In this document: in pieces, positions 1-64,000 of the stretch
How positions within the stretch are numbered: position 1 is the stretch's first letter
Layout: each line of letters starts with the position of its first letter
Source of the DNA: Spirosoma sp. 48-14
GTDB lineage: Bacteria > Bacteroidota > Bacteroidia > Cytophagales > Spirosomataceae
Assembly (NCBI RefSeq): GCF_001898575.1
Contig: NZ_MKUD01000010.1
Location: 186,001 to 250,000 of the forward strand
Length of the DNA stretch: 64,000 nt
Direction: 5' to 3'
Position numbers and translations under genes: made by a program
The notes under the pieces: model-generated
Databases searched by the model: none
What the model was told of the DNA's origin: nothing
The model's input: only the letters and a program-made list of their open reading frames with translations

Positions 1-576
1 TTCCAATATATCTTTATACAGATAAGCTGAAGAAAGCTCACGTAAATAATGCACTTTGTCGGTGGCATTGGTAAACTGGAGCGTATCGGGGTAAGAACCA
101 AAGCGCAAAAGTTCTTCCAGCCGTTGTTGTAACTGAAATGCGTTTTGCTCTTGTCGAAGTTCACCCAGCGAAATCGGGAAAAGTTCGTACGTCCAGGTAC
201 GACCTGTCAAAGCTTCTTTTGTTTTGTTAGCCAATTCAAAAGACGAAGATCCGGTTGCAATGATCTTCAGATTGGGCAATGCATCATGTAGAATTTTCAG
301 ATTAATCCCTACATCTGGAATGCGCTGGGCTTCGTCGACAAATAGCAGATCATACCCTTCCACTAGAAGTTTCATCTGGTTTAGATTCCGGCCTGACAAA
401 ACGGTTTGGTAAAGCAATTCATCAGCATTTACGCTTAAGGAGCGATAAGGTAACGTACCAATTAACTCCCGTACTAGAGTAGTTTTTCCAACTTGTCTTG
501 GACCATATAGGACGATAATCTTATTCGATTCTAAAAGTTTTTTATGGATCGTATCACTTAATTGCCGTCTGATCAT
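1..576 (-). CDS. AAA-type ATP-binding protein, DUF4143 family (C-terminus cut by window edge)
   Basis: The reading frame opens at an ATG (complement of 574-576) and stays open for 192 codons to the left edge, so only the N-terminal ATPase part is present. It shows a Walker A motif (LYGPRQVGKTTLV, about residues 22-34), a Walker B (LLFVDEAQRI) and a sensor-like IATGSSSFEL. It ends at AYLYKDILE, typical of the AAA_14/DUF4143 family of single-gene ATPases found scattered in bacterial accessory DNA. Their cellular role is mostly unknown, and some resemble archaeal DEXX-box ATPases. No partner gene is visible. The family call is firm; the function is not known. Confidence 0.85.
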   Translation of the reverse strand, partial: MIRRQLSDTIHKKLLESNKIIVLYGPRQVGKTTLVRELIGTLPYRSLSVNADELLYQTVLSGRNLNQMKLLVEGYDLLFVDEAQRIPDVGINLKILHDALPNLKIIATGSSSFELANKTKEALTGRTWTYELFPISLGELRQEQNAFQLQQRLEELLRFGSYPDTLQFTNATDKVHYLRELSSAYLYKDILE

Positions 577-709
577 GCCTACCTATACTTATTTTAATGC
601 GAAATTAGTATTTGTATTAGCTAAATTAGTGCAAATTAAGCTAATAAGTGTCCAGCCAAATAAAAATAACGCTTGTAACTGTTCAGAATTTGAAGAATAG
701 TAGTTAGTC

Positions 710-747
710 AGAATCCCGACTACGAAAGTGGTCGGGATTCTTTATTT
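710..747 (+). terminator. Hairpin with T-rich tail
   Basis: Perfect 11-bp arms AGAATCCCGAC (710-720) and GTCGGGATTCT (731-741) enclose a 10-nt loop and are followed by TTATTT. It looks like a rho-independent terminator reading on the plus strand, but no plus-strand gene lies immediately upstream in the window. It may instead insulate the gene at 840. Confidence 0.55.
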
Positions 748-839
748 CTATACAGGACCACTTATCAAGTTTGTTACATTCCCAATTAGCTTTTAGCTAC
801 CTTTAACTGTCAATATTCCTGCATCTTAACGCAAAAGCT

Positions 840-1160
840 ATGGACGCCAACGAGTACGATTTCGAAGAAAAATGGAAGCAGTTTGAGGAAACGGGGAAAG
901 AAATTTCCGGTACGATTGGCGCCGTAGCAGGTGCCGTAGTTGGCCTTTCAGTGCTTGGCCTGAGTGCTCCGGTCGTGTACTTTTCGAAAAAAGCGGCAGG
1001 AAAAGAAACTGCCGATGCGCTACGAGAGACCGGCACCAAGGTACTGGAAAAAACGAAATGGATGAGTGAGTTCGGGCGATTTACTGGAAAAAAGTTCGGC
1101 CCTAAAATTTTAGGAACGATGCTTTTCGGGATTTCGGGATTGCTTTCGGGTGAGGAGTAG
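840..1160 (+). CDS. Hypothetical small membrane-associated protein
   Basis: 106 residues. A charged N-terminus (about 20 residues rich in E and K) precedes a Gly/Ala/Val-rich hydrophobic stretch at about 25-50 that could be one or two membrane segments. Then comes a basic amphipathic part and a second Gly-rich hydrophobic segment near the C-terminus (about 88-102). No known domain was recognised. The ATG follows an A-rich leader without a Shine-Dalgarno, as usual in Bacteroidota. An overlapping opposite-strand frame (803-1219) is less protein-like. It stands alone between a terminator-like hairpin and glnN. Confidence 0.6.
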   Translation: MDANEYDFEEKWKQFEETGKEISGTIGAVAGAVVGLSVLGLSAPVVYFSKKAAGKETADALRETGTKVLEKTKWMSEFGRFTGKKFGPKILGTMLFGISGLLSGEE

Positions 1161-1260
1161 TAGGGCTTACTTCCAGCTACTAAAGCTAAGGAATTGTCTC
1201 CTGAGTGAAGCTGGCGCAAGAAATTACCGAATCTCTGTTCTGTAACTGGCAGAAGGGGTG

Positions 1261-1268
1261 TATGTTTG
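1261..1268 (+). promoter_or_regulatory. Candidate -7 box of glnN promoter
   Basis: TATGTTTG matches the Bacteroidota -7 consensus TAnnTTTG and lies 36 nt before the glnN ATG. A clear TTG -33 element is not present at the expected 19-21 nt spacing (TTC is the nearest). Confidence 0.45.
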
Positions 1269-1304
1269 GTTAATTTTTCAACCTAAAACCTCGAAACCGT
1301 CTCA

Positions 1305-3494
1305 ATGTCCAATTTTCGGTTTAAAGCGCTTGAAATGGCCCAGAATCGTCAGGCGATGCTCGTAACGGCACCTACTGAGCGCGTTGGTGATTTTTTTGGC
1401 AGTTATACGTTTAACAATGAAGTAATGCGGTCGCTGCTGTCGCCCGAAGCGTACCTGAAAGTTACCGAGGCCATCAACACCAATGGCCAGATAGACCGGG
1501 CTATTGCCGACGAAGTAGCTGGAGCGATGAAATCGTGGGCTACCTCAAAAGGCGCTACACACTATACCCACTGGTTTCAGCCGCTGACTGGCGAAACAGC
1601 CGAAAAGCACGACGCATTTTTTGATGTGGGCTCGGATGGAAAAGCCATTGAGAAATTTAAAGGAAGCGCCTTAGTTCAGCAGGAACCCGATGCCTCGTCG
1701 TTTCCAAGTGGTGGCCTGCGTAACACCTTCGAAGCCCGTGGCTATACCGGGTGGGACCCAAGTTCGCCCGCTTTCCTGATGGATAATGGCGCCGGGGGCA
1801 AAACGCTCTGTATTCCATCGGTATTTATATCCTATACCGGCGAAGCGCTTGATTATAAAACACCTTTACTGAAAGCGTTGAATGCGCTGGATAAGGCAGC
1901 GACGGCTGTTTGCCAGTATTTCGATCGAAACATTACCAAGGTGACGCCTACCCTGGGGCCTGAGCAGGAATATTTTGTGGTCGACCGGGCGCTGTTCTAC
2001 GCTCGCCCTGATCTAGTGTTAGCGGGTCGTACTGTATTCGGACATCAACCGGCACGGGGGCAGCAACTGGAAGACCATTATTTCGGCTCGATCCCCCCTC
2101 GTGTCAATGCCTTTATGGTCGATTTTGAGTTTGAGTCGATGAAGCTTGGTATGCCGGTCAGGACGCGGCATAACGAAGTAGCTCCAGGGCAGTTTGAAGT
2201 AGCGCCAACCTTCGAGGAAGTCAATTTATCCATCGACCACAACGCGCTGCTCATGGACCTGATGGAAAAAATAGCTGAAAAGCATAACCTGAAAGTCCTT
2301 TTCCACGAAAAACCGTTTGCCGGAATTAACGGGAGTGGCAAACACAATAACTGGTCGATGGGCACCAATACGGGTGTTAACCTGCTGGCTCCCAGTACGA
2401 AACCTAAGGAGACGCTTCGTTTTCTGACGTTTCTGGTTAATGTTATCAAAGCCGTTCACGACAACGCTGATCTTCTGAGGGCTAGCATTGCATCGGCAGG
2501 TAACGAGCATCGTTTGGGCGCTAATGAGGCACCGCCTGCTATCATGTCGGTCTTTTTAGGAGAAACGCTCACCCAGGCGTTAACCGATCTGGAAACCAAG
2601 TCGGAGGTGACCATCAATAAGGGCGACAATGTCTATTACAAACTGGGCCTGAATCGAATTCCGAGTTTGATGCGCGATAACACCGACCGAAACCGAACAT
2701 CGCCGTTTGCCTTTACAGGTAATAAGTTCGAGTTTCGGGCCGTAGGGAGCTCAGCCAACTCGGCTTCAACCATGACCGTGTTAAATGCCATTGTTGCCGA
2801 TCAGTTGAATAAGTTTAAAACTGATCTTGATGGTCGATTGGCGCGAAATGAGAAAAAAGAACTGGCCATTGTCGATATTCTGAAAGAGTATTACGCGAAC
2901 TCAAAACGGATTCTGTTTGAGGGAAATGGCTATTCGGATGAGTGGGTAGACGAAGCAGCCCGACGTGGTCTGTCGAACATCAAATCGTCGCCCGAAGCAC
3001 TGGCTATTTACGTGCAGCCCGAATCGCTGTCCTTATTTGAACGGACGGGAGTCATGAACCATGCCGAGGTGGAATCGCGCTACGAGATCGAACTGGAGAA
3101 ATACATCAAAAATGTGCAGATCGAATCGCGGGTGATGGGCGACCTGGCGATGAACCACGTTGTATCTACAGCGTTGAAATACCAGAATAAACTGGCCGAA
3201 ACCGCCCGAAACCTGGTCGAATTAGGTATGAGTGCCGAAGCCGAACCAATCAAGGATATACTACGCGAAATCTCGACCCGCGTACTGGTCATCAAAAAAG
3301 GTGTCGAAGCGATGATTGAGTCGCGGAAGAAAGCGAACAATGTGGGTGATACGGTTGAACGGGCACGTCTGTATGCTACGGAAGTGAAGGACCATTTCGA
3401 GATCATTCGCTATGAAGTCGACAAGCTTGAAGAGATCGTTGATGACGAAGACTGGCCGCTGGTAAAATACCGGGAGTTGCTGTTTGTGAAATAG
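1305..3494 (+). CDS. glnN: Glutamine synthetase type III
   Basis: 729 residues, the usual length of the GSIII class and much longer than GSI. It ligates ammonia to glutamate using ATP, the main ammonium assimilation step. Visible GS catalytic motifs are GPEQEYF (about 218), RHNEVAPGQFEVAP (about 287) and the ATP-binding NGSGKHNNWS (about 341). GSIII-specific sequence surrounds them, including a long helical C-terminal region from about 560 onward. GSIII is typical of Bacteroidota and some cyanobacteria. It is apparently monocistronic: a TAnnTTTG box lies upstream, and a long inverted repeat follows the stop codon and separates it from the convergent carbonic anhydrase gene. No regulator gene (glnB, ntr) is adjacent. 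Confidence 0.97.
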   Translation: MSNFRFKALEMAQNRQAMLVTAPTERVGDFFGSYTFNNEVMRSLLSPEAYLKVTEAINTNGQIDRAIADEVAGAMKSWATSKGATHYTHWFQPLTGETAEKHDAFFDVGSDGKAIEKFKGSALVQQEPDASSFPSGGLRNTFEARGYTGWDPSSPAFLMDNGAGGKTLCIPSVFISYTGEALDYKTPLLKALNALDKAATAVCQYFDRNITKVTPTLGPEQEYFVVDRALFYARPDLVLAGRTVFGHQPARGQQLEDHYFGSIPPRVNAFMVDFEFESMKLGMPVRTRHNEVAPGQFEVAPTFEEVNLSIDHNALLMDLMEKIAEKHNLKVLFHEKPFAGINGSGKHNNWSMGTNTGVNLLAPSTKPKETLRFLTFLVNVIKAVHDNADLLRASIASAGNEHRLGANEAPPAIMSVFLGETLTQALTDLETKSEVTINKGDNVYYKLGLNRIPSLMRDNTDRNRTSPFAFTGNKFEFRAVGSSANSASTMTVLNAIVADQLNKFKTDLDGRLARNEKKELAIVDILKEYYANSKRILFEGNGYSDEWVDEAARRGLSNIKSSPEALAIYVQPESLSLFERTGVMNHAEVESRYEIELEKYIKNVQIESRVMGDLAMNHVVSTALKYQNKLAETARNLVELGMSAEAEPIKDILREISTRVLVIKKGVEAMIESRKKANNVGDTVERARLYATEVKDHFEIIRYEVDKLEEIVDDEDWPLVKYRELLFVK

Positions 3495-3497
3495 TCC

Positions 3498-3605
3498 GAA
3501 CCGGGATTTATCAGATTAGAGGATTGGCAGGATTTTGTTTTTTCGCTTCTTTGAAGCGCTTGAGCACAAAATCTTACCAATCCTCTAATCTGATAAATCC
3601 GGTTC
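3498..3605. repeat. Long inverted repeat, GATT-periodic family, between convergent genes
   Basis: Arms of about 40 nt (3498-3537 and 3566-3605) are complementary apart from one extra G and two mismatches, around a 28-nt loop. Each arm reads GAACCGGGATTTA, then GATT words separated by 4-5 nt, then AGGATTTTG. It sits between the glnN and carbonic anhydrase stop codons and can act as a bidirectional terminator. The same outer sequence and GATT spacing recur at 24356-24528. Confidence 0.85.
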
Positions 3606-3610
3606 AGACA

Positions 3611-4258
3611 TTAAAACATGGATTTATCAGACAGATTATAGATCTTCTGAATGTTTTGCAGAATGGCTGCGAAATCCAATTTAAGATCTTTGATGCGCCC
3701 CGTTCTAAGATCGAATACCCAGCCATGAACTTCCGGGTAGCCCTGTTCTATATAGGAAAGTTGTACTGCAGCTGTTTTGATAACGTTTACACACTGCTCC
3801 TGTACGTTCAGTTCAACGAGTCGGTCGTAGCGGGCTTGTTCGTCAGTGATGAGGTCCAGCTCTTCCTGATGCCCACGGTACACATCTCGAATGTTACGCA
3901 GCCACGGATTCAGTGTCCCCATGTCTTTAGGTTGCATAGCGGCTTTAACCCCTCCGCAGTTGTAATGCCCGCAAACGATAATGTGTTTTACTTTCAGGTG
4001 CAGCACCGCATATTCAATCACAGACATAACGTTCAGGTCAATGTTGTTGACCAGATTGGCAACGTTACGATGAACAAACGCTTCACCAGGCTTAATACCC
4101 ATCATGTCTTCGGCGGTTACCCGGCTGTCGGAGCAACCAATATACAGGTAGTCAGGTTGTTGGTTTTCTGATAGTGTTTTAAAAAAATCGCTGTCGGTAC
4201 GAGTTTTTTCTGCAATCCATTTTTGATTATTCTCAAAAATCTGCTGGTAGCTTGTCAT
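3611..4258 (-). CDS. can: Beta-class carbonic anhydrase
   Basis: 215 residues, full length for the bacterial beta class. It interconverts CO2 and bicarbonate in the cytoplasm, supplying bicarbonate to carboxylases. The zinc ligands are all visible: Cys42 in IGCSDSR, with the Asp44-Arg46 dyad, and His98 and Cys101 in VCGHYNCGG. The N-terminus (about 35 residues of helix rich in Q, N and K) is typical of plant-like type beta-CAs from Bacteroidota. It is monocistronic, convergent with glnN, with a long inverted repeat at its 3' end. No transporter gene (SulP or other) is adjacent. Confidence 0.96.
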   Translation of the reverse strand: MTSYQQIFENNQKWIAEKTRTDSDFFKTLSENQQPDYLYIGCSDSRVTAEDMMGIKPGEAFVHRNVANLVNNIDLNVMSVIEYAVLHLKVKHIIVCGHYNCGGVKAAMQPKDMGTLNPWLRNIRDVYRGHQEELDLITDEQARYDRLVELNVQEQCVNVIKTAAVQLSYIEQGYPEVHGWVFDLRTGRIKDLKLDFAAILQNIQKIYNLSDKSMF

Positions 4259-4449
4259 AACTAAAGTAAAAAGATGGTGACTGATGAGTCGTCAAAACAA
4301 TACATTGCCTAGACAATTTAGGGGTGAAGATAGCAGTTTTTGCTAAACTCTTTAATTTTGATTTTAATCTCTTTTTAATGTGAATGGCTGATCTTGATCA
4401 AACGAACAATGGTTGTTGACCGATCTGACATCGCCCTGGCCTCAAGGTT

Positions 4450-5673
4450 GTGTTAAAAAGCATACGTATTTTGCACCACTATACCATCCATTATAAATCC
4501 GAACCTGTGTACTCCGCTTCCAGCCTTTTACAAGACCTTTGCCGGTTACCCCATAGAGGAGCAGCGACCCCTCAGGGAACTGAAGCTGCGCGACTTCTAC
4601 AATCGTATCTGACCGAGATGGGAGCGGAGGTGCGTACAGAATCGTTCCAGACGCCCCGTACCTATCTAACGATTGTATATTGGCTAATTGGTGGCTTGCT
4701 GGTTAGTCTGGCGTTGATTCCCGTTTCGGGGGTTGCCGTTGGCCTGGTACTGTATTTTACGGTTATGGCCTGGCGATATTTCAACTGGAACTATTCATTT
4801 ATTACCCGATTTCCGGTGCAGTATACGGCTAGTAATGTAATCGGCAGTTGGTCAAGTGGTGGGCTTAAAGAAAACCGGCGTAAAGTTGTCTTAATGGCTC
4901 ATTACGATACAGCACCTGTGTCGCTGCTGTACAGCCCCAGGCAGCAGGCTAATTTTCGGGTATCGTTAATTATCTCGCTGTGGCTGATGGGATTTTCCGT
5001 AGGTATCGCAGCGCTGGAAGCCCTTAAAGTTGGCTTGCCTTACGTTCAGTATGTCCGATACGGACTGATGGTTTATTTTGGAATCCAGGCTGTAATGGGT
5101 ACACTTGGCTATTGGCTTCAGGGATATACCAACGGGGCCAGCGACAATGCAACGGGAGTAGCAGCCGCTTTGGCAACAGCCGAACGATTGAAGGATGTAC
5201 ATTTGCCCGATCTGGACATTGAGGTTGTACTCACCAGTGCCGAAGAAGTGGGTATGATCGGGGCTCACTCTTATGTAGAAACCCATAAAAGGACATGGAA
5301 GCGCACCCAAACCATGGCCATCAATTTTGATACACTCGGAGCTGGAAAGCTTACGGTCATTGAACAAACGGGTACCGTTGAGCGCATACGCTATGATAAC
5401 ACAGTGACCCAGTTGGCCAGACAACTGCTGGTAAGTGATCGGTTTAAGGACCGGGCACAGGTTGGACGCTGGCATACGGCCGACTTCGATAGCGTATGGT
5501 TTGTACGTAACCGGATTCCTGTGCTGGCTTTGTGTGGGCTGGATGATCAGGGCCGGATGCCGCGTATTCACCAGCCCGCCGATACGCTTGAACAGGTGGA
5601 AACCCGGCCAATGAATGATGCCATCGACCTTGCCGAAGCGGTAGTGTTGAAGTGGATAACGAACAACGGCTAA
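4450..5673 (+). CDS. Membrane-embedded M28 family zinc aminopeptidase
   Basis: 407 residues from a GTG start; a second in-frame GTG at 4507 is an alternative, as no ATG precedes residue 57. The M28 zinc site is recognisable: MAHYDTAP (His151, Asp153), GASDNATG (bridging Asp about 232), TSAEEVGMIG (Glu pair about 265) and NFDTLGAG (about 293). Unlike secreted M28 peptidases, it has hydrophobic helices at about 73-90 and 95-108 before the catalytic domain, and two more (about 170-188 and 203-220) inserted between the first His and the bridging Asp. It is probably anchored in the inner membrane. Substrates are unknown; M28 enzymes usually remove N-terminal residues from peptides. Confidence 0.85.
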   Translation: MLKSIRILHHYTIHYKSEPVYSASSLLQDLCRLPHRGAATPQGTEAARLLQSYLTEMGAEVRTESFQTPRTYLTIVYWLIGGLLVSLALIPVSGVAVGLVLYFTVMAWRYFNWNYSFITRFPVQYTASNVIGSWSSGGLKENRRKVVLMAHYDTAPVSLLYSPRQQANFRVSLIISLWLMGFSVGIAALEALKVGLPYVQYVRYGLMVYFGIQAVMGTLGYWLQGYTNGASDNATGVAAALATAERLKDVHLPDLDIEVVLTSAEEVGMIGAHSYVETHKRTWKRTQTMAINFDTLGAGKLTVIEQTGTVERIRYDNTVTQLARQLLVSDRFKDRAQVGRWHTADFDSVWFVRNRIPVLALCGLDDQGRMPRIHQPADTLEQVETRPMNDAIDLAEAVVLKWITNNG

Positions 5674-5729
5674 ATAGGCTACTAGGTAAACAGCATTGTT
5701 CATTCTACATTATCCATTAGCTTTGTCCC

Positions 5730-6290
5730 ATGGCAAACTATAAAAACGAGGGGTACGACCCTGAAGAAATCAGCGCCCTCAAAGAGGAATGTCGGAAGGA
5801 AGGTAAATCATTCGTTTACGTTGAAGACGATGACCTGGATACACTGGATGAAGGCGAATGCGTACACATTCAGTTTCCGGGTAAGTACCAGGGCGAAGAA
5901 GTTATTTTCGATACACTGGTTTATACGCTTCGCCTGCACCACAGCAGTTTAGTGTATGAAATGGCTGTAGAGCAGGTACGCAAAACCTACCCGGAATACG
6001 TGCCACCTGAAGACCGGAAGCCTACTTATAAAATCTCGCCTGAGTTGGAAGAAGAAGCCGAAACGGCTTTGACCGAAATTATTGACGAGATTGAAGAAAC
6101 CGAAACGGTTAAGGTGCAGGAACATGTGGAAGTCGACATGCAATCCGATTATGGCATCGCGCTGGACGTATGCCTGAACGTAGAAGAGATCAACGACGAC
6201 ATCGTCGAAGCATTCGTTCGTGACTTCAATGCCAACAAGCTTTCTTTAGACACAACTCTGTATTCCTTCACGAGTGAAGACGAAAATTAA
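5730..6290 (+). CDS. Conserved-looking acidic hypothetical protein
   Basis: 186 residues, strongly acidic with many Glu/Asp runs (for example EDDDLDTLDEGE near residue 30 and a Glu-rich helix at about 115-140). No signal peptide, membrane segment or known domain was recognised. The composition and the central YVPPEDRKPTYKISPELEEE region suggest a soluble cytoplasmic protein with a helical linker between two small alpha/beta parts. The start codon is preceded by no Shine-Dalgarno. It lies between the M28 peptidase and the MazG-like gene, from which it is separated by an inverted repeat. Function unknown. Confidence 0.75.
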   Translation: MANYKNEGYDPEEISALKEECRKEGKSFVYVEDDDLDTLDEGECVHIQFPGKYQGEEVIFDTLVYTLRLHHSSLVYEMAVEQVRKTYPEYVPPEDRKPTYKISPELEEEAETALTEIIDEIEETETVKVQEHVEVDMQSDYGIALDVCLNVEEINDDIVEAFVRDFNANKLSLDTTLYSFTSEDEN

Positions 6291-6295
6291 TTTTG

Positions 6296-6362
6296 AATGA
6301 TTGAATGATAGAATGAGTGAATACTGCACAAAATTTAACATTCATTCTATCATTCAATCATT
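6296..6362. repeat. Inverted repeat, GAATGA family
   Basis: Perfect 21-bp arms (6296-6316 and 6342-6362) are built from repeats of GAATGA/TTGAATGATA around a 25-nt AT-rich loop. The arms lie between two same-strand genes. Closely similar words form the repeat at 44551-44624. Confidence 0.8.
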
Positions 6363-6375
6363 GTATCATTGATAT

Positions 6376-6849
6376 ATGCAACAACCCGACTCGCTTAATC
6401 AGGTGGCAGAATTCCACCGTACCTTCCATGCCCCTATTTTAGAAACCCCACAAATCCCGTCGGAAGCTCGTTGTCAACTGCGGGTGGCCTTACTGGCAGA
6501 AGAACTGGATGAACTGCGCGAAGCCATTGCCGAAGGCGACATTGTTGCCGTAGCCGATGCCCTGTGCGATTTGCAATACGTATTGTCGGGGGCTGTGCTG
6601 GAGTTTGGGCTGGGCCATAAATTCAAAGCCTTATTTGATGAAGTACAGCGCTCGAATATGAGCAAAGCCTGCCTGACTGTTGATGAAGCAGAAGCTACTG
6701 TTGCCGAGTATCAGGCCAAAGGAGTGCCCTGTCACTATATCGAATCAGACGGTAAGTTTCTGGTGTATCGGGATGCTGATCACAAAACGCTGAAAAGTGT
6801 CAATTACTCGCCAGCCGATCTGGAGGGAGTTCTGAACGAATTGGCCTAA
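6376..6849 (+). CDS. MazG-like/phosphoribosyl-ATP pyrophosphohydrolase-like NTP pyrophosphatase
   Basis: 157 residues. The all-alpha NTP-PPase signature is visible as EELDELREAI (about 40-49) followed by DALCDLQYVL (about 60-69), giving the ExxE...ExxD-type Mg-binding cluster. Family members hydrolyse (deoxy)nucleoside triphosphates to monophosphates and pyrophosphate, often for nucleotide-pool sanitation. The C-terminal part (about 100-150) is an extension seen in the COG4696-type members. It is followed 15 nt later by the GNAT gene, so the two are probably co-transcribed. The exact substrate cannot be read from sequence. Confidence 0.82.
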   Translation: MQQPDSLNQVAEFHRTFHAPILETPQIPSEARCQLRVALLAEELDELREAIAEGDIVAVADALCDLQYVLSGAVLEFGLGHKFKALFDEVQRSNMSKACLTVDEAEATVAEYQAKGVPCHYIESDGKFLVYRDADHKTLKSVNYSPADLEGVLNELA

Positions 6850-6864
6850 CCAACGCGTGAACTT

Positions 6865-7317
6865 ATGCTTTTTAGAAAAGCTATCCGGCAGGATGTTCCA
6901 TTGATTGTAAAACTACTGGCCAACGACAAACTGGGTCAGTTGCGCGAAAACTATACAGATCCGTTACCGGAGGCTTACTACAACGCTTTTGAAACGATTC
7001 ATAAAGACCCTAATCAGGAGTTGATTGTGGTGGAAAGCGAAACCGGAGACCTTATTGGTACCCTTCAGTTGAGTTTCATACAGTATCTGACCTATCGGGG
7101 AGGCATTCGGGCGCAAATTGAAGCGGTTCGTATACGAGACGATGTTCGGGGAGAAGGCATCGGCCAGAAAATGATTGAGTGGGCCATTCAACGAGCCAGA
7201 GAACGAAAAGCTCACGTCATCCAGTTAACGACAGATAAACAACGGCCTGATGCTCTTCGATTTTATGAAAAGCTTGGTTTCAACGCATCACATGAAGGAA
7301 TGAAGCTGCATTTTTAA
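6865..7317 (+). CDS. GNAT family N-acetyltransferase
   Basis: 150 residues, a complete single GNAT domain. The acetyl-CoA binding motif A is visible as VRGEGIGQKMIEWA (about 93-106), preceded by the beta-4 strand IEAVRIRDD. The typical C-terminal ALRFYEKLGF (about 132-141) is present. It transfers an acetyl group to an amine; the acceptor is unknown. It lies 15 nt after the NTP pyrophosphatase gene, likely in one transcript. Its N-terminal RKAIRQDVPLIVKLL is characteristic of small stand-alone GNAT proteins. Confidence 0.9.
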   Translation: MLFRKAIRQDVPLIVKLLANDKLGQLRENYTDPLPEAYYNAFETIHKDPNQELIVVESETGDLIGTLQLSFIQYLTYRGGIRAQIEAVRIRDDVRGEGIGQKMIEWAIQRARERKAHVIQLTTDKQRPDALRFYEKLGFNASHEGMKLHF

Positions 7318-7391
7318 GGAATTTGTTCTAAGTAGATTCGTTGTTAACGGGTTCTCTTTAGCGTATAGAATCCGAAGTTATATGAGCGTGT

Positions 7392-8639
7392 ATGAAAGAT
7401 TACCAGTTTACGGCGGTTGAGCGTTTCCTGCGGTACGTCCAGATTGATACGCAATCGGATCCACAATCAACAGCTAACCCAAGTACCGCCAAACAGAAAG
7501 ACCTCAGCCGATTATTGGTCGAAGAATTACAGCAGATGGGCGTTGCCGATGCTGAATTAGATGAGTGGGGTTACGTGTATGCAACCATTCCGGCTACGAC
7601 TGATAAGGCGAATGTGCCAACCATTTGCTTTTGCTCACATGTCGATACATCACCCGATGTGACAGGCGAAGGAGTAAAACCAATCATTCATAGAAACTGG
7701 AATGGTACCGATATTACGCTGCCCGATGACCCTAATCAGGTAATTCGTGTGGCTGATCATCCTGATCTCCAGCATCAGATTGGCAACGATATTATTACGG
7801 CCAGTGGCACTACGCTGCTGGGAGCTGATAACAAAGCGGGGGTGGCCGAAATTATGGATGCGGCTAATTACCTCCTCACGCATCCTGAACTAAAACATGG
7901 CCGTATTCGGTTGCTTTTTACGCCCGATGAAGAGGTGGGGCGGGGTACCGAAAAAGTAGATATTCAGAAGCTGGGGGCCGATTTTGGCTATACCATCGAT
8001 GGGGAAGCGTTAGGAACTCTCGAAGATGAAACCTTCTCGGCCGATGCCGTAAAAATTACGATTCAGGGCGTTAGTACGCATCCGGGTTTTGCCAAAGGTA
8101 AGCTCGAAAATGCGTTGAAAATAGCAGCTGACTTATTAGCGGCTCTTCCCAAAAATGCCCTTTCGCCCGAAACAACCGAAGAGAAAGCGGGCTTCGTTCA
8201 TCCTACGCGGCTGGATGGGAATCAGGACCAGGCTGTTCTGGAGTTTATCATTCGCGATTTTACGGAAGTAGGCCTGCAGGAGAAAGAACTTTACCTGCAA
8301 AACATGCTGAATGATGTATTGGTAAATTACCCTGGTTCGTCGGCACAGTTTGTGGTTAAAGAGCAATACCGCAATATGAAAAATGTGCTGGACCATTACC
8401 CGGCTGTGGTTGATAATGCGCTGGAAGCTATTCAACGGGCGGGCCTTTCGGCCGAACGGCGTAGTATCCGGGGGGGGACCGATGGATCAAGACTGTCATT
8501 CATGGGATTGCCCTGCCCCAACATTTTTGCTGGGGAACATGCGTTTCATTCGCGGCTGGAATGGGTGTCGGTTCAGGATATGCACAAAGCCGTTGAAGTT
8601 ATCGTGAACGTAGCCACTGTTTGGGAGGAGCGCAGCTAA
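7392..8639 (+). CDS. pepT: Peptidase T (tripeptide aminopeptidase, M20B)
   Basis: 415 residues, the family's usual length. It cleaves the N-terminal residue from tripeptides in the cytoplasm. The di-zinc M20 site is visible: CSHVDTSPD (His83, Asp85), LLGADNKAG (Asp about 145), TPDEEVGRG (Glu pair about 178-179), YTIDGEALG (Asp about 200) and a C-terminal AFHSRLEW (His about 386). The dimerisation/lid domain occupies about 210-330. The gene stands alone downstream of the GNAT gene with a 74-nt gap. The ATG at 7392 is preferred because the upstream ATG at 7381 is out of frame. Confidence 0.95.
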   Translation: MKDYQFTAVERFLRYVQIDTQSDPQSTANPSTAKQKDLSRLLVEELQQMGVADAELDEWGYVYATIPATTDKANVPTICFCSHVDTSPDVTGEGVKPIIHRNWNGTDITLPDDPNQVIRVADHPDLQHQIGNDIITASGTTLLGADNKAGVAEIMDAANYLLTHPELKHGRIRLLFTPDEEVGRGTEKVDIQKLGADFGYTIDGEALGTLEDETFSADAVKITIQGVSTHPGFAKGKLENALKIAADLLAALPKNALSPETTEEKAGFVHPTRLDGNQDQAVLEFIIRDFTEVGLQEKELYLQNMLNDVLVNYPGSSAQFVVKEQYRNMKNVLDHYPAVVDNALEAIQRAGLSAERRSIRGGTDGSRLSFMGLPCPNIFAGEHAFHSRLEWVSVQDMHKAVEVIVNVATVWEERS

Positions 8640-8789
8640 GAAGCAGACCGTTTGTCGGTTTTGTTGAACAATCCATCATATCTGTAGGTTGAGCTACAAG
8701 ACGGTCAGGTTAGTTTGTATCGTGGTTCTTTTATCAAGTTGAAACCGTGACATGAACTGAGCTGACCGTTTTTTATAAACGTCACGGAT

Positions 8790-9758
8790 ATGGAAAGCGA
8801 ACTGGAACTGGATGAGCCGATAACGGTCGGTACGAAAAACCCGTATGATGTAACTGCCGATGTAGCGGGCTTGAAAACACTGTTTGTCAATGTATTTTTT
8901 ATTGGTGAGCCCGGACATGGTAACCCCTGGGTGCTGATCGATGCCGGTTTGATGGGGTATGCTGGAACCATAAAAAGTCGGGCCGAAGAGCTGTTCGGAC
9001 CCGGTACCAAGCCCAAAGCGATTGTACTGACGCATGGCCATGCCGACCATACGGGTTCCTTGAAAACATTGTTGAACGATTGGGATGTACCCGTTTACGC
9101 CCATCGACTGGAAATTCCGTACTTAACCGGGAAGTCGAGTTACCCACCACCCGATCCGGCTATTGGGGGTGGAGGAATGTCGTATATGTCGTGGATTTTT
9201 CCCATTGGGCCGATGGATTTTGGCGATGCCATTCAGCCAATTGCGGAGAATGGACTGATTCCTGAACTACCCGACTGGGGAGCTATTCATACGCCCGGTC
9301 ATGCCCCCGGTCATATATCCCTGTTTCGCGATAAAGACCGGACACTCATTGCGGGCGATGCTTTCGTGACCACCAATCAGAATGCTATTTCGGCGGTGGC
9401 TACCCAGCGCGAAGAGTTTCATGGACCTCCAGCCTATTTTACCTGCGATTGGGAAGCGGCTAAACAATCGGTAATTAAATTGAATAATCTCAATCCGTTA
9501 GCGGCTGGAACCGGGCATGGTATAGCAGTACGTGGACTTGAACTGGAATTAGGATTGAATCGATTGGCGCACGAATTCGAATCTCGCTCGATTCCGTCCT
9601 CCGGCGGACGCTATGTAAAACAGGCGGCTATTACCGATGAACATGGAATCGTAGAAATGCCAACCCCGGTTTCGTTTCATGTAGCGCGGGGCCTGGACTT
9701 AGGCCTGGTAGCGGGTTTACTCGCCTATATGATCTGGACTATTCGGCGCGATCGCTAA
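8790..9758 (+). CDS. MBL-fold metallo-hydrolase with C-terminal membrane anchor
   Basis: 322 residues. The metallo-beta-lactamase signature THGHADHTGS (His82, His84, Asp86, His87) is intact. Further metal ligands are HTPGHAPGHIS (about 165-175), AGDAF (Asp about 194) and GTGHG (about 240). A hydrophobic helix close to the C-terminus (about 298-316, LGLVAGLLAYMIWTI) followed by RRDR looks like a tail anchor, with the catalytic domain on one face of the inner membrane. There is no signal peptide. The substrate is unknown; the family includes glyoxalase II, lactonases and phosphodiesterases. A terminator hairpin follows. Confidence 0.88.
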   Translation: MESELELDEPITVGTKNPYDVTADVAGLKTLFVNVFFIGEPGHGNPWVLIDAGLMGYAGTIKSRAEELFGPGTKPKAIVLTHGHADHTGSLKTLLNDWDVPVYAHRLEIPYLTGKSSYPPPDPAIGGGGMSYMSWIFPIGPMDFGDAIQPIAENGLIPELPDWGAIHTPGHAPGHISLFRDKDRTLIAGDAFVTTNQNAISAVATQREEFHGPPAYFTCDWEAAKQSVIKLNNLNPLAAGTGHGIAVRGLELELGLNRLAHEFESRSIPSSGGRYVKQAAITDEHGIVEMPTPVSFHVARGLDLGLVAGLLAYMIWTIRRDR

Positions 9759-9795
9759 TAAGTCGCATACCCGTTCATACCCGAACGTACCGGAT

Positions 9796-9846
9796 GTCTC
9801 CCCACTTGCTGGCAAACTAAGCCTCAGGTGGGGAGACTCCTTTTTG
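9796..9846 (+). terminator. Rho-independent terminator after the MBL-fold gene
   Basis: Perfect 10-bp arms GTCTCCCCAC (9796-9805) and GTGGGGAGAC (9828-9837) are followed by TCCTTTTTG, about 40 nt after the stop codon of the metallo-hydrolase. Confidence 0.75.
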
Positions 9847-9946
9847 GGAGGGTTCGAAGAAACCCGATGCTTATTTTTTCAATTTGAGGCTGATCTGATT
9901 AACTATTTAGCCCCTATGTACTTATACAGCTATAGAGCGAATAGGC

Positions 9947-10525
9947 ATGAAAGAACGAATTATTGCCGAAGCCCGGCATCTGTTTAACCAATTTGGCGTG
10001 CGAACCGTCAGGCTGGAAGATATTGCCCAGGAACTCGGTATCTCTAAGAAGACCGTGTATCAGTATTTCGATAGCAAAGAAGAACTGGTTCGACTGATGC
10101 TGGAAAACCAGTTGAACGAAAACCTGCGGGAGGCTAACGCCATTCTTACGCGCGTAGATAACCCCATTCTGGAAGCCATGCTGATCTGGAATCGGCTAAT
10201 CCATTACCGACGAACCGTAAATCCGAATCTGTTTCGGGATATTGAACGGCATTATCCCACCGTCTTGAGTTACTTTCAACAATTCCGGGCCGAATACATC
10301 AACACCATTCTGGTCAGCAATCTACAACACGGCATCGAGCAGGCTGTTTATCGGGCCGATCTGGATTTGGGGGTAATCGCCTGGTTATGGGCCGATCAAA
10401 GCCAGCGGGAAACACCCTATGAAACCTCCGACGAAGCGATAAAGCATCAGTTCATTCGGGGTTTGCTAACCCGTAAAGGATTAGACGTATATGAGACGAT
10501 GAAAGCTGAGTTGGCGTTGGTATAG
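9947..10525 (+). CDS. TetR/AcrR family transcriptional regulator
   Basis: 192 residues. The N-terminal TetR helix-turn-helix is clear: EARHLFNQFGVRTVRLEDIA followed by LGISKKTVYQYFDSKEELV (about 8-48). The C-terminal ligand domain (about 55-190) has the helical make-up of the TetR_C group common in Cytophagales, with IWNRLIHYRRTVNPNLF near the centre. It most likely represses a nearby gene in response to a small molecule; the carboxylesterase 157 nt downstream on the same strand is the nearest candidate. No convincing palindromic operator was seen just upstream. Confidence 0.9.
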   Translation: MKERIIAEARHLFNQFGVRTVRLEDIAQELGISKKTVYQYFDSKEELVRLMLENQLNENLREANAILTRVDNPILEAMLIWNRLIHYRRTVNPNLFRDIERHYPTVLSYFQQFRAEYINTILVSNLQHGIEQAVYRADLDLGVIAWLWADQSQRETPYETSDEAIKHQFIRGLLTRKGLDVYETMKAELALV

Positions 10526-10682
10526 ATCGGTGGTAAATCCGGTGAATGTCAGAAACTAATGAAATTGGCTAAGAGTAAAAAAAGCTCATTATGTCTTTTT
10601 GACAGTAAGCTTATTACTTAACGCTTTCTATGGTTTTCAGTAGCCGGATTAACCAATCTTTAACTTTCTAACACAGTCAACG

Positions 10683-12341
10683 ATGAACGCTTCAAGACGT
10701 AATTTTTTACAATCGCTGGGAGTTGGTGTAGCTGGTTTAGGCGTACCGTACTCATCTGATGCGGCTGGTCCAAATCGCCCTAAAGTGACAAAGCCAACTG
10801 GTGATGATCAACTATTATTCGTGGGCGACAACATCGCTGTGGCCAATACCGAATACGGCAAAGTGAGAGGGTTTATCCTCAGAGGTATTCATCAGTTTTT
10901 AGGGATTCCCTATGGGGCTGATACGTCCGGTAAAAATCGGTTCATGCCCCCGCAAAAACCTACGCCCTGGACCGACGTACGGCCTGCGCTGTGGTGGGGG
11001 AACTCGGCTCCGCAGATCATGGAGAAACGCTATGCGAATCCTTACGCGTCGTTTGTCGACCACTGGAACTACGACGATGTGTCGGAAGATTGTTTGAAAC
11101 TCAATGTCTGGACGCCGGCATTAGACAAACAGAAGCGCCCGGTTGTGGTCTGGCTGCATGGGGGTGGTTTCACGAATGGAAACGGCATTGAACAGGATGG
11201 TTATCATGGCGAAAATCTGTCCCGGTTTGGTAATGTGGTTTTCTGCTCGCTCAACCATCGGCTCGGACCGTTGGGCTACACGGATCTGAAAGCCGTGGGT
11301 GGTCATGCCGCTTCTGGCAACGTGGGTAATCTGGATATGGTGGCAGCTCTGGAATGGGTCAAAAACAACATCGCCAATTTTGGTGGAGATCCCAACAACG
11401 TGACCATCATTGGGCAGTCGGGTGGGGGAGCTAAGGTAACGACGCTGATGAATATGCCATCGGCAAAAGGGCTGTTTCATAAGGCGGTGGCGTTGAGTGG
11501 TAGCTCGCTGGCCGGAGCCAATAAGGAATATGCCGAGAAACTGGGCCAGAAGGTTATGGAAGAGGCTGGACTGAAACAAGGCGAAATCGAAAAACTTCAG
11601 CAGATTCCCTGGCTTGAGTACATTGCCATCGCCAATCGGGCAGTCGAAAAAATGGCCGACGAAGCGAAACGAATGGGTATTCAGCGGGGAGGTTATTCAC
11701 CCGTTGGCGATGGGGATTATTTGAGTAAAGGGGCCTTTTTCAGTGATCCGAACCATTTCTCGGCCGACATTCCGCTGATGATCTGTACGACCTTTCACGA
11801 AATGAACCCCAACCGGACTGACGCTTCACTAGAAGCTATTTCGCTGGATCAGGTGAAGGAGAAGCTCAAACCACGCTTTGGTGATAAATCGGGCGATGTT
11901 GTCGATGCTTATGCGCGAAATTTCCCGAAAGCGCGGCCGATAGAGCTATGGGCTCTGATTGTGTCGAATCGGAAAAATGCCGTTGCGGCCGCCGATGCCA
12001 AAGCGTCACAGCATAAAGCACCCGTCTATGTGGCCTGGTTTGGCTGGCAACCGCCCCTGTTCGATGGACGGATGCGGGCGTTCCACTGCGACGACATCTG
12101 TTTCTGGTTCTACAATACCGACCTTATGCTTACCCATACGGGTGGAGGGAAGCGCCCAAGGGCGTTGTCGGAAAAGATGGCGGGCTCGTTTATCAATTTT
12201 ATGAAAACGGGTAATCCGAATGGCGGTGGTTTACCCAACTGGAAACCTTACACGACTCAGAACGGTGAAACCATGATTCTGGACGATGTTCCCGCGCTGG
12301 CCAACGATCCGGACCGCGAAGCCCGGAAAGCCCTAGCCTAA
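10683..12341 (+). CDS. Tat-exported carboxylesterase (type B, alpha/beta hydrolase)
   Basis: 552 residues. The N-terminus has a twin-arginine signal, SRRNFLQSLGVGVAGLG (about 4-20), so it should be exported folded. The esterase domain begins with the type-B IHQFLGIPYG and has the oxyanion-hole WLHGGGFTNG (about 157-166). The nucleophile elbow is GQSGGG (Ser246); most type-B enzymes have GESAG, so the Glu to Gln and Ala to Gly changes are notable. The acid is probably Glu in TTFHEMNPN (about 366) and the base His in RAFHCDDICF (about 465). It hydrolyses carboxylic esters; the natural substrate is unknown. It ends at a perfect inverted repeat shared with a convergent gene. Confidence 0.9.
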   Translation: MNASRRNFLQSLGVGVAGLGVPYSSDAAGPNRPKVTKPTGDDQLLFVGDNIAVANTEYGKVRGFILRGIHQFLGIPYGADTSGKNRFMPPQKPTPWTDVRPALWWGNSAPQIMEKRYANPYASFVDHWNYDDVSEDCLKLNVWTPALDKQKRPVVVWLHGGGFTNGNGIEQDGYHGENLSRFGNVVFCSLNHRLGPLGYTDLKAVGGHAASGNVGNLDMVAALEWVKNNIANFGGDPNNVTIIGQSGGGAKVTTLMNMPSAKGLFHKAVALSGSSLAGANKEYAEKLGQKVMEEAGLKQGEIEKLQQIPWLEYIAIANRAVEKMADEAKRMGIQRGGYSPVGDGDYLSKGAFFSDPNHFSADIPLMICTTFHEMNPNRTDASLEAISLDQVKEKLKPRFGDKSGDVVDAYARNFPKARPIELWALIVSNRKNAVAAADAKASQHKAPVYVAWFGWQPPLFDGRMRAFHCDDICFWFYNTDLMLTHTGGGKRPRALSEKMAGSFINFMKTGNPNGGGLPNWKPYTTQNGETMILDDVPALANDPDREARKALA

Positions 12342-12348
12342 GTTCTGA

Positions 12349-12428
12349 ATAGAACGCAGATTGTCATGATAATTATGATTAATCAAGATCCGTGTTAATC
12401 ATAATTATCATGACAATCTGCGTTCTAT
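12349..12428. repeat. Perfect 34-bp inverted repeat, GATT-periodic family, between convergent genes
   Basis: Arms 12349-12382 and 12395-12428 are fully complementary around a 12-nt loop. The arm begins ATAGAACGCAGATT and then repeats GAT words every 9 nt. It lies between the esterase stop codon and the PepSY gene stop codon and would terminate transcription from both sides. The outer 14 nt match the repeat at 61281-61352 at 12 positions. Confidence 0.9.
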
Positions 12429-12435
12429 CTGTTGT

Positions 12436-13119
12436 CTAAACGACCAGTAACCAGTACGCTAGTCCAGTGGCAATGCCCCCGATTACTAACCAGCCAAGAC
12501 CACTGACTCGACGTTTTTTCAGGACGAGCAACAGGGCTAATCCGGTTAGCGAAACCATTGTCATGAATACGGCAGCGATGTCGATGACCCATGCCCAGCC
12601 CCGGCCTGTATCCCTGCCTTTATGCAGGTCGTTGAGTACTGCCATCATCCCCATTTTGGTTTCGGTGATCGCATAGGTGCCATCGGGTCGTTTCACAAAC
12701 GCATCGGCCGAGTAACCCGGTCCGTGAAAGGACAGGGAACACTCCCGGTCGTCGATCCGAAACTCACTGACCATGCCTTTTAGCTGGTGGGTTGCCCGCA
12801 GGTACTCGACAATGGCCAGTTTGTTAACGGTGCCCGTATCCGTACCAGCTACCCACGCAGGATTGAGTTTTCCTTTGAGTTCTGTCGTTTGGGTAGCATC
12901 GTCGAACCAGTCGGCATGGTTAAGCGTAAGGCCCGTTACCGCAAAAAAGAGTACCAGTATAAAGCTCACTACCGATAGGTAGAGGTGCAGCCAGCGGACT
13001 ACCCCTGCCCAGCGGACCCCTCCCGCTGATTTTGGGGTTGGTTGTTGCCGCGTGGGGTGGCCATTAGCGAGCTGCTGCTTTTTCGCGGTAATCCAGGGCT
13101 GCTGCTGTGATTTCGACAT
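12436..13119 (-). CDS. PepSY-domain inner-membrane protein
   Basis: About 227 residues from the ATG at 13119; in-frame starts at 13152 and 13191 give longer, more deeply overlapping versions. A basic N-terminus leads to VVRWLHLYLSVVSFILVLFFAVTGLTLNH, the classical PepSY-associated TM helix with its His. A periplasmic PepSY-like part (about 85-170) follows, then two C-terminal helices separated by KKRRVSG. Such proteins are associated with extracytosolic electron transfer or iron uptake. The 5' end overlaps the 3' end of the ApbE-DUF2271 gene by about 56 nt, so the two are translationally linked and probably act together. Confidence 0.82.
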   Translation of the reverse strand: MSKSQQQPWITAKKQQLANGHPTRQQPTPKSAGGVRWAGVVRWLHLYLSVVSFILVLFFAVTGLTLNHADWFDDATQTTELKGKLNPAWVAGTDTGTVNKLAIVEYLRATHQLKGMVSEFRIDDRECSLSFHGPGYSADAFVKRPDGTYAITETKMGMMAVLNDLHKGRDTGRGWAWVIDIAAVFMTMVSLTGLALLLVLKKRRVSGLGWLVIGGIATGLAYWLLVV

Positions 13120-14569
13120 TTCCGGGGAGGGGTTGCTGTTTAACTTTTCCATTGAAATCCATCGTCTGGCGAATGAGCTGATACGAGCCATGCTCCCGAG
13201 CCGCTTCGATCAGGATGGTGTATTTACCCTGTTTTACAAACTGTCCATCATCATCTTTTCCATCCCAGACTAGTGTATACTCACCCGGTGATCGGGTTGC
13301 ACTAGTAACGGAAGCGGCCTTGTCGGTTTGCAGGTTGTACCATTCCCGCAGATCGTGTAGCCAGCGAGGTTTGTTATACCACAGAGCCAGTTGTCGGACG
13401 GGCTTCCCGGATTCGTCCTCAACCCAAACTGCTACGAACGGTCGGTGTGAACGCCCTTCAAAGCGAGCCAGTTCCAGGGTTATCTGCAACTCCTGATTAG
13501 GATTCCACAGCTTGTCTTTAACGGGTAGCGAAATCAGATGAGCCGTTGTTAACGGTCTCGGAGAACCTGACGAGGCTTCGGGTAAGGTAGTCGCTGGCCA
13601 ATTGGCACTGCTTACCGTTTGACCGTCGCGGGTGACCAGCAGGTATTCGGTGTTGGGTAACTGAGTGGCCAGCGTTTCGCTTTCGGAAGGGGACAACACG
13701 TTGAAAGCCGTTGCCAATGCGCCAGCCGTAACCGCATCAGGATGGAGAACCGTTGCGCTGATAACCTCCTGAGCCGGTAAACCTGTACGCGGGTCCATGA
13801 TATGCGATACCCATTCACTGCCAACCTGATACCCCCGGCGGTAATTTCCACTGGTGGCTATGGCCCCATTTTTTACCTGTAGTTGAGCAATGGGTGCAGC
13901 ATTTTCGGCATCGGCCTGTGGATTGGCAACGGAAACGGGTTCCTGCCAATTACCCCGAACCACGATGTCGCCCCCGCTATTGAGTACCAATCCATCAATG
14001 CTTGGAGCATTGAACGCTACGTTGGCTGCTCGATCGAGCACGTAACTTTTGGTAAACGTATGTAACCGAAGCGGTACCTGGGTCAATCGGGTTGCGGTTT
14101 TTTGATCGGCATCGAGTCGCCAATGCGTCTGGTTAATTGCTTCCACGGCCTGTTGACGTTCCGTCTCGGTTGGCGCTGATTGGCGATGAGCAGCTTGCTG
14201 CCAAAGTTGATTGAGCTGCTGGGCGGCTGCGCTGATAGCCCCTGACGTTTGGGCATGCCATGTGTCAAATGTGCTTAGCACAGCAAACAGGTCGTCGGAA
14301 ACAACAACGGGTTCATGGAGAGGAGCCGCCAGCCACTGGCTGAATTCGCTATCGGACCGATAACCGCTCAGTACCGTATTCAGTCGCTCGATTTCAGCCA
14401 AAATCGATTGTTCAGCCTGTCGAGCTGCTGTGTAAGAGCGAGCGGCAATTTTAAGATCAAACGAGGTGCCGAGGACGTTTTCCAGGTGATTGATAAACAG
14501 GCCACTTGTGCTTGAGTTGGGTAGGCTGGCTATCAGCGGAGCAAGACCTATGATGGAGATTGCATTCAT
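13064..14569 (-). CDS. FAD:protein FMN transferase (ApbE) fused to DUF2271
   Basis: 501 residues. Residues about 27-315 form an ApbE domain: it starts with VLGTSFDLKIAA, contains the central LNSGGDIVVRGNW (about 198-210), and the late ISATVLHPDAVTAGALATAFNVL (two motifs about 268-290) supplies the metal/FAD-binding D and T. Residues about 340-495 are a DUF2271 domain with ITLELARFEGRSHRPFVAVW and EYTLVWDGKDDDGQFV. ApbE transfers FMN from FAD to a Thr/Ser of extracytosolic proteins. The N-terminal hydrophobic segment is short and its role as signal or anchor is uncertain. It overlaps the PepSY gene, so the pair probably forms an extracytosolic flavin-redox unit. Confidence 0.85.
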   Translation of the reverse strand: MNAISIIGLAPLIASLPNSSTSGLFINHLENVLGTSFDLKIAARSYTAARQAEQSILAEIERLNTVLSGYRSDSEFSQWLAAPLHEPVVVSDDLFAVLSTFDTWHAQTSGAISAAAQQLNQLWQQAAHRQSAPTETERQQAVEAINQTHWRLDADQKTATRLTQVPLRLHTFTKSYVLDRAANVAFNAPSIDGLVLNSGGDIVVRGNWQEPVSVANPQADAENAAPIAQLQVKNGAIATSGNYRRGYQVGSEWVSHIMDPRTGLPAQEVISATVLHPDAVTAGALATAFNVLSPSESETLATQLPNTEYLLVTRDGQTVSSANWPATTLPEASSGSPRPLTTAHLISLPVKDKLWNPNQELQITLELARFEGRSHRPFVAVWVEDESGKPVRQLALWYNKPRWLHDLREWYNLQTDKAASVTSATRSPGEYTLVWDGKDDDGQFVKQGKYTILIEAAREHGSYQLIRQTMDFNGKVKQQPLPGNVEITAAALDYREKAAAR

Positions 14570-14673
14570 GAGCAGAACAAGATAAGTGCGTTCGTTTAGT
14601 GGGTTGGTGGCGTTTTACAGCTAATAGTTATTTATACGATAACGGTTGGAAAGTTATTGCCAGCAGCAGGTAA

Positions 14674-14712
14674 TCAAAAAAGAACCGATCCGAATGCCCA
14701 TTCAGATCGGTT
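14674..14712 (-). terminator. Rho-independent terminator of the ACP-fold gene
   Basis: On the minus strand, 13-bp arms (14700-14712 and 14683-14695, one mismatch) with a 4-nt loop are followed by CTTTTTTG. It lies about 80 nt past the stop codon of the small gene at 14791-15048 and separates it from the ApbE gene. Confidence 0.75.
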
Positions 14713-14790
14713 GAATCACGAGTTTTACCCTACGAGTGTTTTCCTGGAAGTGTATCCTTTAGGTATTTGTCTAAAATACTTTCTGGAGAT

Positions 14791-15048
14791 TTATCGGTTT
14801 GGTATGCCTGCCTGCTGACTGACCAGCGTACACAATTCACCCACCGTCAGTCGGGGTGTGAGCGCTTCGTCGGGTAGTACAACACCAAAATGCGTTTCCA
14901 GTACGACAACGGCTTCGGTAAATTCCCATTCACTCAGGCCAAGCGTACCTTGTAGTTGCTGATAGGCGGCAATGGTCGAGTAGGGTAACGTAAATGTTCG
15001 GGAGAGAAATTGCTGTAGTTTTTGAAATGCTCGTTCGTAGTTTGTCAT
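14791..15048 (-). CDS. Acyl-carrier-protein-fold protein lacking the carrier serine
   Basis: 85 residues. The pattern LGLSEWEFTEAVVVLETHFG followed by VVLPDEAL and LTVGELCTLV follows the helix II-III layout of acyl carrier proteins (LGLDSLDxVELxxxLEExFG, IPDE, TVGDL). At the normal DSL site the sequence reads S-E-W, so the phosphopantetheine-accepting Ser position is Glu, and the only Ser is one residue early. It is therefore likely an ACP-like protein with a non-carrier role, or an unusual carrier. It has its own terminator and is monocistronic. It is not close to fatty-acid synthesis genes. Confidence 0.7.
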   Translation of the reverse strand: MTNYERAFQKLQQFLSRTFTLPYSTIAAYQQLQGTLGLSEWEFTEAVVVLETHFGVVLPDEALTPRLTVGELCTLVSQQAGIPNR

Positions 15049-15377
15049 AAGTAGTGAATTGTTTGAAATGCGTCATGGACAAGGAACACTGAGTAGGCAT
15101 GGTCGCTCAAACCAACCTCTCTTGTTCATTATCCATAGTTACACTTAGTCTATAAACGGCGGCCTTAACGGCCAGTGTGATAGATGAATAGTACGCATTG
15201 TTGATGTGTATTGTTGTATTTTTCAATACGCGTCAGACACTTTTTTTGTTGCTTAGCCAGCAGATATAAATCTGTATCGCGGTTCTCAAACCCACCTAGC
15301 CGAAGTATAGCCTTGAACTGACTACCTAAATCTAACCTTCGGCCACGCGGGCTGAAGACCCGCGATACATGGAGTGG
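15049..15377. other. Gene-free spacer between RND pump gene and ACP-fold gene
   Basis: No credible reading frame was seen. The stretch should hold the promoter of the ACP-fold gene (minus strand) next to 15049 and the 3' end of the RND operon next to 15377. Its main content is the imperfect inverted repeat at 15272-15372. Confidence 0.6.
15272..15372. repeat. REP-like imperfect inverted repeat with GC-rich core
   Basis: Two arms (15272-15310 and 15332-15372) pair imperfectly over about 40 nt. Each begins near TGTATCGCGG and ends near GCCGAAG. The right arm itself contains CGCGGGCTGAAGACCCGCG, a small hairpin. GC content is above that of the flanks. It looks like a dispersed REP/MITE-type element; there is no transposase. 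Confidence 0.6.
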
Positions 15378-18300
15378 CTAACTAATGGCTTTGGCTACGT
15401 CAAGCTCCTGTGGTTTTTTCGGGGTTACCTTCTTCTTTGAAAACCGGGCAATAATTCGGTCAACGACCAGGTATACCGAAGGTACGACCAACAAGGTGAG
15501 TAGGAGTGACGATGTCAGACCGCCGATGATTACCCAGGCCATACCGTTTTTGGTTTCGGCACCGGCACCACTCGCCAGCGCGATAGGCAGCATACCGAAC
15601 ACCATGGCCAGAGTGGTCATCAGAATAGGACGTAACCGCTCTTTACCCGCTTCAATTAGTGCGTGAATCACGTCATAGCCTTCAGCTTTAAGCTGATTGG
15701 TGAAGTCGACGATCAGAATCGCGTTCTTGGCAACCAGACCTAGCAGCATAATCATACCTACAATCGAAAACACCGTTAGGCTTTGCATCGTGAGAGCCAG
15801 GGCCAGTAAGGCACCGATCAGGGCAACTGGTATCGAGAACAACACCACGAATGGATATACCACACTTTCGTAGAGAGCTACCATGATGAAGTACACCAGC
15901 AAAATGGCAATCATCAGGGCGAGACCCAAGCTACCGAATGCATCGGACTGTTGCTGCAACTGACCCAGATACTGAACCGTAACGCCTTCAGGAAGCTTGA
16001 CCTTTGCCATTTTGGCCTGAATGTCTGCGCCAACGGTACCGACCGGGCGTCCGACAACCTGCGCGTTAACCGTAATAGACGACAGACGGTCGATTCGTTC
16101 CAGTACGCTCTCTCCTGTTTGTTCCTGCACCCGGGCAAATTGCGACAGTTCGAAGGTTCGACCCTGGTTGTTGACAAACGTCAGACGACTGACATCCTGT
16201 GGATTCGTACGGTCGAACCGATCCAGACTAATCAGGATGTCGTATTCATTGCCGTTCTGCTTGAACTTCGACAGGTCATTCCCTCGGAATGCATTTTGCA
16301 GGGCAATCCCTACATCCGAAGCACTGATGCCCAGTTGCGCCATTTTCTCCCGATCAAGGCTTACAGTCACTTCAGGTTTAGGGTCTTTCACAGAATACTT
16401 CACATCCTGCGTCCCTGCAACAGACGTAACTACATCCTTCACCTGAGCAGCGGCTTGCCGGATACTGGCCAGATTGGTTCCTTTAACGGCAATCTGAATC
16501 GGGGCCTGTGACGCCCCAACAATACCTACCGGGCTAACGGTAACTTTAACGCCGGGAATCTGCCCAACTTCCCGTTTTAGAATCTGCCCAAAATCGTCCG
16601 TCGACACGGTCCGTTGTTTTTTGTCAACCAGCTTCACGTTCAGATCGACGATGTTGCTGTTCGATGAGGTTGCAATCCCGCTACTGGTATACCCGACATT
16701 GGTAAATACGTTGGTTACTTCGGGATGCTTCAGAATGAGTTGTTCAGCCCGTTGCGATACTGAATTGGTCTGGTAAATAGAAGCCGTTGGAGCTAATTCT
16801 AACTGAACACTCATCTCGCCCTGATCGCTTTGTGGCATAAAGGCCGCACCGATAAATCCGGCTGGTACCAAGGCGATTGAGCCAATCAGTAACCCAATAA
16901 CGGCCAGAAAAATCCAGCGCTTATGCCCCAGTACCGACTCCAGTATGTGCCCGTATGCATTGGTGATCCGGGTCAGGAGGTTTTCAAAACCCAGGTTCAG
17001 TTTGCCCCACAAGGAGTTCGGATTCAGGGGTTCGTGCTTGCCGAATCGCGATACCAGCAAAGGCGTCAGCGTAAAGGAAACGACCAGGCTCATCAGAGTC
17101 GAAAACACCACCACGAGTGAAAACTCCCGCAGAATATTTCCGATCAGTCCGCCAGTCATGGCAAGCGGAACGAACACCACAACGTCCACCAGCGTGATCG
17201 CTAATGCCGTGAAGCCAATTTCGTTCCGGCCTTCCAAGGCCGCCTTAACCCGGTCTTTCCCCATTTCGAGGTGCCGGTTGATGTTTTCCAAAACGACAAT
17301 CGAGTCATCGACCAGAATACCAACCACCAGCGAGAGCGCCATCAGCGTCATCAGATTCAGTGAGAAACCCGAAACATACATTAGAATGAACGTCGGAATC
17401 ATAGACGAAGGCAAGGCCACTAGTACGAATAAGGATGACCGGAAGCTATGCAGGAACAACAGCATCACGACCGAAACGATCAGTACCGCCAGGAAAAGGT
17501 CGTCTACCACCGCATGCGCCGATGCCAGCGTGTAGGTCGATTGGTCGGAGGCAATGTTGAATTTCAACTTTACATCGCTGTGTTGCTTTTCAAGCTGAGC
17601 AATTCGTGCGCGAACCAGTTCACTCACCGAAACGGCGTTGGCATCCGACTGCTTTTGAATCTGAACACCAATAGATGGTAGACCATTGATGTGGTTGATA
17701 GCCGTTGGTTTCGCGACGGCATCGACCACTTCGGCCACATTATTTAATTGAACCTCACTGCCGTCGGTCCGTCGGGCAATAACCAGATTCCGCAGTCGAT
17801 TGACGGTCTCGACCGACGCATCGAACCGGATTGAGTATTGTGATTGCTGGGTTTCCAACTGACCGGCCGGGTAGCTGGTGTTGGCTGCGTTGATGGCTTG
17901 TGATACCTGACCGATCGAAACCCCATAGGCCCGCAGTTTCTCGGCATCGACGTTGACCTGAATCTGACGTTCATTACCGCCAATCACGTTTACCTGGCCA
18001 ACCCCGGCCACGTTGGAAAGCTGCGGTTTTAGTTCGTCGTCGATCAGGTCGTACAATTTCGTTGGCGACAAATTGGCCGTTACACCCATTCGCAGCACCG
18101 GAATCTCGTCTGTCGAGAACTTATTCAGGATCGGACGGTCGACTTCGTCTGGTAACAGATTGATAATCTGTTCGATTTTGCGTTGGGCATCCTGCTGCGC
18201 CAACGTCACATCGACACCGTTTTTAAGCTGGATAATCACAATTGAAGCGCCTTCCTGCGAGGTGGCTGTCATACGGTCCAGCCCTTCCAGCGACGACAAC

Positions 18301-18509
18301 GCGTCTTCAATACGTTTGGTTACGTTGGTTTCCACTTCGTCGGCCGAAGCACCCCGGTAGGTCGTAGCCACACTGATGACGTTGGCTTCAAACTTAGGCA
18401 ACAGGTTGTACGATAATTGCTGGTAGCTGAGGAAACCGAACAAAATCAGTACAGTAAAGATGGTCGTTACCAGTAACGGCCGTTTTATGGCGATCTCGGT
18501 TATTGACAT
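15378..18509 (-). CDS. RND efflux pump inner-membrane permease (AcrB/HAE-1 type)
   Basis: 1043 residues, full length. It starts with MSITEIAIKRPLLVTTIFTVL, the usual first TM helix. The TM4 proton relay GILVDDSIVVLENINRH (two Asp) and the TM10 Lys in LGLVAKNAILIVDF are present, so it is a proton-driven drug/organic-compound exporter rather than an ion-metal type. Two large periplasmic loops flank the central TM bundle, as in AcrB. It is the last gene of a marR-tolC-adaptor-RND operon on the minus strand. A palindromic spacer of 98 nt separates it from the adaptor gene. Confidence 0.96.
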   Translation of the reverse strand: MSITEIAIKRPLLVTTIFTVLILFGFLSYQQLSYNLLPKFEANVISVATTYRGASADEVETNVTKRIEDALSSLEGLDRMTATSQEGASIVIIQLKNGVDVTLAQQDAQRKIEQIINLLPDEVDRPILNKFSTDEIPVLRMGVTANLSPTKLYDLIDDELKPQLSNVAGVGQVNVIGGNERQIQVNVDAEKLRAYGVSIGQVSQAINAANTSYPAGQLETQQSQYSIRFDASVETVNRLRNLVIARRTDGSEVQLNNVAEVVDAVAKPTAINHINGLPSIGVQIQKQSDANAVSVSELVRARIAQLEKQHSDVKLKFNIASDQSTYTLASAHAVVDDLFLAVLIVSVVMLLFLHSFRSSLFVLVALPSSMIPTFILMYVSGFSLNLMTLMALSLVVGILVDDSIVVLENINRHLEMGKDRVKAALEGRNEIGFTALAITLVDVVVFVPLAMTGGLIGNILREFSLVVVFSTLMSLVVSFTLTPLLVSRFGKHEPLNPNSLWGKLNLGFENLLTRITNAYGHILESVLGHKRWIFLAVIGLLIGSIALVPAGFIGAAFMPQSDQGEMSVQLELAPTASIYQTNSVSQRAEQLILKHPEVTNVFTNVGYTSSGIATSSNSNIVDLNVKLVDKKQRTVSTDDFGQILKREVGQIPGVKVTVSPVGIVGASQAPIQIAVKGTNLASIRQAAAQVKDVVTSVAGTQDVKYSVKDPKPEVTVSLDREKMAQLGISASDVGIALQNAFRGNDLSKFKQNGNEYDILISLDRFDRTNPQDVSRLTFVNNQGRTFELSQFARVQEQTGESVLERIDRLSSITVNAQVVGRPVGTVGADIQAKMAKVKLPEGVTVQYLGQLQQQSDAFGSLGLALMIAILLVYFIMVALYESVVYPFVVLFSIPVALIGALLALALTMQSLTVFSIVGMIMLLGLVAKNAILIVDFTNQLKAEGYDVIHALIEAGKERLRPILMTTLAMVFGMLPIALASGAGAETKNGMAWVIIGGLTSSLLLTLLVVPSVYLVVDRIIARFSKKKVTPKKPQELDVAKAIS

Positions 18510-18515
18510 GATTCA

Positions 18516-18609
18516 AAGAGTGAAAGAGCGAAAGAGTGAAAGAGTGAATAAAGTCGAGCGTATTGAGTGGAGCGTCAGCCCACTCTTTCGCTCTTTCACT
18601 CTTTCGCTT
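18516..18609. repeat. Inverted repeat inside the RND operon (GAAAGAGTGAAAGAG type)
   Basis: Left arm 18516-18547 and right arm 18581-18609 are built from GAGTGAAAGAGCGAAA repeats and pair over about 25 bp. The right arm runs into the last codons of the adaptor gene (stop at 18608). It sits between adaptor and pump genes, where a stem-loop could alter relative expression or mRNA stability. Confidence 0.75.
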
Positions 18610-19663
18610 ATTTTGTAATTTGCACAGGTTTGCCTTCGCCCAGGTTCAGTTGGCCCGTTGTAACAACGACATCGCCAGCCGACAGGCCATTTAGTACTTC
18701 GATGGTATCGCCAAAATCACGACCGACGGTAATCTTGCGCTGGTGAACCACATTGTTTTCGACCACGTACACGTACGGATTCTTGATGCTTTCGACCAGG
18801 GCAATGCGCGGAATCTGTAAGGCTTTCTGATTTGATTTCTGCGAGAAATCAACGTTGACGAAGGTGCCGGCTTTCAGGCCATTGGCATTGCTAATGGTGA
18901 TCTCGACCGGATAGTTATGTTCGTCGGTGCCTTGTGGGGCAATGTAGGAAATCTGTCCGCTGAAAACCTTTCCTGGAAACACATCGGCGGTCACCTTTAC
19001 CGCCTGGCCTTTGTGGAGCTGGTACACATCGCTTTCATTGACCAGTACATCTACCTTCAGGCGGGCCACATCCAGTACCTTACCCAGGGTGCTGCCAACT
19101 GTGATGTATACCCCAGGCTCAATGGCTTTCTGCACGATCTGTCCACTGATCGGCGCTTTTACATTCGCATCCTGAATCTGCTTTTGGATCTGCTCCGCCT
19201 GATTAACCGCGTTTTCGTAATTATACTTCGTTTCGTTGACCTGGATCTCGGTAGTGGCATTTCCGGCCAGAAGCGTGTTATAACGGTTTACATCTTTCTT
19301 CAACTTGTCGATATTCAGTTGGGTGGCCTGCAACGACAGTTCTTTCAGGCGGTTATCCAGTTCGACCAGAGTTTGGCCCTGCCTTACCTGCGTTCCTAGA
19401 TCGAAATTGACGCGGGTCACCTTACCGGCTGTAGTGGCCGTAATAGTGGCCTCGCGGAAGGGGATGAGGTTACCTGTTTTGATAAGCTGCTGACTAACTG
19501 TTCCTTCCTCTACACGGTTGACGGTTACCGGAATGGCTACGTTCGTATTGACGGTCGGTTTGTTCTGGGCATCGATCTTCTCTTTGTTCGACGCCAGTCG
19601 GAAGCCGATCAAAGCGACGATGGCCAGTGCCGACGTGATAATAATAAGTGTTGTCTTTTTCAT
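18608..19663 (-). CDS. RND efflux periplasmic adaptor (membrane fusion protein)
   Basis: 351 residues. An N-terminal signal-anchor (KKTTLIIITSALAIVALIGF) is followed by the lipoyl half-motifs TATTAGKVTRVNFDLGTQV and VKAPISGQIVQKAIEPG flanking a helical hairpin (about 100-165). A beta-barrel part and the C-terminal VVTTGQLNLGEGKPVQI follow. It bridges the RND pump and the TolC channel across the periplasm. It lies 29 nt after the tolC gene in the same operon. There is no lipobox Cys, so it is anchored by its N-terminal helix or is soluble. Confidence 0.94.
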   Translation of the reverse strand: MKKTTLIIITSALAIVALIGFRLASNKEKIDAQNKPTVNTNVAIPVTVNRVEEGTVSQQLIKTGNLIPFREATITATTAGKVTRVNFDLGTQVRQGQTLVELDNRLKELSLQATQLNIDKLKKDVNRYNTLLAGNATTEIQVNETKYNYENAVNQAEQIQKQIQDANVKAPISGQIVQKAIEPGVYITVGSTLGKVLDVARLKVDVLVNESDVYQLHKGQAVKVTADVFPGKVFSGQISYIAPQGTDEHNYPVEITISNANGLKAGTFVNVDFSQKSNQKALQIPRIALVESIKNPYVYVVENNVVHQRKITVGRDFGDTIEVLNGLSAGDVVVTTGQLNLGEGKPVQITK

Positions 19664-19692
19664 GGCTTTCGGTTGTATTGGCTGCTAACGAC

Positions 19693-21024
19693 CTAGAGTT
19701 GATTATAGAAAGTAAGTAAGGTGCCCTTCGATTGTTCGAGATCGAGCCGGGCCTGGTACAGATTAATGAGCGAATTGATGTAATCGGACTGGGCTTGCCG
19801 GTAAGACGTATCCGCGTTGACCAGATCGGTCAGCGACTTGACACCCTGTTTGTATTGCAGTGTCGTGATGTTATACACTTCCTGAGCCAGCTTAACGTTT
19901 CGGTCGCCGTTCAGAACGTTCGTTTGCGCCCGCTGAATCTGCGACTGGGCGTTGTTGAACTGGAGCCGGTAAGCGGCCACATTCAGACGTTGCTGCTCTT
20001 CCTGATTCAGTACCGTTAGCCGTTGCTGCTTGATCTGGGCATCGCGCTGAAAGCCATCGAAGATGGGGATACTGAACCGCAGGGCAATGCTTCCAAAGCC
20101 GACAAAATTGGTGAATAGTTTATCAATCGTTTGAGCCCCTAAATTGACCGTTCCGTAGTTGGCCGTTAGTGAAACGGTTGGGATATAACCGGCCCGAATC
20201 CGTTCCAGTTGCAGTCGTTGTAAGTCCAGATTAGTGGCCGACTGTTGAAATGAGACGAGGTTTTGGGACTCAAAGGGCAACTGTTCTATCACGGGTAACT
20301 GCGTTAGCAAGGTGGAGTCCGATAAGGTTAGCTCCTGCTCCTGCGGCAATCCCATCTGGTATTTCAATCGGTTCAGGGCTAAACTATAATCGTTTTCGGC
20401 CAGCGTCAATTGCGACTGTGTACTATTATAGCTGACCTCAGTACGCGTATAATCTACGGGCTGAATAACTCCATTGTCCCGTTGCAACTTTAAAATGTTG
20501 AGCACCTGTTGGGTGCGCTCCAGATTATCCCGAAGGAGGGCAATTTGCTGTTGCGCCACAAACACCTGATAGTAGTTGCTTGCTATATTATAAATAATGT
20601 CCTCGCGGGTTTGACGAGTGTTCAGATCAGCCAGCCGCTGATTGGGTTTAGCCGCTTTAATACCCAGCAGTAATGAGCGGTCATAAATCGTTTGACTGGC
20701 CTGTGCTGTAACGTTGGTCTGGTATTTTTGACCAATAATGAAGACCTGGGGTTCGGGTCCAAATACCCCAGCCGGGATAACGCTTTTTTGAAGCTTCACA
20801 TTATCCGTAAGTGTTCCGGTTGCTGATACCTGAGGTAAATACAGACCCAATGCCTGGCGAGCCTGCTGATTGGCATTCTCTACTTGGTTCTGGGCGATAC
20901 GAACTGTACCGTAGTGCTGTAGACCATAATCAATGCAGTCTTTCAGCCGAAAACTCTGTGTAGACTGAGCCCAACCAGCCTGGGCCAGCAGTACGAATAA
21001 ACTCAGTGCAATTTTTTGTTTCAT
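19693..21024 (-). CDS. TolC family outer membrane efflux protein
   Basis: 443 residues with a cleavable signal peptide (KQKIALSLFVLLAQAGWAQ). Two TolC repeats are visible: each begins with a LxDCIDYGL- or LVSFQQSA-like segment and has long Q/N/L-rich helices. The C-terminal helix ends YQARLDLEQSKGTL. It forms the trimeric outer-membrane duct of the adjacent RND pump. It is the second gene of the operon, 59 nt after marR. Full length contrasts with the half-size TolC-like protein at 47259. Confidence 0.94.
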   Translation of the reverse strand: MKQKIALSLFVLLAQAGWAQSTQSFRLKDCIDYGLQHYGTVRIAQNQVENANQQARQALGLYLPQVSATGTLTDNVKLQKSVIPAGVFGPEPQVFIIGQKYQTNVTAQASQTIYDRSLLLGIKAAKPNQRLADLNTRQTREDIIYNIASNYYQVFVAQQQIALLRDNLERTQQVLNILKLQRDNGVIQPVDYTRTEVSYNSTQSQLTLAENDYSLALNRLKYQMGLPQEQELTLSDSTLLTQLPVIEQLPFESQNLVSFQQSATNLDLQRLQLERIRAGYIPTVSLTANYGTVNLGAQTIDKLFTNFVGFGSIALRFSIPIFDGFQRDAQIKQQRLTVLNQEEQQRLNVAAYRLQFNNAQSQIQRAQTNVLNGDRNVKLAQEVYNITTLQYKQGVKSLTDLVNADTSYRQAQSDYINSLINLYQARLDLEQSKGTLLTFYNQL

Positions 21025-21083
21025 ACGTCCAATTAAGTTGAGGTGTCTACTGTAGACCTATCAACTATTTAATTAAAAAAAAG

Positions 21084-21560
21084 TTACTTCTCGAGTATCG
21101 AAGAAATTTTACGTAGCGTGGCCAGGAATGCATCAAGCTCTTCCGCAGTTAACTGATCGGTTACTTGCTTATCAATTGTTTCAGCGGTTTCAATGGCTTT
21201 TTCAACCACCATTTTTCCAGCCGGGGTCAACTGAATCAAATTCTTGCGTCGGTCAATACTATCGGGTACAATACGGAGGTAACCATCCCGTTCCAAGGTG
21301 CGTAGGGAGCGTTGAATACCCGATTTATCTTTCTGCAACATATTCGCGATTTCCTGTTGTGATAGTAAGTCCTCACCGGAAAAATAAACCATAAATAGAA
21401 TTGGCACCTGCTCAATCTGGAGAGTGAAACCCAATCGGGTGAGTTCCCGATTCGATTGTTTGGCCAGTAGATGCCCCATATGATTCGCCGTAAAAATGAG
21501 TGAACGGCCCATTCGTTTCGAAAACCTCGCCTTTAATTCCTCTTCTCTGTTCGTAATCAT
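21084..21560 (-). CDS. MarR family transcriptional regulator of the RND operon
   Basis: 158 residues. The winged helix is clear: LSQQEIANMLQKDKSGIQRSL (recognition helix about 68-88), then the wing DGYLRIVPDSIDRRKNLIQLT (about 92-112). A long C-terminal dimerisation helix follows. It is the first gene of the efflux operon, and a near-perfect palindrome overlaps its own promoter 12 nt upstream of the start codon, so it should repress itself and the tolC-adaptor-pump genes until a ligand binds. The ligand is unknown. Confidence 0.95.
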   Translation of the reverse strand: MITNREEELKARFSKRMGRSLIFTANHMGHLLAKQSNRELTRLGFTLQIEQVPILFMVYFSGEDLLSQQEIANMLQKDKSGIQRSLRTLERDGYLRIVPDSIDRRKNLIQLTPAGKMVVEKAIETAETIDKQVTDQLTAEELDAFLATLRKISSILEK

Positions 21561-21564
21561 ACCG

Positions 21565-21600
21565 CAAATGTACTATTGTGTTGATATATCAACCAATAGT
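21565..21600 (-). promoter_or_regulatory. marR promoter with overlapping palindromic operator
   Basis: On the minus strand a TACATTTG -7 box (21572-21565) lies 4 nt before the marR ATG. A TTG lies 21 nt further upstream, the Bacteroidota -33/-7 arrangement. Between and over these lies a 29-nt palindrome (21572-21600) with arms ACTATTG...TTGATA and TATCAA...CAATAGT, one base out of register. The centre TTGATATATCAA fits MarR-type operators. The short leader of about 4 nt after the -7 box implies an almost leaderless mRNA or an alternative start site. Confidence 0.7.
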
Positions 21601-21749
21601 TTTGAGGAAAAGTTTTTTATATTTTTTGTGCTGCCTAATCTGTCTGGTGAAGCGAAGGAGGCAACAAGCGGTGCGTTCAGACGGGATAAGGGTGGCCGAA
21701 TGGTAGTTGCTGACTTATCTACGCTTTTAAACAGGTTGACCGTTTATGT

Positions 21750-23486
21750 ATGACCTTTTCGTTACGTTATCTCTATAGCCTTCCTTTTCTTGCATTGGTA
21801 TGGCTTACTGTTCCCAACAACCACGACTTGTCGGTATCTGACCGAATGCAGACAATGCCGGATGATTTGCCGGGAAAAGCGCTTTTTAAAACGCATTGTG
21901 TGTCCTGTCATGCACTGGAACAGGATGGAATCGGGCCGAAACTGGGTGGCATTACCCGGCTGCTTTCTGAGAATGAACTCATTGCGTTTATGAAGAATCC
22001 ACAGAAAGCGATTGAGTCGGGAAATACGCGGGCGGTAAGTCTGTCGAAACGGTACAAGATGATCATGCCGGGATTCGATTTTCTGAAAGACGATGAGCTG
22101 AAATCCATTGTGGCCTACATTGCCGACGAGACTCGAAAAAATAATAGTCAGCCGCTGGCGGTTAGCAACAATACGAGTGGCGCTACTACACGATTAACGG
22201 AGCCTGTAGCTCAATCAAACCTCACCATCGAGCTGGAAGAGTTTATGACCATCCCGCCATCCAGCGATAAAATGCCCCGTACCCGAATTGCCACCATGCG
22301 GGCTCACCCGTCGGGCGATGGGACACAGTTTGTCAGTGATCAACGTGGGCTGATCTACCGCATCGCTGGAAAAGAAGTCAGTACATTTCTGGATGTGCGG
22401 CCCCTGATCGAGAATTTTATCAACGAACCGGGGCTGGGCACAGGCTTGGGCAGTTTTGCCTTTCATCCCGACTTTCTAAAAAACGGGCTTATTTATACGA
22501 CACATACAGAGTCGTTCAAGGGCAAACGGGCTGATTACAGCTACAGTGACTCGGTGGAAGTGGCTTTGCAATGGGTGGTGTCGGAGTGGCACATGGATGA
22601 TCTAACGACCCCTGTATTCACGGGTAAGCGGAGAGGACTGCTGCGCGTCAATATGCCGTCCTCCGCACATGGCGTGCAGGATATTGGATTTAATCCAGAA
22701 GCACTCAAGGGTTCACAGGACTATGGCAAGTTATACATCGGTATCGGCGACGGTGGCTCAACGATCAATAAGCACCCGGAGCTTTGCCACAAACTGACCT
22801 CCCTGCTGGGTACCCTGATCCGAATTGATCCTTTGGGGCGAAACAGCAAAAACGGACAGTATGGTATCCCAGACGATAATCCGTTTGTGGCTGATAAGGA
22901 TGCTGGGGTGTACAAGGAAATTTATGCCTATGGTTTCCGCAATCCGCACCGACAGGCCTGGTATAATGGCCGGTTATTATGCACTGATGTAGGCGAGTCC
23001 AATTTTGAAGAAGTGAATGTTATCCAGAAAGGGGGCGATTATGGATGGAATGTACGGGAAGGGAATTTCGGCATCTCATCGAAGGATTTGAAGAATGTGT
23101 ACCCTGTGCCCGACACAAAATCTGACAAGTTTATCAGACCACTCCTGCAATACGACCATATCGACGGCAATGCAATTAGCGGGGGCTATGTTTATGAGGG
23201 CCCAATCGAGGCATTGAAGCACAAATACGTTTTCGGAGACATTGCCAGAGGACGCGTGTTCTTCGCCAATATTGATAAGAATCTGACAGACCACTCGGTG
23301 CAGGAACTGACCATCATGCAGGATGGAAAACCTACGAACCTGGTAGAGCTGTCGGGCTCAAAGCGCGTGGATCTTCGTATCACGTACAATCGGTTTACAA
23401 AGGAAATGTACATAATGACCAAAAGCGACGGGAAGATCAGGCGAATTAAAAAAGCTGGCTATCAGCAGGCGAAAATGGACAGATAA
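21750..23486 (+). CDS. Cytochrome c fused to PQQ-type sugar dehydrogenase (GSDH beta-propeller)
   Basis: 578 residues. A signal peptide (about 1-22) is followed by a monoheme cytochrome c domain: haem motif CVSCH (Cys50, Cys53, His54) and distal Met in IMPGFDFL (about 109). Residues about 165-565 form a glucose/sorbosone dehydrogenase-type propeller with GFRNPHRQAW and DVGESNFEEVNVI, typical of quinoprotein soluble-GDH-like enzymes. The enzyme is periplasmic and should pass electrons from its cofactor to the fused haem. No PQQ biosynthesis gene is in the window. It is divergent from the marR operon, with 190 nt between start codons. Substrate unknown. Confidence 0.88.
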   Translation: MTFSLRYLYSLPFLALVWLTVPNNHDLSVSDRMQTMPDDLPGKALFKTHCVSCHALEQDGIGPKLGGITRLLSENELIAFMKNPQKAIESGNTRAVSLSKRYKMIMPGFDFLKDDELKSIVAYIADETRKNNSQPLAVSNNTSGATTRLTEPVAQSNLTIELEEFMTIPPSSDKMPRTRIATMRAHPSGDGTQFVSDQRGLIYRIAGKEVSTFLDVRPLIENFINEPGLGTGLGSFAFHPDFLKNGLIYTTHTESFKGKRADYSYSDSVEVALQWVVSEWHMDDLTTPVFTGKRRGLLRVNMPSSAHGVQDIGFNPEALKGSQDYGKLYIGIGDGGSTINKHPELCHKLTSLLGTLIRIDPLGRNSKNGQYGIPDDNPFVADKDAGVYKEIYAYGFRNPHRQAWYNGRLLCTDVGESNFEEVNVIQKGGDYGWNVREGNFGISSKDLKNVYPVPDTKSDKFIRPLLQYDHIDGNAISGGYVYEGPIEALKHKYVFGDIARGRVFFANIDKNLTDHSVQELTIMQDGKPTNLVELSGSKRVDLRITYNRFTKEMYIMTKSDGKIRRIKKAGYQQAKMDR

Positions 23487-23716
23487 AGGTGTTTTGCCTT
23501 TGTGAAATTCGATACGGTCAATCGCCACGCTGACTGATCAATTGCCGATTTAGGTTCAACTCTATGGGGAGCAAATTTGTATAGAAACCGTCTAAAAGGA
23601 GCGCACTATTGAAGAGAAACGTGTTATTTTGATCAATCATTGATCGGCAATGGTGGGAAACAAGCGTTTGTCCGGTCGGTTGATTACCTCATTTAATCGT
23701 TGAATTTAGAGAATCG

Positions 23717-24355
23717 ATGGCTCAGAAAAAGCCTAAATATTATGTGGTCTGGCAGGGCCGGAAGCCGGGTGTATACGACAGTTGGGACGAGGCCAAAGCG
23801 CAGACCGATGGTTTTGCCAAACCCTTGTTTAAATCGTTCGATAGCAAACCGGCTGCGCTGAAAGCGTTCAAGGAGAAACCCCATCTCCACATGGGACAGG
23901 GGCCAAAAAGTCCTGCCAAACAGGGTAAACTGGATGAACTGGTGGGGGAGCCCATTCTGGATAGTCTGGTGGTCGATGCGGCTTGGAACACCGCTACGGG
24001 CGATATGGAATACCAGGGCATCTACCTTGCCACCCGACAGCGGTTATTTCTGAAAGGACCCTATTGGGATGGAACCAACAACATTGGGGAGTTTCTGGCT
24101 ATTGTCCACGCGCTGGCGTTGTTGCACCAAAAAGGCAGCAACATCCCCGTTTATTCCGACTCCCGAACAGCGATCGGTTGGGTAAAAAAGAAGAAAGCCA
24201 ATACCAAGCTGGAAGAAACAAACCGAAACGCCGAACTATTCGAACTCCTCGATCGGGCTGAAACCTGGCTCCAGACACATCGCTACGCCAATCCTGTCTT
24301 AAAATGGGAAACGACAGTCTGGGGTGAAAATCCAGCCGATTTTGGACGAAAGTAA
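23717..24355 (+). CDS. Ribonuclease H1 with N-terminal viroplasmin domain
   Basis: 212 residues. Residues 1-60 form the hybrid-binding viroplasmin domain (KYYVVWQGRKPGVYDSWDEA, then FKSFDSKPAALKAF). Residues about 75-212 are RNase H with the four acidic catalytic residues: Asp in VVDAAWNT, Glu in NIGEFLAIVH, Asp in YSDSRTAIGW and Asp in the terminal NPADFGRK. It cleaves RNA in RNA-DNA hybrids (Okazaki primers, R-loops). The viroplasmin-RNase H layout is common in Bacteroidota. It is monocistronic and followed by a long inverted repeat. The symbol rnhA is used for such genes but is not certain here. Confidence 0.95.
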   Translation: MAQKKPKYYVVWQGRKPGVYDSWDEAKAQTDGFAKPLFKSFDSKPAALKAFKEKPHLHMGQGPKSPAKQGKLDELVGEPILDSLVVDAAWNTATGDMEYQGIYLATRQRLFLKGPYWDGTNNIGEFLAIVHALALLHQKGSNIPVYSDSRTAIGWVKKKKANTKLEETNRNAELFELLDRAETWLQTHRYANPVLKWETTVWGENPADFGRK

Positions 24356-24528
24356 GAACCGGGATTTAGCTGATTGATGGATTAAACAGATTCTACTTTC
24401 GATTTACTGTTTAAAACACTGATTGTATCTAATGTCTATTGTCAATCATACTCTATCCTGATAACATCAGTACTCTATTGAGACAAAACAAAATCCTGTG
24501 AATCAGCCAATCAGTTAAATCCCGGTTC
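24356..24528. repeat. Long-span inverted repeat, GATT-periodic family, abutting the trmN6 start codon
   Basis: Arms of about 40 nt (24356-24395 and 24489-24528) share the skeleton GAACCGGGATTTA - N3 - GATT - N4 - GATT, ending AGGATTTTG in the right arm. They flank a 93-nt AT-rich interior. The outer and inner constant parts are the same as at 3498-3605 while the spacer bases differ. The right arm ends at the base before the trmN6 ATG. Confidence 0.8.
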
Positions 24529-25272
24529 ATGTTCGCCTTCAAACAATTTACCATTCACCAGGAACGTACCGCCATGAAGGTTTGTACGGATGCCTGTGTG
24601 CTGGGTGCCTATGCCGATGTAGGTGAAGGAGCCAGGGGTACACTGAACAAGACAACAGTGGAGCGACTGCTGGATATTGGTACAGGAACGGGGTTGCTGG
24701 CACTGATGGCGGGCCAACGAAATCCGACGGCAACGATTGATGCGGTAGAGGTCGATGAAAATGCATTTACCCAGGCTACGGAAAATAGCGCTGCCAGTCC
24801 GTTTAGGGAGCGAGTAGCTGTGTTTCATAGCCGGATTCAGAATTTTGGGGATGAGCGTATTTATGATCGAATTCTGACCAATCCACCTTTCTACACAAAC
24901 CATCTTCGGTCACCCGATGCGGCTGTCAATCGAGCGTTGCATACGGATGAACTACCGTTTGGTGAGTTGGTTGAAGCTGTTGTTCGACTGATGAAACCGG
25001 ACGGGCAATGGTGGGTATTGTTACCGCCTTATGAAGCTGGCAAACTGGCTGAGTTGGCTCAAAATTTTGGTTTGCATCCTTTCAGAAGGCTTTCGTTGCG
25101 GCACCATGAGCAAAAGCCTTTCTTTCGGGTTATAACCGGATTCTCATTCGTAAACGCTGAACCGATCGACGAAACCCTGACCATCTACGAACACAATCCC
25201 CAAAGTAAGTCAGGGGTGGCCTATACCGCTGAGTTCAGGGCGTTGCTTCAGGACTTTTATCTGATATTCTGA
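24529..25272 (+). CDS. trmN6: tRNA1(Val) (adenine(37)-N6)-methyltransferase
   Basis: 247 residues. The SAM-binding motif LLDIGTGTGLLALM (about 46-59) and the base-methylating N6-adenine motif ILTNPPFYTNH (about 117-127) are intact. The N-terminal FKQFTIHQ...MKVCTDACVLGAYADV is diagnostic of the YfiC/TrmN6 family, which methylates A37 of valine tRNA. The length matches E. coli YfiC. The start codon directly follows the inverted repeat, so a leader stem could occlude it. The neighbours, RNase H1 and an unrelated GT2, give no functional clue. Confidence 0.92.
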   Translation: MFAFKQFTIHQERTAMKVCTDACVLGAYADVGEGARGTLNKTTVERLLDIGTGTGLLALMAGQRNPTATIDAVEVDENAFTQATENSAASPFRERVAVFHSRIQNFGDERIYDRILTNPPFYTNHLRSPDAAVNRALHTDELPFGELVEAVVRLMKPDGQWWVLLPPYEAGKLAELAQNFGLHPFRRLSLRHHEQKPFFRVITGFSFVNAEPIDETLTIYEHNPQSKSGVAYTAEFRALLQDFYLIF

Positions 25273-25384
25273 TAATTTTGCAGTAATGTCTGGGGTAAAT
25301 GGAAAAGGATCGATGGATTTTATCTAGAATATATTCTGGATGGTTTAGAATCGGTCGATGAATTTAGAGCAGGAATGACCTTCT

Positions 25385-25642
25385 ATGCACTCGCTTCCAA
25401 TTTTGACAACTACCTTTGCTGTTGGAAACGCAGTGTACGTTACAAAGGAGATTAGAGAGTTGAATAATACGATTAACGAGAGCGAATTCCGGCAAAAACT
25501 TGTTTCTGGTAAAGATAGCGTTTGCCCAAAGTTTCTCCAGCAAACGAGTATAAACTGTATGGTTGAACTGAAACCTAAAATTCAGGCTAATTCAACAGTG
25601 CAGTTAATGAGTCAATTAACGGAGCCTCAATCCAATGACTGA
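25385..25642 (+). CDS. Possible small hypothetical protein overlapping the GT2 start
   Basis: 85 codons. The stop codon overlaps the start of the following glycosyltransferase (ATGACTGA), an arrangement typical of translational coupling and the main argument that it is real. The product has two Cys (near residues 46 and 57), no clear signal peptide and no recognised domain. Codon use is more AT-rich and less regular than in its neighbours. It could be a chance frame. Confidence 0.35.
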   Translation: MHSLPILTTTFAVGNAVYVTKEIRELNNTINESEFRQKLVSGKDSVCPKFLQQTSINCMVELKPKIQANSTVQLMSQLTEPQSND

Positions 25643-26630
25643 ATTAATTCAACTGACCGTTCTGATTCCACTTTATAACGAAGACGAATCGTTACCCGAA
25701 CTACACGACTGGATCGTTCGGGTTGTAACGGAACAGCACTACACCTATGAAATTCTGTTTGTCGATGACGGGAGTACCGACGATTCCTGGGCTATTGTCG
25801 AACAGTTGTCGAGCGTAAACCCGAATGTCCGGGGCATACGGTTTAACCGGAACTATGGTAAAACAGCGGCTTTGCAATCGGGTTTTCTGGCGGCACGTGG
25901 TCAGATTGTAATCACTATGGATGCCGATTTGCAGGATAGCCCCGACGAAATACCGGAGCTTTATCGGATGGTAACCGAGGATAGGTATGACTTGGTGTCG
26001 GGCTGGAAACAGAAACGCTATGACCCTATTACCAAAACCTTGCCGACGAAATTGTTCAATGCTGTTTCGCGCTGGATTTCAGGCGTTCAACTGCACGATT
26101 TCAACTGCGGCCTGAAAGCGTACCGACAAAAAGTGGTCAAAACCATTGCACCTGCTTTGTACGGCGATATGCACCGGAACCTGCCCATTGTGGCGAACTG
26201 GAATGGGTTTAGCCGAATCGGCGAAAAAGTTGTCCAGCACCGTGCCCGTAAGTATGGGACTACTAAATTTGGATTGGAACGGTTTGTAAACGGGTTTCTG
26301 GATGTGCTGGTTATTGCGTTCGTTCACCGATTCAGCAAACGGCCGATGCACTTTTTTGGTACCTTCGGAACGTTATCGTTTTTTATCGGCTCAGTACTGG
26401 CTATCTGGCTGATTGTTGAGAAACTAATTAACATTGCCAATGGCGTCAAGTTTCGGAACGTGACCGATAACCCACTTTTCTTTTTTGGCCTGGTGGCTAT
26501 TATTTTGGGGGTTCAATTGTTTCTGGCGGGTTTTCTGGGTGAATTGCTGGTTCGTCAGAGCCTGAATCGCTCGGGTGATCAAATGGTAGCCGAACGAGTC
26601 GGCTTTTTGGAGCAAAAAACGATTATCTGA
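25635..26630 (+). CDS. GT2 polyprenyl-phosphate glycosyltransferase (DPM1/GtrB/ArnC-like)
   Basis: 331 residues. GT-A catalytic motifs are VDDGSTDDSW (about 42-51), MDADLQDSPDEIPEL (DxD, about 96-110) and GWKQKRYDPITKTLPTKLFN with the amphipathic JM helix. Two C-terminal TM helices (about 235-258 and 275-300) anchor it to the inner membrane. Such enzymes transfer a sugar from a nucleotide donor onto undecaprenyl phosphate for later modification of lipid A, O-antigen or other glycans. The sugar cannot be read from sequence. It may be coupled to the small frame upstream. Confidence 0.9.
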   Translation: MTELIQLTVLIPLYNEDESLPELHDWIVRVVTEQHYTYEILFVDDGSTDDSWAIVEQLSSVNPNVRGIRFNRNYGKTAALQSGFLAARGQIVITMDADLQDSPDEIPELYRMVTEDRYDLVSGWKQKRYDPITKTLPTKLFNAVSRWISGVQLHDFNCGLKAYRQKVVKTIAPALYGDMHRNLPIVANWNGFSRIGEKVVQHRARKYGTTKFGLERFVNGFLDVLVIAFVHRFSKRPMHFFGTFGTLSFFIGSVLAIWLIVEKLINIANGVKFRNVTDNPLFFFGLVAIILGVQLFLAGFLGELLVRQSLNRSGDQMVAERVGFLEQKTII

Positions 26631-26632
26631 AT

Positions 26633-26717
26633 AAATGAATAATGAAAAATGCATAATGTATTAAGGAAGGCAGTACAGTCTTCCTGATGCTCATTATCCA
26701 TTTTTCATTATCCATTT
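26633..26717. repeat. Inverted repeat with inner hairpin
   Basis: Arms 26633-26658 and 26690-26717 (AAATGAATAATGAAAAATGC type) pair with a few mismatches. A second small hairpin GGAAG...CTTCC (26665-26684) lies between them. It separates the GT2 gene from ppa, both on the plus strand. Confidence 0.7.
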
Positions 26718-26750
26718 CACATTATTAATTAATCTATATATACAACACGA

Positions 26751-27353
26751 ATGAAGAGTAATTTTAAAGCACACCCCTGGCATGGTATTCCAATTGGGGA
26801 TTTGGCACCCAAACAAGTGACGGTCTTTATCGAAATCGTCCCGACCGATACCGTTAAATATGAAATTGATAAAACCACTGGTTTTCTGAAGATAGATCGC
26901 CCTCAACAATACTCCAACGTATTGCCTGCTCTCTACGGCTTTATTCCACAGACTTTCTGCGGAGATCAGATTGCTAAACTGGCCACTGAAAAATCGGGTA
27001 AAGTTGTCAGCATGGGCGATGGTGACCCCCTCGACATTTGTGTACTGACCGAACGGGAAATCACGCACGGTGACCTGATCTTACAGGCTATTCCTATTGG
27101 CGGATTCCGTATGATCGATAAAGGTGAAGCCGACGACAAAATCATTGCTGTGCTCAAAGGGGATGCCATGTATGGGCAGTATACTGAGCTGGAGCAACTA
27201 CCGGAAGCCGTTGTGAAGCGACTACGCCATTACTTCCTGACGTACAAGACATTGCCCGATGAACCCGTTGCTATGGAGTTGGCCAACGTATATGGTCAGG
27301 CCGAGGCTTGGGAAGTGATTCAAACATCTATCAACGATTATAAGTTGATGTAG
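26751..27353 (+). CDS. ppa: Inorganic pyrophosphatase (family I)
   Basis: 200 residues. It hydrolyses pyrophosphate to orthophosphate in the cytoplasm, pulling biosynthetic reactions forward. The family I active-site signature is GDGDPLDICVLTE (Asp residues about 85-90), with further acidic residues in KGEADDKIIAV. Upstream VKYEIDKTTGFLKIDRP carries the conserved substrate-binding Lys, Glu and Arg. The length is slightly above that of the E. coli enzyme (176). It is monocistronic, bounded by inverted repeats on both sides (26633-26717 and 27368-27436). Confidence 0.96.
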   Translation: MKSNFKAHPWHGIPIGDLAPKQVTVFIEIVPTDTVKYEIDKTTGFLKIDRPQQYSNVLPALYGFIPQTFCGDQIAKLATEKSGKVVSMGDGDPLDICVLTEREITHGDLILQAIPIGGFRMIDKGEADDKIIAVLKGDAMYGQYTELEQLPEAVVKRLRHYFLTYKTLPDEPVAMELANVYGQAEAWEVIQTSINDYKLM

Positions 27354-27367
27354 GGTATCGTTTAACA

Positions 27368-27436
27368 GCATAGGGCAGAGGGCGTATGACTTGGGGGCGA
27401 ATATAACCCCTCTGCCATACGCCCTCTGCCCTATGC
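27368..27436. repeat. Perfect 21-bp inverted repeat after ppa
   Basis: Arms 27368-27388 and 27416-27436 are fully complementary (GCATAGGGCAGAGGGC...), enclosing GGGGGCGAATATAACCCC, which can extend the stem. It is GC-richer than the other repeats in the window. It begins 15 nt after the ppa stop codon and probably serves as its terminator. Confidence 0.8.
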
Positions 27437-27495
27437 CATTTATCCACTCCATGGTGCACTCAACATTTTTTCGATGGGATGCCTCAAATAGACGT

Positions 27496-27503
27496 TACTT
27501 TTG
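27496..27503 (+). promoter_or_regulatory. Candidate -7 box of sppA promoter
   Basis: TACTTTTG matches TAnnTTTG and lies 38 nt before the sppA start codon. No TTG is found at the ideal -33 spacing. Confidence 0.4.
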
Positions 27504-27541
27504 CGTAATTAGTGTAGCGACACACAACGGTTAAGTTATTC

Positions 27542-29311
27542 ATGATGCAGTTTCTTAAATATGTTTTAGCCACCATCGTCGGATTGATTCTCTTCTCCTT
27601 CGTTGGCTTTTTGATGCTCATCGGGCTAGGGGCCGCTTTTTCCTCATCCGACACGAAAACGTCCGTGGCCTCTAATTCAGTGCTCAAATTGGATTTGGAT
27701 AAACCCATCGAAGAGCGGAGCAGTAATAATCCGTTTGGCGATTTTGGCCCGATCCGTTCAACAGGCGACGCGATTGGTCTAATTGAACTCAAACAGGCGT
27801 TGAAAGACGCCAAGGAAGATAAGAATATTGAAGGTATTTATCTGAAAACCGAAACACCGGCGGCAGGCTGGGCGTCTCTCGAAGAAATTCGGAATGCATT
27901 GATTGATTTCAAGGCGTCGAAAAAGTTTGTGTATGCCTATGCAGAGGGGATGAGCGAGAAAGGCTACTACCTGGCATCGGTAGCCGATAAAATTTATCTG
28001 GCCCCCACTGGTGAGCTGGAATGGAATGGCCTGGAGGCCGAACTCTCGTTCTTTAAAGGTACACTCGATAAATTGGGTTTAAAGCCCGAAATTTTCCGGG
28101 TTGGGGAGTTCAAAAGTGCCGTTGAGCCCTTTATTCGGGAAGATATGAGTGAGCCTAATCGCCGTCAGGTAACCTCATTCCTGAATTCGATCAACGACCA
28201 TATGCTGGTTCGGGTGGCACAAAGTCGTTCGCTCCGGGTCGATTCACTCAAGCGGTATGCCGATAACCTGACGATTCAGACTGCTCAGGATGCCTTGCGT
28301 ACGAAACTGATCACCAATGTTGGGTATCAGGATGAACTGGAAGCGGTAATTCGTAAACAACTGGGCGTGGATGAGAAAAAGAAAATCAATTACGTCTCGC
28401 TGAGTAAGTACGAAGATTCCGAAAAAACAGGCTCTGATTCAGAAGGAAGTGGCTCAAATCGCATTGCGGTAATCGTAGCGTCGGGCGATATTCATTCGGG
28501 AAAAAGTAGTGATAACACCATTGGTTCGGAGACCATCGTGGAAGAACTCCGTAAAGCCCGCCAGGACGATAAAGTGAAAGCCATCGTGTTGCGGGTAAAC
28601 TCCGGTGGTGGAAGTGCTCTGGCGTCGGACATGATGTATCGGGAAGTTGAGCTGGCTAAGAAAGCGAAGCCTGTCATTGGCTCGATGTCCGATTATGCAG
28701 CCTCGGGCGGTTACTATATGCTGATGGGCTGTAACAAGATTGTGGCCGAGCCGAATACGATCACGGGCTCAATCGGCGTATTCTCCCTTTTGTTTAATAC
28801 GGAAAACTTCTTTAAAGACAAGCTGGGCATTACGTATGATCGGGTAAAAACCAATACCAACGCCGATTTTCCGACGGCTACCCACGAAATGACACCCTTT
28901 CAGAAACAGGCCATGCAACGTGCTACCGAACGCATTTATGGGGAGTTTACCGGGAAAGCAGCGGCTGGCCGAAAATTGCCCGTCGATAGCATTCGGGCTA
29001 TTGCGGGTGGACGTGTCTGGACGGGTACGCAGGGCAAAAGCATCGGATTGGTTGACCAACTTGGCGGGTTAGACGATGCCATCAAATTGGCAGCCCAGTC
29101 GGCAAAACTGAAAGAAGGAGACTATCGGCTGAAGTACCAGCCGCGTAAAAAAGAGTTCTTTGAGCAATTGATGAGTTCGCTTTCGGGTGATGAAGAAACC
29201 AAAGTACAGGCTCAGCTTGGTGAACTGGCTCCTTATGTAGCCTATTTGAAGAAACTCAAAATGATGCAGGGAATCCAGATGCGTCTCCCGTTTGAAATCG
29301 ATATTCGCTAA
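27542..29311 (+). CDS. sppA: Signal peptide peptidase SppA, 67-kDa type
   Basis: 589 residues, the long double-domain form. An N-terminal membrane anchor (about 3-28, FLKYVLATIVGLILFSFVGFLMLIGLG) precedes two S49 domains. The catalytic Lys191 is in RVGEFKSAVEPF of the first domain and the Ser388 nucleophile is in DYAASGGYYMLMG of the second, the usual Ser-Lys dyad split across the repeats. It degrades cleaved signal peptides in the inner membrane. Two adjacent ATG codons (27542, 27545) are possible starts. A clean terminator follows at 29339. Confidence 0.95.
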   Translation: MMQFLKYVLATIVGLILFSFVGFLMLIGLGAAFSSSDTKTSVASNSVLKLDLDKPIEERSSNNPFGDFGPIRSTGDAIGLIELKQALKDAKEDKNIEGIYLKTETPAAGWASLEEIRNALIDFKASKKFVYAYAEGMSEKGYYLASVADKIYLAPTGELEWNGLEAELSFFKGTLDKLGLKPEIFRVGEFKSAVEPFIREDMSEPNRRQVTSFLNSINDHMLVRVAQSRSLRVDSLKRYADNLTIQTAQDALRTKLITNVGYQDELEAVIRKQLGVDEKKKINYVSLSKYEDSEKTGSDSEGSGSNRIAVIVASGDIHSGKSSDNTIGSETIVEELRKARQDDKVKAIVLRVNSGGGSALASDMMYREVELAKKAKPVIGSMSDYAASGGYYMLMGCNKIVAEPNTITGSIGVFSLLFNTENFFKDKLGITYDRVKTNTNADFPTATHEMTPFQKQAMQRATERIYGEFTGKAAAGRKLPVDSIRAIAGGRVWTGTQGKSIGLVDQLGGLDDAIKLAAQSAKLKEGDYRLKYQPRKKEFFEQLMSSLSGDEETKVQAQLGELAPYVAYLKKLKMMQGIQMRLPFEIDIR

Positions 29312-29338
29312 ATAAAATAGCCGTTCCAGTTATAGAAG

Positions 29339-29375
29339 AGGCCCGTGGGGATGAAAACCTTACGGGCCTTTTGTT
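29339..29375 (+). terminator. Rho-independent terminator after sppA
   Basis: Arms AGGCCCGT (29339-29346) and ACGGGCCT (29362-29369) are followed by TTTGTTT, 28 nt past the sppA stop codon. Confidence 0.75.
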
Positions 29376-29401
29376 TACCTTGCATTACGTAATTGTCATT
29401 T

Positions 29402-30601
29402 ATGATGCAAACGCTCCCCATTCGCCTTGACCTGTTTGCGTTTCTGATCTTTCTGGGCGTAGCACAGGGAGTGTTTCTGGGTATTTTTTTCCTGACAGGC
29501 CAACGGCGGAAGAGTCTGGCGAATCGGTGCTTTGGCTTATACCTGCTGAGTGTATCGGCGATCATGCTGGAAATTGGGCTAGAATATTCGAACTACATGT
29601 TTCGGATGCTGGCTCTGGTCGACTATGGTGAACTGTTCAACTTTGCTCTGGCACCGCTATTTTATTTCTTTGTTTATGCCAAATTAAATTCGCGACTACC
29701 CCGGCATTGGGGCTGGCACCTGCTGCCTGCCGCCATCTGGTCGGTGAATGCCATTACCTGGATTGTTCAGCCCGCTGAATTCAAATACAATTCATACATA
29801 AATGCTTTCCATCCTGAGTTGCCGTTTGTGCATGTTGAGCCTTATATGCACGACGATTTTACGGGGCTGCGTGATTATATCAACGAGTTAACACTGTTAA
29901 GTTGTTTGATTTACACCGTGTTGGCCTTGCTGGAAGTAAGGGAAGCCTTTAAACGAGCTAATCTGCCCTTATTAGGAAAAGCGCCGGTTCCCATGGCGAT
30001 GGCACGAAACGTATCAGCGCTGATGATTTTATTTCCGGTGCTGATTGGTATTATTAAAGCTACGTATCATGAAGACATGGGTGATCATTTTCTGGCGGCC
30101 TATCTAACCCTGACCATCTACACGACATCGCTGTTGGTGATGCAGGGGTCAAGTGCGCTTCAGGAGAAAGAGATTTCCGTCGACGAATCACTTGGCACAT
30201 CGGTTGAGCCAAAGAAAAAGTACGAGAAATCGGCATTGTCGGAAGAGCTTGAAGAAACGTTGTTGCTAAAATTAAATCGGTTGATGGAATCTGAAAAGCC
30301 GTTTCTGGAAAGCGACCTATCCCTTCCTAAACTAGCTCAGCGACTAAACACAACCCCACACTATCTCTCGCAAATTCTGAATGATCGACTTGCACAAAGT
30401 TTTTTTGATCTGTTAGCTACCTATCGGGTTCGTGAAGCTCAGCAATTGCTACAGGCCCCGGCAACAACCAACCTCAAAATAGAAGAAATAGCAGAGCGGG
30501 TCGGCTACAATTCTCCTTCGGCATTTCATACGGCGTTTAAGCGGCTAACAAACCTGACTCCGGCTCAATATCGGGCAAAAGTTGTGGAGCAGAAGGCTTA
30601 A
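29402..30601 (+). CDS. AraC-type regulator with seven-helix membrane sensor domain
   Basis: About 399 residues from ATG 29402; an upstream in-frame TTG at 29393 is less likely. The first about 250 residues hold roughly seven hydrophobic helices (starting LDLFAFLIFLGVAQGVFLGIFF). A charged linker leads to a C-terminal AraC double helix-turn-helix, with LSLPKLAQRLNTTPHYLSQIL (about 305-325) and IEEIAERVGYNSPSAFHTAFK (about 360-380). This membrane-bound AraC architecture is common in Bacteroidota. It may sense a membrane or periplasmic signal. The likely target is unknown; the quinoprotein dehydrogenase 103 nt downstream is a candidate. Confidence 0.88.
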   Translation: MMQTLPIRLDLFAFLIFLGVAQGVFLGIFFLTGQRRKSLANRCFGLYLLSVSAIMLEIGLEYSNYMFRMLALVDYGELFNFALAPLFYFFVYAKLNSRLPRHWGWHLLPAAIWSVNAITWIVQPAEFKYNSYINAFHPELPFVHVEPYMHDDFTGLRDYINELTLLSCLIYTVLALLEVREAFKRANLPLLGKAPVPMAMARNVSALMILFPVLIGIIKATYHEDMGDHFLAAYLTLTIYTTSLLVMQGSSALQEKEISVDESLGTSVEPKKKYEKSALSEELEETLLLKLNRLMESEKPFLESDLSLPKLAQRLNTTPHYLSQILNDRLAQSFFDLLATYRVREAQQLLQAPATTNLKIEEIAERVGYNSPSAFHTAFKRLTNLTPAQYRAKVVEQKA

Positions 30602-30704
30602 AAACTTCGTGCCGTTCGGCATGAACTTCGTTAATATCGGCAGATAGGCCATTTTGACCATGGTGAGCACAATTTTGCTTCATCAACTCAAAGCACATCT
30701 GCTT

Positions 30705-32672
30705 ATGCAAGTTTATGCAACCCTTTGCAGGGCTACCAAAAAAAGCCTGTTGTTTGGTTTTACCGTATCACTGAGTAGTCTCTTCGTCGTAAACGCACAA
30801 AACCCTAACACGATCGAATGGCCGGCTTATGGCAACGATGGGGGAGGCATGCGATTCTCTCCGTTAAAGCAAATCAATACCACAAACGTAAAGCAGTTAA
30901 CACAGGCCTGGACGTTTCGCACGGGTGAATTAGAAACCTATAAAGGAACGAACGCTACCGAAAAAGCGGCTTTTGAGGCTACGCCCATTATGGTCGATGG
31001 AACGCTTTTTTTGAGTACGCCCACCTCACGTGTGTTTGCCATCAATGCTGCTACCGGTCAACAGAAGTGGGTATACGATCCGGAAGTGTATCTGCGTCAG
31101 GAGTTATCCGAAATCACCTCGCGTGGAGTGTCAGTCTGGCCCGCACCCAGCGACAAACGAGCGTCGACAGGGGGTGGTAAACGAATATTCGTCGCTACGC
31201 TCGACGGGCGACTGATTGCACTGGATGCAGCTACGGGTAAACCCATTCCTTCGTTCGGAAAGTCAGGAAGTGTCGATTTGCGGCAGGGCGTTGGTATAAT
31301 CAGTGTTACCTCGCCCCCGGCGGTCATTGGCAACACCATTGTTGTCGGTTCGTCGATGGGCGATAATTACCGATTCAATTATGAGCGAGGGGTCGTGCGA
31401 GCCTACGATGCCCTTACTGGGGCGTTGCGGTGGAGTTGGGACCCTATTCCCCGAACGAAAGCGGATGCGGGCTATGATACCTGGAAAGGGCCTTATGCTC
31501 ATCAGTCGGGCGCTGCCAATGCCTGGTCGATGATTTCGGCGGACCCTGAACGGGACCTGGTCTTTGTGCCCACTACCAGCCCTAGCCCCGATTATTACGG
31601 CGGAGAGCGACTAGGGCAAAATCTGTATGCCAGTTCGATTGTCGCCATACGAGCATCGACGGGTAAGGTTGTCTGGCATTTTCAGACCGTACACCATGAT
31701 CTATGGGATTATGACAATGCTGCACAGCCCCTGTTATTTACATTTTCGCAGAATGGAAAAGAAGTACCTGCCGTAGCGGTCGGTACCAAAATGGGGCATG
31801 TGTTTATCCTGCATCGGGAAACGGGTGCCCCTCTGTTGCCGGTTGAAGAACGACCTGTACCTAAATCGACGGTGTCAGGCGAGGAAGCTCACCCAACACA
31901 GCCTTTCCCTAAAACACTTCCTTTGCTGGGACTTCAGAAGTTGGAAGCCTGGGGGCCAACAGCAGAAGACAAAGCAGCCGCTCAGCGTCGGATTGAGCCG
32001 TATCGGTACGATGGAGCGTTTACACCCCCTTCACTTCAGGGGAGTATTATCACCCCCGGCAATGTGGGTGGGATTCATTGGGGGGGTATGTGTTATGACC
32101 CAGCATCTGGTTTGTTGATTACCAATGTAAATCGTCTGGCTGCGCTAATTCGGTTGATACCGCGCGAAGAGCTATCCGGCACCCTGCGAAACAACGAAGA
32201 ATTACTACGGGCCGAAACGGGCATGCAGGCTGGTACGCCCTACGTCATGAAACGAAGCTATTTGTTTCAGCCAAAAGAGGGTAGTTTGCTGATGCAGACC
32301 TCACCACCCTGGGGTACGCTGGTTGCACTCAATCTACAGAAGGGTACACTGGCCTGGGAGGTCCCGCTGGGCTATATGCTGGATTTAGGAAAATACCCGG
32401 AGGCAAAGCAGTGGGGGTCTCTCAATTTCGGTGGAGCGATTTCAACGGCGGGTGGCCTGGTCTTCGTGGCTGCCAGTTTCGATGGGCACCTACGCGCTTT
32501 CAAAACAGACGATGGCAGTCTGCAATGGGAGGTGCCCTTGCCTGCCAGCGCACAGGCGACCCCTATGACGTATCAGATTAACGGTCAGCAATATGTTGTG
32601 ATTGCGGCTGGTGGACACGGAAAGCTGGGGACAAAACTGGGTGATTATGTAGTCGCGTATAAATTACCTTAA
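30705..32672 (+). CDS. PQQ-dependent dehydrogenase (eight-bladed quinoprotein propeller)
   Basis: About 655 residues from ATG 30705, which gives a good signal peptide (ATKKSLLFGFTVSLSSLFVVNA); ATG 30660 is an in-frame alternative. Quinoprotein tryptophan-docking features are present, including WPAYGNDGGGMRFSPL and TFRTGEL at the start of the propeller, DLWDYDNAAQPLL in the middle and GGLVFVAASFDGHLRAF near the end. It resembles membrane-type glucose dehydrogenase propellers without the TM domain. No haem motif is present, so electrons must pass to a separate acceptor. It oxidises a sugar or alcohol in the periplasm. PQQ synthesis genes are absent from the window. Confidence 0.88.
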   Translation: MQVYATLCRATKKSLLFGFTVSLSSLFVVNAQNPNTIEWPAYGNDGGGMRFSPLKQINTTNVKQLTQAWTFRTGELETYKGTNATEKAAFEATPIMVDGTLFLSTPTSRVFAINAATGQQKWVYDPEVYLRQELSEITSRGVSVWPAPSDKRASTGGGKRIFVATLDGRLIALDAATGKPIPSFGKSGSVDLRQGVGIISVTSPPAVIGNTIVVGSSMGDNYRFNYERGVVRAYDALTGALRWSWDPIPRTKADAGYDTWKGPYAHQSGAANAWSMISADPERDLVFVPTTSPSPDYYGGERLGQNLYASSIVAIRASTGKVVWHFQTVHHDLWDYDNAAQPLLFTFSQNGKEVPAVAVGTKMGHVFILHRETGAPLLPVEERPVPKSTVSGEEAHPTQPFPKTLPLLGLQKLEAWGPTAEDKAAAQRRIEPYRYDGAFTPPSLQGSIITPGNVGGIHWGGMCYDPASGLLITNVNRLAALIRLIPREELSGTLRNNEELLRAETGMQAGTPYVMKRSYLFQPKEGSLLMQTSPPWGTLVALNLQKGTLAWEVPLGYMLDLGKYPEAKQWGSLNFGGAISTAGGLVFVAASFDGHLRAFKTDDGSLQWEVPLPASAQATPMTYQINGQQYVVIAAGGHGKLGTKLGDYVVAYKLP

Positions 32673-32706
32673 GTCATCTATAGTCATTTCTGCTTTTGTG
32701 TAAACG

Positions 32707-33942
32707 ATGCTCAAGGACAACGTAAGGGTAATCAATGACACCAAAAACATGATACCGCAACCTATTTCAACAACTCAGCTTGTTTCTGCAACGCGCCGGT
32801 ACGACCTCGACTGGTTGCGGGTGATCGCTATATTGACGTTGCTTTTTTATCATACCGGCATGATTTACGTGTCCTGGGGCTGGCATATTCAAAGTGTTGA
32901 ACATAGTCAGCCAATGGAAGAGGTAATGCGCTGGCTGCATCTATGGCGGATGCCCCTGCTGTTTTTTATTTCGGGGGCTGGTACATTTTTCGCCCTGAAA
33001 AAACGATCGTTTAAAACCTATGCGGGTGAGCGGGTTCGGCGGTTGTTTGTTCCGCTGGTGTTCGGTATGTTGGTGATTGTTCCACCCCAGATTTACATCG
33101 AATGGCTATTTCGGGGACGCTTTACAGGCAGTTATATCGATTTCTATCCCGAAGTGTTCCGGTTTCAACCCTATCAGGATGGCGGAAAAGGTGGCGCGTT
33201 TAGCTGGCATCACCTCTGGTTTGTGTGTTACCTGTTCCTGTATTCGCTGCTTAGTATCCCCGTATTCCGCTGGTTGCAAAGCGAAAGCGGGCAGCGGTTT
33301 ATCGACCGAATTGGCAGGCTTATCGCCAAACCCGGTGGAGCGCTGTGGCTGGTTGGTGTCTTGTGGCTGAATGATGTACTACTGGGCGGTTTCTTCCCAC
33401 ACGAAACACACGCACTGGTAAACGACTGGGCGTATTTTATGAAGAATCTTCTGCTATTCTGGCTGGGCTATGTACTTATCAGTCGGCGGGAATTCTGGCA
33501 GACACTTACTGAGCAGCGCCGTTATTACCTGATGGCCACACTCCTGTTAACCGTAATTCTGTACAGCATACGAGCCTTCGTCAGTATGGAAACCATTGAT
33601 AACTCTAGACTACTAACCACATTGTTTAGCTTCGAACGGATTGCCTTGACCTGGTTTTCGGTACTGGCGACGGTAGGCTATGGATATCGGTATCTGAATA
33701 GCGATCCTGTCTGGAATGGTAAACCTGTTTTACCCTATCTGAACGAAGCCGTTTACCCGTTTTACATCCTTCACCAAACGGTCATTGTCCTGATCGGCTA
33801 TTTCGTATTGACGCGCACCAGTCTGGGTGTTTATACAGGTTTTCTTGTGGTAAGTTTTGCTTCACTAGGGACCTGTATCGCTATGTATGGCATGCTGATT
33901 CGCCCGTTTAAGCCAATGAGGGTATTGTTTGGAATGAAATAA
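32707..33942 (+). CDS. Acyltransferase 3 family membrane protein
   Basis: 411 residues, about ten TM helices. The start region RYDLDWLRVIAILTLLFYHTGMIY is the diagnostic first helix of acyltransferase 3 (AT3) proteins with the conserved Arg and His. RVRRLFVPLVFGML follows helix three as expected. These enzymes O-acylate sugars or other surface molecules (OafA/NodX-like) with acyl groups from the cytoplasm. The start could be 32749 (MIPQPIS) instead of 32707. It follows the quinoprotein gene by 34 nt and may be in the same transcript. No polysaccharide genes adjoin it, so the acceptor is unclear. Confidence 0.9.
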   Translation: MLKDNVRVINDTKNMIPQPISTTQLVSATRRYDLDWLRVIAILTLLFYHTGMIYVSWGWHIQSVEHSQPMEEVMRWLHLWRMPLLFFISGAGTFFALKKRSFKTYAGERVRRLFVPLVFGMLVIVPPQIYIEWLFRGRFTGSYIDFYPEVFRFQPYQDGGKGGAFSWHHLWFVCYLFLYSLLSIPVFRWLQSESGQRFIDRIGRLIAKPGGALWLVGVLWLNDVLLGGFFPHETHALVNDWAYFMKNLLLFWLGYVLISRREFWQTLTEQRRYYLMATLLLTVILYSIRAFVSMETIDNSRLLTTLFSFERIALTWFSVLATVGYGYRYLNSDPVWNGKPVLPYLNEAVYPFYILHQTVIVLIGYFVLTRTSLGVYTGFLVVSFASLGTCIAMYGMLIRPFKPMRVLFGMK

Positions 33943-34074
33943 GTTGTCTGGTTCGACCGAAGCATCTATTTTTACCTGCATAAGCTGAATTCGGGAATGG
34001 CATACTATGGATCATGGATTGCTATTCTACTATCGAACTCACGTTACATCTCGAATCAATACATTTCCAACGAC

Positions 34075-35070
34075 ATGCTTCGTACCGATTGGACCCGCGC
34101 TGAAATCGCCGACATTTATAATTCGCCTGTTCTGGATTTAATTTACCGGGCAGCTACTGTTCACCGTCAACATCATGATCCTCAGGAAGTACAGGTATGT
34201 ACATTGCTTTCGGTCAAGACGGGGGGATGCCCTGAAGATTGTGCCTACTGCCCACAGGCAGCTCGTTACCATACCCATGTAAAGGTGCATAAATTAATGG
34301 AGGTCGATGAAGTGCTGACGGCGGCACAGCAGGCCAAGGATACCGGAAGTACCCGTTTCTGTATGGGGGCCGCCTGGCGTGAAGTACGGGATAATCGTGA
34401 TTTCGATAAAGTATTGGAAATGGTACAGGGCGTCAACGAAATGGGCCTTGAGGTGTGTTGCACACTGGGTATGCTAACCGAAAGTCAGGCACAGCGGTTG
34501 AAGGACGCTGGCTTGTATGCCTACAACCATAACCTCGATACCAGCGAAGAATATTATGGCGACATCATCACGACCCGTACCTACGATGATCGCTTAGATA
34601 CACTGAGCCATGCCCGTAAGGCCGGAATTTCGGTTTGTTCGGGTGGTATAATCGGGATGGGTGAGTCGGATCAGGACCGGATCGGAATGCTGCACACACT
34701 GGCAACATTGCCCCAACATCCCGAATCTGTACCTGTCAATGCATTGGTGCCGGTTGAGGGAACGCCTTTGGAAGATCAACCAAGGGTGTCGATCTGGGAA
34801 ATGGTTCGGATGATTGCTACCGCCCGGATTATTATGCCGAAAGCAATGGTACGTCTTTCGGCTGGTCGCGTTCGGATGAATACCGAGGAACAGGCGTTGT
34901 GCTTTCTGGCTGGAGCGAACTCCATCTTTGCGGGCGATAAACTCCTGACAACACCTAACCCGGACGAAGACGCTGACCAGCAGTTATTCCAGACACTCAA
35001 TATCCGGCCTCGGAAATCCTTTAAAAACGGCGATCAACCTGCTGTGGTGTTCGAACAAATTCCGCTCTAA
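34075..35070 (+). CDS. bioB: Biotin synthase (radical SAM)
   Basis: 331 residues from ATG 34075; an in-frame start at 33997 would add a 26-residue N-terminus unlike BioB. It inserts sulfur into dethiobiotin. The radical-SAM cluster motif is [12 protein letters not shown] (Cys52, Cys56, Cys59). Later cluster ligands include Cys in [11 protein letters not shown] and the conserved Arg in [10 protein letters not shown]. BioB here is not next to other bio genes. A stand-alone biotinyl carrier protein lies 7 kb downstream. A perfect 24-bp stem separates it from the convergent lipoprotein gene. Confidence 0.97.
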
Positions 35071-35087
35071 TGACTTTTGGAGTTAAA

Positions 35088-35143
35088 ACCAAGCATTAAA
35101 AAAGGGAGCCAAAATTCATTGGCTCCCTTTTTTAATGCTTGGT
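35088..35143. terminator. Bidirectional terminator between bioB and lipoprotein gene
   Basis: Perfect 24-bp arms (35088-35111 and 35120-35143) with an 8-nt loop contain AAAAAAGGGAGCC / GGCTCCCTTTTTT. They therefore offer a hairpin plus T-run in both directions between convergent genes. Confidence 0.9.
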
Positions 35144-35150
35144 CTATCTG

Positions 35151-35915
35151 TTATAAGCGACGGATGTATTCGTTCTCGTTGATCTTTTCAATGATCACTT
35201 CGGCTAACGAAGCTGCCCGTTCTTTCTTAACTTCTGCCTTGTCTTTCGTTTCAACTGTTACATTGATGATGTGGTTGTTATACAGAACGTGCATGGCGCC
35301 CGTTGTTGCGTCCCATACCGCTTTGTCACCAATATTCGGTACCGCTTCAAAATTGCCTTTGCTCACAGCAGGGGCCGTTAAGTGAGGGGTTGCTGCAGTA
35401 ACACCACCATGGGTAGGCTGATGGTCTTCGGTAGCCGGGTGCTCCGAAACGGCTGAGTCGGCTACCATGGCTTCTGGATTCGTACCTTCCGAGCTGTTGG
35501 TCATTTCCTGTTCGTGTACATCGGCTACGGGCGCAGCCTGAGCGTCCGATTTCCCCTGGTACATTTTATCGAACTGGTACTCAGCCAGGAACGTTGATGA
35601 GTAAGGTCTTACACCACCGAATGATACAATAACTTTACTGCCTTCCCAGGCAAAATCGCAGCCACCGTGTTCGTGCCCTTCTTCCAGTTTGACCGTTTCA
35701 CCCAGGTTAAACGTGTGGCGGACGTATTCTTCACCCAGAATATTACAGGGTTCGTCGTAGTTAAAATCAGTAGTGAGTGCAGCGAGGCCTGTGGGTCGTT
35801 TGGCCATAATTGGGCTGGCATCCATTTGGCTGGCCGGATCGGAAGTGTCTGAGCCAGGGTTACTGCAGGCAAAGCACAGTACAGGTAAAGCAACTATCAG
35901 CGACTTTAGTTTCAT
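35151..35915 (-). CDS. Putative lipoprotein, unknown function
   Basis: 254 residues. A type II signal peptide with lipobox LCFAC (Cys17) marks it as a lipoprotein. A domain with two Cys (EPCNILGEEYVRHTFNL and GGCDFAWEGSKVIVSF, about 60-105) has the pattern of small periplasmic alpha/beta lipoproteins of Bacteroidota. After a low-complexity A/E/S/T/H linker (about 125-190) a short C-terminal domain begins at GDKAVWDATTGAMHVLYNN, which looks like a second copy of a related fold. Function unknown. It is monocistronic, with the promoter near 35930. Confidence 0.78.
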   Translation of the reverse strand: MKLKSLIVALPVLCFACSNPGSDTSDPASQMDASPIMAKRPTGLAALTTDFNYDEPCNILGEEYVRHTFNLGETVKLEEGHEHGGCDFAWEGSKVIVSFGGVRPYSSTFLAEYQFDKMYQGKSDAQAAPVADVHEQEMTNSSEGTNPEAMVADSAVSEHPATEDHQPTHGGVTAATPHLTAPAVSKGNFEAVPNIGDKAVWDATTGAMHVLYNNHIINVTVETKDKAEVKKERAASLAEVIIEKINENEYIRRL

Positions 35916-36105
35916 GGTATGATTGGAGAAAAGCCAAAATTAGCGTTTTCTTAAATACCATTTTACGGATGCCTATGTTTTTGCATGATTGCAAAAGGCT
36001 ATTGCCAGTATCTGAGCAGTAAGTCTGGTGTATGGATTTGCTCCATTCTGCCGAAGTTAGCTCCTCGAATGATACCGCAATAGAGGCAGATCGATGTTCG
36101 TTGCG

Positions 36106-36113
36106 TAGTTTTG
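36106..36113 (+). promoter_or_regulatory. Candidate -7 box of the LpxH-like gene
   Basis: TAGTTTTG matches TAnnTTTG and lies 28 nt before ATG 36134. Its position inside the longer open frame supports the downstream start. Confidence 0.4.
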
Positions 36114-36133
36114 CGGCTGAATACACCTGTTCC

Positions 36134-36928
36134 ATGTCTGCTATCGAAACCATTTTATTACCCCCTGGCCAAAAGGCTTACTTTGCATCTGATTTCCACT
36201 TAGGTACTCCTTCCCCCAGTCAAAGCCGCGAACGCGAACAGGTCATTGTGGATTGGCTCGATACGATCCGCACCGATGCAGCCGTGATTTTTCTGGTCGG
36301 TGATGTGTTCGATTTCTGGTTTGAATACAAGCATAGCATTCCCAAAGGGTTCGTTCGACTACAGGGAAAACTTGCCGAATTGACCGATTCCGGGATGAAA
36401 ATCATTTTGTTTACCGGGAATCACGACATGTGGATGAATGATTACTTTACCAAGGAAATGGGGATACCAGTCTATCGGGAGCCACGGCGGTATGAGATCG
36501 GTGGCAAACGATTTTTGATTGGGCATGGCGATGGCCTTGGTCCCGGTGATTTTGTCTATAAACGGCTGAAAACGGTCTTTGAGAGTAAATTGGCCCGGCA
36601 GCTTTTTCGGTGGGTCCACCCTGATTTAGGTATTGGACTGGCCCAGGCATGGTCGCGCCGAAGCCGAATCAGCAATCATAAGAAAGGGGAGGAGCAGTTC
36701 CTGGGCGAAGACCGTGAATGGCTTATGCAATACGCTCGTGAGGTAGAGGCTGCCTCGCACCATGACTATTACATCTTTGGGCACAGGCACCTACCGTTGA
36801 ACTTGACCGTTAACGAATCTAGCCGATATGTTAACCTTGGTGAATGGGTAGCCGCTAAAACCTATGCCGTGTTTGATGAAACCGGTTTACAACTGAAGTC
36901 CTGGAAAGGCAAAATAGATGCCAAATAG
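36134..36928 (+). CDS. UDP-2,3-diacylglucosamine diphosphatase (LpxH-like)
   Basis: 264 residues from ATG 36134; the open frame extends to 36032, but the extra 34 residues precede a promoter-like box and do not look like LpxH. Calcineurin-like metallophosphoesterase motifs are complete: ASDFHLG (Asp20, His22), GDVFDFW, TGNHDMW, LIGHGDGLG and IFGHRHLPL. It would cleave UDP-2,3-diacylglucosamine to lipid X, the fourth step of lipid A synthesis, at the inner membrane face. In Bacteroidota this gene is usually annotated as LpxH or LpxH-like. It stands alone between a divergent lipoprotein gene and a convergent CarboxypepD-like gene. Confidence 0.9.
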   Translation: MSAIETILLPPGQKAYFASDFHLGTPSPSQSREREQVIVDWLDTIRTDAAVIFLVGDVFDFWFEYKHSIPKGFVRLQGKLAELTDSGMKIILFTGNHDMWMNDYFTKEMGIPVYREPRRYEIGGKRFLIGHGDGLGPGDFVYKRLKTVFESKLARQLFRWVHPDLGIGLAQAWSRRSRISNHKKGEEQFLGEDREWLMQYAREVEAASHHDYYIFGHRHLPLNLTVNESSRYVNLGEWVAAKTYAVFDETGLQLKSWKGKIDAK

Positions 36929-36946
36929 TATAGTTCGCCCTACCAA

Positions 36947-37678
36947 TTAATTGTTGTTATCCTGTAGAATATCCTTTCGAGAGACATTTTCGCGAGGGGC
37001 TTTATTGATTTCGTTACGCCACTCCTTGTTTTTAAAATCGCCCCGTTTGACGGATCGTATAAAGTTCGCCCAGGCAAAGGGATTCGTAAAGGCAAAGGTC
37101 GTGGCCGAACTACGTCCAATAAGGGACTCGCGCCCAAAAAACTGCTGATTAACGAAGTTCTGGTGGTTGGCCAGCGCACTCATAGGCATCGTAGCAGCCT
37201 GACGCATGATGGCTTCTGGACTCGTATTTTTAGCTAAGTTCTCGCGCTCTTTTTCGTCGGGCAGTTTCAGATTGACAAACGCTTCTTTAAACAGTTCTTC
37301 CGTAGCATAAGGGTATACCTTTACTTCTGCCAGTGTTTTTACATCTTCCTGCAACGCCACTACGGCCGAATACGTAAGGTCGGATAAACGATTCGGAATG
37401 ATATGATACTGAGTACGGAATCCAACATAACTGAAAATTACGCTATCGCCCGGAAATACAGGCAAGGCAAAATAGCCATTAGGAGCCGCTAAAACACCAC
37501 GACCAGCTTTCGGAATATAAATATAGGCTCCAGGTAAAGGTTCGTTCGTTTTGCCTCCCGTTATAAAGCCTGTGAACGTTACCTGTCGGTCCTGTCCCTG
37601 GGCCTTTACGGATGAATAGAGTCCCGTTAAGGCAGTTAGCACCATAATGAGAACCAATAACGTCAATGACTTCTTCAT
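36947..37678 (-). CDS. Carboxypeptidase-like regulatory domain protein, periplasmic
   Basis: 243 residues with a signal peptide (KKSLTLLVLIMVLTALTGLYSSVKAQ). Residues about 33-105 are a CarboxypepD_reg-like beta-sandwich (VTFTGFITGGKTNEPLPGAYIYI, then PNGYFALPVFPGDSVIFSYVG), the fold found at the N-terminus of SusC/TonB receptors. Here it is not followed by a barrel. The C-terminal half (about 120-243) is helical and contains no recognised motif. Such short proteins are frequent in Cytophagales; their function is unknown. It may act at the outer membrane. Confidence 0.85.
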   Translation of the reverse strand: MKKSLTLLVLIMVLTALTGLYSSVKAQGQDRQVTFTGFITGGKTNEPLPGAYIYIPKAGRGVLAAPNGYFALPVFPGDSVIFSYVGFRTQYHIIPNRLSDLTYSAVVALQEDVKTLAEVKVYPYATEELFKEAFVNLKLPDEKERENLAKNTSPEAIMRQAATMPMSALANHQNFVNQQFFGRESLIGRSSATTFAFTNPFAWANFIRSVKRGDFKNKEWRNEINKAPRENVSRKDILQDNNN

Positions 37679-37993
37679 AGACTCGCCAAATAAACTACAA
37701 AGTAAACGAGGAAAAGGCAGTATATGGTTTCGACTACCCGAATTTTAAGAAAGTTTGCCTGACAAATTTACCCATTCTGGACGATAACACATGAGAATGA
37801 ATGAAATGTAAAGGGCTTTTTAAGAATTTTTAAATCATGTTAAGGCAGTGAAAACCGTTACCTTTTAAACGTTCAGGTATCTAACCCATTACGAATTCAT
37901 ACACCTTGCTTTAGTAAGAAGTACAGTTACGGTAAACGCAAACGCCCGGTTCAGCTTGAAACCGGGCGTTTTTATAGTGCTATGGCGAAAAAC
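37679..37993. other. Gene-free spacer with hairpin
   Basis: No credible reading frame. The left part should carry the promoter of the minus-strand gene ending at 36947. The right part carries a strong hairpin at 37941-37975. The rest is AT-rich with no recognised element. Confidence 0.55.
37941..37975 (+). terminator. Strong terminator-like hairpin
   Basis: Perfect 10-bp GC-rich arms AACGCCCGGT (37941-37950) and ACCGGGCGTT (37961-37970) are followed by TTTATA on the plus strand. On the minus strand it would follow the cdsA stop codon with only a weak T tract (TTTGCGTTT). The better polarity is therefore plus, where no gene lies upstream. Confidence 0.65.
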
Positions 37994-38806
37994 CTAGGCG
38001 AATAACTTTAGAAACGTGATAATGAAGGGGGCAGCCAGCAATAGCCCGTCGAAACGGTCCAGAAAACCGCCATGTCCCGGAATACTGCTTCCCGAATCTT
38101 TAATGGCAATGCTTCGTTTGAATAACGACTCGACCAGGTCGCCATAGGTACCTGTTACGACAATAATGGCCCCTACGCAGTACCATTGCCAGGGTTTTAG
38201 TTCGGTCGCATACAGCGCCAGCCCTGAAGCAATAAGGGTAGCGGCAGCAGCACCACCTAAGGCACCTTCCCACGATTTTTTCGGCGATACCCGTTCAAAT
38301 AATTTTCGCCGACCAAACTTTGTCCCTGCGAAATAAGCGCCAATGTCGCTGGCCCACAGTAAAAGAAGGCATCCTGTGATAATCATCGGATGAAAGCCCC
38401 CTCCCCGGAGAGCGAGAATAATGAGCAGGGCGAAGGGCATGGCAACGTAGATGATCCCCAGAAAGGTGAAACCAATGTTGGTGAATGGTTTCATGTCGCG
38501 CTTTTTATAAAGCTTTATCAGGAAGATCATCGACGAGGCTGGACAGATCAGAAAATAATTGCCCATACCGATCTGATCCGTTTCGATAAAGTAAGCGAGT
38601 ATACAAATCATACTGCCCACTAGTGTACCATAGGCGGTAAGGGGTTCGAAACCGTCCAGACCTAACAATCGATAAAACTCGCGTTGGGTCAATGCACTAA
38701 TTACGCAGAACAGGAGGGCAAATGTCCAGTCGGCGTACCAGATCATGAATAAAATAAACGGAACTCCAATTACAGCCGCAATCACTCGCTGCTGTAAGTT
38801 GGTCAT
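37994..38806 (-). CDS. cdsA: Phosphatidate cytidylyltransferase
   Basis: 270 residues from ATG 38806 (TAATATG, 1 nt after the upstream stop codon); an ATG at 38827 that overlaps the upstream gene is the alternative. It makes CDP-diacylglycerol from phosphatidate and CTP, the precursor of phospholipids. About eight TM helices are present. The family signature SLFKRSIAIKDSGSSIPGHG followed by GFLDRFDGLL is intact near the C-terminus. It is coupled to the DUF2007 gene immediately upstream, a pairing seen across Bacteroidota. Confidence 0.96.
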   Translation of the reverse strand: MTNLQQRVIAAVIGVPFILFMIWYADWTFALLFCVISALTQREFYRLLGLDGFEPLTAYGTLVGSMICILAYFIETDQIGMGNYFLICPASSMIFLIKLYKKRDMKPFTNIGFTFLGIIYVAMPFALLIILALRGGGFHPMIITGCLLLLWASDIGAYFAGTKFGRRKLFERVSPKKSWEGALGGAAAATLIASGLALYATELKPWQWYCVGAIIVVTGTYGDLVESLFKRSIAIKDSGSSIPGHGGFLDRFDGLLLAAPFIITFLKLFA

Positions 38807-38807
38807 A

Positions 38808-39032
38808 TTAGCTAAACGTTGCTTCATTCTCTAAAATAACTTTGGCCAGAATGGCATCCTTGGCTGGTACATGAACCTCAACTTCGCCTTTTCCCCACCC
38901 AATGTTTGGATAACTACTGCTTTGTTTATTAATAATAACTGCTGGAATGTCATGTTCCACGAGTAGCGCTTTCGCCAGTTCGGCCCGGTGAGGAAGGACG
39001 GTAGCGTATATAGATTCCCAATTTTCGTTCAT
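38808..39032 (-). CDS. DUF2007 (putative signal-transducing) small protein
   Basis: 74 residues from ATG 39032 (MNENWESIYATVL); earlier in-frame starts at 39041 and 39074 add residues not typical of the family. DUF2007 proteins have the ferredoxin-like pattern ELAKALLVEHDIPAVIINKQ and a late VEVHVPAKDAILAKVIL, both visible. Biochemical role unknown. The gene ends 1 nt before the preferred cdsA start, so it is co-translated with it. Confidence 0.85.
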   Translation of the reverse strand: MNENWESIYATVLPHRAELAKALLVEHDIPAVIINKQSSSYPNIGWGKGEVEVHVPAKDAILAKVILENEATFS

Positions 39033-39056
39033 TCTAATCATTGACTTGTAAAGATG

Positions 39057-39123
39057 CCAGGTATGGTCTCTCATGACCAGATGGTTGTTGCTGATGCATC
39101 TGAGACGCCAGGTATGGCGTCTC
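39057..39123. repeat. Direct repeat with palindromic copy (GCCAGGTATGG-GTCTC)
   Basis: GCCAGGTATGGTCTCTC (39057-39073) and GCCAGGTATGGCGTCTC (39107-39123) are tandem-like copies. The second extends into a perfect palindrome of 9-bp arms GAGACGCCA/TGGCGTCTC (39102-39123). GAGACGC...GCGTCTC palindromes of this kind are dispersed repeats in many Bacteroidota genomes (recollection, not tested). Confidence 0.6.
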
Positions 39124-40067
39124 TACGTTTGTACGGAATTAGTTTTTCTAAAGTAATACAATAGTCCTGCCGTAACGACAGCCCCTGCCAGTGAGCCCAG
39201 AATCGGTACCGATTCTGTACTTTCAATATTCATTGAGGTAACTTTCTGCTGATAAAGATAGACCATGAATACAGTAAACCCATTATTGACGAAATGGGCT
39301 AAAATTGGTACCCAAAGGTTCCCTGACCAAACATAGAGGTACCCGAACAGTGCACCCAGGAGCATTCGAGGAAAGAAGCCAAGAAACTGTACGTGAATGG
39401 CACTGAACAACGCTGCCGCCAGCCAGATACCTACGTGTACATTGCGCGTCCAGTAGATGAAGTTACGTTGTAGAATCCCCCGAAACAGGACCTCTTCACC
39501 GATAGCCGGAATGACGGCTACGACCAGTATCGCAATAAGTAATTGCCCCGTCGATTGAAAGGTAGTCAGGTATTGGGTGAGGCCGTTCAGTTTCTTTTCC
39601 TGATCGCGCATCCACTGCTCAATAGGAGCCAGTGTTTCGGGTAGGTGCAGATTCTGATTCCACTCGATGATAAGCCCATCAAACGGCATAAATGCCAGAA
39701 CAATCAGGACGACCAGGCTAAAGCCTACCACAGCCGAAACTGGGCGGTTGTTAAACTGATTCCAGGAACGGCGCTCGATAAAGTACCAGTACACCAGCGA
39801 AGGCAGCAGAAACGTGCCCATATGATTGATGGCCTGGAGTAGCATGAGTTCGTACCAGCTGCCTGGCACCGACGTTGGGTTAGCGGCCAGCGATTGCAGG
39901 TACTCCTGCGTTTTCTCGACATCCAGCCCACGGGTCATAGCCAGCAGGCCGAATAGTAAATACGTACTAATAACACCTCCCAGGAGGATAAAACCGACGA
40001 GCATAATCAGGCCGCCAAGCGTAGGAGGACGGGAAGTAGAGGTCTCTGAAGGGTGAATGGGTTGCAT
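39123..40067 (-). CDS. CPBP family intramembrane glutamic protease
   Basis: 314 residues from ATG 40067; the frame extends to 40145 but the extra part is unlike the family. About eight TM helices. The diagnostic motif is EEVLFRGILQRNF (about 197-209), followed by ALFSAIHVQFLGFFPRMLLG (His) and NNGFTVF (Asn). CPBP proteins are Rce1-like proteases acting inside the membrane. Their roles range from bacteriocin immunity to membrane-protein processing; none is indicated here. The stop codon overlaps a dispersed palindrome. Confidence 0.9.
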   Translation of the reverse strand: MQPIHPSETSTSRPPTLGGLIMLVGFILLGGVISTYLLFGLLAMTRGLDVEKTQEYLQSLAANPTSVPGSWYELMLLQAINHMGTFLLPSLVYWYFIERRSWNQFNNRPVSAVVGFSLVVLIVLAFMPFDGLIIEWNQNLHLPETLAPIEQWMRDQEKKLNGLTQYLTTFQSTGQLLIAILVVAVIPAIGEEVLFRGILQRNFIYWTRNVHVGIWLAAALFSAIHVQFLGFFPRMLLGALFGYLYVWSGNLWVPILAHFVNNGFTVFMVYLYQQKVTSMNIESTESVPILGSLAGAVVTAGLLYYFRKTNSVQT

Positions 40068-40161
40068 AATTTGTGTAAATATACAGACGTATGGTGTAAG
40101 AATGACGATGCATGAAACACCATGCCTGGCAAATAACGGAACCAAATAAGCCTACAAATCG

Positions 40162-40169
40162 TAAATTTG
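40162..40169 (+). promoter_or_regulatory. Candidate -7 box of the dusB-like gene
   Basis: TAAATTTG matches TAnnTTTG and lies 28 nt before the GTG at 40198, supporting that GTG as the start. Confidence 0.4.
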
Positions 40170-40197
40170 TTATTATATGTTATAAATCAATACCAGA

Positions 40198-41193
40198 GTG
40201 GTCACTATTGGTACTATACAACTGCCGGATTTTCCGTTGCTACTGGCTCCCATGGAAGATGTCAGCGATCCGCCGTTTCGTGCGGTTTGCAAGGCAAATG
40301 GAGCCGATCTGATGTATACGGAATTTATTTCATCGGAAGGCTTAATCCGGGATGCCGCCAAGAGCGTTCAGAAACTGGATATATTTGAGTACGAGCGTCC
40401 TATTGGTATACAGCTTTTTGGGTCGGATGTTGAAACAATGGGGGAGTGTGCTCGTATAGCTAGTCGGGTAAGCCCCGATCTGATCGATATAAACTACGGG
40501 TGTCCGGTGAAAAATGTCGCTTGCCGGGGAGCGGGAGCAGCTCTACTTCAGGATATTCCTAAAATGGCGCGGATGACCGAAGCCGTTGTTAAGGCAACGC
40601 ACCTGCCCGTAACGGTAAAAACCCGACTGGGCTGGGACGATTCTACAAAAAATGTTGGTGAAGTTGCCGAACGGTTGCAGGATGTGGGTATCAAAGCGCT
40701 GACCATTCATGGGCGAACCCGGGCGCAGATGTATAAGGGCGAAGCCGACTGGAGCCTTATTGGCCGGATAAAAGATAACCCCCGAATTCACATTCCGATC
40801 TTTGGCAATGGCGATATCGATTCGCCCGAAAAAGCGATTGAGTATAAGAATCGGTATGGTGTCGATGGCGTCATGATCGGTCGGGCCAGTATAGGTTATC
40901 CCTGGATTTTTAATGAAATAAAGCATTTTGCTAAAACAGGTCAGCACCTTCCTGCACCAACTATTGCCGATCGGGTAGCGGTTTGTCGTCAGCATCTGGA
41001 TTTCTCAATTCGCTGGAAAGGCGAAATCGTTGGCCTTTTCGAAATGCGCCGTCATTACGCCAATTATTTCAAAGGACTGCCCGACTTCAAACCTTATCGG
41101 ATGCGTTTAGTGACCACCGACTCCTATAGCGGAGTCAGTGCGGTGTTGGATGAAATCGCTGACCACTATTCAGAAGAGATTCTTTTAGCCTAG
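40198..41193 (+). CDS. dusB: tRNA-dihydrouridine synthase
   Basis: 331 residues from GTG 40198, with no upstream in-frame ATG and a promoter-like box just before. This FMN enzyme reduces uridines in the tRNA D-loop. Family features are LLLAPMEDVSDPPFRAVC at the start (FMN), INYGCPVKNVACRGAGAAL (catalytic Cys region, about 101-119), LTIHGRTRAQMYKGEADW (about 180-197) and GNGDIDSPEKA (about 202). It matches the DusB subgroup most closely, judged by eye. A short spacer of 28 nt leads to the DMT transporter gene, so co-transcription is likely. Confidence 0.93.
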   Translation: MVTIGTIQLPDFPLLLAPMEDVSDPPFRAVCKANGADLMYTEFISSEGLIRDAAKSVQKLDIFEYERPIGIQLFGSDVETMGECARIASRVSPDLIDINYGCPVKNVACRGAGAALLQDIPKMARMTEAVVKATHLPVTVKTRLGWDDSTKNVGEVAERLQDVGIKALTIHGRTRAQMYKGEADWSLIGRIKDNPRIHIPIFGNGDIDSPEKAIEYKNRYGVDGVMIGRASIGYPWIFNEIKHFAKTGQHLPAPTIADRVAVCRQHLDFSIRWKGEIVGLFEMRRHYANYFKGLPDFKPYRMRLVTTDSYSGVSAVLDEIADHYSEEILLA

Positions 41194-41221
41194 TAATAGG
41201 AGTGAGTAGTAGGAGAAAAAC

Positions 41222-42127
41222 ATGACTACCGGACAACCTGTTGTAGGTTTGCAGAAACGGCCATTGATGGCCTGGGTATTACTTGGTGCGCTGGCTCTGG
41301 TTTGGGGCAGTTCATTTATTTTGATTAAGCGTAGCCTGGGTGCTTTTCCGCCCGAACAGGTAGCAGCTGGTCGATTGGTGTTTGCCTTTGTTTTCTTTCT
41401 TCCGTTTCTGACAAGGCAAAGTAGTCAGTCTGATGTTCGGGTAGCTGTTCAGCATCGTTGGCTGGCCTTGCTGGCGTCGGGCGTTATTGGCTTTGTAATC
41501 CCTGCATTTCTGTTTGCCGAAGCGGGAGCCCATCTAAATAGCTCACTGGCCGGTGCTCTGAATTCGCTTAGTCCATTATTTACCCTGAGTCTGGGAGGAT
41601 TGGTATTCGGGCAACCACTGCGAATTCGGCAGGTAGCGGGTATTTTGTTAGGGTTGGCCGGTTCGCTGCTGCTGGTATTTTTCAGCGCTACGGGTTCGTT
41701 TCAGTTTAATGGGTATGCGCTACTGGTTGTTCTGGCTACCATTTGTTACGGTCTGAATACAAACCTGATCGGGCGCTACCTGAGCCATCTGCCAGCGTTG
41801 GTATCGACAGCCTGGCTGTTTGCATTTGCGGGACCCATTGCCCTGCTTACGCTTATCCCAACGGATTTTCTGAGCCGGGTTATTGATGTGAAAAATAACT
41901 GGTCACTGGCCGCTCTGGCCACGCTTGGGGTTTTCGGCTCCGGGCTGATGTCCATTTTCTTCAACCGGGTCGTGCAACTGGCCTCTCCTTTATTTGCGGC
42001 TTCGGTTACGTATCTGATTCCCATTGTGGCGCTGATGTGGGGTGTACTGGATGGCGAAACCATTTATGCCGTCCAGTTTGCGGGTATGGGTATTTGCCTG
42101 CTGGGAATTTGGCTGGTGAATAAATAA
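41222..42127 (+). CDS. EamA/DMT superfamily transporter
   Basis: 301 residues forming ten TM helices as two EamA repeats. The first begins LLGALALVWGSSFILIKRSL and the second LLVVLATICYGLNTNLIGRY, both with the usual signature. DMT proteins export amino acids, nucleobases or other metabolites, or import them; the substrate cannot be assigned. It is likely co-transcribed with dusB and with the biotinyl protein gene downstream (small gaps). Confidence 0.93.
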   Translation: MTTGQPVVGLQKRPLMAWVLLGALALVWGSSFILIKRSLGAFPPEQVAAGRLVFAFVFFLPFLTRQSSQSDVRVAVQHRWLALLASGVIGFVIPAFLFAEAGAHLNSSLAGALNSLSPLFTLSLGGLVFGQPLRIRQVAGILLGLAGSLLLVFFSATGSFQFNGYALLVVLATICYGLNTNLIGRYLSHLPALVSTAWLFAFAGPIALLTLIPTDFLSRVIDVKNNWSLAALATLGVFGSGLMSIFFNRVVQLASPLFAASVTYLIPIVALMWGVLDGETIYAVQFAGMGICLLGIWLVNK

Positions 42128-42195
42128 GTTTGATGTTTGTAGTGTCTGGTATGATAATGTGTCTGCCAACTCCGAAACTAAAACGAAGCCCTGTT

Positions 42196-42696
42196 ATGTA
42201 TACCGCTGCCCTACCCGATGAAACCACCTTCACGATTGATTTTATGTCAGGTAGTCCGCTGTTGAATGGAGAGCCGTTCACCTGGGACTTGGCAAAGTTA
42301 TCCGATCGAACTTTTCATATTCTTCATCAGAATCGTTCTTATAATGCCGAAATCCTGGACCTGAACACCACAGACAAATCGGTAACTCTGAAAATTAATG
42401 GTCATATTCATCAGGTTCAGCTAAAAGACCGCTTCGATTTATTACTCGAAAAAATGGGCATGAGTAGTGCCGCCAGCACGAAAGTAAATGAGTTGAAAGC
42501 GCCGATGCCCGGACTGATCGTTGGCATAAACGTACAGCCGGGCGATGCCATCAACAAAGGCGATAGCCTGCTGATTCTGGAAGCAATGAAAATGGAAAAT
42601 GTGCTAAAATCACCTGGTGCCGGTAGTATCAAAACCATCCGGGTAGCCAAAGGCGATCGGGTCGAGAAGGGCCAGGTATTGGTAGAATTTTCCTGA
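42196..42696 (+). CDS. Biotinyl-lipoyl domain protein (BCCP-like, stand-alone)
   Basis: 166 residues from ATG 42196; the frame extends to 42130 but the extra part lacks similarity to the family. The C-terminal 75 residues form a biotinyl domain with the biotinylation site EAMKMEN (Lys) preceded by APMPGLIVGINVQPGD. The N-terminal half, FTIDFMSGSPLLNGEPF, resembles the carboxylase-type biotin carboxyl carrier N-region. No biotin carboxylase or carboxyltransferase gene is adjacent, so it must partner with subunits encoded elsewhere. BioB at 34075 is the only other biotin gene here. Confidence 0.9.
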   Translation: MYTAALPDETTFTIDFMSGSPLLNGEPFTWDLAKLSDRTFHILHQNRSYNAEILDLNTTDKSVTLKINGHIHQVQLKDRFDLLLEKMGMSSAASTKVNELKAPMPGLIVGINVQPGDAINKGDSLLILEAMKMENVLKSPGAGSIKTIRVAKGDRVEKGQVLVEFS

Positions 42697-42713
42697 ACGG
42701 GTATTTAGTAGGT

Positions 42714-43676
42714 ATGGATACTCACTATACCCGTCGCCGTTTTCTGACTCAGACCGCTTTAGCCGCAGGGATGTTGCCGGTATGGCCCGAAACCATTGCG
42801 GAACCGTTAACGACCGTTCCCGTCGAAGACGCCGTGGTGCCACCGATCCATATATTCTCGAAACATCTGCAGTTTCTGAATTACACGGATATGGCTGATG
42901 CAGCCGCCAGTATGGGCTTTGCGGGGGTAGACCTGACCGTACGGCCTGACGGACATGTGCGTCCAGAGCGTGTGGAAGAGGATTTGCCCAAAGCTGCTGA
43001 AGCCCTTCGAAAGGCAGGACTTCCCCCTCGCCTGATGACTACTGCGGTTGGTGATGCGACGAAGGCGACCGATCAGCGTCTTCTGAAAACAGCCGCCAAA
43101 CTTGGGTTTCAGGCGTATCGAATGGCGTGGTATCAATATGATGAGAAACGCTCACTGCCCGATTCCATTCTACACTATCAGAATCAAATTCAGGCACTGG
43201 CCGAATTAAATAAAACCCTGAACCTGATTGGCTGCTACCAGAATCATGCCGGGGTGCTGGTTGGATCAGATATCTGGGAGATATGGGAAATTCTCAGGAA
43301 AGCCAATCCGCAGCATATGGGCGTGCAATACGACATTCGGCATGCTACGGTCGAAGGTGGTACTGCCTGGCCAAATGGCCTTCGATTGATCCGGCCACAG
43401 ATTAAAGCCATTACGCTTAAAGATTTTCACTGGGCGAAAAAAGGGGATAAGTGGGTGGTACAGGACGTGCCGATTGGTGAAGGCATGGTTGATTTTAAGA
43501 CTTATTTTGCCTTTTTGAAAAAACAGGCTGTAAACGTACCCATCACACTTCACATAGAGTACCCAATCGGTGGCGCTGAACATGGAAATGCCAAGATATC
43601 AATGCCTAAAAATGAAGTGTTTACGGCTATGAAACGGGATATGGACCGAGTAAAGACGCTTTGGCAGGAGGCATAA
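42714..43676 (+). CDS. Sugar phosphate isomerase/epimerase, Tat-exported TIM barrel
   Basis: 320 residues. A twin-arginine signal (TRRRFLTQTALAAGMLPVWP, about 5-24) precedes a xylose-isomerase-like TIM barrel. Barrel features include DMADAAASMGFAGVDLTVRP early, IGCYQNHAGVLVG centrally, GVQYDIRHATVEGG with metal-ligand Asp and His, and LHIEYPIGGAEHG near the end with Glu. Such exported proteins are abundant in Bacteroidota and act on unknown carbohydrates, sometimes 3-keto-sugars. It starts 18 nt after the biotinyl protein gene. Confidence 0.88.
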   Translation: MDTHYTRRRFLTQTALAAGMLPVWPETIAEPLTTVPVEDAVVPPIHIFSKHLQFLNYTDMADAAASMGFAGVDLTVRPDGHVRPERVEEDLPKAAEALRKAGLPPRLMTTAVGDATKATDQRLLKTAAKLGFQAYRMAWYQYDEKRSLPDSILHYQNQIQALAELNKTLNLIGCYQNHAGVLVGSDIWEIWEILRKANPQHMGVQYDIRHATVEGGTAWPNGLRLIRPQIKAITLKDFHWAKKGDKWVVQDVPIGEGMVDFKTYFAFLKKQAVNVPITLHIEYPIGGAEHGNAKISMPKNEVFTAMKRDMDRVKTLWQEA

Positions 43677-43791
43677 AAAGCCAGCAAGGGCGAAATGGTA
43701 AAACGAACAAAGGATCAGGCAAAAGAAGCCGCCCCGTAAAATCTCAGACCTTTTCTCTTTTTCTCTACTCTTCCCTTTAGTCCGTTTTTCC

Positions 43792-43799
43792 TATCTTTG
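43792..43799 (+). promoter_or_regulatory. Candidate -7 box of the pyrH promoter
   Basis: TATCTTTG is a full match to TAnnTTTG, 19 nt before ATG 43818, inside the longer open frame. It argues for the downstream start and a short leader. Confidence 0.5.
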
Positions 43800-43817
43800 C
43801 CCGCAAAACTTCCCTTC

Positions 43818-44546
43818 ATGACATCACAGACAAAGTATAAACGCATCCTGCTCAAGCTGAGTGGGGAGGCATTGGCTGGGCCTAATGGGTATAATATTGA
43901 CCCAATCGTGCTTGAACAATACAGCAAAGAAATTAAACAAATTGTTGATCTGGGGGTGCAGGTCGCTATTGTCATTGGTGGAGGGAATATCTTTCGGGGC
44001 GTTTCAGGGGAGCGGTCTGGCATCGACCGGGTGCAGGGGGATTACATGGGTATGTTGGCAACAGTCATCAACGCAATGGCTATTCAGAGTTCGCTGGAGA
44101 AGCACGGCATGTATACTCGTGTGATGTCGGCGATCAAAATGGAGCAGGTTTGTGAACCCTACGTCCGTCGCCGGGCTGTGCGTCATCTCGAAAAAGGTCG
44201 GGTCGTTATATTTGGGGCTGGAACGGGGAATCCTTATTTCACAACTGATTCTACGGCCGCATTACGAGCCATTGAAGTCGAAGCAGACGTTGTTCTGAAA
44301 GGGACCAAAGTGGATGGCATCTATTCGGCCGATCCAATGAAAGACAAAACGGCTGTTCGGTATACGACGATTACCTTCGATGACGTTTACGAGAAGAAAT
44401 TGAGCGTGATGGATCTTACAGCCTTTACGCTTTGTCAGGAAAATAATCTGCCGATCATCGTCTTTAACATGAACAATCAGGGCAGCCTGCTTCGGTTGAT
44501 TCAGGGCGACGACAGTGTCGGTACACTTGTAACGACTAAACTGTAA
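43818..44546 (+). CDS. pyrH: UMP kinase
   Basis: 242 residues from ATG 43818; an upstream TTG (43797) lies before the promoter box and is unlikely. It phosphorylates UMP to UDP for pyrimidine nucleotide synthesis. Amino-acid-kinase motifs are [24 protein letters not shown] (about 52-61), [22 protein letters not shown] (split by family) and [15 protein letters not shown]. The neighbour frr, 92 nt downstream, is its standard partner in many bacteria. Confidence 0.97.
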
Positions 44547-44550
44547 TGAT

Positions 44551-44624
44551 AGAATGATTAACTAGGTGAATGATTAGATACGTATCGCTACGAATATTCA
44601 ATCATTCAACTATTCACTCATTCA
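44551..44624. repeat. Inverted repeat, GAATGA family, between pyrH and frr
   Basis: Imperfect arms (about 44551-44575 and 44600-44624) share GAATGATT/AATCATTC words with the repeat at 6296-6362. The left arm starts 4 nt after the pyrH stop codon. Confidence 0.65.
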
Positions 44625-44638
44625 AAATTAAAAACTAT

Positions 44639-45199
44639 ATGGAAGAGATCGAGCTATTTCTCGATGATGCAAAGGACACGATGGAAAAGGCCCTCAAACA
44701 CCTGGCCATCGAATTAACAAAAATCCGCGCTGGTAAAGCGTCGCCCCAGATGTTGGATGGTATTCAGGTAGAATACTATGGGGCAATGACCCCACTTAAT
44801 CAGGTGGCTTCTGTAACGACGCCCGATGCACGTACGATCGCTGTCAAGCCTTTCGAGAAAAAACTGATCGGCGAAGTTGAAAAAGCCATCCGTAATTCGA
44901 ACCTCGGATTATCGCCGAGCAACGACGGAGAGCTTATTCGCTTAAACATTCCACCACTCACAGAAGAGCGTCGTCGCGATCTTGTCAAAAAAGTAAAACA
45001 GGAGGTCGAGGTCGCAAAAGTAAACGTTCGCAATATCCGTAAAGACACTAACGAAGACATCCGTAAACTGGTGAAAGATGGTGTTTCGGAAGATGCCGTC
45101 AAAGTAGGTGAGGAGCGTGTTCAGAAACTAACGGATGCCTTCATCGCTCGCATCGACGAGACGTTCGTGGCTAAAGAGAAAGATATTCTGGCAGTTTAG
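44639..45199 (+). CDS. frr: Ribosome recycling factor
   Basis: 186 residues from ATG 44639, the usual RRF length; the longer frame from 44570 runs through the repeat. It splits post-termination ribosomes together with EF-G. Family motifs are ELTKIRAGKASPQMLDGIQV, NLGLSPSNDGELIRLNIPPL and RRDLVKKVKQEVEVAKVNVR (about 130-149). The gene follows pyrH and ends in a strong terminator. Confidence 0.98.
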   Translation: MEEIELFLDDAKDTMEKALKHLAIELTKIRAGKASPQMLDGIQVEYYGAMTPLNQVASVTTPDARTIAVKPFEKKLIGEVEKAIRNSNLGLSPSNDGELIRLNIPPLTEERRRDLVKKVKQEVEVAKVNVRNIRKDTNEDIRKLVKDGVSEDAVKVGEERVQKLTDAFIARIDETFVAKEKDILAV

Positions 45200-45212
45200 C
45201 TGCTTGCCTGAT

Positions 45213-45246
45213 CAAAAAAGCCGACCCAATTGGGTCGGCTTTTTGG
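45213..45246 (+). terminator. Rho-independent terminator after frr
   Basis: Perfect arms (AAAAAGCCGACCCA / TGGGTCGGCTTTTT) are followed by GGTG, 14 nt after the frr stop codon. Confidence 0.85.
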
Positions 45247-45311
45247 TGTAAAGGACTGGACTACGTTCGCCTGTGATCCAGTCTATATATCCCCTAATAC
45301 TCCCTACAGGG

Positions 45312-45566
45312 CTATTTCGTTTGCCGAATAGCTGATTTTAAATAGTCTTTTGCTGTTCGGCTGATTAATTCGTCGTCGACATCGACCACGCGCTCTCCCC
45401 GGTGTTCGTATGGCCAAACTTCCCCTGTGAGTACATCGAAGATGCCATAGGGTAGTAAGTCATACTCTTCGTAACCCCAATACAAAAAGTCAACTGCATC
45501 GGCGGAGTTATCGAACCCTACCGCGTAGCCAATTTCTGCCTGAGCGAAAACAACAATGTAGCGCAT
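45312..45566 (-). CDS. Small hypothetical protein
   Basis: About 84 residues from ATG 45566 (MRYIVVFAQAEIGYAVGFDN); starts at 45572 and 45587 are also possible. The composition is rich in Tyr, Asp and Glu (YWGYEEYDLLPYGIFDVLTG, about 32-51). No signal peptide or recognised domain. It looks like a folded small alpha/beta cytoplasmic protein. It lies convergent to frr and divergent from the GT2 gene of the assembly-line region. Confidence 0.6.
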   Translation of the reverse strand: MRYIVVFAQAEIGYAVGFDNSADAVDFLYWGYEEYDLLPYGIFDVLTGEVWPYEHRGERVVDVDDELISRTAKDYLKSAIRQTK

Positions 45567-45773
45567 GCCCATATATACGGAGCGCAAATCATTTTGGTTG
45601 CGTCGTTTTATGTGACTTGGTAACGAATCACTGGTCTTAAAATGAAAGGGCTATCCTTTATAGAACTATTTATTTTGATCATATCTGCCTGGAGTAAACA
45701 GAAAATTTAATAGACGATATATTCTACAGGTTTTGGCCAAAATATAGAAAATAGGCCCTGGTCACATAAATAG

Positions 45774-45807
45774 GTGTAGTAAACTTACCAAGGTTAGTTT
45801 ACTACAC
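45774..45807. promoter_or_regulatory. 34-nt palindrome upstream of the GT2 gene
   Basis: Perfect 12-nt arms GTGTAGTAAACT (45774-45785) and AGTTTACTACAC (45796-45807) flank a 10-nt centre that is itself partly symmetric. The site ends 40 nt before the GT2 start codon. It suits a dimeric regulator's operator, or a leader hairpin. GTnTAGTAAAnT recurs at 47176 and 47269. Confidence 0.55.
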
Positions 45808-45847
45808 TGAAGCGATAGCTGCTCAGATTGGATTCGATAATTACTAT

Positions 45848-47041
45848 ATGTCAATTATTTACGCGATTTATTGCATTTTTTTAGGGTATATTGTACTTAA
45901 CGTAATGTACTGGGCCGTATTTGCCATAGCTGGTCGCTTAGGTAAAGCGGATGATATAGATCCATTATCTGGAACGGTTACATTTCGGAAGATAGGGGTT
46001 TTGATACCAGCTTATAAGGAGGATGCTGTTATTATTGAGTCGGTTACGGAGAATTTGAAGCAACATTATCCCACCGACCGATTTGAGCTAATCGTCATAG
46101 CTGATTCATTTTTACCACATACACTCGCTCGATTAGCTACATTTCCGGTTACCGTACTCGAAGTCTCTTTCGACGTATCCACGGTAGCGAAGGCTATTAA
46201 TGCTGCTTTATCAAGGTTGCCACTTGAGCAATATGATATACTTGTTGTTTCTGATGCCGATAATCATATGGCGCCTGATTTCCTGAGTCGAATCAACAAG
46301 GCTTTTGAGCAAGGATGGCGAGCAGTTCAGGGACATCGAGTCGCAAAAAATAGTAATACCAGTGTTGCTATCCTGGACGCTATCAGCGAAGAAATAAACA
46401 ACCATATTTTTCGGAAAGGGAGCCGGGTGTTAGGCTTGTCATCGGCTACGATTGGTTCGGGAATGGCATTTGAGCCCAGCCTGATGAAAGAGGCCATGTC
46501 GACCCAGCATACGATGGGGGGATACGATAAGGAGCTGGAAACCAACATCGTACTGAGCGGCTGTAAAATTGCATACCTCGAAGATGCCTATATTTTCGAT
46601 GAGAAAGTAGCCCATCGGGCCGTATTTCAGAATCAGCGTACCCGATGGATAGCCGCCCAGTGGCAATTTGTAAAATTCTATTTCTGGAAAGGGATAGGAG
46701 AGATTTTGCGGGGGCATATCGCTAGTGGCCTTAAGATTATTCAGGCTGTAATTCTGCCAAAAATCCTCCTGCTGGGCTTGCTCCTGTTAGGCCTCGCGAT
46801 TGGTTTACTAATGCCTTACCCATTGCTCTGGCAAATTCCATTGGTATTATTGCTGGTGATGAGTACCAGTTTGATTATCTCAGTGCCAGTGTATCTTTGG
46901 AAACGAGTAAGTATACGTGACTTTTTATTTATACCTGTATTGCTGTTAAGTTTTGTAAAGGCATTATTGAATATTCGTAAAGCCTTTAAGCGCTTTATGC
47001 ATACACCCCACACAGGTTCGCCTGATGCCCAGACACCTTAA
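45848..47041 (+). CDS. Membrane glycosyltransferase family 2 (processive-type)
   Basis: 397 residues. An N-terminal TM helix (about 3-25) precedes a GT-A domain with VLIPAYKED (about 50), VSDADNHMAPDF (DxD, about 134), a GSGMAFE acceptor region and QNQRTRW, the QxxRW motif of processive beta-glycan synthases (about 258-264). Three to four TM helices follow (about 295-375). This fits synthesis or extension of an exopolysaccharide at the inner membrane. Base composition is lower in G+C than the flanking housekeeping genes. It begins the accessory region and shares upstream sequence motifs with the next gene. Confidence 0.87.
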   Translation: MSIIYAIYCIFLGYIVLNVMYWAVFAIAGRLGKADDIDPLSGTVTFRKIGVLIPAYKEDAVIIESVTENLKQHYPTDRFELIVIADSFLPHTLARLATFPVTVLEVSFDVSTVAKAINAALSRLPLEQYDILVVSDADNHMAPDFLSRINKAFEQGWRAVQGHRVAKNSNTSVAILDAISEEINNHIFRKGSRVLGLSSATIGSGMAFEPSLMKEAMSTQHTMGGYDKELETNIVLSGCKIAYLEDAYIFDEKVAHRAVFQNQRTRWIAAQWQFVKFYFWKGIGEILRGHIASGLKIIQAVILPKILLLGLLLLGLAIGLLMPYPLLWQIPLVLLLVMSTSLIISVPVYLWKRVSIRDFLFIPVLLLSFVKALLNIRKAFKRFMHTPHTGSPDAQTP

Positions 47042-47175
47042 ATCAAACTGCCTGTTGGGGCAAAGTACCTGTTTGTGACAAAGCCCAAATTAGGGAGTCA
47101 AAAGAGATAAACAACCTACTTAAGTGGGTAAAATGAAGGATAATCCATTAAACGATATAAAATTAGCTAAATAAT

Positions 47176-47210
47176 GTATAGTAAATTGTCGGAATAAGAC
47201 AATTGTATAC
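47176..47210. promoter_or_regulatory. Imperfect palindrome upstream of the half-size TolC gene
   Basis: GTATA...AATTGTC (47176-47190) pairs with GACAATT...TATAC (47198-47210) around a 7-nt loop, within an AT-rich 217-nt spacer. The left arm GTATAGTAAATT resembles the arm of the 45774 palindrome. Just downstream, GTTTAGTAAACT occurs at 47269-47280 inside the first codons of the gene. Confidence 0.4.
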
Positions 47211-47258
47211 TTATCAGTAGGGTTTCTGAGGAGATAGACTCGTGTAAATTTTTTCAAA

Positions 47259-48083
47259 ATGGCATGCCGTTTAGTAAACTTTAGTTTAAATATAAGTTGT
47301 CGAGTTAGTCTATTTTTTCTCATAGGGCTACTTTCAGTAACAACATGTTTTGCTCAAAACCGTAATGTTCGGGGCATGGTATCGTTTGGAGCTTCATCAG
47401 GGCTAGCTGATGATACGTTGTATCTTGATATAAATCAGGATGTAGCCGGGCAATTATTACCATTCGAAGATTTGGTAAAGATTGCTGTATCGCACTCACC
47501 GTTAATAAAGTACCAGAATGAAGTGGCTAACTCATTGAGTGAGGCACACGAAGTAGCAAAGTTACAGATTCTGCAAAACGTATCAGGCTTTGCCAATTAT
47601 TCAGGGGGTAACCAATTGCTGGTTTCATCAGGAGATTCTAAACTTCCAGGTCAGGGAACAATTGGGCAAATTACGAATGGCTATCGGGTAGGGGTAGATC
47701 TGCGGCTCCCACTTTATGAACTTTTTGGGCGAAAACATCAGGTTCGTCAGGCTTATTCCAATTACAGAGCCGCTGTGGTTCAGAAAGAAACTATCGAATT
47801 GCAATTAAAGCGCGATTTGATTGGGGTCTATCAGGACATGATAACCTCGCAGCAACTGTTGAAAATCCTTCTGATTGATGAACAGGCTTCGTTGACAGCC
47901 CTTCGTGTAGGAGAGGCCGATATTCAGAAAGGAAGAATCACAGCCGATGTGATGGCCGCTACGACCAGTCGGTACGTACAGGCTAAAACAGCATCGGAAC
48001 AGGCAAAGGGCAATTTCATTAAGAATGTACGCTATTTCGAAGCGTTAATGGGTATGCCAATTCAGCGTTTGAAACGTAATTAA
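47259..48083 (+). CDS. Half-size TolC-like outer-membrane protein
   Basis: 274 residues with a signal peptide (SRVSLFFLIGLLSVTTCFAQ, about 14-33). One TolC repeat is present: LLPFEDLVKIAVSHSPLIKY, a strand region RVGVDLRLPLYELFGRKHQV, then a long helix to the C-terminus ending YFEALMGMPI. Full TolC proteins have two repeats (about 430 residues), so this is a single-repeat form that would need to oligomerise differently. It is followed 10 nt later by the GumC/Wzz-like gene. This pairing suggests an outer-membrane component for polysaccharide export rather than drug efflux. AT-rich like its left neighbour. Confidence 0.82.
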   Translation: MACRLVNFSLNISCRVSLFFLIGLLSVTTCFAQNRNVRGMVSFGASSGLADDTLYLDINQDVAGQLLPFEDLVKIAVSHSPLIKYQNEVANSLSEAHEVAKLQILQNVSGFANYSGGNQLLVSSGDSKLPGQGTIGQITNGYRVGVDLRLPLYELFGRKHQVRQAYSNYRAAVVQKETIELQLKRDLIGVYQDMITSQQLLKILLIDEQASLTALRVGEADIQKGRITADVMAATTSRYVQAKTASEQAKGNFIKNVRYFEALMGMPIQRLKRN

Positions 48084-48093
48084 GGGAAAGGGT

Positions 48094-50286
48094 ATGACAA
48101 TTGAAGTATTTTTACGCCTGCTGAAACAGCATTTGCTCTGGTTCATTCTTATTCCGGTTGTAGCGGCAGGAACAGCTTTTATTGTTACCCGAAATCAGCC
48201 TAAAGTGTATAAATCACAGGCTACGCTCTATACTGGGTTAGTATCACGCTATTCATTGCTGTCTGATCGTCAGAGCGCTTTTCAGGATCGGTCAGCCAGT
48301 GCCATAGATAATATTCTTACCACACTTAATTCCCGCGAAACATTAATTCAGGTGGCTGTGAGTCTGCTGACCGACCATTTGAGGCTGCAACACCCCGACA
48401 CGCTTGTGTTGCGCGATGCCGGTTTTCAGCAATTACGCAAGGCCATTACGCCGGGTTGGGAAAACTTGTTTTTTATCGCTGCTGATTCCGCACTGTTACG
48501 ACGGACGGTTGATAGTCTGGCCAAATCACAGTACGATAATCCGATCAAAAGCCTATTGATGAAATCGAACTCCTATTATTCGATTCAGCACTTAGGGGAA
48601 AATATCAAAGCAACCCCCCGTAAAAACACAAACGATGTACTCCAGATGGAGTACGAAACGGACGATCCAGGGGTGGCCCAGCGTACCTTACGCTACGCGA
48701 TTGAATTTCTGAACCAGCGTTACGCAACGCTCAAAACATCTGAAACAAACTCGGTAATTGGCTATTACGAATCGAAGCTGGAGAAGGCAAAAGAAAAACT
48801 TGCTCAGGCGGAAACGGCTCTGCGTAATTTCAGTGAGAATCATCAGGTATTGGATTACGATGAAGAGGCCAAAAACGTAGCGGCCTCCCGCGAAGCACTG
48901 CAAACAGAATACAACCAGGAATTGATGCGGAGAAATGCGGCTAAAGCATCACTGGATGCGCTCAATCAGCGTATGGGGCAGCAGGGAAGCATTCGCTCGG
49001 CAAACAATGATCTAAGTGAAAAACAAAAGAAACTGGCCGACGCCGAAAATAAACTAGCCAACGCTAAGGCATACGGACAGTCGAAAGCGACCATCGATCA
49101 GTTGCAGGCAATGGTCAACAAAGCATCGGACGAGCTGAAAATCAGCGCTCAGAAATACGATGCCGCTACTAATTCGACCGATGCGATTCCGGCTCAAACC
49201 ATAGCCAACGATCGACTGGTTAAATCGCTGGAATACGAAGAGTCGTCGGCTCGGCTGGAGCTGTATAAGAAGCGGATGAACGAATACGATGCCAAAACAA
49301 ATGAGTATGGTCCGTTGGGTTCGCAGCTTCGCCAATTGAATCGGGATTTAGCCGTAGCTGAAAAAGAATACTTCGACCTCTTGCAGAATGTAGATCAGTC
49401 GAAAACCCGTCGTCAGGACGTGGCCATTGGGGGAACCCTGGAAATTCTGGATGCTCCCGATTTTCCACTGCTTCCTCAACCTTCCAAACGTTGGCAACTG
49501 GTGGCCATTGGTTTCGGCGTTGGGTTGTTTATTGCGCTGTTGCTGACGGCTCTCCGATTCTGGCTGGATAAGCGAATCAAATCGCCCGAACAGGCCGAAG
49601 AAATGATCGGTATGCCCGTATCGGCCCTATTTCCCACGGTGCGGAAACCTCAGGTTTTCACAAAAGCAACAATGGCTTCCCGGAGTATGTTTGAGCAGCT
49701 TTTCAATGCGATCAACATTGAAGTTTCGCAAAATACTACCAAGCCGTATCCACCCATCATTACGCTATTTAGTATTCGGTCGAAGCAGGGGAAAACCTGG
49801 GTGGCAAACGGCCTGAATCAACTATACGAAAATGCCGATCAACGGATTGCGTACTGTTACCCCCGAGTAACGGGCAAAGAGCAGCGTGCGCAGCAGCGGG
49901 GGATCACCTATTTCCCTTACACGATTCGTCCGGACTTTATGAATGTGACAGGTATTGACTACCTGCTTGATTATACGCAGGGCTTTGAGCCTTCACAGTT
50001 TGATCGTGTTATCCTTGAATTGCCCGCCCTGATTAATAACCAAATTCCAGTTTATCTGCTCAAAAGCAGCGCTTTATCCCTACTTGTAATTGATGCGAAC
50101 AGCCCATGGGCAAGGGCCGAGAAACAACTGCTGAGTATGTACGTACGAGTAACTAATCAACCAATTCTGACGGTATTGAACCGGGTTGAGGGAGATTATG
50201 TCGACGTACCCGGTCGGGCTGATGCTATTCAGCCATTGCCGCCCGCTCAGGAAAACTCGATTTATTCCCAGCGAAATGCGCTGTAG
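48094..50286 (+). CDS. GumC/Wzz-like polysaccharide co-polymerase with decayed tyrosine-kinase domain
   Basis: 730 residues. A Wzz domain starts at the N-terminus with a TM helix (LLWFILIPVVAAGTAFIV, about 13-30). A long coiled coil (about 220-450) spans the periplasm, and a second TM (VAIGFGVGLFIALLLTALRF, about 471-490) leads to a cytoplasmic BY-kinase-like domain. That domain keeps a partial Walker A (SIRSKQGKTWVA, 560-571) but lacks the Walker A' aspartates (RIAYCYPRV where kinases have a DxDxR pattern). Walker B has ELPAL in place of DxPP, and no C-terminal Tyr cluster is evident. It probably regulates chain length or export of an exopolysaccharide without kinase activity. It precedes the NRPS/PKS genes by 178 nt. 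Confidence 0.85.
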   Translation: MTIEVFLRLLKQHLLWFILIPVVAAGTAFIVTRNQPKVYKSQATLYTGLVSRYSLLSDRQSAFQDRSASAIDNILTTLNSRETLIQVAVSLLTDHLRLQHPDTLVLRDAGFQQLRKAITPGWENLFFIAADSALLRRTVDSLAKSQYDNPIKSLLMKSNSYYSIQHLGENIKATPRKNTNDVLQMEYETDDPGVAQRTLRYAIEFLNQRYATLKTSETNSVIGYYESKLEKAKEKLAQAETALRNFSENHQVLDYDEEAKNVAASREALQTEYNQELMRRNAAKASLDALNQRMGQQGSIRSANNDLSEKQKKLADAENKLANAKAYGQSKATIDQLQAMVNKASDELKISAQKYDAATNSTDAIPAQTIANDRLVKSLEYEESSARLELYKKRMNEYDAKTNEYGPLGSQLRQLNRDLAVAEKEYFDLLQNVDQSKTRRQDVAIGGTLEILDAPDFPLLPQPSKRWQLVAIGFGVGLFIALLLTALRFWLDKRIKSPEQAEEMIGMPVSALFPTVRKPQVFTKATMASRSMFEQLFNAINIEVSQNTTKPYPPIITLFSIRSKQGKTWVANGLNQLYENADQRIAYCYPRVTGKEQRAQQRGITYFPYTIRPDFMNVTGIDYLLDYTQGFEPSQFDRVILELPALINNQIPVYLLKSSALSLLVIDANSPWARAEKQLLSMYVRVTNQPILTVLNRVEGDYVDVPGRADAIQPLPPAQENSIYSQRNAL

Positions 50287-50464
50287 GCATCAGGTAATGA
50301 ACAATACGAGTCCATGTAGGCAATAATCCTCGTGGAAGATGTTTGCAATGCCTTGGTTTTATGGCTATTGCTAAGCAAAGCGCATAATCTGTTTAGGTTT
50401 AAGTCTGTAGTTGATTCCCATATTATCTACAGAACACGTAGAATCTGAAATTGCCTGAGTAGTT

Positions 50465-53400
50465 ATGAGTGCCCATAAGAATAGTATGTTAAGCAGGAGT
50501 TTCCCAACTCCTCAGTTTGTTCATCAACTCGTTGAGCAGGTCGCTCAGGCGAACCAGGAGCGCACAGCCGTTATCTTCGGAAGGGAAACCCTAACGTATC
50601 AACAGCTAAATGAACGTGCCAACGAGGTATGTCAGGCGATCCTGCAGGTTGCTCCGTCGGCTTCGGTTATTGGCATCAGTACGACTCGTAATCTGGATAT
50701 GGTGATCGGTGTGCTGGCTATTTTGAAAGCCGGGAAAGCCTATTTACCACTCGACCCTGCTTACCCTGATGCGCGTTTGCAACAAATTATCAGCGATGCT
50801 CATCTTCAAACTTGTCTGGCGGTAGGTACCGACCACTCCCGATTTGCGAGCTTAGGGCTCCAGGTCATTGCGGACTATACACGTCTGGATGTATCAGCAA
50901 CGGTTCTGCAAGGGGGAATGGCCTATGTACTCTATACATCTGGCTCAACGGGTAAGCCGAAGGGGGTCTGCATGGGGCATACAGCACTCGTGAATCTGCT
51001 CACGTGGCAGGCTAAGCACTCGCAGGCAGGCCCTGGAACGAAGACGCTGCAACTGGCACCTCTCAGCTTTGATGTTTCGTTTCAGGAGATTTTTTCCACT
51101 TTGGCAACGGGTGGTACACTCATTCTGGTTGACGAGTCGCTTCGGCTGGATCTCAACGCACTACTCCAGTTTATTGATGAACAGGGAATCAATCGGTTGT
51201 TTCTGCCATTTGTCGCGCTACAGTACCTGGCCGAATCAGCTGTTCGCACGCAGGTCTTTCCGAAGCAACTCCAGGAGGTGATGACAGCCGGTGAGCAGTT
51301 GAAAATTACCCCGCAGGTCGCTCAGTTTTTTTCGGCCCTACCCACCTGTGTTTTATTCAACCAATATGGCCCTACCGAATGCCATGTGGTTACCCAACTG
51401 ACGCTCTCCGGCGACCCTGCCACGTGGCCCGCATTGCCTGGTATCGGCCATCCGATCGACAATGTACGTCTGTTTGTTGTCGACGATAACCTGACTATTC
51501 TGCCCACGGGTGAAGCTGGCGAATTATGTTTTGGCGGAGACTGTGTTGCTGAAGGTTACCTGAACCAGCCCAGTCTGACGAGTGAAAAATTCATTCAATT
51601 AGATGTGCCCGGTCAGGGATCGGTACGGGTTTATCGTACGGGGGACCTGGGTCGATTACTACCTGATGGTACTATTGATTTTCTGGGGCGTCGCGATGAT
51701 CAGGTGAAAATCCGTGGTCACCGCGTTGAATTGGGCGAAGTAGAAGTGGTGGTTAATCAGATACCGGGTATCAGGCAGGCTGTGGTCGTTGCGCGTGAAG
51801 CTCAGGGCGGACATAAGCAACTGGTTGCCTATCTGGTTTCGGCTAACGGTCAGTTGATCCCGTCGGAGGTTCGGTCGCAGCTTGCGCAAAAACTACCCGA
51901 CTACATGATGCCCTCCGCTTTCGTGTGGCTGGATGAATTGCCGAAAACAACGAGTGGTAAGGTCGATAAAAAGCAATTGCCAGCCCCGGAACGGAAACGG
52001 CCCGAGTTGATGGTGGCATATCGTAAACCTAGGACTGCTCTTGAACGGACCATTGCCCAGGTTTGGGAAGAGCTATTAGAAATTGATCAGTTAGGTTCTG
52101 ATGATAATTTTTTTGAACTGGGCGGTAATTCTCTATTGGCTCAAAAAACGGTAGCGCTTCTGAAGGAACGCCAGTACATACTACCCATCACCAAACTCTA
52201 TCAATTTCCAACAGTTGCCGGTATTGCCAGCTATTTGCAGCCTAAAGAAGAGCCGTCAGTAGCAATTGGCTTGCCTAAAAATCAGCGCCAAAACGCGGCT
52301 CCATCAATGCACGATTCGGACATTGCTATTATTGGCATGGCGGGGCGCTTTCCGGGAGCGTGTACGATTGGTGAACTTTGGGAGGTCCTCAAAGCGGGTA
52401 AAGAAACGACACGATTTTTTACGGACGAAGAATTGGACCCATCGATTCCGGCAAGTCTGAAAGCTGATCCACTTTACGTAATGGCACGGGGTGTGATTGA
52501 CGGAGCCGATCAGTTCGATGCAACCTTCTTTGGCTTATCGCCCAGGGTAGCTCAGCTCATGGACCCACAGCAACGAATCTTTCTGGAGATTGCCTGGGAA
52601 ACGCTGGAGCAAACGGGCTATCTGCCTCACCATTACGATGGTCGGGTCGGGGTATTTGCAGGTTGTGGAAATAACACCTATTACCAGAAAAATATACCAG
52701 GGCATACAGATCTGATCGATCAGGTGGGTGCGTTTCAGGTGATGACCCTGAACGAGAAAGATTATATAGCTTCCCGAACCGCTTACCAGCTCAATCTGAA
52801 AGGCCCGGCTGTGAGTGTGTATTCTGCCTGTTCAACTTCATTGCTGGCGATTACGCAGGCTGTGCAGAGCATCCGAAATGGTCAGTGCGAAGTAGCTTTG
52901 GCTGGGGGAGCTAGTATTACATCACCGATCAGTAGTGGGCACCTCTATCAGGAAGGCGCTATGTTAAGCCAGGATGGGCATTGTCGATCGTTCGATGCCG
53001 ATGCACAGGGCACCGTGTTTAGTGATGGGGCGGGGGTTGTATTACTGAAAAGCCGGGAAGCCGCTCTTCGCGATGGCGACACAATTTACGCGGTCATTAA
53101 AGGGGTTGGCGTGAATAATGACGGGGGAGGCAAAGGAAGCTTTACGGCCCCAAGCTCTGAAGGTCAGGCCGGCGCGATCATTATGGCGATAGCCGATGCA
53201 GCTATCGACCCGGCAACCATCAGTTATGTGGAAGCGCATGGAACGGCTACACCCTTGGGTGATCCAATCGAAATCGAAGGGTTGACACAGGCCTTTGGTG
53301 AGCAAGCTGATCGGCAGTTTTGTGCGATTGGCTCCATCAAAAGTAACATGGGGCATCTGACCCAAGCGGCTGGTGTGGCCGGACTGATCAAAACGACACT

Positions 53401-56400
53401 TGCGCTGTATCATAAGCAACTCCCGGCATCAATCAATTTTACCCGACCCAATCCCGCTATCGACTTTGCCAGTACGCCATTTTTTGTAAATACGCAATTG
53501 GTCGACTGGAAACCCGAAGGCGATTTGCCTCGTCGGGCCGGGGTGAGTTCATTTGGTGTTGGGGGAACCAATGTGCATGTCATATTGGAAGAATCTGGCG
53601 TTGAAAGACCCCAATCCGCTGGAGGTCGGCCGGTACAGTTGATAAGTTGGTCAGCTAAATCGTCCAGCAGCCTGGAGGCATATACCCGAAAATTGACACA
53701 GGCCGTCGAACAAGTAGAGGATACTGCATTAGCTGATCTGGCCTTTACCTTGCAGACGACTCGGGCCAGCTTTGGTCATCGACGCTTTATCGTTGCAGCA
53801 ACAGGGGCCGAACTACAGCAGAAATTGCAGACCGAGCAGGCTAAGTCTTCCCTTTCAAAAGCCGTCCACCGACCTGACGAAGTGGTTTTTCTGTTTCCTG
53901 GGCAGGGGTCACAATACCTCAATATGGGACGATGGTTGTATGAATCGGAAGCTGTATTCCGGGAGGCTATCGATACCTGCGCGAACTTGCTGGCCCCCTA
54001 TCTTGACCTTGATATTCGTCGGGTGATGTACCCTGAATCGATGGATATGGAGGCTGAGCAACGGCTTCGAAATACGCGTTATACGCAACCTGCCCTGTTT
54101 GTGACCGAATATGCACTAGCCCAATTATGGATGAGTTGGGGGATCGAACCGTCAGTATTTTGTGGGCATAGTATCGGTGAGTTTGTAGCCGCCCATTTAT
54201 CAGGTATCTTTTCGTTGGCAGACGCGCTCATGCTTATTGCTATGCGTGGACGTATGGTGAGCGAACGCCCACGTGGTAGTATGTTATCGGTTCGTAAACC
54301 TGCTGGCCTAATTGCCGGGATGATGCCCGAAACGATTTCCATGGCCGCCATAAATAGCCATACACTGTGTGTGGTAGCAGGGCCAGATGAAGATATCGCT
54401 GATTTTGCCCGGTTATTGGACGAACAGGAAATTCCCAATCAGCCACTGGCAACGAGTCATGCGTTTCATTCCAGTATGATGGAGCCCATTGTGGGTGAAT
54501 TTGGCAGCGTCGTAGGGACGATTTCGCTAAATCGGCCTAAAAAACCGATTGTATCGACGGTAAGTGGGACTTGGCTTACGGATGCTCAGGCTACTGATCC
54601 TATGTATTGGGCGAATCATCTGCGTGCGACCGTACAATTTGCCGATGCGCTGGATACGATAATAACCCTAGATAATCCAATACTGTTTGAAGTCGGCCCT
54701 GGGCATGTAACGGCGACGCTGGCCCGGCAGCAGGTTGGTAAAAAGACAATTCCAGTGCTGGCCGGATTAGCCAATCTGCCCGAACAGCCAGCAGCCTTCC
54801 AGTCATTACTGACTACTCTCGGGCAATTATACCAAAATGGCTTGGAGCCTGACTGGAAGGCCTTTTATAAAGACCAGAAACGAGTAAAGATTAGTGCGCC
54901 CAGCTACGCGTTTGATAAAAAGCACTGCTGGCTCGATCCGGTGGAAATCCGGCCGGAAAATCCCTCTTTATATACTAATAAACATGTCGGTTTAGTTGGT
55001 AATGTGCCTGTTGATCAGCGGCCTGTTGCAGATTTGCCCGATCGGTCGACCGTTGTATTGCCGATAACCACACCAAAAACTATGAGAAAAGATACATTGA
55101 TCAGCCGGATCAATCAACTGCTGGAAGAGGCATCCGGTATTGAAATGGATGGCGTTACGCCCGACACCAGTTTTCTGGAAATCGGCTTGGATTCTCTGTT
55201 GCTGACCCAGGTGGCACTAACCCTGAAAAAAGAATTTGGCTTGCCCATTACCTTCCGTCAGTTAACCAGTACGTATACGTCTCCTGAACTGTTGGCCGAC
55301 TTTATTGACCAGCAATTGCCTCCCGAACCACAGCCTGTTGCGCCGACTCCAGTTGCTATTCCGGTATCGCCTGTCACGGTGAATGGTCACTATGGGACTC
55401 AGCAGCCCAACCCTGCACTGGATATTATTGCCCAGCAACTGCAACTGCTTGCCAAACAGATTGAACTACTACAAGCAGGAAATACACCAGCCCCTCAACC
55501 TGTTGTTGCGCCAACGCCCCAGCCAATGCCGGTTAATGGAAACGTGGCAAAGAATGGAAGTTCAATTACGGACGCCCCTGACCTGACACCAGAGGAAAAA
55601 GCTGAACTGAAGAAACCATTCGGCGCAACGGCCCGAATTGAACGGCAGGCTTCGGAACTTACTCCGAAACAGCGGCAGTTTCTGGCGCAGTTTACGGAAC
55701 AGTATACCCTCAAAACGGCCAAAAGTAAAGCCTATGCCCAGCAAAATCGGGCACATATGGCCGACCCACGTGTGGTCACTGGTTTTCGGCCACTTACCAA
55801 AGAAATTGTTTATCCATTAGTGGTTAACCGATCGGCGGGTAGCAGAGTATGGGATATTGATGGGAATGAGTACATCGATGCGTTGAACGGGTTCGGCTCG
55901 AATATGTTCGGCTACCAGCCTGACTGGCTTAAACAGGTGTTGCACGATCAGATCGAAGCCGGTTTTGAAGTCGGCCCTCAGCATGAACTGGCAGGTGAGG
56001 TAACCCGGCTTATTTGTGAACTGACCAAAACGGATCGCTCGGCGCTTTGTAATACTGGCTCCGAAGCGGTCCTGGGGGCCATGCGTATAGCCCGAACGGT
56101 AACAGGGCGATCGCTCATCGTTGCTTTTTCGGGATCTTACCACGGTATTGTTGATGAAGTTCTGGTGAGAGGCACCAAAAAACTGAAGTCATTCCCGGCT
56201 GCTCCGGGCATCATGCCCGAAGCGGTCCAGAATATGCTCATTCTGGAGTATGGGACCGACGAGAGTTTGAAAATCATTCGTGAGCGTGCCCATGAGTTAG
56301 CGGCTGTACTGGTTGAGCCGGTTCAAAGCCGTCGGCCCGAGTTTGTACCGATTGAATTTCTGAAACAGGTACGGAGTATTACGGAGAAATCCGGTACCGC

Positions 56401-57169
56401 CCTGATTTTCGATGAAGTCATTACCGGTTTTCGGGCCCATCCGGGTGGCACTCAGGCCCTTTTCGGTATTAAAGCCGATCTGGCTACGTATGGTAAAGTA
56501 GTCGGTGCTGGCTTACCGATTGGCGTAATTGCTGGTAAGCGAGCCTTTATGGATGCGCTGGATGGCGGGTTCTGGCAGTATGGTGATGCGTCGGTGCCGG
56601 AGGTTGGGGTTACCTATTTTGCCGGAACCTTTGTTCGCCATCCGTTGGCTTTAGCGGCTGCCAAAGCATCATTAGCGTACATGAAAGCAGAAGGCCCGAT
56701 GTTGCATCAGCAGTTGACTCGTAAAACAACCCGGCTAGCCGACGAACTGAATGCTGTTCTGGAAAGCTGGAAACTTCCCCTTTTTGTTGTTAACTTTGGT
56801 TCATTATGGAAAGTTAAGTTTAAAGAAGAGGTAGCATACGGTGAATTGTTGTTTACATTGATGCGTGATAAAGGCATTCACATTTGGGATGGCTTTCCCT
56901 GTTTTCTAACAGAAGCGCATACAGAGCAGGAAATCGATGCGATCATTAAATGTTTTACCGATAGTATACAGGAATTGATCGAGGTCGGCATTTTTAAAGC
57001 CGATCGAATAAGCACAATCAGTTCAGAAACAGTTGGGATAACTCATAACAGAAATACACCACCGGCACCTGGTGCCAGACTAGGGCGGGATCGGCAGGGT
57101 AATCCTGCCTGGTTTATTCCTAATCCAGATCAGCCTGGGAAATACCTACAGGTTGAATTAAATCAATGA
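50465..57169 (+). CDS. Hybrid NRPS-PKS: A-PCP-KS-AT-ACP-aminotransferase
   Basis: 2234 residues. Domains in order: adenylation (about 20-510; YTSGSTGKPKG near 158, SGKVDKKQL at its end), PCP (GGNSLLA, Ser556), KS (about 617-1045; SACSTSLL, Cys789; EAHGTATPLGD; GSIKSNMGHL), AT (about 1138-1450; FPGQGSQ, GHSIGE Ser1236, AFHSSM indicating malonyl-CoA), ACP (GLDSLLLTQ, Ser1577), a Pro/Gln-rich linker (about 1605-1700) and a class III PLP aminotransferase (about 1720-2180; Lys2011 in TYGKVVGAGLP). No KR, DH or C domain is present. The missing C domain makes this the loading and first extension module. The layout KS-AT-ACP-AMT is that of MycA/McyE-type beta-amino acid modules. The C-terminal tail (PGARLGRDRQGNPAW) is the linker that normally leads into a C domain. 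Confidence 0.95.
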   Translation: MSAHKNSMLSRSFPTPQFVHQLVEQVAQANQERTAVIFGRETLTYQQLNERANEVCQAILQVAPSASVIGISTTRNLDMVIGVLAILKAGKAYLPLDPAYPDARLQQIISDAHLQTCLAVGTDHSRFASLGLQVIADYTRLDVSATVLQGGMAYVLYTSGSTGKPKGVCMGHTALVNLLTWQAKHSQAGPGTKTLQLAPLSFDVSFQEIFSTLATGGTLILVDESLRLDLNALLQFIDEQGINRLFLPFVALQYLAESAVRTQVFPKQLQEVMTAGEQLKITPQVAQFFSALPTCVLFNQYGPTECHVVTQLTLSGDPATWPALPGIGHPIDNVRLFVVDDNLTILPTGEAGELCFGGDCVAEGYLNQPSLTSEKFIQLDVPGQGSVRVYRTGDLGRLLPDGTIDFLGRRDDQVKIRGHRVELGEVEVVVNQIPGIRQAVVVAREAQGGHKQLVAYLVSANGQLIPSEVRSQLAQKLPDYMMPSAFVWLDELPKTTSGKVDKKQLPAPERKRPELMVAYRKPRTALERTIAQVWEELLEIDQLGSDDNFFELGGNSLLAQKTVALLKERQYILPITKLYQFPTVAGIASYLQPKEEPSVAIGLPKNQRQNAAPSMHDSDIAIIGMAGRFPGACTIGELWEVLKAGKETTRFFTDEELDPSIPASLKADPLYVMARGVIDGADQFDATFFGLSPRVAQLMDPQQRIFLEIAWETLEQTGYLPHHYDGRVGVFAGCGNNTYYQKNIPGHTDLIDQVGAFQVMTLNEKDYIASRTAYQLNLKGPAVSVYSACSTSLLAITQAVQSIRNGQCEVALAGGASITSPISSGHLYQEGAMLSQDGHCRSFDADAQGTVFSDGAGVVLLKSREAALRDGDTIYAVIKGVGVNNDGGGKGSFTAPSSEGQAGAIIMAIADAAIDPATISYVEAHGTATPLGDPIEIEGLTQAFGEQADRQFCAIGSIKSNMGHLTQAAGVAGLIKTTLALYHKQLPASINFTRPNPAIDFASTPFFVNTQLVDWKPEGDLPRRAGVSSFGVGGTNVHVILEESGVERPQSAGGRPVQLISWSAKSSSSLEAYTRKLTQAVEQVEDTALADLAFTLQTTRASFGHRRFIVAATGAELQQKLQTEQAKSSLSKAVHRPDEVVFLFPGQGSQYLNMGRWLYESEAVFREAIDTCANLLAPYLDLDIRRVMYPESMDMEAEQRLRNTRYTQPALFVTEYALAQLWMSWGIEPSVFCGHSIGEFVAAHLSGIFSLADALMLIAMRGRMVSERPRGSMLSVRKPAGLIAGMMPETISMAAINSHTLCVVAGPDEDIADFARLLDEQEIPNQPLATSHAFHSSMMEPIVGEFGSVVGTISLNRPKKPIVSTVSGTWLTDAQATDPMYWANHLRATVQFADALDTIITLDNPILFEVGPGHVTATLARQQVGKKTIPVLAGLANLPEQPAAFQSLLTTLGQLYQNGLEPDWKAFYKDQKRVKISAPSYAFDKKHCWLDPVEIRPENPSLYTNKHVGLVGNVPVDQRPVADLPDRSTVVLPITTPKTMRKDTLISRINQLLEEASGIEMDGVTPDTSFLEIGLDSLLLTQVALTLKKEFGLPITFRQLTSTYTSPELLADFIDQQLPPEPQPVAPTPVAIPVSPVTVNGHYGTQQPNPALDIIAQQLQLLAKQIELLQAGNTPAPQPVVAPTPQPMPVNGNVAKNGSSITDAPDLTPEEKAELKKPFGATARIERQASELTPKQRQFLAQFTEQYTLKTAKSKAYAQQNRAHMADPRVVTGFRPLTKEIVYPLVVNRSAGSRVWDIDGNEYIDALNGFGSNMFGYQPDWLKQVLHDQIEAGFEVGPQHELAGEVTRLICELTKTDRSALCNTGSEAVLGAMRIARTVTGRSLIVAFSGSYHGIVDEVLVRGTKKLKSFPAAPGIMPEAVQNMLILEYGTDESLKIIRERAHELAAVLVEPVQSRRPEFVPIEFLKQVRSITEKSGTALIFDEVITGFRAHPGGTQALFGIKADLATYGKVVGAGLPIGVIAGKRAFMDALDGGFWQYGDASVPEVGVTYFAGTFVRHPLALAAAKASLAYMKAEGPMLHQQLTRKTTRLADELNAVLESWKLPLFVVNFGSLWKVKFKEEVAYGELLFTLMRDKGIHIWDGFPCFLTEAHTEQEIDAIIKCFTDSIQELIEVGIFKADRISTISSETVGITHNRNTPPAPGARLGRDRQGNPAWFIPNPDQPGKYLQVELNQ

Positions 57170-57172
57170 CGG

Positions 57173-60100
57173 ATGGCGGAAAGCATTGCAAATGTAAACC
57201 TGATTGAAGTTGATTTTAACCCATTTGAGGGGCCTCAAATCGTGAGCCTGGCTCCGGCAACGGAGCCACAGATCGAAATATGGGCGGCCTGTAAACTCGG
57301 TGGCGACGATGCCAGTCGAGCTTTCAATGAGTCGATTTCGTTGCGGTTTCATGGGTTACTGGATCGACTTGCTTTCGAGAAAGCCTGGCAAGCGCTGGTG
57401 CGTCGTCATGAAGCACTCCATTCGGCGTTTAGCGCTGATGGGCGTCAGATGTGCATTTTCGACGAAGTACCTATTCCCCTGGATTACCTGGACAGTTCCG
57501 CTAAATCGAAGGTTGAGCAGGAACAGATTATTGCAGACTATGTCCAACAGGATGCGATCTATGTATTCGATCTGCTGAACGGCCCTCTGATTAAGGTGTG
57601 CCTGATCAAATTGTCGGATACAGATCATCATTTTACTCTGACAGGACATCATATTGTTTGTGATGGCTGGTCGTTAGGTATTTTACTTCAGGATCTGAGT
57701 GCGCTCTATTCAGCCTACGCCCGGCACCGCAATCCCACTTTACCTGAGGCCCCTGCCTATAGCCAGTACGCGCTTGAACAACAGCAGTTTGAGCAAAGTG
57801 AAGTCTATCGGCAGATCGAAAAATTCTGGCTCAATCAGTATAATGGTGCAATCCCCGTCCTCGAGTTGCCAACCGACTTCGCCCGGCCATCGTTACGGAC
57901 GTATTCCATTGCCCGACGCGACCATCTGTTGAGCGACGCACTTGCCAGTGCTGTGAAAAAAATGGGTGCCAGGGCAGGGGCTAGTTTTGTTACCACATTA
58001 ATGGCTGCTTTCGAGGTGTTTCTGCACCGGGTAACGGGTCAGGATGATATTGTGGTAGGCTTACCTACATCTGGGCAGTCAGCAACTGGCTATCTGGGAT
58101 TGGTAGGCCATTGTGTCAATTTACTGCCACTCCGCAGCTTTCCCAGGCCTGAACTAAGCTTCCTGGAGTTTTTACAGCAACGCAAGGAGGGCATACTCGA
58201 TGCATACGAACACCAGCGGCTGACATTTGGCAGTCTGCTGAAAAAGCTACCCATTGTCCGTGACCCTGCCCGGGTCCCTCTGGTTCCAGTCATCTTCAAC
58301 GTCGATATGGGGCTTGACAATGGGGTAGATTTTCATGGACTCGATTATCAGTTTATCAGCAATCCGAGAGAATTTGGGGCTGTTGACCTCTTTCTGAACA
58401 TAAGTGATGCCGCAACCGGCAAATCGTCTCTCGTATTTGAATGGTCCTACAATACCCAACTGTTCAAAGAAGCGACTATCGATCGGATGATGGCCGAGTT
58501 TGAACGGCTTCTGAAAGCTATTGTTGAGAATCCATCCATTCAGATTGAAGATATTCTGCTGGCCGATGGGGACGATCAGAGCAGAAAACTGGCCACCTGG
58601 AACGATACGGCGGCAAACTACCCAAGGACGGCTTCGTTACATTCGTTACTGGCACAAACGGCTAAGGAATTTGCAGACAAACCAGCGCTGGTATTTACCC
58701 AGTCAACGGAACGCCAAACGTTCACGTATCAGGAACTTCATGAACGGGCTAATCAGCTAGCGCAGGCCATTCAAAAACAGTGTTTAGGAACAACAGTCAA
58801 TGGGAGTGCGCCCGTAGTGGGGGTCGTTCTGGATCGTACGCCCGATCTGGTTATTACTTTACTAGCTGTTCTGAAAGCCGGTGCCGCCTACGTGCCCATC
58901 GACCCTGAATATCCGCATGACCGTATTGCGTTTATGCTAGCGGATTCGTCAGCTAGCTTGCTGATTACATCGAAGAAATACCATTCGGCCGGTCATACAA
59001 CGTACCCGACTTCGGGCCAGCCAGCGAACCAGACGAAGGTTGTGTTGCTGGAAACCTTACTGGATGAACTGGACCAGTATTCCAAAGAGGCTCCAGCGGT
59101 TGAGGTAAATGGTAACGATCTGGCCTATATTCTCTATACTTCAGGTTCGACCGGCAAACCCAAAGGCGTTCTTATTGAGCACCATAATCTGGTCAATTTA
59201 CTGTACAGCATGATAAGCTGGCCAGGTATCACTAAGGACGATAAACTGCTGGCTGTCACGACGGTTTCGTTCGACATTGCCGGGCTTGAGTTATACCTGC
59301 CCATTCTGGTGGGGGCAACGCTGGTATTGGCCGATTCTGAAACAACAAAAGATGGCCGAGCTCTTCTAGAGACTGTTTCGTCTTTTGATATTAGCCTCAT
59401 ACAGGCTACCCCCATCACCTACAAAATGATGCTCGCGGCTGGTTGGGAGGAGCGGTTGCCGTTGAAGATTCTGTGCTGCGGAGAGCCTATGTCGAAAGAT
59501 CTGGCCCAGAAACTAACGGCTCGTTGTGGATCGCTCTGGAATATGTATGGCCCAACCGAAACGACCATTTATTCGACCGGAAAGCAGATTTTAGCCAGCG
59601 ACGAGATTATTACGATTGGGCGGCCTATTCAGAACACCCAGGTCTATATTCTGGACGAACACCTGAATCGGTTGCCTGAAGGGAGCGTAGGAGAAATTTA
59701 CATTGCTGGCGATGGAGTTGCCCGAGGCTATCTGAACCGTCCTGAGCTGACGCGAGAAAAATTCGTTCCGAATCCGTTCAGTACGTCGAAAAAAAGTACC
59801 ATGTACCGAACGGGCGATTTAGGTAAGTTTATGCCCGATGGCGAAATCCATTGCCTGGGGCGTATCGACCAGCAGGTGAAGGTACGCGGCTACCGGATTG
59901 AGTTGGGCGAAATAGAGCATGCTCTGGTAACGCAGGAAGGGGTAAGTGAAGCTGTGGTTGTTGCTCGTGAAGATCGCCCTGGCGACCAACGATTGATTGC
60001 TTATCTGGTGACCACCCCCCCATTGAGCGAAGGCGCGTTCAGGAATCAGATTCTGATTTGGCGACGGCAGTTGCAGGAAAATCTGCCATCTTATATGGTC

Positions 60101-61270
60101 CCGACAGATTTTGTGAGCCTGGCTCAGTTGCCTATTACGCCAAACGGTAAAATCGACAAAAATGCACTGCCTAAGCCTGCTTCCATGCTGGCTGTGGAAC
60201 ATAGAACGCACACGGCTCCATCGACCGAAACGGAAAAGCTGATTGCGGTAATCTGGCAGGAAGCGTTGATGCTGGATCAGATTGATATTGATACCGACTT
60301 TTTTGAACTGGGTGGGCACTCGATGATTGCTGTTCAGGTAATGACCCAACTGGAAAAGGAAACCGGAAAGCGGCTTCCCTTATCTATTCTGCTGACCTAT
60401 CCGACGGTTCGAAAACTGGCGCAACTGTTACAAACAAACGAAAAGCCAACAACCTGGACATCGCTGGTGCCCATCCGGCCAGAAGGCAATAAAGACCCTC
60501 TGTATATTATTCATGGAATTGGTCTAAATCTGTTGAATTTCAGTAGCTTGATAAGCTATCTGGATCCAGAGCAGCCTATTTACGGGCTCCAGGCAAAGGG
60601 ACTAGATGGCAAAGATGAGCCGCTCGATAAGATGGAAGACATTGCCGCTTTCTATCTGAGCGAAGTGCTGGAACAAAATCCCAATGGTCCGTATGCAATT
60701 GCTGGCTATTCGTTTGGTGGCTATGTGGCGCTGGAGATGGCCCGGCAATTGAAAGCGATGGGGAAAGAGGTGAAAATGCTAGCTATGTTCGACACCAATG
60801 CACAGGAGTCAGATATGAATCGCTCGATGGGCGACTGGCTAATGCGAAAAGTACTCCGCCAGTTCCCGAAATTAATCTGGTTCACCAGATCATTGATCCA
60901 GAAACCTATTCAGACGCTCAAATACCAGCAGGGGTATGTTGAATGGAAATTCGATTCATTACTGAAAGCAATGGGTTTGCGTGAGGAGCCAGAACCAGAA
61001 GTAGGATTGGAACATCTGAATAAAATCATCGAAAAGCATGAGTACGCGTTTTCGCATTATACCATGAAGCCCTACGACGGTATTATTGATCTTTTTAAGG
61101 CTCAGGTTCGCCTTTACTTTGTCGATGATAGTAAGTTTCTGGGCTGGAAAAAATATGCTAAAAAAGGAGTGCGCGTGCACAGTGTGCCGGGTGATCATCA
61201 ACTGATGCTCCTGCCGCCAAACGACAAAGCCTTTGCTGAAGCCCTGCAACGGGCACTTGATCAGGCATAA
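57173..61270 (+). CDS. NRPS termination module: C-A-PCP-TE
   Basis: 1365 residues. Domains: condensation (about 10-460; active site GHHIVCDGWS, His160 as catalytic base), adenylation (about 480-980; YTSGSTGKPKG near 656, NGKIDKNAL near its end), PCP (GGHSMIA, Ser1050) and type I thioesterase (about 1085-1365; GYSFGGYVAL, Ser1180; GDHQLML, His). The start codon is 3 nt after the preceding stop codon, so the genes are co-translated and the assembly line continues from the aminotransferase to this C domain. It adds one amino acid and releases the product by hydrolysis or cyclisation. No tailoring, MbtH, phosphopantetheinyl transferase or exporter gene is adjacent. Confidence 0.95.
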   Translation: MAESIANVNLIEVDFNPFEGPQIVSLAPATEPQIEIWAACKLGGDDASRAFNESISLRFHGLLDRLAFEKAWQALVRRHEALHSAFSADGRQMCIFDEVPIPLDYLDSSAKSKVEQEQIIADYVQQDAIYVFDLLNGPLIKVCLIKLSDTDHHFTLTGHHIVCDGWSLGILLQDLSALYSAYARHRNPTLPEAPAYSQYALEQQQFEQSEVYRQIEKFWLNQYNGAIPVLELPTDFARPSLRTYSIARRDHLLSDALASAVKKMGARAGASFVTTLMAAFEVFLHRVTGQDDIVVGLPTSGQSATGYLGLVGHCVNLLPLRSFPRPELSFLEFLQQRKEGILDAYEHQRLTFGSLLKKLPIVRDPARVPLVPVIFNVDMGLDNGVDFHGLDYQFISNPREFGAVDLFLNISDAATGKSSLVFEWSYNTQLFKEATIDRMMAEFERLLKAIVENPSIQIEDILLADGDDQSRKLATWNDTAANYPRTASLHSLLAQTAKEFADKPALVFTQSTERQTFTYQELHERANQLAQAIQKQCLGTTVNGSAPVVGVVLDRTPDLVITLLAVLKAGAAYVPIDPEYPHDRIAFMLADSSASLLITSKKYHSAGHTTYPTSGQPANQTKVVLLETLLDELDQYSKEAPAVEVNGNDLAYILYTSGSTGKPKGVLIEHHNLVNLLYSMISWPGITKDDKLLAVTTVSFDIAGLELYLPILVGATLVLADSETTKDGRALLETVSSFDISLIQATPITYKMMLAAGWEERLPLKILCCGEPMSKDLAQKLTARCGSLWNMYGPTETTIYSTGKQILASDEIITIGRPIQNTQVYILDEHLNRLPEGSVGEIYIAGDGVARGYLNRPELTREKFVPNPFSTSKKSTMYRTGDLGKFMPDGEIHCLGRIDQQVKVRGYRIELGEIEHALVTQEGVSEAVVVAREDRPGDQRLIAYLVTTPPLSEGAFRNQILIWRRQLQENLPSYMVPTDFVSLAQLPITPNGKIDKNALPKPASMLAVEHRTHTAPSTETEKLIAVIWQEALMLDQIDIDTDFFELGGHSMIAVQVMTQLEKETGKRLPLSILLTYPTVRKLAQLLQTNEKPTTWTSLVPIRPEGNKDPLYIIHGIGLNLLNFSSLISYLDPEQPIYGLQAKGLDGKDEPLDKMEDIAAFYLSEVLEQNPNGPYAIAGYSFGGYVALEMARQLKAMGKEVKMLAMFDTNAQESDMNRSMGDWLMRKVLRQFPKLIWFTRSLIQKPIQTLKYQQGYVEWKFDSLLKAMGLREEPEPEVGLEHLNKIIEKHEYAFSHYTMKPYDGIIDLFKAQVRLYFVDDSKFLGWKKYAKKGVRVHSVPGDHQLMLLPPNDKAFAEALQRALDQA

Positions 61271-61280
61271 ACGCCTGGAT

Positions 61281-61352
61281 AATAGAACACGGATTTTCAG
61301 GATTCCTATGATTTACACTGATCATAGGAATCCTGAAAATCCGTGTTCTATT
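61281..61352. repeat. Perfect 32-bp inverted repeat, GATT-periodic family, between convergent genes
   Basis: Arms 61281-61312 and 61321-61352 are fully complementary around an 8-nt loop. The arm starts AATAGAACACGGATT, with GATT words every 9 nt. It lies between the NRPS and GT2-GH stop codons and should terminate both. Confidence 0.9.
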
Positions 61353-61368
61353 TATCGTTAACGATCCC

Positions 61369-63909
61369 TTACTGACTTCGTTTTAACTCGTCAGCCTGTT
61401 GTGGATTAAGAACTAAGCCGCGTACTTCAGGATATCGCTCCGTGATAATAGTCAGCGCATTATGTAGCCATTCCTGCTCCTTCATGCCCGATGTATTGGT
61501 GCCACAATGCGTAACCAAAATAGGCTTTTGGCGGATGTTGTAATCTATATGTAGCCGGATTGTATTGTGCATCAACTGATACAGGGCTGCAAAGGAATGG
61601 ATCTGGCTGTCGTCGTTCGAAAGCGGCTTATTGGTAATGTTGAGCCCTATCCAGTCAATCGAATCACCGCCAGGGTAGTAATCAACAACCGTAGATGGCT
61701 GCGTAGGACACCACACCCATACGATGTTGGTCAATTGCTGCTGTCGACAAAATGTTACCAGGTATTGCCAGGCCTTCTCATATAGTTTGAGGGTTGCTTC
61801 TTGCCGGGTGCCCCACTGGTGGGTAGTATCATCAAATTCAGGGGCGAAACAAATGAGTAGTGGTTGATTATAGCGTTTCAGGTTATTCGTAAACGTTAGT
61901 AGTTGGTCATTGTATGTACCCTGGCAGATGCGTTGCAGAAATGATTGCAAAATCGTCTCTGAGTTTTCTGAAAGACTTGTAAAAGTTGGTTCCAGGTAAA
62001 GCAATGGCAATTGACGGGATGCTATTGACAAGGTCGGCCAGTTTAATGCATGGTCGCCAGTAGTGGACCAGGTCAGGTGTTGAGGAACAATAACTTTGTC
62101 GGGCACAGGAATCGATTTATGAACATTGTTCCTGGCTGGGTCCAGCCCATAATAAAACGATTGGGTAGTAGCGTATCGGAGATCGAACGGAAGCCGGGCT
62201 GTTTTTTTACGACTGGTATACGCTACCAATCCGGTTGTGGCAATCAGTAAGACGACAAATAAGGGGATGGCTGAAAAGCGAAGCCACCGATAAAGGCCAT
62301 ACCGGATATGCCAGAACGCAATCCGTAATGGCCAGAAGACAGGTCGTTGAAATGAGATTCGGGGGGCTATCCACGTTTTCATACGGGCTAGCCACACTTC
62401 CTGACCGATCAGCACATTCAGTGACAGAATAACCACGTTGAGTAATCCGAAGCCAATCATGAGCTGGGAGTATATGTTACTGACAGCAAATCGGCCGTAA
62501 TGATAAATGCTGTAACCAATAGCGCCCAGCGTCAGAATAATCATCAGCAAATTAGGGAGGCACAGCACTAGATTGTTCCGTGGCTGGTCGCGCTTGGGTG
62601 TTGGCAGATAAGGGACTTCAACGCGGAAAATGGTGTAAATCAGTCCTAAAACGTACACCCACCAGGTACCACTGCTTAAAATACCTCCGAAGATATGAAA
62701 GCCTGCTTCGTGTTTTTCGATCAACCATCGTTGCGAATACTGTCGAATCAGAAAAGCCGTCAGCAAAAGAGGCAGATAGGCCGTGGCGAATAATAGAAGA
62801 TCCACGTGAACTGGAAGCCGCATCGTTACCAGCGAAATGATCGGTATCAGTAAATCAAGCAGTTGTACAATGCCCAGGAGGTAATACAACGGCATTGTCA
62901 GGTAGTGAAGGCGTTGCCGCCACGACAACTGACCAATGATTCGTGGATAGGTAGTTACCAGCAGTTCAAACGTTCCCCTCGACCACTTAAGCTGTTGCTT
63001 GAAATAAGCCGACAACGTGCCCGGCACCAGACCATAGGAGAGGGGCATGGGAACATAGGCCGATTGCCACCCTTTGGCGTGTAGAAGCATCGCCGTGTGC
63101 ATATCTTCGGAGAGGCCGGGAGCATGCCCACCGATGGTGTCGAGCGCGTCTCTTCGAAAGGTACAGTTCGCCCCAATAGCCTGGGCTGTTCCATAATTCC
63201 CCATACAGGTCATCATGGGGCCATAAAACGTATACGTCTGTTCAGCGGCCCCGTAGGCAACCAAACTCTCCTTGTGGTTATAATACCCTTGTACACACTG
63301 AACAAAGCCAATAGCCGGATCGTCGAAGTGGGGCAAAACGTGGTCCAGGAAATCAGGGGCTGGTACGTGGTCGGGGTCAATCACCAGACAAATTTCGCCC
63401 GTGGCCTGCTGAAGCGCATGGTTGATATTACCTGCTTTAGCGTCTTTTTTGTCAGTGCGTGTAACATGCTGTACACCCAATTCTGCACAAACTCGTCGTA
63501 GGTAAGGGTCATTGGCTTCGTCGCAGAGGTATGTTGTATGCGGATAGGACATCGCCTGAATGGCTCGCAGGGAATTGATGACCATGTCGTGCGGCTCGCC
63601 GGGGCAGTAGGTTGTTAACACATCGACTCGCCATGTCCGGGTAGAGGGAGGTACAACCAACGGTTTCACCTGCCAGTAATGGTACCATTCGTGGAGCAGT
63701 CGGAAGAGCTTGAAAAAGACCGACACGGTTAACATGCCAAATAACCAGCCATAGCCCCGGTTTCCCGGCTGAAGATATACGGCTAAAAAGGCGGTAATAA
63801 AGAAAAGACCGGCAATGATCAAAATCCGAATAGGCTGCCTGTCGCTTGGCTTATAGGCAAAGTTATAGGCAGCGTTCGGCGAACGGTGAAGGTGAGTAAG
63901 CCAGTTCAT
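61369..63909 (-). CDS. GT2 glycosyltransferase fused to GH26-like domain with altered nucleophile
   Basis: 846 residues from ATG 63909; a GTG at 63936 adds 9 residues. Two N-terminal TM helices precede a GT2 domain with DVLTTYCPGE, DEANDPYLR, VIDPDHVPAPDF (DxD), GLSEDMHTAM (ED) and QQLKWSRGT in the QxxRW position. Several TM helices (about 345-555) follow, then another TM and a periplasmic region. Residues about 610-846 resemble a GH26-type TIM barrel: LLICFAPEFDD carries the acid/base Glu691, but the nucleophile site reads PILVTHCGTN, so His801 replaces Glu. The 110-residue spacing matches that between the catalytic Glu pair of GH26 enzymes. It probably makes a beta-glycan and binds rather than cleaves it. 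Confidence 0.82.
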   Translation of the reverse strand: MNWLTHLHRSPNAAYNFAYKPSDRQPIRILIIAGLFFITAFLAVYLQPGNRGYGWLFGMLTVSVFFKLFRLLHEWYHYWQVKPLVVPPSTRTWRVDVLTTYCPGEPHDMVINSLRAIQAMSYPHTTYLCDEANDPYLRRVCAELGVQHVTRTDKKDAKAGNINHALQQATGEICLVIDPDHVPAPDFLDHVLPHFDDPAIGFVQCVQGYYNHKESLVAYGAAEQTYTFYGPMMTCMGNYGTAQAIGANCTFRRDALDTIGGHAPGLSEDMHTAMLLHAKGWQSAYVPMPLSYGLVPGTLSAYFKQQLKWSRGTFELLVTTYPRIIGQLSWRQRLHYLTMPLYYLLGIVQLLDLLIPIISLVTMRLPVHVDLLLFATAYLPLLLTAFLIRQYSQRWLIEKHEAGFHIFGGILSSGTWWVYVLGLIYTIFRVEVPYLPTPKRDQPRNNLVLCLPNLLMIILTLGAIGYSIYHYGRFAVSNIYSQLMIGFGLLNVVILSLNVLIGQEVWLARMKTWIAPRISFQRPVFWPLRIAFWHIRYGLYRWLRFSAIPLFVVLLIATTGLVAYTSRKKTARLPFDLRYATTQSFYYGLDPARNNVHKSIPVPDKVIVPQHLTWSTTGDHALNWPTLSIASRQLPLLYLEPTFTSLSENSETILQSFLQRICQGTYNDQLLTFTNNLKRYNQPLLICFAPEFDDTTHQWGTRQEATLKLYEKAWQYLVTFCRQQQLTNIVWVWCPTQPSTVVDYYPGGDSIDWIGLNITNKPLSNDDSQIHSFAALYQLMHNTIRLHIDYNIRQKPILVTHCGTNTSGMKEQEWLHNALTIITERYPEVRGLVLNPQQADELKRSQ

Positions 63910-64000
63910 ATGGGTTAGATTCGAACGGTGCCGCACGAATTTGGTTTTGTCAACGGTCTGGCAACCAGGTAAATAGTAAACCGTGATTTTGTATTCGTAT

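Follow-up and report, generated by a model that had tools for sequence, protein, structure and literature searches.

A malonyl extension followed by amination by an in-line class-III aminotransferase is known from MycA of the mycosubtilin synthetase, which has a KS-AT-ACP-AMT module, starts from a fatty acid and leads onward to a lipopeptide. McyE of the microcystin and nodularin synthetases follows a KS-AT-(CM)-ACP-AMT logic, with an aryl polyketide starter, a methyltransferase and a larger peptide. Amino acid and malonate are also joined by statine-type lines of the A-PCP + KS-AT-KR kind, and cephabacin is a further lead as a precedent for the combination of amino acid, acetate and amine. 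The two synthetases of the soil bacterium Spirosoma sp. 48-14 described here, N1 and N2, share malonyl extension and in-line amination with MycA, but N1 is predicted to start from an amino acid that its A-PCP pair activates, and a single further residue would complete the product. N1 has the KS-AT-ACP-AMT logic in common with McyE and differs from it in the starter, the methyltransferase and the size of the peptide. The statine-type line of Nostoc FACHB-892 (L119) matched residues 13-1492 of N1; it reads KS-AT-KR-PP, with a KR in place of the AMT of N1, and would thus yield a hydroxyl.

Amino acids are also added to bacterial surface polymers. In the Dlt and Alm systems the ligase and the carrier are separate and work with an acyltransferase of the membrane, and a single simple amino acid is added. 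According to PMC11253843, an NRPS-like A domain charges the amino acid for the surface polymer both in teichoic acid D-alanylation (Dlt) and in lipid A glycylation of V. cholerae (Alm). The purpose is similar to that proposed below for N1 and N2, but these form a full PKS/NRPS line with a fused TE, linked to exopolysaccharide (EPS) genes. Instead of a stand-alone A ligase and a separate carrier, we found A and PCP in one protein together with C and TE (N2) or together with KS-AT-ACP-AMT (N1). The genes around N1 and N2 are those of Wzx/Wzy EPS loci: sugar transferase, glycosyltransferases, Wzx, Wzy, Wzz-like and OEP genes.

Among the papers listed by searches on the subject, no listing described an NRPS/PKS line within a Wzx/Wzy EPS locus. 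Paper searches, covering listings and a few passages, returned no characterised cluster with the domain order of N1 and N2, and no matching system in work on Spirosoma clusters, on vicinal diamine or diamino acid AMT modules, or on A/TE domains with EPS. In the accessible parts of three sources, Bacteroidetes are among the phyla with such PLP domains and Spirosoma is unmentioned (PMC3870968), Bacteroidota NRPS and PKS clusters are mentioned in general terms (PMC13211072), and Mucilaginibacter EPS genes include no NRPS (PMC6260751).

The window, that is, the whole stretch of 64,000 nucleotides that was analysed, carries the assembly line and its neighbours as follows.

45848..47041, + strand: GT2-type glycosyltransferase (family C1), first gene of the upstream run (Pfam Glyco_tranf_2_3)
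47259..48083, + strand: OEP-type outer-membrane protein (family C2) (Pfam OEP)
48094..50286, + strand: Wzz-like polysaccharide chain-length determinant (family C3) (NCBIfam, GNVR)
50465..57169, + strand: N1, hybrid synthetase A-PCP-KS-AT-ACP-AMT, 2234 aa (Pfam, translation, conserved active sites)
50534..51961, + strand: N1 adenylation domain, code DVQFMAQVVK, proline-like (Pfam, code alignment)
52316..53794, + strand: N1 ketosynthase with C-terminal extension, Cys789, His925, His964 (Pfam, active sites)
53885..54742, + strand: N1 acyltransferase, GHSIGE and HAFHS, malonyl type (Pfam, translation, active sites)
55106..55306, + strand: N1 acyl carrier protein, Ser1577 (Pfam, active site)
55811..56884, + strand: N1 class-III aminotransferase domain, MycA type, Lys2011 (Pfam, structure relatives, active site)
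57173..61270, + strand: N2, synthetase C-A-PCP-TE, 1365 aa (Pfam, translation, active sites)
58652..60151, + strand: N2 adenylation domain, code DILQLCMIYK, glycine-like (Pfam, code)
60497..61207, + strand: N2 thioesterase, Ser1180, His1342 (Pfam, solved relatives, active sites)
61282..61351, no strand: terminator-like inverted repeat, 31-bp with an 8-base loop, between N2 and the convergent gene (by eye)
61369..63999, − strand: convergent GT2-type glycosyltransferase with a C-terminal GH26-like part (ORF list, Pfam)

Both synthetase ORFs were confirmed at these coordinates and are 3 bases apart. Pfam placed AMP-binding (residues 24-499), PP-binding (two stretches), ketoacyl-synt (618-992), Acyl_transf_1 (1141-1426), PP-binding (1548-1614) and Aminotran_3 (1783-2140) in N1, and Condensation (28-466), AMP-binding (494-993), PP-binding (1024-1086) and Thioesterase (1109-1345) in N2. 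N1 holds, in one protein, a KS-AT-ACP module followed by a class-III AMT with its catalytic lysine. The checked catalytic residues were all present, and the domain order proposed in the initial annotation was borne out. The same applies to its statement that KR, DH and an upstream C domain are lacking: Pfam (E 0.001) gave no match for KR, DH, ER, MT or a further condensation-type domain in N1 and N2. The order N1-then-N2 is supported by two relatives (L068, L069) in which both are fused into single ORFs of 3955 and 3962 aa. Among solved structures, the N1 AMT comes closest to two aminotransferase domains of MycA, 6kfu and 6kfm (E about 1e-127), and the N2 TE to type-I TEs of the ordinary kind (4zxh, a C-A-PCP-TE module, and EntF). 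MbtH had no match in the genome of the window.

The substrates are predicted from codes and motifs. We take GHSIGE and HAFHS in the N1 AT to denote the malonyl type. The A1 code, in which position 331 fell in an alignment gap and was filled by eye from the translation, differs at 299 and 322 from DVQFIAHVVK; Val236 and Gln239 are present. These two residues mark most Pro codes (PMC12283262), and DVQFIAHVXK and DVQYIAHVTK are tabulated as Pro codes (PMC2866473). Homologues in family f24 have DVQFIAHVVK or DVQFIAHVIK. The A2 code equals the Gly code DILQLGMIWK at 8 of 10 positions, with C at 301 and Y at 331. By their codes, the starter is most likely proline, and the residue added by N2 would be glycine-like. 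A fatty or aryl starter is not what the sequences predict, given the A-PCP pair, D235 in all 59 N1 proteins compared below and their amino-acid-like codes. The predicted unit would be 3-amino-3-(pyrrolidin-2-yl)propanoyl-Gly, in which one nitrogen of the vicinal diamine belongs to the ring. The initial annotation had proposed a 3,4-diaminoacyl-amino acid; its alpha-amino starter, malonyl extension, MycA-type amination and single further residue are supported, now sharpened to a probable proline and a glycine-like residue. Nothing in the sequence contradicted this scheme, and its modules are conserved across genera. A resemblance of C301 in A2 to the Cys of DltA/AlmE pockets was considered and dropped, with no clean match to the EPS context: position 301 is G in Segetibacter and in A-PCP-TE genes, and C in L068, L069 and L088.

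The N1-N2 line is a family present in several Bacteroidota families, not a one-off cluster. In the host's family, 52 of 222 genomes have near-full-length N1, at no fewer than 63 places by hand count; copy numbers of N1 and N2 are lower bounds, with the best two candidates per genome scored in the large surveys. For the class sample, 20 of 38 matching genomes were fetched. The 70 loci gave 59 deduplicated N1 proteins after removal of L050 (score cut), five proteins shorter than 1700 aa and five duplicates. D235 and K517 of the A domain, the PCP serine, the KS Cys-His-His triad and the ACP serine occur in 59/59. The AT serine and histidine were found in 58/59 (L100 is without an AT), the AFHS phenylalanine in 57/59, and an AMT with its PLP lysine in 58/59 (L093 is without an AMT). 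All six residues checked in N2 were present in 47/47. The starter codes vary around this nearly constant AMT: 29 of the 59 are Pro-like, and the relatives form a natural series of Pro, Thr and Asn-like codes. An N2-sized gene adjoins N1 in 47 of the 59 loci. Among the others, N1 and N2 are fused in three (L068, L069, L100), the contig ends in one (L085), N2 was missed by the ORF caller in one (L067), N2 lies elsewhere in three (L058, L061, L062) and four have no N2 (L070, L072, L073, L074). The caller, which takes the longest frame and drops ORFs overlapping a longer one by > 60 bases, also missed C3 in L049.

By synteny, N1 and N2 are embedded in a Wzx/Wzy-type EPS locus. Upstream, the C2 gene ends 10 bp before C3, and families C1 and C2 recur in 33 and 32 of 69 loci (duplicates included). 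C3 matches the NCBIfam XrtA-system chain-length determinant at E 5e-19, far below the equivalog cut-off, and GNVR below the Pfam cut-off. No Bacteroidota-type promoter motif was found in the gap between C3 and N1. The convergent glycosyltransferase gene starts with GTG at 63936, and its frame is still open at the edge of the window. Further downstream, outside the window (L003, L004), Wzx, PPTase and glycosyltransferases were recognised by Pfam, and homologues of Wzy and the sugar transferase by BLAST. A hand tally of the genus found N1 beside C3 in 28 of 36 genomes, with frames of C3 or N1 broken in four of these (G197, G200, G201 and G213). In the host's family, C3 at ≥58% identity has N1 (32) or N2 (5) as its next neighbour in 37/37 genomes, tallied by hand from coordinates, with six genomes read out gene by gene; the Spirosoma linkage is largely one inherited arrangement, and these are not 37 independent events. 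One genome (G212) has a broken N1 as well as an N2 but no close C3, and another (G206, 82% complete) matches N2 but has neither a close C3 nor N1.

Rearranged versions of the linkage occur in Segetibacter, where ten EPS families flank N1/N2 (L087, L091), and in one Mucilaginibacter-type genome. In G114, N1 and N2 are separated by ~23 kb that hold Wzy, Wzx, glycosyltransferases and PPTase, and in G335 N1-N2-PPTase heads a same-strand EPS gene run. A shortened N2 that lacks the C domain (A-PCP-TE) and has a Gly or Gly-like code lies in EPS runs of five genomes of family f42 and one of f47. Of ten stand-alone A-PCP-TE genes in all, the domains were read by Pfam in two (L157, L094) and assigned by length and similarity in the other eight; four of the ten are not beside the EPS families. 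On the N1 tree, EPS linkage requires 3 changes, compared with 20.1 for shuffled labels. A background control found these families, which were defined from N1 loci, in 0 of 168 genes (232 kb); it is a weak control, several of the stretches being already known to lack them.

We regard N1 and N2 as one assembly line of the EPS locus and give about even credence to the view that it most likely supplies an aminoacyl unit for the polysaccharide. The location of the genes within an EPS gene set in several relatives suggests that the unit may be destined for the polymer and not for a free antibiotic or signal. The initial annotation had offered a signal, a chelator or a modifying group as the small product; in the EPS context, on which that annotation did not draw, the modifying group fits best, and the signal or chelator is no longer the first choice. 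N1 would activate a proline-like amino acid and extend it with malonate, and its AMT would convert the beta-ketone to an amine, giving 3-amino-3-(pyrrolidin-2-yl)propanoyl-ACP with a 3,4-diamino chain. N2 would couple this chain to a glycine-like residue, and its TE would release the product. We infer that the unit becomes covalently attached to the polysaccharide: in the cytoplasm, ahead of flipping by Wzx, the lipid-linked repeat unit may receive it on a hydroxyl or an amino sugar through the action of the TE or of a sugar acyltransferase, and the polymer would gain positive charge. No dedicated aminoacyl-sugar transferase was identified at the locus. An MBOAT-type (Dlt) transferase is absent beside N1 and N2, the three MBOAT matches in the genome all lying on other contigs. 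A further gene family, C26, was considered as a dedicated aminoacyltransferase and rejected; Pfam was silent and by eye it is glycosyltransferase-like.

In the main alternative, the product is a small free metabolite: a linear or TE-cyclised Pro-beta-amino-Gly dipeptide, secreted as a signal, chelator or antibiotic, with the EPS position reflecting shared regulation or ancestral capture. We consider it possible, at roughly a third of the total weight, since roughly one relative in two is found away from EPS loci: at 30 of the 59 deduplicated N1 loci the fetched stretch shows at most one EPS family, among them Thr-code copies beside a GNAT gene and N1-N2(-PPTase) arrangements in a set of Mucilaginibacter loci, in Echinicola and in G220, and the fetched f11 and f24 stretches contain none. 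The ordinary type-I relatives of the TE also agree with release of a free product, and the OEP gene can be read as part of an exporter. Besides OEP, however, the annotated direct neighbours of N1 and N2 in the window include no gene for export or resistance. The same EPS families are linked to the line in three or more bacterial families with differing gene orders, and in one genus (g10) N2 still adjoins C3 though N1 has relocated.

It is improbable that amination is not the main outcome, with the beta-keto-gamma-amino intermediate cyclising to a tetramic-acid-like product or pyrrolinone, or with an inactive AMT. Amino-acid-derived beta-ketoacyl chains can cyclise spontaneously, and one relative (L093) has no AMT, but the domain is otherwise retained with its PLP lysine, that of the window closely matches the MycA structures, and Pfam recognised no reductase-type terminal domain. 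That the genes are a natural-product cluster in decay or on the move, lacking a stable role, is very improbable, as selection and conservation weaken this reading: a second N1 copy on another contig of the window's genome is frame-broken (L035) and copies or frames are broken in G197, G212 and G213, but the window copy is intact, with dN/dS of 0.05-0.08 against two congeners, and N1 is kept beside C3 in most genomes of the genus.

In its widest form, the aminoacyl supply reading is tentative and falls somewhat short of an even chance: a secreted polysaccharide would be decorated with a beta-amino, vicinal-diamine aminoacyl unit made for it by a complete PKS-NRPS line, with the TE or a partner as glycan transferase. 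Its minimal form would be A(Gly)-PCP-TE among the glycosyltransferase genes of Mucilaginibacter-type EPS runs, and the system would be a counterpart of Dlt/Alm in several Bacteroidota families. If the line serves the polysaccharide, NRPS/PKS machinery would have a structural role, placing unusual cationic groups on bacterial exopolysaccharides, and the minimal three-domain form and the starter-code series on a nearly constant amination module would offer a directly testable system. This would explain its retention in most sampled species of the genus, rather than strain-specificity, and would change the priorities of genome mining, with the product to be sought in the polymer and not in the extract.

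The adjacent synthetase genes N1 and N2 are separated by an intergenic gap of 3 bases and are arranged with their neighbors as follows:

Upstream of N1, plus strand: GT2 glycosyltransferase (family C1), OEP (C2) and Wzz-like chain-length protein (C3), all profile matches
50465-57169, plus strand: N1, Pfam domain order A-PCP-KS-AT-ACP-AMT
57173-61270, plus strand: N2, Pfam domain order C-A-PCP-TE
61282-61351: inverted repeat of 31 bp with an 8-base loop, recognized by eye in the gap where the N2 and GT2/GH26 genes converge
61369-63999, minus strand: cellulose-synthase-like GT2 fused to a GH26-like domain and facing N2 in convergent orientation

The inverted repeat is perhaps a two-way terminator. 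The GT2/GH26-like family was found in only 6 of 69 loci.

The active-site residues listed in the initial annotation were indeed present in N1 and N2 of the window and are kept across 59 N1 and 47 N2 proteins. The N1 set comprises 70 loci minus L050 (score cut), five short sequences, and five duplicates. D235 and K517 of the A domain, the PCP Ser, the KS Cys-His-His, and the ACP Ser were each kept in 59/59 N1. The AT Ser and His were kept in 58, the exception (L100) being without AT; the AMT Lys also in 58, the exception (L093) being without AMT; and the Phe of AFHS in 57. All six residues tested in N2 were kept in 47/47 proteins. Against two close relatives, N1 gave dN/dS values of 0.083 and 0.078, and N2 gave 0.063 and 0.047; two further relatives were saturated at silent sites. 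N1 places the host in Spirosoma: it shares 86% identity with that of S. panaciterrae, the best among named matches, and 94% with that of another congener.

The closest solved relatives of the N1 AMT are the MycA aminotransferase domains 6kfu and 6kfm. The AT motifs GHSIGE and HAFHS, read in translation, are of the malonyl type. The N1 A domain (A1) has the specificity code DVQFMAQVVK, in which position 331 falls into an alignment gap and V was read by eye; homologues from family f24 carry DVQFIAHVVK or DVQFIAHVIK. PMC2866473 tabulates the proline codes DVQFIAHVXK and DVQYIAHVTK, and according to PMC12283262 most proline codes are recognized by Val236 together with Gln239. The code of the N2 A domain (A2), DILQLCMIYK, is identical to the glycine code DILQLGMIWK in 8 of 10 positions. 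Taken together, the proline-like A1, glycine-like A2, malonyl-type AT, and MycA-like AMT predict 3-amino-3-(pyrrolidin-2-yl)propanoyl-Gly as the product. N1 would start with proline, extend it with malonyl, and aminate the chain; N2 would then add the glycine-like second residue, and its TE would release the product. The predicted compound (mass 215.127, calculated by hand) would be a 3,4-diamino compound whose second nitrogen is the ring nitrogen.

N1 matches at E 1e-100 were obtained in 68 of the 222 genomes of the window genome's family. Near-full-length N1 occurs at no fewer than 63 places in 52 genomes, with 54-100% identity (hand count from the family table), and two of these copies contain one internal stop each. 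The remaining matches are partial, broken, or ordinary NRPS/PKS. The class-wide sample gave N1 matches at 1e-250 in 38 of 395 genomes, of which the weakest are partial hits on other hybrids. Among the carriers with names are Spirosoma, Rudanella, Mucilaginibacter, Segetibacter, Echinicola, and a single Halobacteriovoraceae MAG.

Among the 59 N1, the starter code differs while the core stays nearly constant. A proline-like A1 code (DVQF-A-V pattern) is present in 29 of them. The Asn-like code DATKVGEVGK was found in L064-L066 and L093; in the last of these loci, 7986-13199 encodes a 1738-aa N1 relative that lacks the aminotransferase domain, and a 1370-aa N2 comes after it. Loci L070, L072, L073, L074, and L136 carry DFWNIGMVHK, a threonine-type code according to PMC12283262. 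Codes other than these are unassigned. In these five loci a GNAT-family gene (C24, identified by Pfam in L073 only) lies directly upstream of N1 and there is no adjoining N2; the assembly line of these threonine-code loci thus shows no release domain. The same code and a preceding GNAT gene characterize a second N1-type copy in the window's genome (L035, contig C13, 6006-13371), the frame of which is broken into three ORFs. Some N2 relatives (L053, L063) have a methyltransferase after the A domain, and a more distant N1 relative from Nostoc (L119) has KR where N1 has AMT.

N1 and N2 lie in an exopolysaccharide (EPS) locus of the Wzx/Wzy type. Past the window's end, Pfam identified Wzx, a CHU_C protein, a phosphopantetheinyl transferase, four unrelated genes, and then glycosyltransferases. 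BLAST revealed homologues of Wzy (C23), bacterial sugar transferase (C18), and a response regulator (C41) further downstream. Comparison of C3, N1, and N2 coordinates over 222 genomes, tallied by hand with the gene order of six read out, showed that C3 of at least 58% identity adjoins N1 (32 genomes) or N2 (5) in 37/37 genomes, on the same strand and within about 600 bases. These are 28 of the 36 genus members, 4 genomes of genus g29, and 5 of genus g10. Listed C3 homologues of 57% identity and less in the 222 genomes had neither N1 nor N2 adjoining. One genome (G212) has a broken N1 plus N2 without a close C3, and another (G206) has N2 matches only. The gene order in g10 is sugar transferase, GT2, OEP, Wzz, N2. 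Here, N1 is divergent and about 5 kb away in G110 and G113; in G114 it is about 23 kb off within the same locus, and the intervening genes include Wzy, Wzx, PPTase, and glycosyltransferases. In G111 and G112, N1 lies on a separate contig; that of G111 is of the threonine type.

A second Wzz-like gene, 46% identical, is located about 64 kb past the first (G000:C10:300088-302250). Just before it, locus L161 contains GT11 and Wzx homologues and an Acyl_transf_3 gene. This is either a separate EPS locus or the distal end of the one containing N1 and N2. At 15378-21024 on the minus strand, about 29 kb away from N1 and N2, genes for an AcrB-type pump, a membrane fusion protein, and an OEP form an RND efflux set; L084 also has a homologue of the pump gene near its N1.

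Outside this family, ten of the same EPS families surround N1-N2 in Segetibacter (L087, L091; Chitinophagaceae). In genome G335 (family f42, genus g121), the genes that come after N1-N2-PPTase, all in the same orientation, are response regulator, sugar transferase, OEP, Wzc-like, Wzy, Wzx, GT1, GT2, an A-PCP-TE gene, and two further GT2 genes. EPS signs are weaker in L142/L160 and L146/L159, with two linked GT2 genes, and in L156, with a sugar transferase; the rest of the fetched class stretches (20 of the 38 matched genomes) had no EPS family beside N1. Ten places have a stand-alone A-PCP-TE gene, which resembles N2 minus its C domain. Six are within EPS gene runs (G335:C15, G424, G452, G500, G521, and G503, the last on a 5-kb contig) and have the codes DILQLGMIWK, DILQLGMVWK, or DIVQFGMIYK; four (L094, L167, L168, L169) are not beside EPS families. 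Compact EPS runs of g121 (L163, L164, L165, L166) show the order GT2, A-PCP-TE, and a gene of 1871-1872 aa.

In comparison stretches totaling 232 kb, none of the 168 genes matched the 13 EPS families, versus 3-10 matches in each of 13 test stretches; this is a weak control, since the test stretches were picked as EPS-linked, the definition of the families itself came from N1 loci, and several comparison stretches (threonine-type loci, L167-L169) had already been seen without these families. The EPS label, carried by 29 of the 59 rows, requires 3 changes when placed on the N1 tree, compared with a mean of 20.1 after shuffling (0/500 shuffles as low). The EPS link is therefore mostly inherited within one clade, Segetibacter apart. 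A functional tie is suggested by the persistence of the same EPS families through differing gene orders and bacterial families, and by N2 remaining with C3 where N1 has left.

Domain order, active sites, conservation, and synteny are direct observations, and the chemistry is predicted from them. The likeliest fate of the aminoacyl unit would be transfer onto a polysaccharide repeat unit. The strongest hint is that A(Gly)-PCP-TE genes sit in the midst of glycosyltransferase genes, because such a protein alone can only load and hand on one amino acid. That the product is instead a free metabolite is possible, though somewhat unlikely. This would agree with 30 of the 59 deduplicated loci having at most one EPS family in the stretch covered, and with several Mucilaginibacter N1-N2 pairs lying near a fucosidase gene instead. 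Also, no transferase for moving the unit onto polysaccharide was identified; a C5-family PPTase is present in the stretch at 17 of the 59 loci. For the polysaccharide-linked role, some precedent exists in Dlt and Alm, in which NRPS-like A domains activate the amino acids destined for surface polymers (PMC11253843). In N1/N2, however, the carrier is fused to the A domain and no MBOAT is nearby. With these two defining features lacking, N1/N2 resemble Dlt/Alm in working at most.

Our search of paper listings found no account of the order A-PCP-KS-AT-ACP-AMT plus C-A-PCP-TE. Nor did it reveal an NRPS/PKS line in a Wzx/Wzy locus, including in passages of PMC3870968, PMC6260751, and PMC13211072. 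If the link to polysaccharide were proved, it would represent a categorically new use for a PKS/NRPS line of known kind.
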